From positions 1 to 39,137 of IMG/VR virus record IMGVR_UViG_3300013101_000029: 39,137 nucleotides of DNA; one strand, 5' to 3'. Shown here one piece after another: positions 1 through 39,137 of the stretch. The translations under genes were made by a program, and so were the position numbers. This stretch comes from a virus. The notes under the pieces are model-generated. The model was not told the origin of the DNA. It worked only from the letters and a program-made list of their open reading frames with translations, and ran no database searches. Every line of letters begins with the position of its first letter. Within the stretch, counting starts at the first letter, position 1.

Positions 1-102
1 GCTTACGTTGCCCTTCACGACATGGATTGTCGCCTGGATTGGTTCCGGGAACATCGTGTGCGGCGTTGGACGCTCGACCATAGGGTATTGGACGTAATAT
101 GA
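1..102 (+). CDS. C-terminal end of an unknown protein (partial)
   Basis: An open frame enters from the left edge in frame 1 and stops with TGA at 100-102, giving 33 visible residues ending in LDVI. The next gene starts inside this stop (ATGA at 99-102), the coupling seen throughout this arm. The visible tail is rich in Arg, Asp and Trp and matches no family I recognise. The start lies outside the window. Confidence 0.6.
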   Translation, partial: AYVALHDMDCRLDWFREHRVRRWTLDHRVLDVI

Positions 103-278
103 GTGACCCAATCACGAAACGAGTTAGGAGAGCTGGATACAGCCAGGACAAAGGTTGTCGTTGTATTATCTGTGGCGGCGATTGGGATACTTGCAAACAC
201 TCGTTGGTGGAGGTCGATGCAGTTATTGACGTTGTGAAACAACACGATTTGATAGATAAGTATGGATTGAGGCTGTGA
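99..278 (+). CDS. Small cysteine-rich protein, unknown
   Basis: A 59-residue frame starts at the ATG that overlaps the preceding stop (ATGA) and ends at TGA 276-278, overlapping the next GTG start. The middle holds CRCIICGGDWDTC, four cysteines in a compact CxC-x2-C pattern that could bind zinc. The basic N-terminus (KRVRRAGY) would suit a nucleic-acid contact, but that is inference. Support comes from overlap coupling on both sides. No function can be assigned. Confidence 0.6.
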   Translation: MSDPITKRVRRAGYSQDKGCRCIICGGDWDTCKHSLVEVDAVIDVVKQHDLIDKYGLRL

Positions 279-538
279 CTATAGGAACACCAGACTTGAC
301 GTGGGCATACGGAATAGTGCGTACGAAATCAGCAGGGGAAGATATCTATGTAGCAGCCGTTGTGTGGCTATCCGGTGACCAGGCCGTTGCTTGGGAGGAA
401 CCAGGCATGTTCGCCGCATCGTCGGCTGTCCAGGTAAGACAAACAGCGAAAGCAATCGTAAAGGACCTAGACCGAAGCGTTAACATCTTCGATGGTGACG
501 AGATTCCGTCAGAATACTGGGGTACACATGGAGCGTAA
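275..538 (+). CDS. Unknown small protein
   Basis: This 87-residue protein starts at GTG 275, which overlaps the previous stop as GTGA. It is a mixed alpha/beta soluble sequence (a VAAVVWL stretch, then an Ala/Val helix and an acidic C-terminus) with no signal peptide or membrane segment. Its last 11 bases overlap the next gene. I do not recognise the family; position and tight coupling suggest an accessory or early phage gene. Confidence 0.65.
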   Translation: MTIGTPDLTWAYGIVRTKSAGEDIYVAAVVWLSGDQAVAWEEPGMFAASSAVQVRQTAKAIVKDLDRSVNIFDGDEIPSEYWGTHGA

Positions 539-890
539 CGAAGCGAAAGACCAATACGCTGCCGTTATCGTGATGCTTGTTGCGTATGCAAATTATGCAA
601 ATGAGCAGGAACGTATACAGATAACAAATCTTGCGTATGCTAAAAGTACGGTGGCAGCAATGTTTATTTACGGTACATTGGCAGCAACGGGAACGGTTGT
701 TATGTTCGGTAAAGGCTATGCATGGGCGGGATGGTTCGGTGTTTTAATATCGGTGTTCTGTTTCTGGTTGCTGTACTCGAACCTGATAATTGCAAACACT
801 TATCACAAGACGCGAAAGACATGGCAGGATACAAGGAAGGAAGCAGAATCAAAACTGTTCGACTACTCGTTGGGTGCCTTCGATGATTAG
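528..890 (+). CDS. Small two-pass membrane protein
   Basis: The protein has 120 residues. I chose ATG 528 (MERNEAKDQ) over an in-frame ATG 36 bases upstream because it limits the overlap with the preceding gene to 11 bases. Two hydrophobic segments, near residues 42-60 (AAMFIYGTLAATGTVV) and 66-88 (AWAGWFGVLISVFCFWLL), are flanked by an N-terminal soluble helix and a basic/acidic C-terminal tail. It probably sits in the host inner membrane with both ends on the same side. Its role is unknown; superinfection or membrane-signalling roles are possible but not shown. The ligase start overlaps its stop by 8 bases. Confidence 0.7.
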   Translation: MERNEAKDQYAAVIVMLVAYANYANEQERIQITNLAYAKSTVAAMFIYGTLAATGTVVMFGKGYAWAGWFGVLISVFCFWLLYSNLIIANTYHKTRKTWQDTRKEAESKLFDYSLGAFDD

Positions 891-1866
891 CCCAATGTTG
901 GCAACTAATTGGCGTAAATCTGCGCTGGCTACTAGCAAATGGTCATACGAAATTAAGTATGACGGCATCAGGGCAATGATGACTATATCTGGAAGCAAGG
1001 TAGAGATATTCTCCAGGTCAGGTAGAAACATTACTGACAAGTATCCCGAACTTGTAGGAAGTGTCCCCAAAGGGAACGAATACAACAGAATCGTACTCGA
1101 TGGTGAAATCATCGCTGTTGATGCTTTCGGTATGCCATCCTTTCAGGGATTGCAGAGTCGAATGAATCTCGAATCTGGTTCCAAGATTCTTGAGAGAGTG
1201 GAATCGGTTCCGGTCGAGTATGTGGTGTTTGACCTGCCGATACTTTGGGTTAACAACAGCAAGCAATTGGATACTCAGGTCGGCCCCACCAATTCATGGC
1301 TTGAACGCCGTGACAGTCTGGACAAGCTGTTCAAGGAAGGCATCTTCAAGTTTCCGACGGTGCAATCTGTCGCATCGGACGATATGGATGTAATGATTCA
1401 GTTCGCTGAGGACAACAACCTGGAGGGAATAATGGCGAAGCGTCACGACTCCCTCTACCTTCCGGGTGTCCGTGGACCAGCGTGGATGAAAAAGCCATTC
1501 ACAAGGCGTATCAAGGCTGTGGTGGGCGGATTCACCGAGGGTACGGGGAAGCGAAGCGATAAGTTTGGTGGTTTGGTACTCGGTTTGTACAATGGCCCAC
1601 AGCTTTACCACATCGGGTCGGTTGGCACCGGATTCAACGATACGACGTTGGGGTTGATGTCAACCATTCTTAATGGCAAGACATCAGATGTTTGCCCCTT
1701 TGTGGTAAAACCCCAAATAGGCAAACCGACAACATGGATTACGCCAGACCTGACCGTAGTGGTCGAGTTCAGGAATTGGACGGACGGGCTGCATATGCGT
1801 ATGCCGTCGTACAAGGGTGTGACGGATGAGCCGTCAGATAACTACCTTGACGCAACAAAAAGTTGA
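883..1866 (+). CDS. ATP-dependent DNA ligase, LigD ligase-domain type
   Basis: This 327-residue protein seals nicks or end-joined breaks in DNA using ATP. Nucleotidyltransferase motifs are in order: motif I KYDGIR with catalytic Lys25, VLDGEI near 71-76, motif III YVVFDL near 113, motif IV EGIMAK near 181 and motif V WMKKP near 201. A C-terminal OB-fold region follows, with VGGFTEGTGKRS and HIGSVGTGF, segments very like those of the ligase domain of bacterial LigD. The start is ATG 883 (MISPMLAT), since PMLA opens this family; an in-frame start further upstream would bury it in the membrane-protein gene. Polymerase and nuclease domains of full LigD are absent. A Ku-like gene lies two small genes downstream, so an end-joining role is likely. 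The family is confident, the partnership inferred. Confidence 0.93.
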   Translation: MISPMLATNWRKSALATSKWSYEIKYDGIRAMMTISGSKVEIFSRSGRNITDKYPELVGSVPKGNEYNRIVLDGEIIAVDAFGMPSFQGLQSRMNLESGSKILERVESVPVEYVVFDLPILWVNNSKQLDTQVGPTNSWLERRDSLDKLFKEGIFKFPTVQSVASDDMDVMIQFAEDNNLEGIMAKRHDSLYLPGVRGPAWMKKPFTRRIKAVVGGFTEGTGKRSDKFGGLVLGLYNGPQLYHIGSVGTGFNDTTLGLMSTILNGKTSDVCPFVVKPQIGKPTTWITPDLTVVVEFRNWTDGLHMRMPSYKGVTDEPSDNYLDATKS

Positions 1867-1901
1867 GCGAGAACTTATCTTTACTCTAAAGGAGTTTTGT
1901 G

Positions 1902-2096
1902 ATGAACAACGCTAGGAAAGTAGGTCGAAACCTACGCCCCGCCTGTACGTGTGAGCTAGTAGGCTCGGGATGCGAAGCCTGCTGGCCTCAGTACCACACG
2001 AACGGCTCGATGCCGTATGCTGAAAATAGGCAGAGACTTGAGCGGGTAGAGATAGACAACGCGAAGCGAGAAGTAGGCTATTACAGTGGACGTTAA
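1902..2096 (+). CDS. Small cysteine-rich protein between ligase and Ku genes
   Basis: A 64-residue protein starts at ATG 1902. AAAGGAG at 1888-1894 gives a 7-base spacer, which favours this ATG over the GTG one codon earlier. CTCELVGSGCEACWP carries four cysteines in CxC...CxxC form, a possible zinc knuckle, after a basic N-terminus (RKVGRNLR). The rest is a charged helix. It follows the ligase after a 35-base gap, one of the larger gaps in this arm, and overlaps the next gene by 11 bases. Function unknown; the placement makes it a candidate accessory to the end-joining pair. Confidence 0.6.
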   Translation: MNNARKVGRNLRPACTCELVGSGCEACWPQYHTNGSMPYAENRQRLERVEIDNAKREVGYYSGR

Positions 2097-2355
2097 GGAC
2101 CTGACGCTGTTCGTTCGTAAGTGGCGTGCTACCAAGTGGTTCGACGAATCGGACCACGAGGTTGCGGACGAGATACTCCAGGCAATCAAAGTGAATAAGA
2201 CAGATATCGTAGAGACGGTAGACGGAATGTTGGACAGAAGGCCCATCTGGAGATATATGAACTTTCTGCTCGACGTAAGAAGTATGGTTTCGCCTAGTGC
2301 GAAAGATGGAGATGAGGAATGTCAAGTTACAGAACAGGAATTAGTCTCAACGTAG
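2086..2355 (+). CDS. Unknown small acidic protein upstream of Ku
   Basis: This 89-residue protein starts at GTG 2086 inside the end of the preceding gene. It is predicted largely helical and acidic (FDESDHEVADEIL, VETVDGMLDRRP), with no cysteine pairs or membrane segment. Its 3' end overlaps the Ku-like gene by 37 bases, so the two are probably translationally coupled. I do not recognise it. The C-terminal tail overlaps Ku and may be dispensable. Confidence 0.55.
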   Translation: MDVKDLTLFVRKWRATKWFDESDHEVADEILQAIKVNKTDIVETVDGMLDRRPIWRYMNFLLDVRSMVSPSAKDGDEECQVTEQELVST

Positions 2356-3092
2356 GACCTATGACCCTGATTGCAGATATGCAGACAGTGGTCCCATCGG
2401 CGCAAAAGACGAGCATGAAGCTTGTTTGCCCCGTCCACAAATCGTTCGTGCATCAAGTATATGAATGTGATGCAGAACAACATCAAATTACGTATCAAGA
2501 AGCCCTGCGTGGTGTTGAAACCGAAAAGGGTATAAGGATTGTTCCACAGGAAACAATCCCGAAGGTTGAAAAGTCTGAATCTCTGTCATTTATTGGCGTG
2601 CCGTTGGAAAGTCTGGAAGCTAATACGATTCCGACAGGGAAAATGTATTACGTCTCGCCCTCCAAGAAGGGCGGCAACGGTGATATGTGGAACGTGATGC
2701 ATGAATTAGTCTCCAGTGAAGAAACGGCGTTTGTTACGCAAGGTGCGTTGAGGAAGGGTAGAGCAACAATATTTAGGCTCACACTTTTCCAGGATTATCT
2801 TACTATCCAAGCCCTTGCGTTTCCTGGCAACATTCGTGAAGCACCAGTTGTTCCCGAAGTTGGTGAAGATAAAGAGACGCTGAAACAATGGACAGATGCT
2901 GCCCAATCGTTTGCCGATGCTACGGCTATTAAGTGGAGTCAGTTCGATACCGAGGATGAATACGAAAAGGGACTGTTGGGGATACTTGAAACCGGCGAGC
3001 TGGTGGAGCAGGAAGAAACTGATACCGATACGACTGCTGCCGCACAAATCGCGGAACTGCAGGCTCTAGTGAAGGAATTGGAGGCGAAATAA
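2319..3092 (+). CDS. Ku-like DNA-end-binding protein
   Basis: The 257-residue protein aligns by eye along its length with bacterial Ku, the homodimeric ring that threads onto double-strand DNA ends. Matching blocks are: N-terminal TGISLNVGPMTLIADM against the Ku opening strand (SGTISFGLVNVPVKLY-like); YQEALRGVETEKGIRIVPQE against the block around the Ku 'KGYE...YVVL' motif; SLSFIGVPLESLE then YYVSPSKKG against 'FVPLDEID...YYLVPD'; and LTIQALAFPGNIREAP against 'HTLRYPDEIRDP'. A helical arm and acidic C-terminus (EEQTDTD-like, then a short coiled coil) follow. Start 2319 keeps the family N-terminus and has GGAG 7 bases upstream. Length is near usual for bacterial Ku. With the LigD-type ligase it suggests a phage end-joining set. 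Residue identity is low, so a profile search should confirm. Confidence 0.85.
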   Translation: MSSYRTGISLNVGPMTLIADMQTVVPSAQKTSMKLVCPVHKSFVHQVYECDAEQHQITYQEALRGVETEKGIRIVPQETIPKVEKSESLSFIGVPLESLEANTIPTGKMYYVSPSKKGGNGDMWNVMHELVSSEETAFVTQGALRKGRATIFRLTLFQDYLTIQALAFPGNIREAPVVPEVGEDKETLKQWTDAAQSFADATAIKWSQFDTEDEYEKGLLGILETGELVEQEETDTDTTAAAQIAELQALVKELEAK

Positions 3093-4184
3093 ATGCAAAT
3101 TGGGTTCGGTAACACCCGTGATGCGGAGGGTAGGCGAGAGTCTATACCGTTCGCCACGTTGATTGCTTGGCCTAGTGGTAAGACTTTGGATATTCCGAAG
3201 CTCACGATGGCGAAGCGTGGCGGTTGGGTGTACAAGCCGGAAGGTATGTGGACGAAGAAAGATAAGCACTTCGGTCGTGGCGAAGTGGGTCGCGAGAAGG
3301 CCCATGAGTATCTGACGGAGATAATCCGTGAGGCGTATGAGGAGCACGATTGGGAGCAACCCACGTTTGCTGGTCCTGGTATCAGTAAGCGAGAGGGGTC
3401 GGTGGGTACTTCGTATTACACCCGCTTTGCGTCGTCATATCAGTGGGAAACTCATGGTTTCGGGTTCATTGGTGCAGCATTGAAGCTTGTCGGTGACGAA
3501 CTGCAGGTGCATGTGGCATTGCCAACAGCGTTGTTGGTCGATGTGTACCCGAAGTACAAGCTGCCGATACAGCATCCGACGATAACGGTGATGACAGTTG
3601 TTGCTAACGACAACGACATCGGTCGTTTCGTAGAGTCGTGGATGGATAATCCGTGGAAATCGCTGACGTTCTTTCCGAATATCAACGGAACACTAAAAGT
3701 ACCCAACGCGGACGCCACAACGATGACCAATGCGGCGTTTGCGAATATTATGCGCCTCCTCAAGCCGAAGATTGACTTTGACCCTAATTGGACTGAGGCT
3801 GCCGAGTCATATCGGGAGACTGAGGACGGTAACGGTTGGAGTTACGGCATCGAGTCGTCGTTCATGTTGCGGTCAAAGAAATATCGGACAGAGGTTCTGA
3901 CCCATGCGACTCGCAAGGCAATGGAGCAACTCTCTAACGTAATGAAGGAATACGGTGTTGATATGAAGCTCGGCACCACAATCAACAACGAGTTCAATTC
4001 GTTGGAGTTCGATATTCCCGAGACACATGACCCCCACAACAAGAAAGGACATCGGTTCATTATTAGGCCGAATGGGATAGAAGTGGTCTGTGGTTTCGTC
4101 ACAGACGAGGACAATTACGTAAGCCATCAATCAAGACTGGCGGTTGATGAAATCGCCGCAATGTTGCAGGACGACGACGACTAA
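3093..4184 (+). CDS. Unknown 363-residue protein between Ku and MoxR
   Basis: It starts at ATG 3093, directly after the Ku stop, with GGAGG 8 bases upstream. The protein looks globular and mixed alpha/beta. An N-terminal part carries lysine/glycine-rich segments (AKRGGWVYKPEGMW, KKDKHFGRGEVG), a central beta-rich part (YQWETHGFGFIGAALKLVG) and a C-terminal helical part ending in DDDD. I see no nucleotide-binding loop, cysteine cluster or membrane helix. It lies between the Ku-like gene and the MoxR ATPase, 13 bases before the latter, so it may serve either one. I do not recognise its family. Confidence 0.85.
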   Translation: MQIGFGNTRDAEGRRESIPFATLIAWPSGKTLDIPKLTMAKRGGWVYKPEGMWTKKDKHFGRGEVGREKAHEYLTEIIREAYEEHDWEQPTFAGPGISKREGSVGTSYYTRFASSYQWETHGFGFIGAALKLVGDELQVHVALPTALLVDVYPKYKLPIQHPTITVMTVVANDNDIGRFVESWMDNPWKSLTFFPNINGTLKVPNADATTMTNAAFANIMRLLKPKIDFDPNWTEAAESYRETEDGNGWSYGIESSFMLRSKKYRTEVLTHATRKAMEQLSNVMKEYGVDMKLGTTINNEFNSLEFDIPETHDPHNKKGHRFIIRPNGIEVVCGFVTDEDNYVSHQSRLAVDEIAAMLQDDDD

Positions 4185-4197
4185 GGAAGGATGAAAT

Positions 4198-5391
4198 ATG
4201 ACAACTGTACAAGAGAAACTCTCGACACTACGAGATGAATTGCTCGCCACCCACTTTGAGAGGCACGACGAGGTAGACATCACGTTGAACTCTCTCCTAA
4301 TCGGTGAGCATGTCGTTTACATTGGACCTCCAGGGACAGCCAAGTCAATGCTGGCACGCAGTGTGTGCTCGGCAATCACGGGAGCGGATTATGGTGAACA
4401 TCTATTCACGAAGTTCACTACTCCGGAAGAGTTCCTCGGCCCAATCTCTGTCCAGGGGTTGAAAGAGGACGCATATCGACGGGTTACAAAAGAGAAGCTT
4501 CCCGAGAAACATATCTACTTCGCTGATGAGGTCTTTAAGGCTAACTCTGCGTCGTTGAATGAGCTTTTGCCGATTATGAACGAACGTGTGTTCTTCAATG
4601 ACGGTAAGGCGGTTCCGGTGCCTCTCGTGATGCTTATTGCGGCATCTAACGAGTTGCCATCTGATAGGGAAGAATTGTCGGCTATGTTCGACAGGTTCTT
4701 GTTCCGTAAGGCCGTGGATTATATCCATGAGGATACAAACTTCGTAAAGATGTTGATGCTCTCTGACGGATTCAAGGCATCTGACCCAATTACGTTCGAT
4801 GAATTGAAGGAAGCGCAGGCTGCTGTTGCGGCAATCCAGTTGTCACAGGACAACATCGACACGATTGTTGCTATCCGTAACGAGATGAACCTGGACGGGA
4901 TGGTTGTTTCCGATAGGCGTTATAAGAAGGCTACGAACGTGTTGAAGGCCGCTGCATATCTTGCAGGGCGTGATTACGTCGATGCTGACGACTTCTCAAT
5001 CTTGAAGCATGTGTTGTGGGAGAACCCGCAAAACATCCGTGAGGTTGAACGTCTGATTCTCAATCGTACGAACCCGACAGAACGTGAAGCACTTGAACTC
5101 ATCGAGATGGCTACAGAGATTCGCCAGGAGATGAGAGTTGAGCTGCGGAAGTTCAAGGCTCAGGGTGGCGATGAGCAGAAGATTAACCGTCAAGGTGTCG
5201 AGTGGTTCCAGAAGGCCAAGAAGCTCGGTAAGAAGTCGAAGGAACTTGAAGCCCGTACGAAGGCTTCCGGTAAGGCACTCAATAAGGTTGAGGAGGCTCG
5301 TTACTTCATCGCTCAGGTGATGACGGACGTTGCGAATGAAGCCCTGGGTATGGACACTTCGGCAATCGCAGATATGGTTAAAGGAAGTTAA
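4198..5391 (+). CDS. MoxR/RavA-type AAA+ ATPase
   Basis: This 397-residue protein is a MoxR-family AAA+ ATPase, a hexameric chaperone that remodels or activates partner proteins, classically with a VWA protein. Walker A is GPPGTAKS (43-50), Walker B is YFADE (107-111) followed by FKANSASLNELLPIMNER typical of MoxR, sensor 1 is AASNELP (148-154), and an arginine-finger segment FDRFLFR lies at 164-170. The lid domain follows, then a basic helical C-terminus rich in Lys and Ala. AAGGAAGG lies 7 bases before ATG 4198. The VWA partner is encoded at 6017-7585, matching the RavA-ViaA arrangement. Family very sure; substrate unknown. Confidence 0.95.
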   Translation: MTTVQEKLSTLRDELLATHFERHDEVDITLNSLLIGEHVVYIGPPGTAKSMLARSVCSAITGADYGEHLFTKFTTPEEFLGPISVQGLKEDAYRRVTKEKLPEKHIYFADEVFKANSASLNELLPIMNERVFFNDGKAVPVPLVMLIAASNELPSDREELSAMFDRFLFRKAVDYIHEDTNFVKMLMLSDGFKASDPITFDELKEAQAAVAAIQLSQDNIDTIVAIRNEMNLDGMVVSDRRYKKATNVLKAAAYLAGRDYVDADDFSILKHVLWENPQNIREVERLILNRTNPTEREALELIEMATEIRQEMRVELRKFKAQGGDEQKINRQGVEWFQKAKKLGKKSKELEARTKASGKALNKVEEARYFIAQVMTDVANEALGMDTSAIADMVKGS

Positions 5392-5393
5392 TA

Positions 5394-5804
5394 ATGGGAT
5401 TCGTTGACGAGGATGCGGTTCAGGCGTTGATTGAGAAGGTAGAGAAAGCGTTGAGGCCACTTGGCGTCACACTTGCGATGCCTCCGCAGGCTGCTTATGA
5501 CCCTGACTCGAAGGCCCTGATTCTCCAAATTGTCGGATTGGTTGGCGATTCGGCATTTGAGAAGCTTGGTCAAACAGATGAGTCGAAAGTGGCGAAGCGT
5601 GAGATGCAGGAACAGTTGAAGGACCAGAAGGACGCCCGTATGACGTCTATGGTGGATAGTGCGAAAGGCGAGATAGAGGCGATGATGCGTGGTGAGGATA
5701 TCTTCACTGATGCGTTGGAACGTCCCTGTCCGGAGTCTGAGGACGGTAAGCACAGTCTCCACCCAGTAGACGGGTTCTGCGTGCTATGTCATGCGGGAAT
5801 GTGA
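5394..5804 (+). CDS. Unknown protein in the MoxR-VWA cluster
   Basis: This 136-residue protein starts 2 bases after the MoxR stop, with AAGGAAG 6 bases upstream. The N-terminal half is helical (DAVQALIEKVEKALRPLG). The middle is a charged Lys/Glu/Met-rich helix, and the C-terminus holds C...H...CVLCH, a possible zinc-binding knuckle. Tight spacing to the ATPase suggests joint expression and perhaps an adaptor role between ATPase and VWA protein; this is inference only. Confidence 0.75.
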   Translation: MGFVDEDAVQALIEKVEKALRPLGVTLAMPPQAAYDPDSKALILQIVGLVGDSAFEKLGQTDESKVAKREMQEQLKDQKDARMTSMVDSAKGEIEAMMRGEDIFTDALERPCPESEDGKHSLHPVDGFCVLCHAGM

Positions 5805-6033
5805 CGGAAAGTGGAAATGGATGCAAGAATATGGCAGAAGGTGGCCGTCTCCAGAGCCGTCCGGCCCATCGGTTTCGATGGAACAATGGAGTAGTTGGGA
5901 ACAGGCGGTGCGTGATGTGGCGATTGGGTCGGTCGACCTAGAGCAATGGCGGATAGACAACTTTCTAGAATGTGGAATCGAGGACGAAAACAAGCCGTGG
6001 GTATCGGAGGATGTAGATGAAACGAACACCTGA
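5791..6033 (+). CDS. Unknown small tryptophan-rich acidic protein
   Basis: This 80-residue frame overlaps the preceding gene by 14 bases and the VWA gene by 17. It contains seven tryptophans and an acidic C-terminus (ECGIEDENKPWVSEDVDE). No good ribosome-binding site precedes ATG 5791, so expression may depend on coupling. No family recognised. It is accepted because it fills the space between two sure genes in the same strand. Confidence 0.6.
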   Translation: MRECDGKWKWMQEYGRRWPSPEPSGPSVSMEQWSSWEQAVRDVAIGSVDLEQWRIDNFLECGIEDENKPWVSEDVDETNT

Positions 6034-7585
6034 TTGGTTCAAGAATCTTGTCGCTAAGTCGTCTGGACGCGACCTGAGCGAGTTCAGGGTTCTAGACGAG
6101 TTCTACAAGGAAACCAGTACGGTCAAACATGACCGTTTCGACGCTATGCAGTATGACGGTATATTGGATAAGTCGGAAGCATTGGGTGACATAATTAAGG
6201 AACGTGCGGCAGACAACGAATCGTGGATGGACGTCGTAAAAGACGATTATTTGTCGCTGTATAAGGCAGTACCCAAACTACGTACTGCGAACGAAATAAA
6301 ACCAACTCATCGTATCAACCACACCGCCATGTCGAAAATGATGGAAACCAAAGAGTTTGACGAACTTCGGACATACACCGAACTCGACGAATGGGCCTCA
6401 GCAATGGGTGCCGTGGCTTCATCGACACTTCTCGGAGAATACTTCGACGAAGCAAAAGACCTCATGGCACAGCAAGAAAAGATGGAGAAAGCCGACGAGG
6501 ACCTCGAAGATGCTATGGATTCACTGAAAGACATGGCAGACCAAGAGGAAGTCGACGACCAGGAATTGCAGGAAGCATTAGACAACCTGCAAGACCAACT
6601 CAAAGACTATCAGGACCAAATGGGTGACCTTGCCGAAGAAATCGACAAGAACTCAAAGGACATAAGAGCAGCCGCTAAGGGTGCAGCAAAGGGAGCAAAA
6701 GGTGAAGCCGAGGACCTACAAGCAGCAGTAGCTACATTCGGAACAGACGCCGGTGCCCTTCGCAGGATGCCAGCAAAGAACCGAATGGAACTCGCCAGTC
6801 GTATCGCACGGTCCAAGAAGTTGCGTAGATTGGCTGACCTAGCCGGACGCATGAAGCGATTCGCCTGGGGAGAACAAGCACGGAAGATGACTCATGGAGT
6901 GGATGAAATCCACGATATCAGTCAAGGTAACGACATCAACCGTGTCCTACCCGTCGAATTGGCTGCCCTTGCAGACGAAGAAACAGAGCTGTTGTTCTAC
7001 AAGCGTTTCATCGAGAAGCAGTTGTTGCAGTACGAATTGCGTGGGAAAGAAAAGGTTGCCCGTGGTGCAATCATCTGCCTTATCGACAACTCGGGTTCAA
7101 TGACCGGAGACAGGGAAATGTGGGCTAAGGCTGTTGGGTTGGCGCTACTTGATGTGGCACATAAACAGGGTCGTGACTTCTACGGAATCCACTTCTCTAG
7201 TGCCTACGATGACCTACAGGAGTTCCACTTCGTCAAGGGTGACACTTCTGACATCAATCAGGTGTTGGACTTTGCTGAATACTTTATCGGTGGAGGCACG
7301 GACTTTGAGAAACCGTTGACTCGTGCCGTTGAGGTGCTGGAGGCTCAGTTCTCTGACGAGAACGCCCAGAAGGGTGACATCATCATGATTACAGATGGTG
7401 AGTCTCGTGTGTCTGACGATTGGTTGGTCCGATTCGAGAACTCGAAGGAAGTTATCGGATTCAGACTGTACGGTCTGTTGATTGGTTCGTACGGTCAACT
7501 GCTTAAGGAAATGTCTGATACGTTCCTGACAATCGGTGACTTGACTAAGGGTGACGACGCTAAGGAGGTATTTGGCTATGTCTAA
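6017..7585 (+). CDS. VWA-domain protein, CoxE/ViaA-like partner of MoxR
   Basis: This 522-residue protein ends in a von Willebrand A domain with a complete metal-ion-dependent adhesion site: DNSGSM (Asp357, Ser359, Ser361), a Thr in GGGTDF (428) and Asp460 in MITDGE. The residues before it (LPVELAAL, LFYKRFIEKQLLQYEL) match the linker seen in ViaA/CoxE-type bacterial proteins. Residues about 145-235 form a long acidic coiled coil rich in Asp, Glu and Gln, followed by a short Ala/Lys/Gly hinge. GGAGG lies 6 bases before ATG 6017. With the MoxR ATPase it should form a cytoplasmic remodelling pair; the client is unknown. Confidence 0.92.
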   Translation: MKRTPDWFKNLVAKSSGRDLSEFRVLDEFYKETSTVKHDRFDAMQYDGILDKSEALGDIIKERAADNESWMDVVKDDYLSLYKAVPKLRTANEIKPTHRINHTAMSKMMETKEFDELRTYTELDEWASAMGAVASSTLLGEYFDEAKDLMAQQEKMEKADEDLEDAMDSLKDMADQEEVDDQELQEALDNLQDQLKDYQDQMGDLAEEIDKNSKDIRAAAKGAAKGAKGEAEDLQAAVATFGTDAGALRRMPAKNRMELASRIARSKKLRRLADLAGRMKRFAWGEQARKMTHGVDEIHDISQGNDINRVLPVELAALADEETELLFYKRFIEKQLLQYELRGKEKVARGAIICLIDNSGSMTGDREMWAKAVGLALLDVAHKQGRDFYGIHFSSAYDDLQEFHFVKGDTSDINQVLDFAEYFIGGGTDFEKPLTRAVEVLEAQFSDENAQKGDIIMITDGESRVSDDWLVRFENSKEVIGFRLYGLLIGSYGQLLKEMSDTFLTIGDLTKGDDAKEVFGYV

Positions 7586-7763
7586 CGAGTTTTGGGCATT
7601 TGCTACTGGTGTTCCATTTATGGAAGAAGAGGAAGAAGAAGCAAAAACTAGTGAACTTAGTTGTATTGTCTGTGGCTGGACAAGCGAGGACGAAACGGAG
7701 TTCCTAGAGGACGACGACGGTCAACATATGTGTTGGTCGTGTGTATATCTAATGGAGAAATAA
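7578..7763 (+). CDS. Small zinc-ribbon-like protein
   Basis: This 61-residue protein starts at ATG 7578, preceded by TAAGGAGG (9-base spacer) that lies within the end of the VWA gene. A run of six glutamates near residues 16-21 is followed by CIVC and, 24 residues on, CWSC, a two-knuckle zinc ribbon. It overlaps the VWA gene by 8 bases. The role is unknown; small zinc ribbons often act in protein or nucleic-acid contacts in phages. Confidence 0.75.
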   Translation: MSNEFWAFATGVPFMEEEEEEAKTSELSCIVCGWTSEDETEFLEDDDGQHMCWSCVYLMEK

Positions 7764-8023
7764 TGTGGTTTAGTGAAGATGCAATAGACGTTGATTTAAA
7801 CATCCATTACGGTCCAACAGTTACGATAGCCGAAATGTCAATCACCCTACTTGGCATCAAATGGCTGTTTGTTGGTGAGTCAAAGAAACATCCTAACGAT
7901 GAATACAACAGGCAGGTCGGTGAGGCATACGCTGTAGCTCGTGCGCTAGAGAACGGCGCACAGATTATGACAGTAGTGGCAGATTCTGAGCTTGAAGATG
8001 AAACCGCAAGCGACGTTTACTAA
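7763..8023 (+). CDS. Unknown small protein
   Basis: This 86-residue protein begins at ATG 7763 inside the previous stop (TAATG), with GGAG upstream. The frame is open further upstream, but that part would lie wholly within the zinc-ribbon gene. The sequence is a short beta-rich N-terminus (IHYGPTVTIAEMSITLLGIKWLFVG) followed by an Ala-rich helix (EAYAVARALENGAQ) and an acidic tail. No family recognised. Confidence 0.6.
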   Translation: MWFSEDAIDVDLNIHYGPTVTIAEMSITLLGIKWLFVGESKKHPNDEYNRQVGEAYAVARALENGAQIMTVVADSELEDETASDVY

Positions 8024-8108
8024 TCTTCCGTTGCTGACCCTGCTCGGGTTGACATCCTGGGCAATTATCGGTTGTATCACATATGTCATATGGAGAGTTG
8101 TTAACTAA
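7998..8108 (+). CDS. 36-residue single-pass membrane peptide
   Basis: A short frame, ATG 7998 to TAA 8106-8108, reads MKPQATFTNLPLLTLLGLTSW and onward through a hydrophobic segment of about 20 residues to a short basic end (WRVVN). It overlaps the previous gene by 26 bases, and its stop overlaps the next ATG by one base (TAATG), which fills an otherwise empty gap and supports reality. The ribosome-binding site is weak. It may be a membrane micropeptide; function unknown. Confidence 0.5.
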   Translation: MKPQATFTNLPLLTLLGLTSWAIIGCITYVIWRVVN

Positions 8109-8281
8109 TGGAGAAAGAAAAGAAGATAAGGGTAGAGATAAGGCCATCACCCGAAACATATAAATGGTTGCAGAAACGAATAGAATTGCGGGAGGACGGC
8201 TGGAAGGTCCAGGACGAGATTCTGATGATGCTGGATTACATTGAGGGACTTGACCGTCGCAACGGCTTCCGGGTCCGATAA
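8108..8281 (+). CDS. 57-residue basic/acidic helical protein
   Basis: ATG 8108 overlaps the preceding stop, has GGAGAG about 10 bases upstream, and runs to TAA 8279-8281, which overlaps the next ATG. The product is highly charged and helical (MEKEKKIRVEIRPSPETYKW, then KVQDEILMMLDYIEGLDRR). Its size and a beta-strand-then-helices pattern recall ribbon-helix-helix regulators, but I cannot confirm this. Coupled overlaps on both sides support the gene. Confidence 0.6.
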   Translation: MEKEKKIRVEIRPSPETYKWLQKRIELREDGWKVQDEILMMLDYIEGLDRRNGFRVR

Positions 8282-8898
8282 TGCAATACTCAAGGCTCGT
8301 TGTCATACGTGGCGTTGTTCACATATCCCTGCAATCGGGTACAACATTGTGTCACCTGGACACAGCGAGAGAACATGCAGGCAATGACTATGCGGTTTCC
8401 CGCGGTTACGGCAGCCACCACCACGGAACAACCCTAATCAGGTCTGTTACGTGTCCTGGCTGTCTGAATCAGTTCGATATCAACCGCAGAAGCTACCGAA
8501 ACAAGTATTACCATAGCTGGTCCGACACCGAAGCAGCCACAGTTTTGCAACCGATACCTGCATCCCGTCCACTACCCGGCAGGTCTGCGTTGAAGGGAAT
8601 ACATCGCGTCCTGTTCAATGCCCGTGAACGCGTCCGCAGGAAGTCTGTTAGCTGGATGGGGCGTGCGATGATTACGCAATCACGCAACTCGTACAGTGTT
8701 AAGACCACATCGGTGGTGCCGTGGGGTGACGCAGAACACAATGCGTACATGCTCGGGGCGAACCATATGTTGGAGGAGATACTGAGCGGATTCAAACTGC
8801 GTGAGTTCAGTGAGTGGAGAGATGAAGCCTACCGGGACCTTGCCGAGTTCGTTCACGGCGAGCTACTGGATGACGAGGATATACCGGATGACTCCTGA
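8281..8898 (+). CDS. Unknown 205-residue protein
   Basis: It starts at ATG 8281 in a one-base overlap with the previous stop. The N-terminal third is beta-rich with a SHHHG cluster and a CPGC pair. The centre is basic (ARERVRRKSVSWMGR), and the C-terminus is helical and acidic (LLDDEDIPDDS). The CPGC pair after several histidines may bind a metal. No family recognised. An 11-base overlap couples it to the next gene. Confidence 0.7.
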   Translation: MQYSRLVVIRGVVHISLQSGTTLCHLDTAREHAGNDYAVSRGYGSHHHGTTLIRSVTCPGCLNQFDINRRSYRNKYYHSWSDTEAATVLQPIPASRPLPGRSALKGIHRVLFNARERVRRKSVSWMGRAMITQSRNSYSVKTTSVVPWGDAEHNAYMLGANHMLEEILSGFKLREFSEWRDEAYRDLAEFVHGELLDDEDIPDDS

Positions 8899-9136
8899 CG
8901 AACTAATCAACGAGATATTCAAGATACAAGAGCAACGTAACCCGGACGTCGACCCAGGTGACATAACGATTGACGTACAAGATGACATGCCGCTAGTGAT
9001 GGTACGACAGACTATTTACCACAAACCAGGGATGCCGTTTGCTGAACACATCATGCTGGCACAAGGTACGCCAGGTGATTCGATACAAGAAGCACTAGAA
9101 AACTTTCTCCAGGAGGTGAAAGATGGGATCAGATAA
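8888..9136 (+). CDS. Unknown 82-residue protein
   Basis: ATG 8888 (MTPDELINEIF) was chosen because earlier in-frame starts lie deep in the previous gene. The product is acidic, with an N-terminal helix, a central strand pair (DITIDVQDDMPLVMV) and a C-terminal amphipathic helix. The strong AGGAGG used by the next gene lies inside its 3' end. No family recognised. Confidence 0.65.
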   Translation: MTPDELINEIFKIQEQRNPDVDPGDITIDVQDDMPLVMVRQTIYHKPGMPFAEHIMLAQGTPGDSIQEALENFLQEVKDGIR

Positions 9137-10106
9137 CGCAGCGACAACGCTAGAAGAATATATTGACGGGGTACCCGACATTAACGTGCTTGGGTACATC
9201 GGGTGGTACTCACTACCTGACCCGCACATGGAACGAGAGCAACTCGTAAGACTCGCGAAAGCAGCGAAGATGAGCGAGGACCATCTGCCAGGGCCACCGA
9301 GGGTTGCGGACGCATTCCGTAGGGCCACAAGGTACACGGACAAGGCGAACAAGAAACCGCAGGCTACGACAGGTAGTTCGGTGTTGTACACGTTCATGCT
9401 ACGTCCCGTGTCGTCCACGAGGGAAGAAACCGAAGTGCATTTGGTTCTCGAAATCCTAGACAAGCAGGGCAAGAGCCTTGAGCATGTCGAAGCAGCGAGA
9501 ATCGTTCTCAATAAGAAAACCGACTTCGTGACTACGACGATTCTTCCGACGTGGACTAAGGGACACATTGTTTACGAGCCGTTGATTGAGACGGAACTAA
9601 ACGAGTTCAGGGCTGAGTTCATTCAGGCCAAGAAGGAAGTGGAGCCTCAAAACATCCGTAAGACGATTCGTGATGAATTGTGGGAGATGAATGCTCTGAA
9701 TGTTCGCTCTAAGGGTGGCGTCTACTTCATTCCCGTCGGCAACAAGGATAGACTTGTTGCACTCGAAACATGGGTAAATAGTTTGGGTGCATCGTTGCAT
9801 ACCTTGCCTTTGCCGGATACCGGAAAGCAAAAGGACATGGTGAAGGCCGCCTTTGAATCTGATGTGCACGGACAAGCACACGAGATGATTGGACAGCTCA
9901 CCAACCTGACCAAAGAAGGTAAGAAGATGCCTCCGTCAGTGTGGAACAGGTACAAAACGAGACTAAATGACCTGACCAAGAGGACGAAGCAATACTCTGA
10001 CCTTGTGGAAGAAGAAATGGGTAAGGCAGGCACCGAACTCATCATGTTGCATGAGAAAATCTTCTCCATCCTAGAGAACGATCAAGTATCTGAGGGGAGA
10101 AGCTAA
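9123..10106 (+). CDS. Unknown 327-residue phage protein, possibly DUF6744-like
   Basis: It starts at ATG 9123 with AGGAGG 6 bases upstream, the best ribosome-binding site in this arm. The N-terminus (LGYIGWYSLPDPHMEREQLVR) followed by a PPRVADAFRRATRY segment resembles a conserved actinophage family I remember as DUF6744, though I cannot confirm the name. The middle is beta-rich, then helical with basic residues. The C-terminal third is a probable coiled coil. There is no catalytic motif I can name. Similar proteins often lie near MoxR genes in actinophages; that is a recollection, not a result. Confidence 0.8.
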   Translation: MGSDNAATTLEEYIDGVPDINVLGYIGWYSLPDPHMEREQLVRLAKAAKMSEDHLPGPPRVADAFRRATRYTDKANKKPQATTGSSVLYTFMLRPVSSTREETEVHLVLEILDKQGKSLEHVEAARIVLNKKTDFVTTTILPTWTKGHIVYEPLIETELNEFRAEFIQAKKEVEPQNIRKTIRDELWEMNALNVRSKGGVYFIPVGNKDRLVALETWVNSLGASLHTLPLPDTGKQKDMVKAAFESDVHGQAHEMIGQLTNLTKEGKKMPPSVWNRYKTRLNDLTKRTKQYSDLVEEEMGKAGTELIMLHEKIFSILENDQVSEGRS

Positions 10107-10334
10107 ATGCAGCCCGACCCACCCGTGACACCCGAGGAATTGGCAGCAGCTACAAAGCTTGTAGGCAAATGCTCGTACCTAATCAATGAACGAGATTACG
10201 ACGGCTGTCAAGCATGTGGATGGGAAATCTATCGTTGCCAGGATGCCCATGTGATATTCGTCAACGAACACCGAGAAGAACTTCATCTGCCGGAACTTAC
10301 TGACCCATACGAGGACGAAGAAGACGATGAGTAA
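10107..10334 (+). CDS. Small cysteine-containing acidic protein
   Basis: This 75-residue protein begins immediately after the preceding stop with GGGGAG 7 bases upstream. CSY...GCQACGW...RCQD contains four cysteines, including CQAC, consistent with a small metal-binding fold. The C-terminus is strongly acidic (DPYEDEEDDE). It overlaps the next start by 8 bases. No function is assigned. Confidence 0.65.
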   Translation: MQPDPPVTPEELAAATKLVGKCSYLINERDYDGCQACGWEIYRCQDAHVIFVNEHREELHLPELTDPYEDEEDDE

Positions 10335-10929
10335 ATTAGAATCATCATTAAAGCATGAAAAGATGATGCTGATAGGCACAATCGAACGAGAACCCAGGAC
10401 CAAGCACGAATACTGGGTAGCCACAGCAGGAGGCGGGAACCTGCTGCCCGACGCCGACAAACTACGCAGCATCGGATGGTCGTACAACAGAGACGCTGAC
10501 CTACTCGAAAAACACTGGGACTCGTTCCGCGAAGGCGAACGCACCTTTTGGGGTGGACAATACGTGCTGATGATTAAGAAAAGCACCGGCTCATTCCAAA
10601 TGGTGTCATCACATGCAGACTTCGACGCTGCCGTACTCACCGCACGGACAAAGATGCGTAGCAAGATACGGTACCCCATCTCGAAGAACCCGTGGACAAT
10701 GACCCTTGCCGTAGACCTGAAAGATAAAGGCGTAGCGTCAAGAGAATCGTCCATCGCGACAGTGGTAGGAGATTTGCTAGAGAGAACCGACAAGGTTAGA
10801 AAGAGAGGCGACATTCAGCAGATAAATGACGCAGAGACAGAGCTAACGGAAGTGATTGATTCTATGAAGCTCCTGGAAGTTCGCAGACAGCAACTACAGG
10901 ACAAGAAAGCGAGGATGTTTAACATATGA
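10327..10929 (+). CDS. Unknown 200-residue protein with C-terminal coiled coil
   Basis: It starts at ATG 10327 within the acidic tail of the previous gene. The N-terminal two thirds are globular and basic (EYWVATAGGGNLLPDADKLRS, FWGGQYVLMIKK). The last 60 residues are helical with Leu/Glu/Arg/Gln periodicity, suggesting a coiled coil and oligomerisation. It overlaps the next gene by 4 bases. I do not recognise the family. Confidence 0.75.
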   Translation: MSKLESSLKHEKMMLIGTIEREPRTKHEYWVATAGGGNLLPDADKLRSIGWSYNRDADLLEKHWDSFREGERTFWGGQYVLMIKKSTGSFQMVSSHADFDAAVLTARTKMRSKIRYPISKNPWTMTLAVDLKDKGVASRESSIATVVGDLLERTDKVRKRGDIQQINDAETELTEVIDSMKLLEVRRQQLQDKKARMFNI

Positions 10930-11420
10930 CAATTCCCACACACTGGGACCAGCCGGAACTCCCCACGGAGCCGGTTCAGGTCGCACCACCGGAAACCCTG
11001 AACGGTAAGCCCGAAGATAATTGGGCACGGACAGACAAGTACCGTTACTGGCTACGTCAACTGTCACCTGCGATTGTGTTTAAGGCTAACGATATGGCTC
11101 GTTGGACCGGAGACTCAATCAAGGCAACATACAATACGATGCAACAGTTGTTCGCAAGTGGAGAACTCAGGCGTGTAGGGGGACCTGCGTCTGGACAATA
11201 CTCCGTTACTGCCAGCCTGAAACAGCCGAGCGGTAGGACGGTACGAGTCAAGGCAAAGGACAAGCCGTTCAAAAAGGCTCCCGTCCCGAAGATTCGTGTG
11301 AAGAAACCGAAGGCAACGAACGACGTGTTCGAGATTGCCGGTAACGTCGGCAACGTCACTGTTGTACGCAACATCAAGACACACGAAATGTATGCCTTGA
11401 AGGAACTCGTCCTTAAGTAA
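10926..11420 (+). CDS. Probable winged-helix DNA-binding protein
   Basis: This 164-residue protein starts at ATG 10926 in an ATGA overlap. Residues about 50-95 (FKANDMARWTGDSIKATYNT, then MQQLFASGELRRVGG) read as helix-turn-helix plus wing: recognition helix, then a strand turn with GASGQYSV-like ending. A Lys/Arg/Pro-rich linker (KDKPFKKAPVPKIRVKK) follows, and the C-terminus forms a small beta unit. A role in DNA binding, as regulator or replication accessory, is inferred. It lies two genes upstream of a RuvB-like motor. Confidence 0.7.
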   Translation: MTIPTHWDQPELPTEPVQVAPPETLNGKPEDNWARTDKYRYWLRQLSPAIVFKANDMARWTGDSIKATYNTMQQLFASGELRRVGGPASGQYSVTASLKQPSGRTVRVKAKDKPFKKAPVPKIRVKKPKATNDVFEIAGNVGNVTVVRNIKTHEMYALKELVLK

Positions 11421-11421
11421 C

Positions 11422-11928
11422 GTGAAATACCCATACATAATCGGCGTCAACAATGACGGCTTCGAGGTGTGGGTGTTCGTTGAACTGAAAGACAACATGA
11501 GCCTGTCGATTATTGGAGCAGAAATTGACCGTGCTTCCCCCGGCAATGGGGGGAGCACAGGTCAAATCAATCCGATTGGTGACATGCAATTGTGGTCCGA
11601 CGGTTGGACACCCGTACTTGTGGATGAACTGAATGCCATATGGGAACGGTGGCATCTTAACCCGATGAGAGCAGGCTCCCCGGACCAAGAAGCATATCTT
11701 CGTACGCAGCCACGACCCCCAAGTCCGGGGCAATACGACTGGATTAAGGAACAGTTGGCTAACGTCAATCTCGACCCTGACCCGACATATATGGGTACGA
11801 ATGGTCGACCGTATTGGTACGGATCGGAATGGATTGAGGAAGAACTTGAGCCAGGTGTTGCGGGTTTCCTCATGAGGCTACCGAAGGGATATGTAAACGA
11901 TAGTGAGATACCAACTGAATACATGTGA
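11422..11928 (+). CDS. Unknown 168-residue protein
   Basis: It starts at GTG 11422, one base after the previous stop; no in-frame ATG gives a sensible alternative. The N-terminal part is beta-rich (YPYIIGVNNDGFEVWVFVELKD), the middle is rich in Gly, Pro and Trp, and the C-terminus is acidic. No motif recognised. The gene is followed after 11 bases by the RuvB-like ATPase. Confidence 0.7.
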   Translation: MKYPYIIGVNNDGFEVWVFVELKDNMSLSIIGAEIDRASPGNGGSTGQINPIGDMQLWSDGWTPVLVDELNAIWERWHLNPMRAGSPDQEAYLRTQPRPPSPGQYDWIKEQLANVNLDPDPTYMGTNGRPYWYGSEWIEEELEPGVAGFLMRLPKGYVNDSEIPTEYM

Positions 11929-11939
11929 AGGGAGAATAA

Positions 11940-12791
11940 ATGTGGAGTACGCCAACCGACTGGTCGCAGTTTGAGACAACTGCGTCAAGTAACACAGGTG
12001 TAGTTCAATTCGTGGGGCAGGAAGCATTGAAGGAACGGGTTAGTCCGTTCCTCGAAGCAGATGAGTTCCCACATACTCTCTTGACGGGAGAACCTGGACT
12101 GGGAAAGTCGCAGTTTGCTGAATGGATTGCGGTGACACGCAATGTCGACTATCAGGTACTTACTGCCCCAGTTGCCGAAGCGGACCTGGATGTTGCCGTC
12201 TGGAAACCGTTCGTCATACTGGACGAGGCCCACAAGCAGAAAGATTCAACGTGGCTGTTTCAACTCATGAATCAACACGAGTACACGTTCATTGCCACAA
12301 CGAATCTACCAGAAAGAATGGACGACGCATTTAGATCACGGTTCGTAATGCAACTAAGGATTGCACCGTACACACTAGAGGACATGATGAAAATTGTGTT
12401 GTTCTATTCGTATGGTGGATGCGAGGACGAAGCACCTCTAGCCGTATTCGCTGCTGCGTCCGCAGGTAATCCGAGACAAGCACGGAGAATCATGGACACA
12501 GCACGAGCGCTAGGCAATTTCGACCCCGAAGTAGTCCTAAGTACCGTCAGAGTGACAGCAGACGGAGCAACAGAAGAGCACATCGCATACCTAGAACTCT
12601 TGTCGAAACACGACAAGCCACTAGGTGTAAATTATATTGCGACGATGCTCTACATAGACGAGAAAACGATCAAATACCTTGAGAGGCTCCTAACCGAAAT
12701 GGACTTGGTGCAACTCACAACTAGTGGAAGAAAGCTCACAGGAAGAGGACGTGCATACGTCCACCTGCTGGAAGAAAGGGGTCTAGTATGA
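11940..12791 (+). CDS. RuvB-like AAA+ ATPase
   Basis: This 283-residue protein resembles RuvB, the hexameric motor that migrates Holliday junctions. Walker A is GEPGLGKS (50-57), Walker B VILDEAH (92-98), sensor 1 IATTNLPE (118-125), and an arginine-finger segment FRSRF lies at 131-135. GNPRQARR in the lid matches sensor 2 in RuvB. The C-terminal 75 residues fit the RuvB winged helix: LGVNYIATMLYIDEKTIKYL then LTGRGRAYVHL. AAGGGAG lies 5 bases before ATG 11940. Length is slightly below RuvB (about 340) because the N-terminus is short. No RuvA or RuvC gene is visible. A clamp-loader-like role is the main alternative. Confidence 0.87.
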   Translation: MWSTPTDWSQFETTASSNTGVVQFVGQEALKERVSPFLEADEFPHTLLTGEPGLGKSQFAEWIAVTRNVDYQVLTAPVAEADLDVAVWKPFVILDEAHKQKDSTWLFQLMNQHEYTFIATTNLPERMDDAFRSRFVMQLRIAPYTLEDMMKIVLFYSYGGCEDEAPLAVFAAASAGNPRQARRIMDTARALGNFDPEVVLSTVRVTADGATEEHIAYLELLSKHDKPLGVNYIATMLYIDEKTIKYLERLLTEMDLVQLTTSGRKLTGRGRAYVHLLEERGLV

Positions 12792-13213
12792 CCACCACCC
12801 GTAGTACCACACGTTACAGTGTGACATTTGTAGAAGAACTCCCACCGCCCGAGCGGAGGGGTCGTAAGTCAGGCATCTGGATTGACAGGCTCAACCCAGT
12901 GATGGAACTCCCCGGACAATGGTGCATGGTTGCCGAAGGTCCGTACGGTAACATCAGTCGCAAGGCATGGCTTTTGAAGAAAGTAAACGAGGACGGAACA
13001 CAGCACGTTGTCAAGCCGGAAGGCGTTTGGGAGTTCGCAACCCGAAGCCACGGTGTTGTAACGGACGAAGATGGTGACCCGGTATACGACGACGACGGTG
13101 AACCCAAGAAGAACGGGGCATTGTATGCAAAGTATGTCGGACCCATCGAGCCAGCAGACACCGGACGAGTTTCCATTGTTGACGAAATTGCTGAGGTTAT
13201 TGGCGAACAGTAG
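12788..13213 (+). CDS. Unknown 141-residue protein
   Basis: It starts at ATG 12788 in an ATGA overlap with the RuvB-like gene, so they are co-translated. A basic Thr/Arg-rich N-terminus leads to a beta-rich core (PGQWCMVAEGPYGNISRKAW, then LLKKVNEDG) and an acidic DEDGDPVYDDDGEPKK loop. The shape suggests a small beta domain, perhaps nucleic-acid binding. No family recognised. Confidence 0.7.
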   Translation: MTTTRSTTRYSVTFVEELPPPERRGRKSGIWIDRLNPVMELPGQWCMVAEGPYGNISRKAWLLKKVNEDGTQHVVKPEGVWEFATRSHGVVTDEDGDPVYDDDGEPKKNGALYAKYVGPIEPADTGRVSIVDEIAEVIGEQ

Positions 13214-13445
13214 TGAAACTGAGGGTTTGGGCGCACTTCGCGGGTCATCCGTTGGGATGGTCTACTATGCGTTGCTGCGCCTACAGTCCGCGGTAAACGA
13301 CGCCCGGATTGAACTGGAAACACCGGAGATATTGTTGAGTGACGACATTATTCATCCGATATTCGACAAAGAGTGGAACTGCCTTAGTACAATCTCCATG
13401 TCGGGAGAGGCATTCTCTGCGCTGTTGGCAATGGAGGACGAATGA
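13200..13445 (+). CDS. Unknown small protein, start uncertain
   Basis: The frame is open well upstream, but most of that part overlaps the previous gene. I take TTG 13200 (81 residues, 14-base overlap); alternatives are ATG 13257 (MVYYALLRLQ) and, less likely, ATG 13128. None has a strong ribosome-binding site. The product is helical and amphipathic with an acidic centre. Its stop overlaps the next ATG (ATGA at 13442). Reality is supported by filling the gap; the start is not settled. Confidence 0.5.
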   Translation: MANSSETEGLGALRGSSVGMVYYALLRLQSAVNDARIELETPEILLSDDIIHPIFDKEWNCLSTISMSGEAFSALLAMEDE

Positions 13446-13807
13446 ATCAAGAAGAAAAGAACCATGAACTCATAATCAAGATGACGCCAAACCAGTTGGC
13501 GTACATGATTGAAGCGTTCCATGATTTCATACTCGAACGCCTGCGCTGGACACTATCGAAAGATTATGTCCAATGGCGTGACGAGATAGAGTTCGAGGTA
13601 CCACAATCAGTTGTCGGTGACGTAGTAACGATGTACGGTTTCTGCCTCCAGTCCTATCGGGCTAACGTCCAGATAGAACCGAGTAAGGATTTCCTTACAC
13701 TCGTTTCGTTCACAGAAAATGAATGGGATATGCTCAACACCCTTGATGCGGCAAAGTCATGGAACGACCTACCAGTGATACCTGATGACATCTTCACCGC
13801 GGAATAA
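13442..13807 (+). CDS. Unknown 121-residue acidic protein
   Basis: It begins at ATG 13442 in an ATGA overlap. The sequence is mainly helical (TPNQLAYMIEAFHDFILERL) and rich in Trp, Asp and Glu, with no cysteine pair or membrane helix. Its 3' end overlaps the WhiB gene by 23 bases. I do not recognise the family. Confidence 0.7.
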   Translation: MNQEEKNHELIIKMTPNQLAYMIEAFHDFILERLRWTLSKDYVQWRDEIEFEVPQSVVGDVVTMYGFCLQSYRANVQIEPSKDFLTLVSFTENEWDMLNTLDAAKSWNDLPVIPDDIFTAE

Positions 13808-14117
13808 AGACTGGAGAGAGAAAGCCCTTTGCGCTGCACTCCCTGACGAGATTCAGGAACTCTTCTTCGCGGAGAAGGATTCGGTTAAGACCCGTGAGGC
13901 ACAGGTAATCTGTTTCGAGTGTGAACCGAGAGACAGTTGCCTCTCGTTTGCTATGCATATGAGGTTAGAGGCCGGTGTTTTCGGTGGGATGCAACCTGAT
14001 GACAGGGACCAGATTAAGCAGTCGAAGTCCTTTAGTAAGAAGAAGGAAGTCATTGATCGGGTTCGGGCAGAAGTAGCACTATTCGCTAAACATAATGAAA
14101 CGACGCAGGAACCATAG
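13785..14117 (+). CDS. WhiB-family iron-sulfur transcription regulator
   Basis: This 110-residue protein carries the WhiB signature: DWREKALC (Cys16), then CFEC (Cys43, Cys46), Cys52 after a five-residue gap, and the turn GVFGGM (64-69), where cellular WhiB proteins often have GVWGG. The four cysteines ligate a 4Fe-4S cluster and the family binds the primary sigma factor. A basic C-terminal tail (SFSKKKEVIDRVR) suits DNA binding. WhiB proteins occur almost only in actinobacteria and their phages, so this is the best host marker here. A role in redirecting host transcription or superinfection exclusion, as reported for phage TM4 WhiB, is inferred. Confidence 0.95.
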   Translation: MTSSPRNKDWREKALCAALPDEIQELFFAEKDSVKTREAQVICFECEPRDSCLSFAMHMRLEAGVFGGMQPDDRDQIKQSKSFSKKKEVIDRVRAEVALFAKHNETTQEP

Positions 14118-14298
14118 GCCACGGGCCAAGAAGTGTACGGCCACGGGTAAGGTGGCGTACAGGAATTGGATTGATGCTGAAATCAAAAGAGGAAACTCCG
14201 AGAGTTGGCATGGCGTATCGACAAGGGTGTATCAGTGTGAGTTTTGCCATAACTATCACCTGACTACACAACCATTGAAGGAAGGACGTAATGGATAA
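14095..14298 (+). CDS. Small basic zinc-finger-like protein
   Basis: This 67-residue protein starts at ATG 14095, 23 bases inside the WhiB gene. A strongly basic N-terminus (MKRRRNHRPRAKK) is followed by CTATGKVAY and later YQCEFCHNYHLT, a C...CxxC-x-x-xH arrangement typical of tiny phage zinc proteins. It probably binds nucleic acid, but no specific role is known. The next gene overlaps it by 8 bases. Confidence 0.75.
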   Translation: MKRRRNHRPRAKKCTATGKVAYRNWIDAEIKRGNSESWHGVSTRVYQCEFCHNYHLTTQPLKEGRNG

Positions 14299-14653
14299 CC
14301 TAGATGCTATCACATCACATATTGACAACAACGTAAACACCGATGACGTTCTAGAAGTTCAGATAGCGGGACCTGCCGAAAAGCAGAAAGCACGGACAGG
14401 GGAGAATGTAATCTTCACAGTTACGTTACCGCCACTCACCATTGGGCTTGACTCGGAGGGTTTCGACCCTGACGATAAGTATGGCCCCAAGAAGTACACA
14501 ACCCAGGGTGTTGTTGACTTTATTGCGGAAGAGATAAGTAACAGCGTTAAAGCAGGCTACACGGCATCAAGTGCGATCATTGACATATGGTGTCTGCTCG
14601 AAGACGAAATGCCTGACCAAAACGATGCAATCATAACCGTGAGGGTCGAATGA
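14291..14653 (+). CDS. Unknown 120-residue acidic protein
   Basis: It starts at ATG 14291 with AAGGAAGG 5 bases upstream. A beta-rich middle (ENVIFTVTLPPLTIGLDSEG) is followed by a helix and an acidic C-terminus. There is no signal peptide or cysteine pair (one Cys only). Its stop overlaps the next ATG (ATGA at 14650). No family recognised. Confidence 0.7.
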   Translation: MDNLDAITSHIDNNVNTDDVLEVQIAGPAEKQKARTGENVIFTVTLPPLTIGLDSEGFDPDDKYGPKKYTTQGVVDFIAEEISNSVKAGYTASSAIIDIWCLLEDEMPDQNDAIITVRVE

Positions 14654-14955
14654 TATTCGGTAACCGTTGGCGAACGCTCGCCTGGAACCGTGACACCGGA
14701 GAGAAAATAGAGCAACACTCATCCGATAACGGCCTTGAAGAGTTCGACGAACTAGTCATAGGCAACGCTGACGAACCGGCATGGTTTCATCTGGAACAAA
14801 TGAACGACAATGATTGGTGGTTCTCGTTCTACATCGACAATGACCGCAGGATTGCGGGCAACATGCATGTAACGAAAGACAAACGGGAGTTTGACGTATG
14901 GTTAGAAGCCGAAGGCAAACCAGATTCGCGTTGGTCGGTGGGGCGCTTGCAATAG
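14650..14955 (+). CDS. Unknown 101-residue tryptophan-rich protein
   Basis: It begins at ATG 14650 in an ATGA overlap. Eight tryptophans and many acidic residues are spread over alternating strands (AWFHLEQMNDNDWWFSFYID), suggesting a small beta sandwich. It overlaps the downstream lipoprotein gene by 58 bases, an unusually long overlap here, and both frames look real. No family recognised. Confidence 0.65.
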   Translation: MIFGNRWRTLAWNRDTGEKIEQHSSDNGLEEFDELVIGNADEPAWFHLEQMNDNDWWFSFYIDNDRRIAGNMHVTKDKREFDVWLEAEGKPDSRWSVGRLQ

Positions 14956-15347
14956 CACTTGCTGCGTGCACAACCTGTCCCACCACAACCACGATTAGTG
15001 AAGGCGTCGCAGTTGTACGACTATCGTCACCAGTTCCGACCACTATCCCGCTGGGTACCGTATTGGTCGAGGACTATGACTGGAACGTGCCGGAGTCTCC
15101 GCAGATAGATATGTGGGGTCACGGTGACTGGAACTCTCCGGAGTTCACCATCATGTATCCGCCGTGGCTTATAGAACAGCAGGGTGCAACGAAGATTACG
15201 ATTCATCGCGCCGACGGTACTCACCTCGCTAGACCCATGACAGTAGACAGACTATTTGCGGTCGCAGAAAGTGGTACCTTCTGGTTGGAGGTTGAGTCTT
15301 TCGGACCCTGGACACTGTGGATAACCGAAGGCGCATCAAAGAAATAA
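14898..15347 (+). CDS. Predicted phage lipoprotein
   Basis: This 149-residue protein has a textbook lipoprotein signal: basic n-region RSRRQTR, hydrophobic FALVGGALAIAL and lipobox LAAC with Cys24. After a Thr-rich linker the mature part is a beta-rich domain with WGHGDWNSPEF and WTLWITEG segments. The product should be anchored on the outer face of the cell membrane. Phage lipoproteins often block superinfection, for example Ltp of phage TP-J34, so that is a reasonable guess. It is the last gene of the plus-strand arm and precedes the convergent inverted repeats. Confidence 0.82.
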   Translation: MVRSRRQTRFALVGGALAIALAACTTCPTTTTISEGVAVVRLSSPVPTTIPLGTVLVEDYDWNVPESPQIDMWGHGDWNSPEFTIMYPPWLIEQQGATKITIHRADGTHLARPMTVDRLFAVAESGTFWLEVESFGPWTLWITEGASKK

Positions 15348-15352
15348 AGGTC

Positions 15353-15392
15353 ATTGTATCGTAAACGGATGATTCTCCGACGACGATACAAT
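15353..15392. terminator. Inverted repeat at the convergent junction (first)
   Basis: Perfect 10-base arms ATTGTATCGT (15353-15362) and ACGATACAAT (15383-15392) flank a 20-base loop, starting 6 bases after the last plus-strand gene. No T-run follows. It is probably part of the terminator for rightward transcription; a palindromic protein-binding site is the alternative. Confidence 0.5.
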
Positions 15393-15397
15393 CAAAT

Positions 15398-15459
15398 GTC
15401 CGACAGTCCGTTGAGGGACTAAATGGTTCCAACTAACCAGCATCAACGGGCTGTCGGAC
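15398..15459. terminator. Long stem-loop at the convergent junction (second)
   Basis: Seventeen-base arms, GTCCGACAGTCCGTTGA (15398-15414) and TCAACGGGCTGTCGGAC (15443-15459), pair with one G-T wobble. The 28-base loop holds a smaller hairpin TGGTT-CCAACT-AACCA. The right arm touches the stop of the minus-strand HNH gene. Read leftward, the stem is followed by ATTTGATTG, a modest T-rich tail. A bidirectional terminator between the two arms of the genome fits best. Confidence 0.6.
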
Positions 15460-15812
15460 TAGTTCTCAACCCACGACTCACACGAATGAGTAGGGTCAAC
15501 CACCTCATCATGGACACGGCACAGATAGTCCGCGTCCCGTAGCTGACATGTCCGGCACGAAACAATGCGGACGTTGCCGGAAACACCAAACTCGACCATA
15601 GCATGAAGCAAATCCCGCTTTAGGCGGGGAGTTTCGGTGCCATGCGCACGCATATGACATAACTTGCACAACGATATCAGATTCCATGCCTCGTCGGGGC
15701 CACCCTGCGAACGGTACTGGATGTGATGAACCTCTACCATTTGAGCAGTTCCACACACCCTGCATCGGGAATGGTCCCGCGCCCTAACCTCGTCGTATAT
15801 CGGCTTAGCCAT
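15459..15812 (-). CDS. HNH endonuclease with C-terminal cysteine cluster
   Basis: This 117-residue protein has an HNH core: CRVCG near the start, EVHHIQYRSQGGPDEAWNL with catalytic His, then CKLCHMRAHG closing the zinc-braced fold. After it, SCRTCQLRDADYLC...HSCESW adds four more cysteines, a second possible zinc unit. I chose ATG 15812 (MAKPIYDEV); a TTG 9 bases upstream is closer to the AGAGG site and cannot be excluded. It is the last gene of the leftward arm and overlaps the RmlD-like gene by 8 bases. It may be a homing-type nuclease or a DNA-packaging accessory; the sequence does not decide. Confidence 0.85.
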   Translation of the reverse strand: MAKPIYDEVRARDHSRCRVCGTAQMVEVHHIQYRSQGGPDEAWNLISLCKLCHMRAHGTETPRLKRDLLHAMVEFGVSGNVRIVSCRTCQLRDADYLCRVHDEVVDPTHSCESWVEN

Positions 15813-16662
15813 AAGAATCAACGAACCTCTTGGCGTCTCCCCCTACATCCTCGGCCATTATCATTCCATTAGGACATGGCTCAAACGTCGAATTCTTCTG
15901 ATGCCCGCCAGCATGACTATAAGAATGCTCTTTCTTATGCTCAGGCAACCACCTCTCCACCCACTCATACCATGTGTAAGTAGACGTATCCTTATACGGA
16001 TACACGTTATGGGCACCGTAATTCAAATGGTAGTTACCGATTGCGGTCGCAACAGTAGGAGCATAGGCAATCATACCCCGCTGGGTTGTCTCCAACGCAG
16101 CACGACGATAAGCAACGCCAGCACCATCCACCCTAACCTCACCTGACTCCATCACCTGAACCGGAGTAGACCGCGGGAACTCACGCCCAAACATCCACGG
16201 CAAACGCAACACAGTATTCCTACGGTCCATTTGCAACACTATACGCTCACCCATGTACAGACTGCGACCGAAGAAAGACGTAGGCTTTGGCGTGGCATTG
16301 CACCCAGCACGATAACCATTGTTACCGAACACCCACACAGACGACAGAAACACGGCAGGGATGCCACGGTCACGGGCAATCATGCTCAGCCAAGTCGGGA
16401 TCATCTCATTAAACGCCCGCATATCTGACTTATGCTCCTCGCTGACACTACGCCGAAGCAAGTCGGGGTCGGTCACCGTTGAGGCAATTACAACGTGCGA
16501 AGCACCTTCGGATTCATTCCAAAGCGCCTCGTACGGATACTGCGCACGCATCACTTCCGACACGTCAACAACGCGACCATCAGTGTGGTCGAAATTCTCG
16601 ACGATTGAATTAGCGAACTCTACCTTCTCCGCAGACGCGAAGACAACCGGACTTCTAATCAC
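15805..16662 (-). CDS. Degenerate RmlD-like sugar-nucleotide dehydrogenase
   Basis: This 285-residue protein resembles the extended short-chain dehydrogenase family that includes RmlD: FNEMIPTWLSMIARDRGIPA, then VFLSSVWVFG (the 'STDYVFDG' strand), then PTSFFGRSLYMGE in place of the 'YGRSKLxGE' helix, and LRLPWMFG after it. The catalytic Tyr and Lys of YxxxK appear as Phe131 and Leu135, and the N-terminal GxxGxxG is not visible, so it may be a pseudo-enzyme or act on another substrate. GTG 16662 is chosen because AGAGG lies 7 bases upstream. It sits between a virion-like small gene and an HNH gene. A surface-glycan or decoy role is speculative. Confidence 0.7.
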   Translation of the reverse strand: MIRSPVVFASAEKVEFANSIVENFDHTDGRVVDVSEVMRAQYPYEALWNESEGASHVVIASTVTDPDLLRRSVSEEHKSDMRAFNEMIPTWLSMIARDRGIPAVFLSSVWVFGNNGYRAGCNATPKPTSFFGRSLYMGERIVLQMDRRNTVLRLPWMFGREFPRSTPVQVMESGEVRVDGAGVAYRRAALETTQRGMIAYAPTVATAIGNYHLNYGAHNVYPYKDTSTYTWYEWVERWLPEHKKEHSYSHAGGHQKNSTFEPCPNGMIMAEDVGGDAKRFVDSYG

Positions 16663-16691
16663 TTCAGCACCTCTCGAAACCAACGATTGCG

Positions 16692-16913
16692 TCAGTCCAG
16701 GTGCAACACTTCCGCCCCGTCAGGCAGTTGCGCCCAACGCACATCAGACGAAGCCGTTACAACCTCGTAAGCAATGTTAGCAAAAACTTCAGGGTCTTCA
16801 GTCGCGCCAACATTCAACGCATCCTTCATCGCATTGTCACCGACGAAGCAAATCCCGTCCTTGCCCCACCGCCAACCTTCTTCACCATTCATAGTGCACT
16901 TCTGCAAAGCCAT
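16692..16913 (-). CDS. Unknown 73-residue protein
   Basis: It starts at ATG 16913 with GGAG 7 bases upstream, overlapping the end of the previous gene's ribosome site. The product is acidic with Trp and Ala/Val-rich strands (GWRWGKDGICFVGDNAM). No family recognised. It lies between a small virion-like gene and the RmlD-like gene on the same strand. Confidence 0.7.
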   Translation of the reverse strand: MALQKCTMNGEEGWRWGKDGICFVGDNAMKDALNVGATEDPEVFANIAYEVVTASSDVRWAQLPDGAEVLHLD

Positions 16914-16916
16914 GTC

Positions 16917-17186
16917 TTAGCTCCAGTAGGCGACGAATACCTCAGAGTTAGTTCCACCAGAACGAATCACTTCTGCGGATTCAATCTCGCCACGAGACAG
17001 CTCAATCATTTCATCAGCAAGAGCAAGCCCAATCACAGCAGTCGGGGTAGCACCAAAGCGAAGCCGAATGCCGTTAGTATCGACATACATGCGTGCGCCC
17101 TGATACCCGGCAGGAGGCGTCAGCCCCGTAGACACGGCACTAACCGACAATTGCTGGTCGCCCGTAGGTGTTCTCTGTTCAATCAT
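16917..17186 (-). CDS. Probable small virion-associated beta-sandwich protein
   Basis: This 89-residue protein starts at ATG 17186 with GAGGAG 6 bases upstream. The pattern GARMYVDTNGIRLRFGATPTA, then LALADEMIEL and EVIRSGGTNSEVFVAYW, recalls a small beta-sandwich family common in siphophages, where a 'iR.r.dG..Pt...G' motif recurs. I infer a structural role, possibly decoration or tail. It follows the endolysin gene by 11 bases. Function is not proven. Confidence 0.65.
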   Translation of the reverse strand: MIEQRTPTGDQQLSVSAVSTGLTPPAGYQGARMYVDTNGIRLRFGATPTAVIGLALADEMIELSRGEIESAEVIRSGGTNSEVFVAYWS

Positions 17187-17197
17187 AAAGCGCTCCT

Positions 17198-18019
17198 CTA
17201 ATTGCAGGTGTGTCCGTGCTTGATCTGAGCATAGAACTTGTCAGCGTCAGCCTTCGACAAGCCTGCGCCCGCACCAAGCAGACCAATAGCATAGTCGATA
17301 TTCGCAGACTCAAACCAATTGATTTCCTTACCGTCAACACCCACGACAACCGCCTTCACGGCAGTAGTAGTCTTGTTTCCATACTTTCCATCGGTCCCGC
17401 CCGTGTCATGGCCGAGCTTCTGTAGCTTCTCCTGCCAATGCTTCACTACTGCGTCGCCGTCAGTTGTATTAAATCCGTCACTGTATTTGCAGAACATAGT
17501 ATCCGGCCTTTCTCCAGGTGTCGGTGATGGTATAGAACTACCGTCTCCCGCTACGGTATTCCAATTGATACCTGTTTTAATGTCATCAGGATGACAGTCA
17601 ATTTGCCAATGCATGTAGTCGCCAAAGTCTCCACCCCAACGCCACACACGTTTCCCGTTTTTCGTTCTGATTGCCTCAACTGCAGCAACCTGCTGGGGGG
17701 TGAAACGACAAAGCGAATAGTTCCGGACTGTGCCACGAACAAACGGGTTGTCCCGTGGGTCGCAATCCATCGCAATGCCTCCAGCCACCGCATGTAAGGA
17801 CAACTTTGAAGTGCCCCCGATGTTGCGACAGTTGTAGCCGCCGACAGATGAGGACTTGCCGTAACCTGTTGCGAACGCAGCTTGACTGAAAGCCTCCGCG
17901 CCTTCCTGAATCAGCTTGCTAATCCTTACGGGATCGCCAAGGACATCAATTACCACCTGCCCGTAGATGGCATCGCATGAGTTCCCCCACCATTCCCTGA
18001 TTGTGCTGGTGTACGTCAT
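17198..18019 (-). CDS. Endolysin: peptidase M15 plus peptidoglycan-binding domain
   Basis: This 273-residue protein cuts peptide bonds in peptidoglycan for host lysis. The N-terminal domain is peptidase M15 (VanY/L-Ala-D-Glu type): zinc ligands His76 in SLHAVAGGIAMDCDP, Asp85 or Asp87, and His137 in DYMHWQID. The first motif carries one extra residue compared with the usual SxHxxGxAxD. A linker near 150-175 (SSIPSPTPGERPD) leads to a PG-binding-1-like repeat (AVVKHWQEKLQKLGHDTGGT, then DGKYGNKTTTAV) and a C-terminal helix pair. There is no signal peptide, so it needs a holin. GAGGAG lies 6 bases before ATG 18019, inside the preceding gene. Confidence 0.9.
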   Translation of the reverse strand: MTYTSTIREWWGNSCDAIYGQVVIDVLGDPVRISKLIQEGAEAFSQAAFATGYGKSSSVGGYNCRNIGGTSKLSLHAVAGGIAMDCDPRDNPFVRGTVRNYSLCRFTPQQVAAVEAIRTKNGKRVWRWGGDFGDYMHWQIDCHPDDIKTGINWNTVAGDGSSIPSPTPGERPDTMFCKYSDGFNTTDGDAVVKHWQEKLQKLGHDTGGTDGKYGNKTTTAVKAVVVGVDGKEINWFESANIDYAIGLLGAGAGLSKADADKFYAQIKHGHTCN

Positions 18020-18273
18020 CGGACGCTCCTCAGACTTGATTGTGCTTTACGCATATACAATTGAACATGACCAACAAGCTCTTCAATACTCTGAAGCGTT
18101 TCCGCGAACCAATACTTGATTTGCTCGTCATCGGTTACGCCCACATTGTACGGGATATGAACCTCTTGAGTCAAAAGAAACTGCCCCACCACACCCGTCT
18201 CTTCGGTGAACTTAATCACCAGGCCCGATTCCTCGAACGCTATACTGTGAACCTTGAATTCTACTTCGTCCAT
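18016..18273 (-). CDS. Unknown 85-residue protein before the endolysin
   Basis: It starts at ATG 18273 (MDEVEFKVHS); AGGAG lies 7 bases upstream and rules out the longer frame. The product is beta-rich at the N-terminus (EFKVHSIAFEESGLVIKFTE) and helical at the C-terminus with a basic tail. Its stop overlaps the endolysin ATG (ATGA). The upstream gene overlaps it by 62 bases. No family recognised. Confidence 0.7.
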   Translation of the reverse strand: MDEVEFKVHSIAFEESGLVIKFTEETGVVGQFLLTQEVHIPYNVGVTDDEQIKYWFAETLQSIEELVGHVQLYMRKAQSSLRSVR

Positions 18274-18493
18274 CCGGTTTCTCCTCTGGTATCTGAGACA
18301 CCGTATCATATTTTACCACATGATGACGTTGCAGATGCCCCGTCCTCTGATTGATTTTATGCTCAACGGACACCACCGTACCCGTGACAAGGAACGACAC
18401 CTGATCGCCCATACCTAGCTGTTCACTGAACTCTAGCAAGCCACCCTTGATTTGCAGTAGCATTCGGTCGACTTCCTCGTTCTCAAAAATCAT
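18212..18493 (-). CDS. Unknown 93-residue beta-rich protein
   Basis: ATG 18493 has AAGGAG 7 bases upstream, so the earlier in-frame start is rejected. The core LGMGDQVSFLVTGTVVSVEH...HVVKYDTV resembles a small single-domain beta fold found in phage replication regions. The C-terminal 20 residues overlap the next gene by 62 bases and look unstructured. Function unknown. Confidence 0.7.
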   Translation of the reverse strand: MIFENEEVDRMLLQIKGGLLEFSEQLGMGDQVSFLVTGTVVSVEHKINQRTGHLQRHHVVKYDTVSQIPEEKPDGRSRIQGSQYSVRGIGPGD

Positions 18494-18926
18494 CGGCTCG
18501 CTCCTTTTTCCACATGTCGTACACAATACGTAATGCGTCGCCCTCAGCAAGTGACAGACGCCGTATCCATGAAGAGTTATCCTCTAGATATATCGCTGCG
18601 TCTGCCTGCGCACGCAGAACGTCATAGGCCAATGCGTCCGGGTCCCTAATGAAACCGGCTATTCGTGCCTTCTCAATATAAAACGGCACCGAATCGACAC
18701 GGTTAAGCCTAACGGGCTGACTCTTCAGGTACTTCACGGTCGCAATCAAATCTGAGAGGTGCCCGCCGGAGAGATAGGCGCGGGTTTCTGTCATACCACC
18801 GTGATATCGCCGTGAGTGCGTGTCTACGCCAAGCTCTTGGCCTACCCAAAGAATATAATCGGGGATCGAAGTGATGTCCCCTTCGCGAATCAACCCGACT
18901 TCGCCTCTTCGTGCGTATGAACCCAC
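18483..18926 (-). CDS. Unknown 147-residue protein after primase-helicase
   Basis: I take GTG 18926 (MGSYARRGEVG), with GGAGG 5 bases upstream; TTG 18938 is the alternative. The protein is mixed alpha/beta with a helical C-terminus (ALRIVYDMWKKERADDF). There is no cysteine pair or nucleotide motif. It lies downstream of the primase-helicase by a few bases and overlaps the following gene by 11, so it belongs to the replication unit by position. No family recognised. Confidence 0.7.
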   Translation of the reverse strand: MGSYARRGEVGLIREGDITSIPDYILWVGQELGVDTHSRRYHGGMTETRAYLSGGHLSDLIATVKYLKSQPVRLNRVDSVPFYIEKARIAGFIRDPDALAYDVLRAQADAAIYLEDNSSWIRRLSLAEGDALRIVYDMWKKERADDF

Positions 18927-18928
18927 CG

Positions 18929-20791
18929 CTACCTCCAAGCCTTATCCGTGATGTACTCGTCGAAGGTGACTGATTGGTCGTGGGCTTTCCATTCGTTCTC
19001 GACCTTACCGAGATTGGACTTGATGTTCGGAACTATCGCGAGAGTAAGCGGAGCGAACAACATCCGTATCTCTTTACCTCCACCACCATGCCTCGACTTC
19101 AATATATCCAATCGGATATCGGCACGGTCACGAAACGTCATCATCTGTGGGTCTTTACCGTCCTGTTGCGAGGGAGCATGAAGGGCGAACACGTAGTCTC
19201 CTGTTTCCTCCACTGCGCCAGAATCCCTTGCGAAATCTAGACTGAGTTTCTCGCCTCGCCTACCTGCGCGTGAAACTTGATGCGGTGCGAATATGGCAAC
19301 CTTCTCACGCTTCGCAATGTTCTTCAATTCCATGATGGCCGCCGTTGTCTGTTCGTATTGCGAACCACCCTTGAAACTACGCGACCAGTATCCCAAGTAG
19401 TCAACGATGAGGAGTTTCGGTCGCATCCCTGTCTCAAATTCGAACTCCTCTAAAAGAAACGGTATGTCTTCAGGCGGAACTCTGTTCTCGTCGTTGACAC
19501 GAAAGAGCTTGAGCTTCTCACCGATCTGTTCATTCGACGTCCACGGTTGACTATACCTGCCGATACGACGGAATCGGTTGGCTATCTCACCCTTCATCTG
19601 CTCCAATGACAGAAACAAAGTAGGCGTATCGTTCCTCGCTATATTCCAGGCGACCTGGGCTGCAAACGCCGTCTTTCCAACCCCTGTTTTCGCAAGCAAT
19701 ATCACGACCTGACCAGGCAGCACCCCTGGGGCAATAATAGAATCTAGGTCCTTGAACCCCAATTCAATGCCGTCCTGGGTTAGCAGCTCCTCCCACTCAA
19801 CCATCGAATTACCGAACGTGAACAGCCGCTTACCGCGTGCGGCATCAATGAGAGCAGAGAACTCCTCAACAGTGTGACCATCTCGCATGAAATAGTCGCC
19901 AACGTCGGTGGGGGTATCATTGGTTACGGTGAGTGACACGATCTTGGCTTTGTCGCCAATCATATCCGCTGTCCGTCGGGCACCCTCAATGCCAGGACGC
20001 TTCCCCGTATGGGGATTCACTGGGTCATGGTCGGGGATTACAAAGACACGCTTCTTGCCGTTGAAATAATGAACCCACAAATCCTTGAAGGCAGAGGCAC
20101 CTGGAACACCAACGGCGGGGAATCCGTACATGTCGAGCATGATTGTGTCCATCTCGCCTTCGCAAACGTATGCCTCGTCGACGTCCTTGATGGCATTGAC
20201 GTTAAACAGGCGTGTTGGCACACCAGGCAAGCCGATAGTCGGCCCACCTATTTGCTTCGCACGCAACTGTGTGATGCGCGTACCCTCAAAATAGGGGATA
20301 ATGATGGCGGGAGCTGACCACATCCCATTTCCGTTGCGTTGTATCAGGCCAGCCTCACGCATTGAGCCAAGGTCGAATCTTTCGAGAAGCTTTGCGCGGA
20401 AGTCTGGCCCCATATAACCCAACCGGAACGCAACGATGGTATCTGCAGACAGGCCACGGCCTTGCAGGTACTTTACGACCTCCGGATAGTCGAACAGGGC
20501 GTCCTCCGCGATTTCAACTGCCACTCGGTAGATACTCGCCGGTTCGTGCTGTCGCACTTTCTCACCGGACTCGGGAGTATCCCCAAACTTTCGTTGCAAA
20601 TCACGGAATCCGCCCTGTTCGTCACAGCGATGACATTTGTAGGCACCGTTCTCCTGGTTCACATAGAGATGACGGTGGGTACGGTTCTTAGAGTCACCAC
20701 AGAACGGGCACCGTATTTGATACTGGTCACGGGATGAACCCGCAGGCTTTGGGTCAGCGCCTTTCGACCGTAGGTATTCCCCTACATTCAT
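18929..20791 (-). CDS. T7 gp4-like primase-helicase
   Basis: This 620-residue protein unwinds DNA at the fork and primes the lagging strand. The N-terminal zinc site is CPFC (28-31) and CHRC (53-56). A TOPRIM primase core follows with CEGEMD (210-215) and VIPDHD (251-256). The C-terminal RecA/DnaB-type helicase has Walker A AKTGVGKT (367-374), LFLSLEQMKGEI as a DnaB motif, and Walker B KLLIVDYLG (Asp464). Both activities therefore sit in one chain, as in T7 gp4. No strong ribosome site precedes ATG 20791. It follows the SSB-like, Sak4 and nuclease genes on the same strand. Confidence 0.95.
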   Translation of the reverse strand: MNVGEYLRSKGADPKPAGSSRDQYQIRCPFCGDSKNRTHRHLYVNQENGAYKCHRCDEQGGFRDLQRKFGDTPESGEKVRQHEPASIYRVAVEIAEDALFDYPEVVKYLQGRGLSADTIVAFRLGYMGPDFRAKLLERFDLGSMREAGLIQRNGNGMWSAPAIIIPYFEGTRITQLRAKQIGGPTIGLPGVPTRLFNVNAIKDVDEAYVCEGEMDTIMLDMYGFPAVGVPGASAFKDLWVHYFNGKKRVFVIPDHDPVNPHTGKRPGIEGARRTADMIGDKAKIVSLTVTNDTPTDVGDYFMRDGHTVEEFSALIDAARGKRLFTFGNSMVEWEELLTQDGIELGFKDLDSIIAPGVLPGQVVILLAKTGVGKTAFAAQVAWNIARNDTPTLFLSLEQMKGEIANRFRRIGRYSQPWTSNEQIGEKLKLFRVNDENRVPPEDIPFLLEEFEFETGMRPKLLIVDYLGYWSRSFKGGSQYEQTTAAIMELKNIAKREKVAIFAPHQVSRAGRRGEKLSLDFARDSGAVEETGDYVFALHAPSQQDGKDPQMMTFRDRADIRLDILKSRHGGGGKEIRMLFAPLTLAIVPNIKSNLGKVENEWKAHDQSVTFDEYITDKAWR

Positions 20792-20816
20792 AGCCCCACC
20801 AAGGGACCCTATTCAT

Positions 20817-21257
20817 TTATCCGAAAACGTCCTTGGCTGACACTGAAGACGGCGACGCGAGAACCTCCACCACGTTGTTCCACACCTTGCCGTTGGCGTC
20901 AGGGTTGCCCTCTTCGACGATGATGCGACACGGATACCCGTAGTAATCCTCTGTCTCCATCGACTCGTCAGGTTCAAACTCACGACCCGCAATAGCGGTC
21001 ATGTAATTCATGGCCTTACAGGACTCGTGGTTAGAGAACTTCCGCGAGGTCTTACCTCGTAGTGTCCACCCATTCCATAGGCCAGGTTCGGTGACCTCGA
21101 AAATCCACCTGTACGCTTCGGCACCCTCACGATTACCTTCGTCGTTCGTGAACTCGTACTCGAATTCAACAATCTCTTTGAGCTTCGCGTTAAGGATTGT
21201 CTGGTCAGGGATTGGATCGAACGTTGACGCCGAATCCGTTGCTGTCATTTTCACCAT
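20817..21257 (-). CDS. Probable single-strand-DNA-binding protein
   Basis: This 146-residue protein starts at ATG 21257 with AGGAG 6 bases upstream. Alternating strands (KLKEIVEFEYEFTND, YRWIFEVTEPGLWNGWTLRG, GYPCRIIVEEGNPDANGKVW) suggest an OB-fold. Small proteins of this kind sit beside Sak4 ATPases and primases in many siphophages and act as SSB or recombination mediators. The assignment rests on predicted fold and context, not on a signature motif. It has one cysteine and an acidic overall charge. Confidence 0.65.
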   Translation of the reverse strand: MVKMTATDSASTFDPIPDQTILNAKLKEIVEFEYEFTNDEGNREGAEAYRWIFEVTEPGLWNGWTLRGKTSRKFSNHESCKAMNYMTAIAGREFEPDESMETEDYYGYPCRIIVEEGNPDANGKVWNNVVEVLASPSSVSAKDVFG

Positions 21258-21266
21258 TAGTTACTC

Positions 21267-22589
21267 CTATTTCTTTGCAGCTTTGCGTGCTTCGCCCAGG
21301 TGTTTCTTGCACAAAACCTTACGGAATCGCACCTGCCCAAGCTCGACTAGCGTTTCATCAACGACCAACACCGGCTCTCCGTCGTCACCAACCACCGGCA
21401 CGCCGTCTTCAAACTGCTGCGTCATCGGGATAGCACCACACGGTTCGCCATCAACATCTGCTTCGCAATGAGGAAGCGCTGCAGGAACTGCACCGTCATT
21501 GCCCTCTTCGTCATCAAGCATTGTCATCGTTTCGGCTGGTGTCTCCGGGACAACATTTGCTGCCTCGTCTTCGGCAACAATCTCTGCTGCTATCTCGACC
21601 ACATCGTCAAGCGGAACACCCGTGGAAGGAACATCTTCTTCAACGTTTTCCACCTGCTTTGCTTCACGCGCAGCTTCGATCTTCTCCTTGATATCTACCT
21701 TGTCCGACCGTTCCTGTTTCTTTTCCTCGACTTCCTCTGGTGTGGGAACACCTGGATGTTCCTCCACAACGGTAGGCTCGGTAATCTCGACGGTGACAGT
21801 AGCCAGTGTTTCATGTTCTGATGCAATCTCTACGCCTCCGTAGATCATGTCGTGCAATACGTCAAAGTCACCAACGAAATCGTCAGTGACCTGATAGATG
21901 TTCGGCAGCTTACCAGAGTGGTCTTTCACCCACCCGTAACGGGGAGTCGGTTCGGTCAGAAATCCTCGTGACGCAGACTTGCGCCCCTTTTCGTCAACGC
22001 TCTCAAAGGCAGAAAGCACCCCGACAATATCAAACCAACCTGGCGCGTCGTCCTTCGTAGCACCCTGCAAGGCAAGCTCTTTGATAATCTGTCCATCGTC
22101 ACCTTCCTGCGTGTTCTTAAGGTGGTACAGAACAATGACATTCATGGGAAGGTCGATGAACGCGTTAACAATGCTGTAGTAAACGTCCGACAGCCAACCC
22201 CAGTCCTGGATATGCCATGCGCCACGGTTCCTGAGCTTCTTGCCCTCTTTTAGCGCACGCTGCAACTCGTCGCCGGTGTCAATGACAACCGTGTCGTACA
22301 ACTCCTGCGCCTCTTCGGTCCTGAGATAGTCAAGAATCTCATGCATCTTATCCTCGACAGGAACTTTCAACTTCCCGTCCTCGACTTCCGGCAGCACCTT
22401 GATATGTGGCATGAACCTGTCCGCAATAGACATGATCCTCGGCTGCTCACGGAAAAAGATATAAATAGGGTTAGGTGCCGTCGAAGAAATCAACGTCTTA
22501 CCTGCCCCTGCCTGTCCACAAATCGCCATCTTGATCTGGCGGCTGTAATCGCCTGCGCCAGTCATTTCTACATCAAAAGGCAAGGTCAT
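21267..22589 (-). CDS. Sak4-like RecA-fold ATPase with C-terminal zinc tail
   Basis: This 440-residue protein is a P-loop ATPase of the Sak4 type, a phage single-strand-annealing or recombination protein. Walker A is GQAGAGKT (25-32) and Walker B VVIDTGDE (101-108). DLPMNVIVLYHLKN fits the following strand and sensor. Beyond residue 250 there is a long acidic, Val/Glu/Pro-rich low-complexity linker, then a C-terminal unit with Cys375, Cys384, Cys427 and His430, a possible zinc ribbon. Usual Sak4 proteins are far shorter. AGGAGG touches the ATG at 22589 directly, and TTG 22583 two codons later has the ideal 6-base spacing, so the true start may be there. Confidence 0.85.
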   Translation of the reverse strand: MTLPFDVEMTGAGDYSRQIKMAICGQAGAGKTLISSTAPNPIYIFFREQPRIMSIADRFMPHIKVLPEVEDGKLKVPVEDKMHEILDYLRTEEAQELYDTVVIDTGDELQRALKEGKKLRNRGAWHIQDWGWLSDVYYSIVNAFIDLPMNVIVLYHLKNTQEGDDGQIIKELALQGATKDDAPGWFDIVGVLSAFESVDEKGRKSASRGFLTEPTPRYGWVKDHSGKLPNIYQVTDDFVGDFDVLHDMIYGGVEIASEHETLATVTVEITEPTVVEEHPGVPTPEEVEEKKQERSDKVDIKEKIEAAREAKQVENVEEDVPSTGVPLDDVVEIAAEIVAEDEAANVVPETPAETMTMLDDEEGNDGAVPAALPHCEADVDGEPCGAIPMTQQFEDGVPVVGDDGEPVLVVDETLVELGQVRFRKVLCKKHLGEARKAAKK

Positions 22590-23380
22590 CCTCCTACTGG
22601 TGAATCAACTTCGCTGCCACACACATCTTCGTACGGACAATACGCGCACGCATCTCCGGCGATAGTGAGCGGGAACGAATTGGTTTCAACACAACGGTCC
22701 ATTTCGTTAACGGCGAGGAGTAGGCGCTTGTAGTCCTTTTCCTCACGGTAACCGGCTGAATACTTCTTGTTGTTCCGTGCGTGGAACCACCATCCTTGTC
22801 TCTTGTAGCCAGCATACTTATCGTAGGCGTCCTCAAAACCCGGAACGTCTGTCCAGAATTCTGGCCTCATAGTAGCGTATGCGTAGGCTGTGAACTGCAA
22901 GTTGTATCGCAGTTTTTCTGGAACTTTGGCACCCGTCTTGTAGTCCACGATTTCTAGCGTCTTGTTTCGTGGCCGTGCCCACACCTTATCTATGGTGCCC
23001 TCTAATTCGTGGTCACCGATAGGTACAACGAAATGTATCTCGGTGCCGATGAGGGTGCCGGACTTCCACGGCTGGAGTTCGTGGTACCTGCGTAGCATTT
23101 CCTTGCCACGCTTCCGTAGTCCCTCATGTGACGTACGGTTGTGGTAGAAGTCGATGGACAGACCCAACTTGTCGGGGTTGTCCCAGTAATAGTCGAAGGT
23201 TTTCTCAGCGAGGGCAAGGTTCCCACCGTACTCTTCATACACCTGGATAGCGAAATGCCATACGGAACCGAGGACAGTAAGCGACCCGTTTTTCTGAGGC
23301 GGGAGAAGAAGAACTTGCTCGTAATAGAACTGTCTCGCGCAGTCACCGAAAGTCTTCAGGGTTGATTGACGTACTCGCAT
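22586..23380 (-). CDS. Cas4/RecB-like PD-(D/E)XK nuclease with FeS cluster
   Basis: This 264-residue protein is a 5'-to-3' type DNA exonuclease by family. Motifs: Cys14 in FGDCARQF, His42 in GSVWHF, Asp131 in EGTIDKV, the core EIVDYKTG (Glu143, Asp146, Lys148) and Gln162 in QFTAYAYA. Cys245, Cys248 and Cys254 (CAYCPYEDVC) complete the AddB/Cas4-type 4Fe-4S site with Cys14. ATG 23380 is used since the family starts just before the QSTLKTF helix; TTG 23410 is possible. Its stop overlaps the Sak4 start (ATGA). With Sak4 and the SSB-like gene it forms a recombination module. Confidence 0.92.
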   Translation of the reverse strand: MRVRQSTLKTFGDCARQFYYEQVLLLPPQKNGSLTVLGSVWHFAIQVYEEYGGNLALAEKTFDYYWDNPDKLGLSIDFYHNRTSHEGLRKRGKEMLRRYHELQPWKSGTLIGTEIHFVVPIGDHELEGTIDKVWARPRNKTLEIVDYKTGAKVPEKLRYNLQFTAYAYATMRPEFWTDVPGFEDAYDKYAGYKRQGWWFHARNNKKYSAGYREEKDYKRLLLAVNEMDRCVETNSFPLTIAGDACAYCPYEDVCGSEVDSPVGG

Positions 23381-23446
23381 AGTGGCGACAGTACCACCCG
23401 ACTGTGACAAAAACGTGCCAATAAGGGCAGACCGCGAAAACTTTGC

Positions 23447-23719
23447 TTAACCTGGGAGGAGTTCCACGACGCGTTGAGCAATCTCTTCCGCCTTCAGCGA
23501 CTGAAGGAGTTTCATCTGCCCGCGCATCTCATCCATCTCGCGACGCATCTCCTTCATCTCTATGCGAAGGTCGTCAATCTTTTCACCGCGAGTGTCCACT
23601 AGGTCCTTCAATTCCTGATTATTAGATCGTTGCGTCTCTGATTTTAGATAAACTGCCGCACCAAAAACAACAACAGCGAAACCGATGACAGTGAATAGAA
23701 TCTGTATCCAGGGTGCCAT
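23447..23719 (-). CDS. Membrane protein with coiled coil, holin-associated
   Basis: This 90-residue protein starts at ATG 23719 (MAPWIQILF), with GAGGAG 9 bases upstream, and not at the earlier in-frame ATG. One membrane segment (IQILFTVIGFAVVVFGAAVYL, about 4-24) is followed by a coiled coil rich in Glu, Met and Arg (IDDLRIEMKEMRREMDEMRG). This fits small phage lysis proteins with one span and a cytoplasmic coil, such as an antiholin or second holin. It directly follows two other membrane genes. Confidence 0.75.
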   Translation of the reverse strand: MAPWIQILFTVIGFAVVVFGAAVYLKSETQRSNNQELKDLVDTRGEKIDDLRIEMKEMRREMDEMRGQMKLLQSLKAEEIAQRVVELLPG

Positions 23720-23985
23720 CAGTGGTTTCTCCTCGTTAACTGGTAAATGAAGCCCATATAAATTACGAGCCAACCGGCAATCGCATACTGGCCGATACTC
23801 ACAGCCAACCGGCTATACGTAATAACATGGACCGCTATCGCCAACGTGTAGATACCCCACAAGACAAAGATGAGAGCGCCGACCCCACAGAGATGCTGAT
23901 TCTTGCACCCGCAAGTAGCGACAATTGCTGTGATTGCCCCCGCCAGCAGAAACAAAGCACCCGCTATAAGGCCGAGCGAATCCAT
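23719..23985 (-). CDS. Three-pass membrane protein, probable lysis-cassette member
   Basis: This 88-residue protein begins at ATG 23985 in a one-base overlap. It has three hydrophobic segments: LIAGALFLLAGAITAIVA, VGALIFVLWGIYTLAIAVHV and IAGWLVIYMGFIYQL, with a CGCKNQHLC loop between the first two. Size and position between the r1t-type holin and the coiled-coil membrane protein suggest a second holin or regulator, but no signature is present. Confidence 0.7.
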   Translation of the reverse strand: MDSLGLIAGALFLLAGAITAIVATCGCKNQHLCGVGALIFVLWGIYTLAIAVHVITYSRLAVSIGQYAIAGWLVIYMGFIYQLTRRNH

Positions 23986-24266
23986 TACCCCTCGATGTCT
24001 ACGTAATCGTACGATTCCTCACCGGCACCGAACTGCGGAGTACCGGAAGTACCCGTATACGAACCGGCGATAGAGGTAAGCAATGAGACAACAGCCATTC
24101 CGACAGCGAGAATCGCTACCGTTCCTAGCTGTGAAGCTGCGCTACCCCAATCGTATTGAGAGGCAGACGAAAAGATTTCAGTCATAACGCCAGCAACCAA
24201 AAGTCCCTGCACGAAAGTCTTAATCATTCGCTCTGCCGCATCGCGCCAAAAAGCCGCTGTCCACAT
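23985..24266 (-). CDS. Holin, r1t type
   Basis: This 93-residue protein starts at ATG 24266 (MWTAAFWRDAAERMIKTFVQ), with AGAGG 7 bases upstream; the longer frame lacks a ribosome site. The N-terminus FWRDAAERxIKTFVQGLL matches the r1t holin family common in actinophages. Two membrane spans follow (LLVAGVMTEIF region and TVAILAVGMAVVSLLTSIAG) and then an acidic tail. It would form membrane pores to release the endolysin. It is first of three membrane genes. Confidence 0.85.
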   Translation of the reverse strand: MWTAAFWRDAAERMIKTFVQGLLVAGVMTEIFSSASQYDWGSAASQLGTVAILAVGMAVVSLLTSIAGSYTGTSGTPQFGAGEESYDYVDIEG

Positions 24267-24269
24267 ATC

Positions 24270-24299
24270 TATACCTCTAGATTGACTACTAGAATTGTA
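24270..24299 (-). promoter_or_regulatory. Possible promoter or operator before the holin gene
   Basis: On the minus strand TACAAT (24299-24294) resembles a -10 box. Just downstream lies TCTAG-ATTGACTA-CTAGA, a 5-base inverted repeat with two rare CTAG tetramers; a third CTAG lies slightly upstream. I see no convincing -35 box at 16-18 bases. The site sits in a 49-base gap, one of few in this arm. It is weak evidence for control of the lysis genes. Confidence 0.25.
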
Positions 24300-24315
24300 G
24301 CACAAATGTCGAGGT

Positions 24316-24702
24316 CTAGAACATTTCCCCTTCATCTGGATGCGGTATCGGTGGAGAAAAATCGACTAACGGATGACTGTCGCCAATCCTACCCATAATC
24401 ACCTGTCCGCTAGACATATCGTAGGCAATCAGATTACTAGCCATATCGCCAAAAAGAATGTAAACACGTTCACCGGCTTCGGATATACTCGTACGTCGCC
24501 GGTAAACAAACATATACGGATCAGTCGTAATAACTTCCGCCAAAACATCAGAACCAACAACCAACCGGAAGCTCGTTAACCTCGCACGTTCAATTTCTCC
24601 GTACAGGCCACCCTCGTCCTGCCGAAGAGTCTCATTTTCGCCCTCATAAACGGCTTCCCAAGACACGACGCCAGGGCCAGTACGAAGCCGATTAGGTTTC
24701 AT
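24316..24702 (-). CDS. Unknown 128-residue protein after tail-fibre genes
   Basis: It starts at ATG 24702 (MKPNRLRTGPGVV), overlapping the previous gene by 11 bases. An earlier in-frame extension is a hydrophobic artefact over the other gene. The product is beta-rich and ends with a proline-rich tail (PPIPHPDEGEMF). It may be a small virion protein because it closes the tail-fibre block. No family recognised. Confidence 0.65.
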   Translation of the reverse strand: MKPNRLRTGPGVVSWEAVYEGENETLRQDEGGLYGEIERARLTSFRLVVGSDVLAEVITTDPYMFVYRRRTSISEAGERVYILFGDMASNLIAYDMSSGQVIMGRIGDSHPLVDFSPPIPHPDEGEMF

Positions 24703-25243
24703 CGTACTGCCAAGTAAGCGTTTCTGTTGCCGAAGTACCAGCAGACGCCGTATTAATAACCTCAGCCTGATACACCACCAAATCACCGAAGTTGCCAGTC
24801 GATGGATTAGAAATAGTCCCAGTAACGGAAAGCGGAGCCGCGGAAGTTTTACTAAAGGCATCAACCGGAGCACCATCAAGGTCCGTAGACCCATTACCGT
24901 AATTCGCCACCGTCAATTGGTCGCCAGTTGTTCCGGTTGTTCCGGTGGCCTGATCGTAGACGTTAGCTGTTGCGACTTTCATCTCAACCCCGGTACCGTA
25001 AGATTTCGTTCCGTCCGTATACCATTTAATGTTGTCGATTGTGCCCGTAGGTGTGGCCGAACAATAAAGTTGAGTCACACACCAAAACGAATAGTTCGTT
25101 CCGGCAGCAGGAATCGGAATCGGATTCGAAGTCTCCGTTGTGTAGTGATTGTCCGAAGACGACAGTCTTGTATTGATCGAAGTAATGTCATTATTCGTTG
25201 GGGTAGACCCAGTTTGTCTCCGGACCTGTATCGTTGCAGCCAT
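24692..25243 (-). CDS. Probable tail or decoration protein
   Basis: This 183-residue protein is rich in Thr, Ser, Gly and Asn with alternating strands (TNYSFWCVTQLYCSATPTGTI, VEMKVATANVYDQATGTTGT), a beta-structured virion-like composition. AAGGG lies 6 bases before ATG 25243. It follows fibre genes on the same strand, so a minor structural role is likely. No enzymatic motif or named family is seen. Confidence 0.7.
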   Translation of the reverse strand: MAATIQVRRQTGSTPTNNDITSINTRLSSSDNHYTTETSNPIPIPAAGTNYSFWCVTQLYCSATPTGTIDNIKWYTDGTKSYGTGVEMKVATANVYDQATGTTGTTGDQLTVANYGNGSTDLDGAPVDAFSKTSAAPLSVTGTISNPSTGNFGDLVVYQAEVINTASAGTSATETLTWQYDET

Positions 25244-25255
25244 AACCGTCCCTTT

Positions 25256-25627
25256 CTAATAGATTATAAAATTGCCAACAGGTATACGTAAGATATCTCC
25301 AGACGCAGGACTAACCCCTGTCACCGAATCATAGAATAGCATATTGCCTCCCTGCCGACTGTCAACAAGGAATGCGTAAGTCAACAAACCCCACGAACCT
25401 TCTGGTGCCCACGAAACAAGGATATCGCTTGCCATAGCCGTCACATATTCGCCAAACGAAATCGGAATCCTGTTGTATCCCGCCGCAACAACCTCGCCAG
25501 TGAATAATCCCTCGTCACCTGGATTTGCGGACCCTAACCCAACGTATGAATCGGTGAACAACGGCATGTCAGTTTTATTAATCAACGCTTCGATCATCAA
25601 TTTTTTGGCATAAGTAGTAGCAGGCAT
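25256..25627 (-). CDS. Tail-fibre-related protein
   Basis: This 123-residue protein starts at ATG 25627 overlapping the previous stop (ATGA). The opening ATTYAKKLMIEALINKTD, followed by a VGLGSANPGDEG turn and a Gly/Phe-rich middle, matches a small phage tail family in which a beta domain follows an N-terminal helix. It lies between two fibre-like genes and may join fibre to baseplate. The family label is by pattern and context. Confidence 0.7.
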   Translation of the reverse strand: MPATTYAKKLMIEALINKTDMPLFTDSYVGLGSANPGDEGLFTGEVVAAGYNRIPISFGEYVTAMASDILVSWAPEGSWGLLTYAFLVDSRQGGNMLFYDSVTGVSPASGDILRIPVGNFIIY

Positions 25628-27711
25628 CAGTCTTTCCTCACGATCTTCCCAGTACCATAACGCAATTTTTGCCCTTCCTTGATTACCTCTATATCTGCAG
25701 CCTTAAGTAATTCGTAGCCTACGCCGACACCGAACGTTACATATATATCGACTGTTAAGTCAATATATTTGACCAATTGTATATCGGTCGTATGTGTGAC
25801 CTTGACCTGAGAAGATAGAGACATATCGGTCGTGTGGTCATGGCTTTCCCTGCCAACACAGACAACATCAGTCGTATGGTCAGAATATTGTGTGCCTCCC
25901 GCTGATTTCGTAATCAAATCTGACGTACTGGCTATTGGCAATGGGTTCAACACCATGTCGGTCGTATGCGTCGAACGCATAGATGGCGTATCTTTCAACG
26001 GCCAAACAATAAGTACGTCGGGAGCATAGGAAGCCTGACTATATCCGTCTGCAAGATACACAAAATCACTACCGTCAATGGTAATCATGCCGCCACCAAA
26101 AATAAGGCTATCGTTATAACCGTATGTGCCCGAATACGTTAGCGCCGTCATCGGATATGCCCACCCCCAAGCAGTCGTGGGATGGCTCCAGTTAACTCCT
26201 GTCGTTACTTCGCCACGAGGTTGTTGTGTCGCCCCAAGCATGTCTCTAACAATGTCGAAATTGTCTGAAAGTGTTTTCTGTGTATAAATATATGTGCCAA
26301 ATCCGTCGGTGACTGTATGCCCCCTGTCGCCAGGATTTGAGTAAGCCGTATCAGCCTCATTACGGAAAAAGTTCACATAACCATCAGAAGATTTAAACCC
26401 CAACATCGGGCCTTCCGGCCCATACGTATCACCATAGTTGTGATCTAAACCTTCGGTACTATTAAACGTGACAGAGGTTAAGGTCGGATTGGCCTCCGAT
26501 TTCCAAACATAATACGCGTGCTTATCCGGCGTTCCCGAAATACCACCCGCGTCATAGACATAAAAGTAATAACAATACAGGTCACTACCCACCGTGCGTG
26601 TCACACTATTGTCACCCTGAAATGCTTGTGTAGAGAAGGGGAGCGGCGACAACGATTGGATAGTATCGAAAACATTTGTATTGCTGATCGAGATATGATG
26701 TCCGACAAGAGAGCCAGTATATCCGGTGTCGAAGAAATGGCACCTATCGTCTTTACCCAAAAAAACTCGGGAGGTATCTCCGGGATACTGGGCTGTACGA
26801 TAATTTGTATAAGTATTCGTCCACGATGCGGACGTCCACGTATCCACACCCGTTCGCCTGCTGTATGTTGCAATAGACTCAGACAATGTACCATGCACAG
26901 TTACCGGCCCTGGGCGAAACACCACGACTTCGCCGGTTGAACGCACAACAAGATCAATCCACCCATCGTAATAAGTCGACACCTGATCGGTATGAATTGC
27001 TTCGTTCTCTACATCCCACGTTTCTGTTGACATGTCAAAACACGAATAATATGCACGCCATTCTTGGGTCTGATAATAATATCTCCCGTTGGCGTCAAGG
27101 AATGCCATATGCAATTTGTCATCAACCTGATATACGGCCACACAGTCAGTCATCTGCTTAGGCAGAAGATTCGGAGGTTCCTCCGTGTCATACCACTGCT
27201 GCAAGTCTCGCGTCTCAACTAGAAGAAACGCATTTGCGGCATTCTTTTTCGTGACGGCAACAGTTGAATAATTGACACGATTTACTTGCCAAACATTGTC
27301 AGACGAATCAACAAACAACGACGCGGAACGCGGATAATACGGACGCGAAATGTTTTCACCGAATCTTTGCCTATCGCCATCGTCTGGATAATCCCCGGCA
27401 TAGGGAAACCACATTTCATAATCCTGGGTTCCCGCTACCGGCGGAGACTGATCCCAATGCCTAACCGTAAGCTTATTACCAGCCCTCGCAGCGTATACGC
27501 CACCGCCAGTATCGCCAGTGGTGCGACGGCCTGACCCGTATAGGGCGTCCCAATCCTCGCTACTATCTAACGTCCATTCAGTCCAATCATTAACGAATCC
27601 GTCGAATGTGGGCCACCCGTCGCCGGAACCTTCGATCATTATGTCAACATCATGCCGAACCTGTCCAGGTCCGTCACATACTAGATTCGTTGTATGGGTT
27701 TTAGTTGCCAT
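25627..27711 (-). CDS. Large tail-fibre/adsorption protein with THTTD repeats
   Basis: This 694-residue protein opens with KTHTTNLVCDGPG and has a long middle of aromatic and acidic strands with recurrent beta-propeller-like turns (VYQVDDKLHMAFLDANGRYY). The C-terminal 115 residues carry four copies of an HTTD[MVI] motif, at about residues 582, 612, 627 and 640, each followed by a hydrophobic strand. ATG 27711 overlaps the upstream stop. I infer a receptor-binding or fibre role. The same motif occurs twice in the next upstream protein, so the two probably share an attachment or assembly unit. Confidence 0.75.
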   Translation of the reverse strand: MATKTHTTNLVCDGPGQVRHDVDIMIEGSGDGWPTFDGFVNDWTEWTLDSSEDWDALYGSGRRTTGDTGGGVYAARAGNKLTVRHWDQSPPVAGTQDYEMWFPYAGDYPDDGDRQRFGENISRPYYPRSASLFVDSSDNVWQVNRVNYSTVAVTKKNAANAFLLVETRDLQQWYDTEEPPNLLPKQMTDCVAVYQVDDKLHMAFLDANGRYYYQTQEWRAYYSCFDMSTETWDVENEAIHTDQVSTYYDGWIDLVVRSTGEVVVFRPGPVTVHGTLSESIATYSRRTGVDTWTSASWTNTYTNYRTAQYPGDTSRVFLGKDDRCHFFDTGYTGSLVGHHISISNTNVFDTIQSLSPLPFSTQAFQGDNSVTRTVGSDLYCYYFYVYDAGGISGTPDKHAYYVWKSEANPTLTSVTFNSTEGLDHNYGDTYGPEGPMLGFKSSDGYVNFFRNEADTAYSNPGDRGHTVTDGFGTYIYTQKTLSDNFDIVRDMLGATQQPRGEVTTGVNWSHPTTAWGWAYPMTALTYSGTYGYNDSLIFGGGMITIDGSDFVYLADGYSQASYAPDVLIVWPLKDTPSMRSTHTTDMVLNPLPIASTSDLITKSAGGTQYSDHTTDVVCVGRESHDHTTDMSLSSQVKVTHTTDIQLVKYIDLTVDIYVTFGVGVGYELLKAADIEVIKEGQKLRYGTGKIVRKD

Positions 27712-30008
27712 CAGAAGTTAGTTGGGTAATTAGAGCCATCACCTTGAGTGTGGTAGTGGCGGGTCGCATGGATTGCTTTTATATCTTTCGTTGAATCGTC
27801 AACATATAGCACTAACAGGTGGTTCAGCGCCGAGCCGTAATCACCATATGTGGTACTTATTTCTGCCTCTTTTGTTTCGTACTGACGATTCCACAGAATC
27901 GCTTGGGTTGTCCCGTTGTGCGATGCAACATTTCCAGAACTTATACTCCTGTCGACATACTGCCAAACATCATGTCGACCATATACGGTTTCCATAATAG
28001 ATAACTTGCCATCAGTGTCGGTTAACAACAACATCGGGTCTATTCCCTCGGCCTCGCCTGGCGTAGTGGGAAGATTGAACCCCAACTGATTCCGCGTACC
28101 CATCAACCGAGGCGTGGTCTGATGCTTCACTTCACAAATCAGGTAAGGATCATCTGCTGTCGTAAGGTAAACGCTTCCACCAGTAAGCGAATCGGTACCA
28201 ATATAGAACGAATTATATGTAATCGGAGTAACACCATTGTAGACAGTACCCATTGTGACAACCCACGGATCGGATTTAGTGCCAGCGCCAACCACGGTAG
28301 CAGTCGTAATTGCAGACATGCCCGTGATAGCTGACTGTACGGTGGCCGCGTTCGCGTTATGCGCGATAGCAGCAGATTCCGTATTGTATACATCGTGTGG
28401 ATATTTTAATGTAAACGTTCCACCCGATGCAGTCGTCCAAATCTCTTGAGTAGATAGTGGTTCTATCGTTTGGCCCATGAGGTAAGTGTTGGATGTTTCC
28501 TCTCTGGTCCAGAGAACATAGCGCGTCTGATGCACCATTCCGTACACTATGCCGACGATGCGCTCATCATACGTTGTATTGGAGGGGTCGAGATGTTGTG
28601 CGGGTGTATTGAACATATCGTGCGTGCCGAGAGAATACGGAGTTTGCCCATCGCTTGCCTTGTCACCCCATACGCCAACTTGATCTTCGTCGTACACCGC
28701 CCAAGTATGACACGCCTTGTCAACACCGTCCACGCTTTCATAGTTGACAAGTATGTTTGCACTAGATGCATATTTTTTTGTACTATAATCAGTGTCATTA
28801 TAGCCCATGACGTTAACGCGAACCCCCCACACGCTTGGTAGCGATGCGGGCGCATTCAACATTTTACGCATCTGTAGGCTAAGTCCATCCCTATTCGTAT
28901 CACCAGTTGTTTGGTCGCGACCCCATTTATTCATATACACTACATACGCCCAATAAGCACCATCAATAATCTCGTTATGGGTCGTATCCGATGCACCCAA
29001 CACATACCTACCACCATACACTTCACCATTAATGAGTTGCACCGCCATATATCCATATATTTCGTCGATATCATACGATGCTATTGCCGTATCGAAAGTC
29101 CATGACGGAGAATATGTAGCATAAACATAATCAGCAGCCTCAGGATCGGCATTACTCCACACGCGACACACCAACTTCTTGCCATCATCTGCCGCAACAG
29201 CCCAATTGGCAACAAAACTCTTAAACGAATCAACCATAACACCAGCAGGATTAGCAGCACCCGGCAACGTGATACCAGCGACAGTACCGCCAGGCAACGT
29301 ATACAAGTCAGTCGTATGGGAAACCGTAGACCGCAACACCATATCCGAGGTATGGGTTCGCTTGGGCTGGAAAATGTCGGAGAACTCGATAATACGTGGA
29401 TGTGACTCTGCACCCGACTCGGCATTACCGGCCTGCCACGACGTTTCGGTACCATCAGCAGAAAGCTTATAGGCAAGAATCGTACCGATATCACCATTAC
29501 CCTGCCCTGTATCGGGGTTCCCGCCAATGGTATATCCGGTAGTTGTAGAAGTAAGACCACCCGTATCGGCTTGTGCCGATACACAGAAACCGATAAGGAG
29601 ATTCCCCGCTGTTGCAGCAGCAATAGTACCCGAAGTTGGTGTTGCCGTATTCTCCCGAAGATAATTCAACGAAGTCGCAACATGTATAGGATTACTGTTC
29701 GACGGAATAAACGCCGAAATAACCCCAGCCCAATCCTCACTATCGCTAGTCCAGGTAAAATTAGAAGCAGCAACATCTGCCGAATCGGCAACCTTATAAC
29801 CAGACCAAGAAGTAAGGTTGTTACCAGTCGTCGTTCCCCAAGTAAAAAGCCGGGTCCAACCCGAAGGGTAAGTAGCCACCAAGTCGGGGTAGTCCTTACC
29901 AATGGCAGCAATCATCAAGTCACCGACAGCCAAACCAACCGGCTTGTTGATTACCAGTGACGTACCAACGTTTGTATTCTCTTGTGAATTCCTATGAGTG
30001 AGAGCCAT
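27711..30008 (-). CDS. Large minor tail/fibre protein
   Basis: This 765-residue protein starts at ATG 30008 with AAGGAG 6 bases upstream; GTG 30011 is discarded. The N-terminal 200 residues look like a lectin-type jelly roll seen in phage fibre proteins (INKPVGLAVGDLMIAAIG, then YPSGWTRLF). Next come RTHTSDMVL and SHTTDLYTL, and a central large domain rich in aromatic residues. Near residue 570 lies GGTFTL...VVGAGTKSDPWVV, a copy of a domain found twice in the next upstream protein. A role in host binding is inferred. Confidence 0.78.
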   Translation of the reverse strand: MALTHRNSQENTNVGTSLVINKPVGLAVGDLMIAAIGKDYPDLVATYPSGWTRLFTWGTTTGNNLTSWSGYKVADSADVAASNFTWTSDSEDWAGVISAFIPSNSNPIHVATSLNYLRENTATPTSGTIAAATAGNLLIGFCVSAQADTGGLTSTTTGYTIGGNPDTGQGNGDIGTILAYKLSADGTETSWQAGNAESGAESHPRIIEFSDIFQPKRTHTSDMVLRSTVSHTTDLYTLPGGTVAGITLPGAANPAGVMVDSFKSFVANWAVAADDGKKLVCRVWSNADPEAADYVYATYSPSWTFDTAIASYDIDEIYGYMAVQLINGEVYGGRYVLGASDTTHNEIIDGAYWAYVVYMNKWGRDQTTGDTNRDGLSLQMRKMLNAPASLPSVWGVRVNVMGYNDTDYSTKKYASSANILVNYESVDGVDKACHTWAVYDEDQVGVWGDKASDGQTPYSLGTHDMFNTPAQHLDPSNTTYDERIVGIVYGMVHQTRYVLWTREETSNTYLMGQTIEPLSTQEIWTTASGGTFTLKYPHDVYNTESAAIAHNANAATVQSAITGMSAITTATVVGAGTKSDPWVVTMGTVYNGVTPITYNSFYIGTDSLTGGSVYLTTADDPYLICEVKHQTTPRLMGTRNQLGFNLPTTPGEAEGIDPMLLLTDTDGKLSIMETVYGRHDVWQYVDRSISSGNVASHNGTTQAILWNRQYETKEAEISTTYGDYGSALNHLLVLYVDDSTKDIKAIHATRHYHTQGDGSNYPTNF

Positions 30009-30019
30009 CACTCACTCCT

Positions 30020-32332
30020 TTAGTACCAAATCGTCGTATTGACGTCATCCCCGTTGGTCGTAGGCGAACCAGTTTGAATAATTTCCACCGAAGCAGTAGC
30101 CCCGGCATGAAGCGTCGGATGACGCACCTCGTACTCATACTTGTCAACCCTCACGACACCAGCACCAGCATCCGTCTTTGTAACCCTGAATTCCCAATCC
30201 TCCGTGCTGCCCGTATCGGTAAACAAAAGTTCGTGCGCAGGAATATAGGTAGTACCGTCCGACACGGTGGTAGACGCAACCGTTGTAGCACCACCATCAT
30301 TGTCAATAACTTCTGCGTCATAGGTAGCACCGGATTCAACATACACAAAAAACTTGGCAGTGTAATCGCCAGCATCTATGCCCGTACCAATATCCCAAGC
30401 GGCATAATCATCCTGATCTTCGATCTGTGTTGCAACATCATTTGTAGCAAATGCGTCAGAAACCGTACCACCATTTCCGCCAATCTCATCCTCAGCCTCG
30501 GCTTCACCAAAATCAGTTAAGGATGATTGCCAAAAATGATACGCCTGGTTCTGGTCGATAATCAAATCAACCTGCGTCGAACTGTAGCCCTCAATGTCCC
30601 GCTCAACATATGCCGTGCCGTTAAGTGAGGAACTGTCCGCAATCATCATGTCGACAGCCTGGCTACCTGGATTGTTGAACTCGACAATCCACGGATCAGA
30701 TGATGTTCCCGTTCCGGTTACAGTCACTTCCGTATATGCAGTGATGTCTGTCTCTAGCCTGGTTTTGATAGTTGCGGCAACATCATCCCAATTGATTGCA
30801 TTCGTCGTGTCCGCGCCATCAGAAAGTGTGAATGTGCCTCCGTCACTACCGTTTGTAGCAACAGTTACCGTCGAGGAACCACCGACAAGGTTTGTATCGT
30901 CGGCAATAAGCGTATAGGAAATGTCCTGCTCTCCCGGATCAACCCAAGTAATCACCCACGGATTCGCGCTTGTACCCGCCCCACCGACCGCAACGTCAGT
31001 GATTGCGGCTATGTCCGCTTCAAGTTCTGCCTCGATTTCTGCTGCCGTGAAATCGAAATCAAGATCACTTGTTGTGCTTGTTCCGTCAGACAAAGTGAAC
31101 GTACCACTTGTCGCATTGTTGTAAACGTATTGAACTTCATTGTCTGTTGCCGAAGACGTATACACCGACTGCTGTTCATTCATAGTCGCGTCATCACTAA
31201 CACGCATCGTCAGATATGCCGTACCGCTTGACAGGCCGGTTGGTGCCGTAAGGAAGTACGCGTCGATTCTCTCAATCGGCATATCATACGGAAGATAGAA
31301 CTCATTGTATGTGGTTGCATCAACAAGTGTTCCAGAAAGGAACGTATTCTGCGAATGGACACCCTTCGGGGCATTAACGGCAGACAATCTACCGGAATCC
31401 TCCGAGAAAATAGCAGAAGCATCCAATTGCGGTACCGGAGGCGGCATAACCGACGAAGCCAACGGTGTTCCTGCATACGTAGAACCACCAGAGTCAACAT
31501 AGGTTGTAACAAGATCGTTTCCACCCTCGGTTGTGGTTTCTACAACCGTTGCGAGTAGCGACGACGGGCCGAACAGCCCAACCGTTGTGCTGCGGTAAAT
31601 CTTCCACGAAATAATTCGTGCATCTAACGGCAGGTCCGCGCTATTAATATCAATCGTTATCTTGTTCAGTGAATTAGTGCTATTGGCAGTTGGCCTAGAC
31701 AGCAAGCAGTTTGGCTCTATCGCACCATCATCCACATAATCGGTAGCTGGAGCTGCCTGATTGTCGAGATAGAAATAGCTAGAATTCGTCGGGTCTTGAC
31801 GGTAAACGTTCCAGCCAGTACCGCCAGTGGGCATATCTGGAAGAGTTATCGTAACGGTATTCGTAGACGTACCCGTGGGTACAAGGATAGAGGCAATATT
31901 GGCGGCCCTTGTTTCGCCACCCGTACCCTGATAGTAGGAAAGTGCATAACGATAAACACCAGGATTAAGGCTACCACCCGTAGAGGCGGTTGCCAGTATT
32001 GGAACAGTAGGAGAAGCCAACGGACTATCAGTAACAGTAGTAGCAGCCGTTGACGCTTCTGTTTCGTTATCGTACTGATCGACAAAGGACACCTTGTAGT
32101 GGTATTGGATACCACCGCTCATGGTCCCGCCAGTGTTCGCAACTGTCAGGTCGGGCAGGATGGACGGCCCAATCAGCACACCCTCAGTCGAAACGTCACG
32201 ATGGTCATGATTAATCAACGTCCAAAGCAACGAATCTATCGTTTGCCTATCACGCAAGGAAAACTTGTATCCCTTATCCGAGATACGACCCTCAGCACCA
32301 AACTTTTCTAGATCAAAATATTTTGTACCCAT
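30020..32332 (-). CDS. Minor tail protein with tandem repeat domains
   Basis: This 770-residue protein starts at ATG 32332. After LEKFGAEGRISDKGYKF the N-terminal half contains fibronectin-like strand patterns (YHYKVSFVDQYDNETEAS, YRYALSYYQGTGGETRAA, ISWKIYRSTTV). Around residues 400-590 two tandem units each read GTFTLSDG...AxxIxxxLExDI...V.G.GTSxxPWxI. The C-terminal part is beta-rich and acidic. No enzyme motif is present. It is likely a structural, possibly carbohydrate-contacting, tail protein. Composition is dominated by Thr, Ser, Gly and Asp. Confidence 0.8.
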   Translation of the reverse strand: MGTKYFDLEKFGAEGRISDKGYKFSLRDRQTIDSLLWTLINHDHRDVSTEGVLIGPSILPDLTVANTGGTMSGGIQYHYKVSFVDQYDNETEASTAATTVTDSPLASPTVPILATASTGGSLNPGVYRYALSYYQGTGGETRAANIASILVPTGTSTNTVTITLPDMPTGGTGWNVYRQDPTNSSYFYLDNQAAPATDYVDDGAIEPNCLLSRPTANSTNSLNKITIDINSADLPLDARIISWKIYRSTTVGLFGPSSLLATVVETTTEGGNDLVTTYVDSGGSTYAGTPLASSVMPPPVPQLDASAIFSEDSGRLSAVNAPKGVHSQNTFLSGTLVDATTYNEFYLPYDMPIERIDAYFLTAPTGLSSGTAYLTMRVSDDATMNEQQSVYTSSATDNEVQYVYNNATSGTFTLSDGTSTTSDLDFDFTAAEIEAELEADIAAITDVAVGGAGTSANPWVITWVDPGEQDISYTLIADDTNLVGGSSTVTVATNGSDGGTFTLSDGADTTNAINWDDVAATIKTRLETDITAYTEVTVTGTGTSSDPWIVEFNNPGSQAVDMMIADSSSLNGTAYVERDIEGYSSTQVDLIIDQNQAYHFWQSSLTDFGEAEAEDEIGGNGGTVSDAFATNDVATQIEDQDDYAAWDIGTGIDAGDYTAKFFVYVESGATYDAEVIDNDGGATTVASTTVSDGTTYIPAHELLFTDTGSTEDWEFRVTKTDAGAGVVRVDKYEYEVRHPTLHAGATASVEIIQTGSPTTNGDDVNTTIWY

Positions 32333-32730
32333 TAGTTCACCATCGGATTCTTAAATGCTGTCCCCTGAAACACAAAACTATGTCTCAATTTGTACGTTCC
32401 ACGACTACTTACATTAATCCAAAGTATAGCCCCAGTATGGGAAGGCTTGATGCCTTTGATTATGAAATCTTCATCTCCGACATCTTTAGTGATCCATTCC
32501 GCTACCCCGACAGTCACAAACGGATAATCACCACTCGTCAATTCGCCACTGACAAGCGCCACACCGGAAGAAAAGAACGGTGCGCCCTCATACGAAATCC
32601 CGAATTCCAACTCAGGTGTCATGATAGAGCCAGCACCGTTTGTTTCAAACGCAAAAACGACATTAGTGGGAGATGCCCACGTACGCCTATCAAGATCAAC
32701 TCTTTTGACAACCCCTCGTGTTCCCCTCAT
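32332..32730 (-). CDS. Small tail protein, short relative of the 34151-35449 product
   Basis: This 132-residue protein starts at ATG 32730 in an ATGA overlap. VKRVDLDRRTWAS at the N-terminus and FVTVGVAEWITKD near residue 75 match LKRQEVDRKTWAE and IMTVGVAEWITDE in the 432-residue protein three genes up in transcription, so they share one fold with the long insert absent here. A role in the virion is inferred from context. Confidence 0.78.
   Translation of the reverse strand: MRGTRGVVKRVDLDRRTWASPTNVVFAFETNGAGSIMTPELEFGISYEGAPFFSSGVALVSGELTSGDYPFVTVGVAEWITKDVGDEDFIIKGIKPSHTGAILWINVSSRGTYKLRHSFVFQGTAFKNPMVN
32492..32516. repeat. 25-base direct repeat, copy 1
   Basis: The 25 bases beginning ATCCATTCCGCTACCCCGAC are identical to 34212-34236 in another tail gene. 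On the coding (minus) strand they encode TVGVAEWI. The identity at DNA level points to a recent duplication or gene conversion between the two tail genes. Confidence 0.85.
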
Positions 32731-34154
32731 ATCAACACCACCTCATCTTGCGCTGAAAATACCGGAATCTGTCGAGCATTTGAATAACCCTTAAGGGCAT
32801 TGCCTTCGAACTTGAGGGTCACGTTTGCGGTTAACGCTTTAGGCGGAGACAGGCGATGAATTATCCTCATACCAAGCTCACCTAACCCATAACCCAGCTT
32901 CTGGAAACCGATCCATCCTTCTTCGGTGAACAGAATCGAACCGTCAGTATCGAAACACCACGCAACGTCAAGGGTTCCATAAATAGGTCGCTCGCCTTCA
33001 CGCCAACGTATCATCCACTCCTGAACACCATAATATGGCCCCCATCTTGCCGTACTCTCCGATCCGGAAGACCCGCCACCGATAAGCTCCATCTGTGGAT
33101 TGAACGGATCGAATGTCACCGGAGCATTCTTTATCAATGTCGGAAGATAGACGCGATTAAATGTGTACCCCTCGGATTCCCATGCTGTTCCATAGTCAAT
33201 CCAATAGAGCCAATCATCTTTAATCCTGGCTTGCGTACCGCGCAATCCATACCAGCCGAGTCCTATAGGCCACGGCCCGTTAGATTTATCTTTGCTTCCG
33301 TCTGGATAATTAAATGACCTAGAGGTTTGGCCTGGATTAGCCAGGTTCACCATCAGGTTTTCTATATCTCCGCCGCCGGTTCGCATCCTACGGATAGCAG
33401 CATATGATTGGTTATTCCCTGCCGGTGCTTCCGTCGACGAGTTTTCAGTCCAATATATCCAACCATCGTCATGTACCGCCATACCCATATAGCCGGAATA
33501 CGAACTGTCGACACCAAGACCATACGGTAACCCAGTTGACGGATCAATTTCATACGAACCATACGAACTATACGATTGGAATAGTTGAATCCATTCCAAA
33601 GTACCGAGACTATCAATATGTGACCGACATAACCCAGCCTGACTCCCATTAGAACTCATCCAATAAATATGTTCACCATGACGTGACGGAAAGCAGTACG
33701 GGTATGCATCACCATCAATGTCGTGCTGAACAAACGTTCTATCCGATTTGTCGAAAACTACAATACCCCAAACCCCACCAGTCACATCAAACGAATAAAC
33801 CTTGTCGTCACCTTCTAGCCCACTATGAAGATGCATCCAGGCTTGCGACTCACCAAACTGCCAGTCAACCATGCGGCCACTACTTGGAGGCACGGAATCC
33901 CATTGCATAGCATTGGTCCACCAATCCGCAGTTAATTGTTCCCACACCGGAGAACCAGGCGTCCTCTCAAAAAACGATAAACCCTCCGTATATGTGCCAG
34001 CACCAGAAGTTTCGGTTTGTATATGCCACAACGTACCATCAAAGAACTTGATGATTCCGCCCTGCTCGGAGTTGTTATAGTCACCCATAGGACCAAGGCC
34101 AATAGTCGTTCCGGTCCACTGATTAGAACCAACCATTTCCCATCCAGTAGTCAT
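32727..34154 (-). CDS. Probable beta-propeller tail protein
   Basis: This 475-residue protein starts at ATG 34154 in an ATGA overlap. Repeating strand pairs with aromatic turns (GTLWHIQTETSG, EHIYWMSSNGS, GWIYWTENSS, DWLYWIDYGT, GSILFTEEGW), spaced by roughly 40-90 residues, suggest a six- or seven-bladed propeller as in low-density-lipoprotein-receptor YWTD folds. Such domains often bind sugars or proteins. I infer a receptor-binding part of the tail. No catalytic residues are visible. Confidence 0.72.
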   Translation of the reverse strand: MTTGWEMVGSNQWTGTTIGLGPMGDYNNSEQGGIIKFFDGTLWHIQTETSGAGTYTEGLSFFERTPGSPVWEQLTADWWTNAMQWDSVPPSSGRMVDWQFGESQAWMHLHSGLEGDDKVYSFDVTGGVWGIVVFDKSDRTFVQHDIDGDAYPYCFPSRHGEHIYWMSSNGSQAGLCRSHIDSLGTLEWIQLFQSYSSYGSYEIDPSTGLPYGLGVDSSYSGYMGMAVHDDGWIYWTENSSTEAPAGNNQSYAAIRRMRTGGGDIENLMVNLANPGQTSRSFNYPDGSKDKSNGPWPIGLGWYGLRGTQARIKDDWLYWIDYGTAWESEGYTFNRVYLPTLIKNAPVTFDPFNPQMELIGGGSSGSESTARWGPYYGVQEWMIRWREGERPIYGTLDVAWCFDTDGSILFTEEGWIGFQKLGYGLGELGMRIIHRLSPPKALTANVTLKFEGNALKGYSNARQIPVFSAQDEVVLI

Positions 34155-35449
34155 GGCTTACCTGCCTTGAACCAAAGTTTGGCACCAATAAAGGCACCAC
34201 CCTCATCGGTAATCCATTCCGCTACCCCGACAGTCATAATCGGAATAACATCATTGACTAGAATCTGCCAAGTGTATACGTTGTCTATATACACAACCTG
34301 GTCTGCCGACCCACTGTTTACACGATACCGCAATTGCCAATACGACTCCTCACTGTCGTTAATTCCGTCAGGCGGCCAATTCGGCTGGAACCGATTGCCA
34401 ACGTGGGGCAAATGTATGTCTACCTTATTCCACTGACCACCAACAATATTCGTTGTTTGAGTAATGTCGTCAACTATACGAAAATGTGCCTCGTCAGGTG
34501 AATCCCAACTGTCACCATACATTTGATCGTCAGTAGTAACTATCGTGTCAACGCCGTTATCCAGAGCCGAATCATACGCCTGCCACCAAAGATGTGCGCC
34601 AGCCTCAAACTCACAATCATCGTCGCTCCAAACATACGCAAACCCGTCCCAACCACGCATGTAGGGAGGGCCTGGTGTTCTCGCATCGCCCTTTGTCGCA
34701 CGAGAGCTAGGACCTGTACCTTCTGTCGTCGTCGTAATCCACGCGTACTTATCATACGCACGATTCGGTGGCTTCATTAGGTATATGGCACCAAAAAAAT
34801 CAATAGGAATCATCCAGTTAGATGAACCGGCAACAGGAAACACGTACTTCGCAGAAAATTGTCCGGCAGCACCGACACCTAAATCATGACTTTTCTCAGA
34901 AGATATTTCCCAACGTGCTTTCTGATCGTCGGTTTGTATCCAATGATTGCTGTAATTATCGGCAAAACGATAATAGCCACCATCGCCGTTAGGCCACCCC
35001 GTAGGGAGTCCAGCCGTATCCCACGCATGGGTAACGTGTTGCACCTGTTCGTAGGCAGGAAGTGAGTCGTCGTGCAACACATGAACGTCCGGTATCAGCC
35101 GTGCGTCATCCCCAAGTTCAGATATAAATTGGCCTTGATGCTCGAAACCTGGATCATAAACGATTGGGTTAATCAACATCGAATGATTAGACAAACCATA
35201 CGTATCAACGTCAAGTGCGGTTGACCCGCGCGGCGGAGTAATTGCTTGAGGAATCACGACGTCGCCTACAGAATCAAATACGGCAGAATATGACAACGTT
35301 GGCGGTGAGGAGAACGCTCGCCCGAAATAAATTTCGTCTGTCAACGCTTCGCCGCGACCGCGCATAACCATATCATACGACAACGTATCATATTCTGCCC
35401 ATGTTTTACGGTCAACCTCTTGTCTCTTGAGATTACCAGTAATGGACAT
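34151..35449 (-). CDS. Minor tail protein
   Basis: This 432-residue protein starts at ATG 35449, overlapping the previous stop as ATGA; an in-frame ATG 72 bases upstream lies within the lysin gene. LKRQEVDRKTWAEYDTLSYD and YFGRAFSSPPTLSYSAVF open a unit whose end (IMTVGVAEWITDEGGAFIGA) is near the C-terminus. A central insertion of roughly 300 residues reads as a jelly-roll carbohydrate-binding type (YRFADNYSNHW, WQLRYRVNSG). A shorter copy without the insert is at 32332-32730. I infer a structural or adsorption role. Confidence 0.78.
   Translation of the reverse strand: MSITGNLKRQEVDRKTWAEYDTLSYDMVMRGRGEALTDEIYFGRAFSSPPTLSYSAVFDSVGDVVIPQAITPPRGSTALDVDTYGLSNHSMLINPIVYDPGFEHQGQFISELGDDARLIPDVHVLHDDSLPAYEQVQHVTHAWDTAGLPTGWPNGDGGYYRFADNYSNHWIQTDDQKARWEISSEKSHDLGVGAAGQFSAKYVFPVAGSSNWMIPIDFFGAIYLMKPPNRAYDKYAWITTTTEGTGPSSRATKGDARTPGPPYMRGWDGFAYVWSDDDCEFEAGAHLWWQAYDSALDNGVDTIVTTDDQMYGDSWDSPDEAHFRIVDDITQTTNIVGGQWNKVDIHLPHVGNRFQPNWPPDGINDSEESYWQLRYRVNSGSADQVVYIDNVYTWQILVNDVIPIMTVGVAEWITDEGGAFIGAKLWFKAGKP
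34212..34236. repeat. 25-base direct repeat, copy 2
   Basis: Exact second copy of the 25 bases at 32492-32516, lying in the larger paralogous tail gene near its 3' end. The codons around the repeat differ, so only this segment has stayed identical. Confidence 0.85.
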
Positions 35450-38400
35450 CAGGTCGGAGCCTGCCCATAACGGGTGTCCACAACACGAATCGCTTGTGCA
35501 GCCGTACAACACACTTGCCAATGCATCGGATCACGATTCGTCGTAAAGTTCTGACCCCACGTAAACACCTTGACATAATTCCCGCTTGAATTTACGCCAC
35601 GAATATGGCTCTCGGCCTTTGACGCTACACGCAAATAAGGATCACGTTTCGCTGGAGTATATTCGTAAATGGAATGCCCGACAGGAAGCTGGGCACCATT
35701 GACGTCAACCGCCGTACCCCACGAATGATTACTCCACGGCTTAGAGGAGTCATGATTGATGTGTCGAATATATTTGCCGCTTGAACTATGTACGGTAATT
35801 TCTTCCTCTATGAATATGTCAGAAAGAAGCTTAAAAGCCTTATACGCACGACTATCCACCGGACAATCGGACATACTTCCGGCATAACCTTTAAACCACA
35901 ACGTCTTCTTGTACGCACTATACGGATAGTACGGACCAGTACCAGGCCAAAAAGCAAACATGTACCCATTGGAACAATTCCTCACCGCACCACCAGAAGG
36001 CGGATCGGGTGGCGAAGACGGAGGCTCGGTGGTCCCATCGGGATAACCAGGAACAGTATCATCCGAAGGAATGCTCGGGTCATAATTCGGTGGAGCGATA
36101 ACAATGTCCGGCAGTTCGGGGAACATACGTCGTAGATCGTCAATACCGCGCGGAAGGGCTGGGGGAATATCCACTGGCTCCCAGTCGAACCAATCCTCCG
36201 GCAAATCAATGGTGCCGCCAGCATCTTTGTTGCACAGTTCGTCAGGCAACTGACCCACGGCACACAGATACGCAGCCAAGGCCGGAGTCATCTCATTCAG
36301 ATACAAATGCCATTGCGAATCAGGGCCGTTACCGAGCCAATGAGTCTCCACGTCCATGTACCAAGTACCGGCCTTCATGTCCATCGTTGATTGCAGGCCG
36401 AGAATGTAATGAATGTATGTTTCGGAAGTCAACCGTTCGAATATGCGAATCTGGTCATCCACCTCGATACCCGGATTGCCAGGAATCTTGAACCTTGACT
36501 TACGATACGACCAGTGAATCCACAACGAAACAAGGTACGCGAACTTCTGAACCTCTGCCCTAGCCCGTTCCTCGTCGTCGAAACCCTGCCCGAACGGATA
36601 ATCGGGAACAAGCATGATGCGTTGCTGTCCAGCCAACAGCCCAAGGTCGGTAACGATACCCTTATCAGTACCCCCCGAATAGAACTGTTGGTCGAGTGAC
36701 GATGGCGCTTCCTCGCCCTCCGCATAGGCAGGAGCGAACGAACCGTAAATGCTCGGGTCGTCAGAAGAGACAACGATTATCTCCGACCTCAAAGCAGAAT
36801 CGTCAACCGTTACGCCATAATCGAGCAAGACGTTTGCTTCCGTAACAAGCGGAATAGAATCCTCGCCTCGATACCCGTGTCCTTCAACGAAGTTTCCATT
36901 CTTCCAGATGTTCGGCGGCCTCCACACGATTCCGCCTGTCGTATCCACGTACGCAACAAAACCAAGAATCTCTTTGATCTGGTTAATGCCGTCCATGACG
37001 GACTTGTTATCCCAATAAGAAGCGTCGATACATGGCGGCTCAATCGGATAGGCACCAGAATAAAAGAAATCACCCCAGGCCCTGCCACCCTTTGCGCCCC
37101 AATCGTCACGCAAGAATAGTTCGTCGTCTGGTCCGTCCGGCCAATAGAAGCCCGCCCAAGCGACAAGCAGCTTGATGATATCCGTATAGTCTTCGGTGTT
37201 GCCGTCCTCGTTCTTGACGAGTGTGTAATCTTCGGTCGTTGTCGTTGTCGTCTCGGTAGCAGCCGTATAGCCCGACACTTCGAATTCGCGGACGCCCGCA
37301 CGGTAATCGCCACCGGATATCTTCCCGAACCATTGCAGGTCGGTGAACACAAGACGCACGTAATTTGCGTTGTAAAGCCTGTCAAGTTCGATTTCAAACC
37401 AACCCTCACCGGAGGGCATATTGAACTTCTTAAGATACTTAATGTCGGACGTATTGGGAAACGCCGCAGGGTGACTCCTTTGATACGGCACCGTGGCAGT
37501 CCCTTGCCATTTCCCACCCTCCATGACGCCAACATAGAGCGTGTAATTCCCCTTCCAGGGCTTGAACCTGATCCGATTGATAGGTTCACTATTACAGGCA
37601 GCGTCTATCCATTCATACGAGTAGCCCGCATTTGGTACAGAGTTACGCATTGATATCCAATACGTAGACAAGTCTCCGTCAAACGCGTGTGATGCCCTAT
37701 GGCCGTACACGCTGGCGTTGTATCCGTACCACGGATCGGCAGAGGAATCGTATCTGGAGTTCTTATGCACAGCAACATTGGTACCAATCGTTTCGGGCGT
37801 AGACGTGACACTCGTGGTCGTAGTTGATTCCTCATATTCCTTCTTGAACGGCCCGCAGAAACGCAGCGGATAATTGTCCAACGGAATAATCGGAGGATAC
37901 AAACGCTGCTCAATCAAAAGCTTCGCGAAATCTCTCGCCGTGATAACCAAACTACCATCCGAATTGATTTCAACACGATCAATCAACCAATTCCCGGTCA
38001 ACTCAAGCTTTGAATCGTCCCAAGGCTGAGCTGAATAGTCAGTTCCGTAACCCTGAAAGGTTTTGATGACCCTATTAGGAAGAAACACGTCAACCCAGTT
38101 AGAAGCCTGATGACCCCACGGATTAGGTTCCCCACCGCCAGGAGAAGACAGGCCACGACGATATGTATACGCGCCTGGAGAACCAATCTCGTGAAGGTCA
38201 CGCAATGTTGGATGCCCCGTGGTGCCGTCATACCCGACGTCCAAATCCTGACCAGTGACTATCTGCTCAGCGTTAGTTATCGTCATCGTCAGGGTCGCGG
38301 CGTCCTGACCGAGACGACGATTAATGCTCACCGTCTCAATGTTCGGAATCTCGAACCATTCATCACCGTAAATGTTGGAGAACAACAGCGTACGAAACAA

Positions 38401-38517
38401 GTCATTCTTGACAGTCAGCACAGACTTCGAGATAGAGGCACGAGTAATCGGCCTGTTATCACCGACGAACTTGCCCTGTTCCCAGGTGTACCACATCTCC
38501 GACGTCAATTGCTTCAT
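35449..38517 (-). CDS. Tail-associated lysin with discoidin-like and M15 domains
   Basis: This 1022-residue protein has a phage minor-tail N-terminus (1-230). A discoidin/F5-8C-like insertion follows (about 247-418: ASHAFDGDLSTYWIS to REFEVSGY) between Thr-rich linkers at 231-241 and 420-429. A second tail part runs to about 780, then a Pro-rich linker near 830-850. The C-terminal peptidase M15 domain has SNHSWGTAVDVN with His931 and Asp938, and DPMHWQV with His999. It would bind the cell surface and cut peptidoglycan during injection. It starts at ATG 38517 in an ATGA overlap. Confidence 0.88.
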   Translation of the reverse strand: MKQLTSEMWYTWEQGKFVGDNRPITRASISKSVLTVKNDLFRTLLFSNIYGDEWFEIPNIETVSINRRLGQDAATLTMTITNAEQIVTGQDLDVGYDGTTGHPTLRDLHEIGSPGAYTYRRGLSSPGGGEPNPWGHQASNWVDVFLPNRVIKTFQGYGTDYSAQPWDDSKLELTGNWLIDRVEINSDGSLVITARDFAKLLIEQRLYPPIIPLDNYPLRFCGPFKKEYEESTTTTSVTSTPETIGTNVAVHKNSRYDSSADPWYGYNASVYGHRASHAFDGDLSTYWISMRNSVPNAGYSYEWIDAACNSEPINRIRFKPWKGNYTLYVGVMEGGKWQGTATVPYQRSHPAAFPNTSDIKYLKKFNMPSGEGWFEIELDRLYNANYVRLVFTDLQWFGKISGGDYRAGVREFEVSGYTAATETTTTTTEDYTLVKNEDGNTEDYTDIIKLLVAWAGFYWPDGPDDELFLRDDWGAKGGRAWGDFFYSGAYPIEPPCIDASYWDNKSVMDGINQIKEILGFVAYVDTTGGIVWRPPNIWKNGNFVEGHGYRGEDSIPLVTEANVLLDYGVTVDDSALRSEIIVVSSDDPSIYGSFAPAYAEGEEAPSSLDQQFYSGGTDKGIVTDLGLLAGQQRIMLVPDYPFGQGFDDEERARAEVQKFAYLVSLWIHWSYRKSRFKIPGNPGIEVDDQIRIFERLTSETYIHYILGLQSTMDMKAGTWYMDVETHWLGNGPDSQWHLYLNEMTPALAAYLCAVGQLPDELCNKDAGGTIDLPEDWFDWEPVDIPPALPRGIDDLRRMFPELPDIVIAPPNYDPSIPSDDTVPGYPDGTTEPPSSPPDPPSGGAVRNCSNGYMFAFWPGTGPYYPYSAYKKTLWFKGYAGSMSDCPVDSRAYKAFKLLSDIFIEEEITVHSSSGKYIRHINHDSSKPWSNHSWGTAVDVNGAQLPVGHSIYEYTPAKRDPYLRVASKAESHIRGVNSSGNYVKVFTWGQNFTTNRDPMHWQVCCTAAQAIRVVDTRYGQAPT

Positions 38518-38891
38518 GTCACCACTATCGCTGAAACCTCATAATCGTAACGCCACTGATTCAGCGCCGTACGCTTCCTCTTGAAAGAGTAAGCCTCGAT
38601 CACGACATCCCAATACGACCCTTGATCGTCCGTTACCACCAACGTATACCACTTATCGAGCTGTTCCCTCAACTCATTGTAAAACGTTTCCGCATTGACA
38701 ATACCACTGAATTTCATCTTAGGAACAGAATCCTGACCCTGGAACAAAACCGTGCCACCCGTTGGTGACAACACCGTTTGCTTCTTGAATGTAGCCTTTC
38801 TCTCAGGAGGAGAGAATTCGTTCGGATTAACAGGGAACGTCCAAACAACAGCGGAACCAGTTGAACTGTCGGTGATCGTCCATTTAGCCAT
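38514..38891 (-). CDS. Minor tail protein
   Basis: This 125-residue protein starts at ATG 38891. WTFPVNPNEFSPPERKATFK, then VPKMKFSGIVNAETFYNELR and WRYDYEVSAIVV, give a beta-rich shape typical of small baseplate/tail-hub proteins that follow the tape-measure gene in siphophages. Its stop overlaps the next start as ATGA. The label rests on gene order and composition. Confidence 0.78.
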   Translation of the reverse strand: MAKWTITDSSTGSAVVWTFPVNPNEFSPPERKATFKKQTVLSPTGGTVLFQGQDSVPKMKFSGIVNAETFYNELREQLDKWYTLVVTDDQGSYWDVVIEAYSFKRKRTALNQWRYDYEVSAIVVT

Positions 38892-39137
38892 TAGCTCAAC
38901 CCCATAGTTATGCCAGCGTTACCAGGTGCGTTCACGTTATCGTTACTGATACCGAGGGCCTTAGTGACAGCCTCCAGGTCAACCTCGTCCGAAACGAACA
39001 CGTTGATATCCTGTTGCCTATTGTCCTGATAGTTCACACCCATACTGTCAGCCTGCACAGCACGACGCACCTCAAACAAGGTAGGCATACGAATCTCGGC
39101 AGGAATATTGAACCCCTGCTCAACCTCATCAACAAGA
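38891..39137 (-). CDS. C-terminal end of probable tape-measure protein (partial)
   Basis: The frame is open to the right edge and stops at 38891, with 81 visible residues. EVEQGFNIPAEIRMPTLFEV, DSMGVNYQDNRQQDINVFVS and a GISNDNVNAPG tail are seen. The ATG at 39088 is internal, not a start. Gene order (long gene, then minor tail genes) suggests the tape-measure protein. The rest lies outside the window, so the identity is an inference. Confidence 0.6.
   Translation of the reverse strand, partial: LVDEVEQGFNIPAEIRMPTLFEVRRAVQADSMGVNYQDNRQQDINVFVSDEVDLEAVTKALGISNDNVNAPGNAGITMGLS

Follow-up and report, generated by a model that had tools for sequence, protein, structure and literature searches.

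A recurrent DUF6744-MoxR-VWA gene trio in phages and its possible relation to phage DNA metabolism

The question raised by this locus is what a MoxR-class ATPase and a VWA protein could be doing together in a phage: MoxR-VWA pairs are widespread, their role in viruses is unsettled, and the proposals so far have been of virion assembly, by analogy with ATV. The window, that is, the whole stretch of 39,137 b analysed here, is catalogued in IMG/VR as a virus and contains endolysin, tail and primase/helicase genes, in agreement with the first-pass annotation, which placed the pair on a phage; the same annotation spoke of an actinophage, and an actinobacterial host is not established, the primase matches being many but distant (~23-28% identity). 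The features needed for the argument are the following.

790-1866, + strand: ATP-dependent DNA ligase, LigD ligase-domain type (TIGR02779 at 4.5e-61, just under the cut-off; PF01068, PF04679)
2319-3092, + strand: Ku-like NHEJ protein, 257 aa (TIGR02772 Ku_bact at 1.5e-13; PHROG 4873 at 1.7e-5)
3093-4184, + strand: 363-aa protein directly upstream of MoxR (ORF; family searches at E<0.01 empty)
4198-5391, + strand: MoxR-class AAA+ ATPase, 397 aa (AAA module at residues 7-194, lid at 220-287, helical C-terminal tail)
4324-4347, + strand: Walker A of MoxR, GPPGTAKS, residues 43-50 (translation)
4525-4530, + strand: Walker B of MoxR, D110-E111 (translation, alignment)
5394-5804, + strand: 136-aa ORF between MoxR and VWA, with C112 and CxxC at 129-132
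5791-6033, + strand: 80-aa ORF overlapping both neighbours (ORF only; coding status uncertain)
6017-7585, + strand: VWA co-chaperone, 522 aa (N-terminal helical region, acidic coiled coil at 147-240, C-terminal VWA domain at ~350-506)
7085-7099, + strand: MIDAS DxSxS of VWA, D357-S361, completed by T428 (7298-7300) and D460 (7394-7396)
9123-10106, + strand: DUF6744 protein, 327 aa, recurring with the pair (PF20529 at 2.8e-37)
11940-12791, + strand: clamp-loader AAA+ protein, downstream of DUF6744 (PHROG 168 at 1.8e-14)

The ATPase and its VWA partner

The first gene of the pair, whose coordinates and complete Walker motifs had been given correctly from the start, encodes a MoxR-class AAA+ ATPase: to Walker A and B its translation adds sensor 1 (N151), an arginine finger (DRF, 165-167) and sensor 2 (SDRR), and the AAA and lid profiles specific to this class are matched, bpMoxR (PF20030) being the best at 1.1e-44, with AAA_5 (PF07728) at 1.1e-24 and AAA_lid_8 (PF17868) at 7.5e-22; PHROG 19600 is matched at 1.3e-85, with the profile nearly full-length. 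The VWA gene, equally exact in its coordinates, carries a complete MIDAS and lies close to the ATPase gene, the two forming a MoxR-VWA pair; its product matches Pfam VWA_2 (1.3e-10) and, over residues 22-521, PHROG 24053 (7.5e-71). The long acidic coiled coil already noticed in it corresponds to residues 147-240, which hold 29 D/E against 11 K/R and form three long predicted helices in the AF2 model (pLDDT 83.7). As the solved folds nearest to this protein are the NorD VWA of the NorQ-NorD complex (9qhe) and the Rea1 MIDAS (6qt8), it fits a MoxR co-chaperone. The loss of MIDAS or Walker residues in close relatives, named beforehand as evidence against the pair, was not seen: the MIDAS is invariant across an alignment of 31 diverged relatives and the Walker motifs are retained in the aligned related loci, the one clear exception being Aphanizomenon phage CL131, whose VWA reads EESAAM.

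Two small ORFs separate both genes in the window, whereas relatives usually have none or few. They exist as the first-pass annotation described them, C112 and CxxC included; as part of a structural unit they do not stand, since no relatives were found and the recurrent third component lies outside that unit. Neither ORF matched a Pfam or PHROG family, and a first set of related loci contained no relative of the 136-aa protein, so that both look lineage-specific. As core parts, the 136-aa and 363-aa neighbours were rejected, having no homology to anything in the related loci.

The likeness to RavA-ViaA holds at the superfamily level. In both systems a MoxR AAA module with its lid (38.9% identity over residues 6-280 to the ATPase beside ViaA in Salmonella) is encoded near a VWA co-chaperone, the helical N-terminal part of which aligns to ViaA 102-449. 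However, the window proteins are not RavA or ViaA themselves, because the corresponding NCBIfam models score 217 bits against a cut-off of 681 (RavA, NF010054) and 103 against 500 (ViaA, NF008230). The RavA structures align with MoxR residues 5-286 only, that is, the AAA module (phmmer 1.2e-50), and as these PDB matches stop at residue 286, there is no LARA-domain match in the remaining tail of ~110 residues. Unlike the enterobacterial RavA-ViaA, moreover, the window system is phage-borne and accompanied by DUF6744.

The recurrence of DUF6744

MoxR-VWA pairs in phages are already known; what is new is the recurrence with them of a gene for a third, unstudied protein, DUF6744. In the window it lies 1.5 kb downstream of VWA, beyond the stretch first annotated, and its product scores 128.8 bits with PF20529 (gathering cut-off 27). 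The AF2 model (pLDDT 83.9) matches no PDB fold at E<=0.001 and hence gives no fold clue to function; helical-bundle matches of the sequence were judged to be coiled-coil noise.

The recurrence of the trio is well supported. About 24 diverged loci, from phages, IMG/VR records and Bacillota, carry DUF6744 together with the MoxR-VWA pair, and the three frequently form a contiguous D-M-V cassette (in the order DUF6744, MoxR, VWA). Among them are the window, Moorella phage MTATph1 and the IMG/VR loci L019, L039, L041, L045, L051, L053, L055, L059, L062 and L067, and the cassette is contiguous in L045, L055, L062, L098, L101 and L105. In IMG/VR record G015, DUF6744 occupies one end of the contig and the genes for MoxR and VWA are split across both ends, so that they would be adjacent if the genome were circular; in L065, L066, G003 and G431 it lies 15-25 kb from the pair, on the same record or contig. 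A search begun from DUF6744 found it above the cut-off in 12 of 398 Bacillota genomes, and VWA was present in nine of these 12 as against 10 of the 386 negative genomes (Fisher p = 3e-11; p = 5e-10 without the query genome); no pair was detected in three of the positives, in one of which (G285) the DUF6744 gene is broken. The closest named phage is MTATph1 (identities of 40% for MoxR, 32% for VWA and 24% for DUF6744), which has the order D-M-V with RNR beside it, whereas the window has the order M-V-D with Ku-like and ligase genes.

The pair also occurs in other company. A separate phage lineage carries it with a reverse transcriptase (RT), without DUF6744 and with a portal gene close by; in these and other pair-only loci, profile-profile comparison returned nothing for a distant DUF6744, and of the whole records searched with Pfam only L065 and L066 contained one. 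DUF6744 was not found in the Deltaproteobacteria/Myxococcota genomes carrying the pair, and viral contigs scanned with single proteins gave no matches. The archaeal tailed virus HVTV-1 has a DUF6744 relative together with an AAA and a VWA protein of a different, distant kind (no MoxR/VWA HMM match; hhalign probability 3% for the AAA); the third genes of HHTV-2 and HCTV-2 were negative as DUF6744. The virus pairs described so far, in Bacillus phage 0305phi8-36 (orf66/orf63), jumbo group 2.2 phages, haloviruses and phage CL131, resemble that of the window in their neighbouring MoxR/AAA and VWA genes, and those of 0305phi8-36, the haloviruses and CL131 lie away from structural genes; no DUF6744 partner has been reported for any of them. 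The jumbo pair differs in the metallopeptidase fused to its VWA (PMC7824862), and CL131 in its lost MIDAS and absent DUF6744.

Gene neighbourhoods and possible clients

The trio is usually found among phage replication and repair genes: L101 has SSB, primase, exonuclease and a repair protein; primase/helicase and exonuclease occur both in L045, together with Sak4, and in L053, which shares its record with L015; there is a sliding clamp in L093, a primase in L055 and a replication initiator in L105; L019 has a ligase directly before MoxR and a clamp-loader homologue 150 bp after DUF6744; and in MTATph1 the neighbour of DUF6744 is RNR. In the window, the Ku-like and LigD-type ligase genes lie just upstream of the pair on the same strand, and the clamp-loader gene follows DUF6744. 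The Ku-like protein matches TIGR02772 over nearly its full length, at 50.9 bits against a cut-off of 150, and is for this reason called Ku-like and divergent. Its gene probably shares a transcription unit with the MoxR-VWA genes, judging by gene spacing, as predicted promoter and terminator sites were no more numerous than in shuffled sequence.

These neighbourhoods bear on the role in virion assembly that the first-pass annotation named as a possibility; in such a role the pair would fold, assemble or remodel head or tail proteins. Such a role has been proposed for the group 2.2 jumbo phages, citing the precedent of ATV p618/p892 (PMC7824862), and for a Staphylococcus jumbo phage a MoxR-like ATPase is discussed among co-purifying virion proteins (PMC10638138). 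In the RT-carrying lineage the pair has a portal gene close by, and both L062, with a terminase ~4 kb downstream, and L041 have terminase or portal genes in the vicinity of the trio. ATV likewise encodes a MoxR and a VWA protein, but it is an archaeal spindle-type virus whose pair is linked to tail development, and its ATPase shows 27% similarity over 41% of the query. Against this, the window pair is on the + strand with the ligase, Ku-like and clamp-loader genes, whereas the tail-type genes occupy the - strand at 25-38 kb; replication genes neighbour most trio loci, and the halovirus pair sits in a replication/accessory module (PMC7911831). Virion assembly is a serious rival, though the less probable reading, the neighbourhood favouring DNA metabolism.

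It is very improbable that the machine activates a cofactor-dependent or metallo-enzyme in a NorQ/NorD- or CbbQ/CbbO-like way, for example by maturing a phage ribonucleotide reductase; the chaperoning of metal or redox enzymes, which the first-pass annotation mentioned for bacterial pairs, is unsupported for a phage. In NorQ-NorD and CbbQ-CbbO, as here, a MoxR ATPase is partnered by a VWA protein with a MIDAS, the NorD VWA being the closest solved fold, and an RNR gene adjoins DUF6744 in MTATph1 and stands three small genes before its homologue in HVTV-1; nevertheless, the window has no linked metallo-enzyme substrate gene, the N-terminal region differs, and these RNR cases are only two, as tblastn found none in the other loci. 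As a general partner, RNR was therefore rejected.

Somewhat less improbable, and still improbable, is host takeover or counter-defence, in which the machine would remodel or dismantle a complex of the host (RNA polymerase, a nuclease, or a respiratory or defence complex) and DUF6744 would confer target specificity. The module is located in a non-structural region, and MoxR-vWA systems with a third component have been proposed as switches in conflict systems (PMC7159879); with these ternary systems (VMAP, iSTAND, FtsH, beta-propeller) the trio has in common MoxR, VWA, a conserved third protein and bpMoxR as best Pfam model. In contrast to them, it occurs in phages rather than in cellular multicellular-type bacteria, its third protein is DUF6744, and no VMAP, iSTAND, FtsH, beta-propeller or effector domain was found, neither VWA nor the third protein having an effector domain; nor does DUF6744 show swaps of architecture such as have been described for conflict effectors. 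Defence models are unmatched by MoxR and DUF6744 and are matched by VWA mainly on its coiled coil, and membership of the trio in a defence system was rejected.

The reading we prefer, with a confidence that falls a little short of even, is that of a phage-specific MoxR-VWA remodelling machine of the general RavA/ViaA and NorQ/NorD type, whose dedicated partner would be DUF6744 and whose targets would be DNA-metabolism complexes of the phage; the trio itself is well supported, and the DNA-metabolism target is what we infer. By analogy with the family, (i) MoxR would form an ATP-driven hexamer; (ii) VWA would dock on this hexamer via its helical and coiled-coil part and (iii) would grip a partner through its Mg2+-bound MIDAS. 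More tentatively, (iv) DUF6744 may be the dedicated partner, as client adaptor or client; and (v) the machine may assemble or disassemble phage DNA-replication or end-repair complexes, in the window phage possibly those involving the Ku-like protein, ligase and clamp loader encoded nearby. As phage early regions are mixed, the DNA neighbours may be incidental.

Other observations count against a DNA-metabolism machine built on the trio: the Bacillota genomes with DUF6744 and no detected pair, the RT-carrying phages that keep the pair alone, the structural genes near the trio in L062 and L041, the different, distant type of AAA and VWA in HVTV-1, and the result that no fold match of DUF6744 points to a function.

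Implications for phage MoxR systems

A recurrent DUF6744 whose predicted fold is unlike any solved structure gives the viral pair a concrete candidate partner, and the loci with a contiguous trio, named above, are easy to clone. The two exclusive flavours, with DUF6744 or with reverse-transcriptase neighbours, offer a natural comparison, and the most testable hypothesis moves from virion assembly to DNA metabolism. More broadly, and with considerable doubt, many unrelated phages may use a dedicated, ATP-driven DUF6744-MoxR-VWA machine for remodelling complexes of their own that replicate DNA or process DNA ends; if so, MoxR proteins would have a role that has not been described for them, and one using a protein fold without a solved representative.

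The MoxR-VWA pair and its relatives

The window is a virus record of IMG/VR, 39,137 bases long, classed as linear and possibly a fragment. It carries the following genes, the first two of which agree exactly with those described in the first-pass annotation:

4198-5391, + strand, MoxR AAA+ ATPase, 397 residues (Pfam and PHROG matches)
6017-7585, + strand, VWA protein, 522 residues (Pfam and PHROG matches)
9123-10106, + strand, DUF6744 protein (PF20529), 327 residues

The Pfam and PHROG matches of the pair are strong, the PHROG ones almost full length, and the catalytic residues are complete in both proteins. The annotation had named loss of the MIDAS or Walker residues in relatives as evidence against the pair; the five MIDAS residues are invariant among related VWA proteins (31-sequence alignment, 25-35% identity to the window's VWA) and the Walker residues are kept among the MoxR proteins of related loci, a conservation that is far beyond chance. 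The predicted structure of the VWA protein (pLDDT 83.7) is closest to NorD, from NorQ-NorD complexes, and to the MIDAS domain of Rea1, both AAA-linked MIDAS domains. The feature was real and its class roughly correct, but the more informative third gene lay outside the coordinates given for it. The two small genes noted between the pair are present as ORFs, but neither matches a Pfam or PHROG family, and nothing like the 136-residue one turned up in the first set of related phages. MoxR and VWA are adjacent or overlapping in most relatives, and these ORFs look like local insertions and not parts of the machine.

The nearest named phage, Moorella phage MTATph1, has adjacent MoxR (40%) and VWA (32%) genes, and searching IMG/VR and a set with one genome for each species added several tens of non-redundant loci that carry the pair. 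In Aphanizomenon phage CL131 the pair is present with a degenerate MIDAS: the VWA gene (3054-4379 of locus L003) reads EESAAM in its place, MoxR keeps its Walker motifs, and VWA is followed by a gene for a DNA polymerase III beta clamp. In locus L020 (7971-10572), as also in L070, an insert of ~1.2 kb interrupts the VWA gene at its MIDAS; the insert looks like an intron, with no intron match in Rfam, and its 278-aa ORF in L020 resembles, by eye, a zinc-finger and PD-(D/E)XK homing endonuclease. MoxR-VWA pairs are already recorded in Bacillus phage 0305phi8-36 (PMC2147016), jumbo phages (PMC7824862) and haloviruses (PMC7911831), with ATV cited as a viral precedent (PMC7824862), and therefore the pair itself is not new in phages.

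DUF6744 as a companion of the pair

One further family near the pair is common to the window and the Moorella phage, and this is DUF6744. It lies within ~6 kb of the pair in ten loci (a further entry is a near-copy of one of them). In one IMG/VR record (G015) it is at a contig end, with the MoxR-VWA genes split across both ends, and in two further loci it is 15-17 kb from the pair on the same record, the VWA proteins of these two clustering with that of the window (support 96/98).

The reverse search, begun from DUF6744 alone at the Pfam cut-off, found it in 12 of 398 Bacillota genomes, and in seven loci, including one in a Gracilibacillus genome, MoxR and VWA lie within ~6 kb of it. This type of VWA was detected in 9 of the 12 positive genomes and not in the other three, as against 10 of the 386 negative ones (p = 3e-11, or 5e-10 with the query genome left out), values which treat genomes as independent when both genes travel on mobile elements. 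It is very probable that the trio exists as a recurrent unit.

The AlphaFold2 model of DUF6744 (mean pLDDT 83.9, pTM 0.73) had no PDB match at E<=0.001; its best viral match was an HVTV-1 protein (E 1.6e-18), and HVTV1_25, of the same length (383 aa), is DUF6744 by sequence (profile E 1e-27, 67 bits against a Pfam cut-off of 27). An annotated AAA-VWA pair lies 15 kb away in HVTV-1, a case that is suggestive only, because that pair is too diverged to match the MoxR and VWA profiles used.

Reverse transcriptase beside the pair

In a phage group of 12 loci, two of them close relatives and some on fragmentary records, the pair is followed, in the order MoxR-VWA, by a reverse transcriptase gene (RVT_1 2e-23, PHROG 2825), possibly part of a diversity-generating element. 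Most also have a glycosyltransferase gene and a portal gene on the other strand. DUF6744 was absent near the pair in 12/12, and whole-record searches were also negative in 12/12. On the VWA tree (labelled rows only) the DUF6744 and reverse transcriptase labels need two changes, as against about 9 in shuffles, on a tree with weak deep branches and only a midpoint root.

Genomic setting and proposed mode of action

The trio loci are usually surrounded by genes for the replication and repair of DNA: in L101 SSB directly adjoins the cassette, with an exonuclease, a repair protein and a primase further up; exonuclease, Sak4 and primase/helicase genes accompany it in L045, a sliding clamp in L093, a primase in L055 and a replication initiator in L105, and in L019 a ligase overlaps the start of MoxR. 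PAPS-reductase-like genes occur near the cassette in two unrelated loci (L019 10271-11347, L098 3727-4953), and an amidoligase-family gene (L045 4896-6287, PHROG 2443 2.9e-27) lies just upstream of a contiguous DUF6744-MoxR-VWA cassette. In the window a clamp loader follows DUF6744, and upstream of MoxR on the same strand are:

790-1866, + strand, LigD-type ATP-dependent NHEJ ligase (TIGR02779 4.5e-61)
2319-3092, + strand, Ku-like protein (TIGR02772 E 1.5e-13, below cut-off)

These two genes (790-3092) may form a phage-encoded end-joining module. The gaps between the Ku-like gene, a 363-aa ORF and MoxR are 0 and 13 bases, a spacing that suggests co-transcription; the suggestion rests on spacing, since promoter and terminator scans found sites no more often than in shuffles. 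Genes of tail type lie on the opposite strand, at 25-38 kb, and the large proteins (456-1022 aa) of 25627-38517 on the - strand have almost no family matches, except weak major-tail-protein and endolysin hits.

The known behaviour of MoxR pairs (RavA-ViaA, CbbQ-CbbO, NorQ-NorD, Rea1) is the basis for the proposed mode of action, in which the ATPase would form a hexamer on which the VWA protein would dock, presenting a MIDAS-bound partner for remodelling. Among the families clustered, DUF6744 is the one that tracks the pair across otherwise unrelated genomes, and for this reason it is the prime candidate for MIDAS partner or client adaptor, a role to which we give somewhat better than even odds. 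The likeliest target, by gene neighbourhood, would be DNA-metabolism complexes, a reading that we hold only tentatively. The trio is a variant of the known MoxR-VWA type with a testable candidate partner, DUF6744, of which no mention was found in the literature searched.
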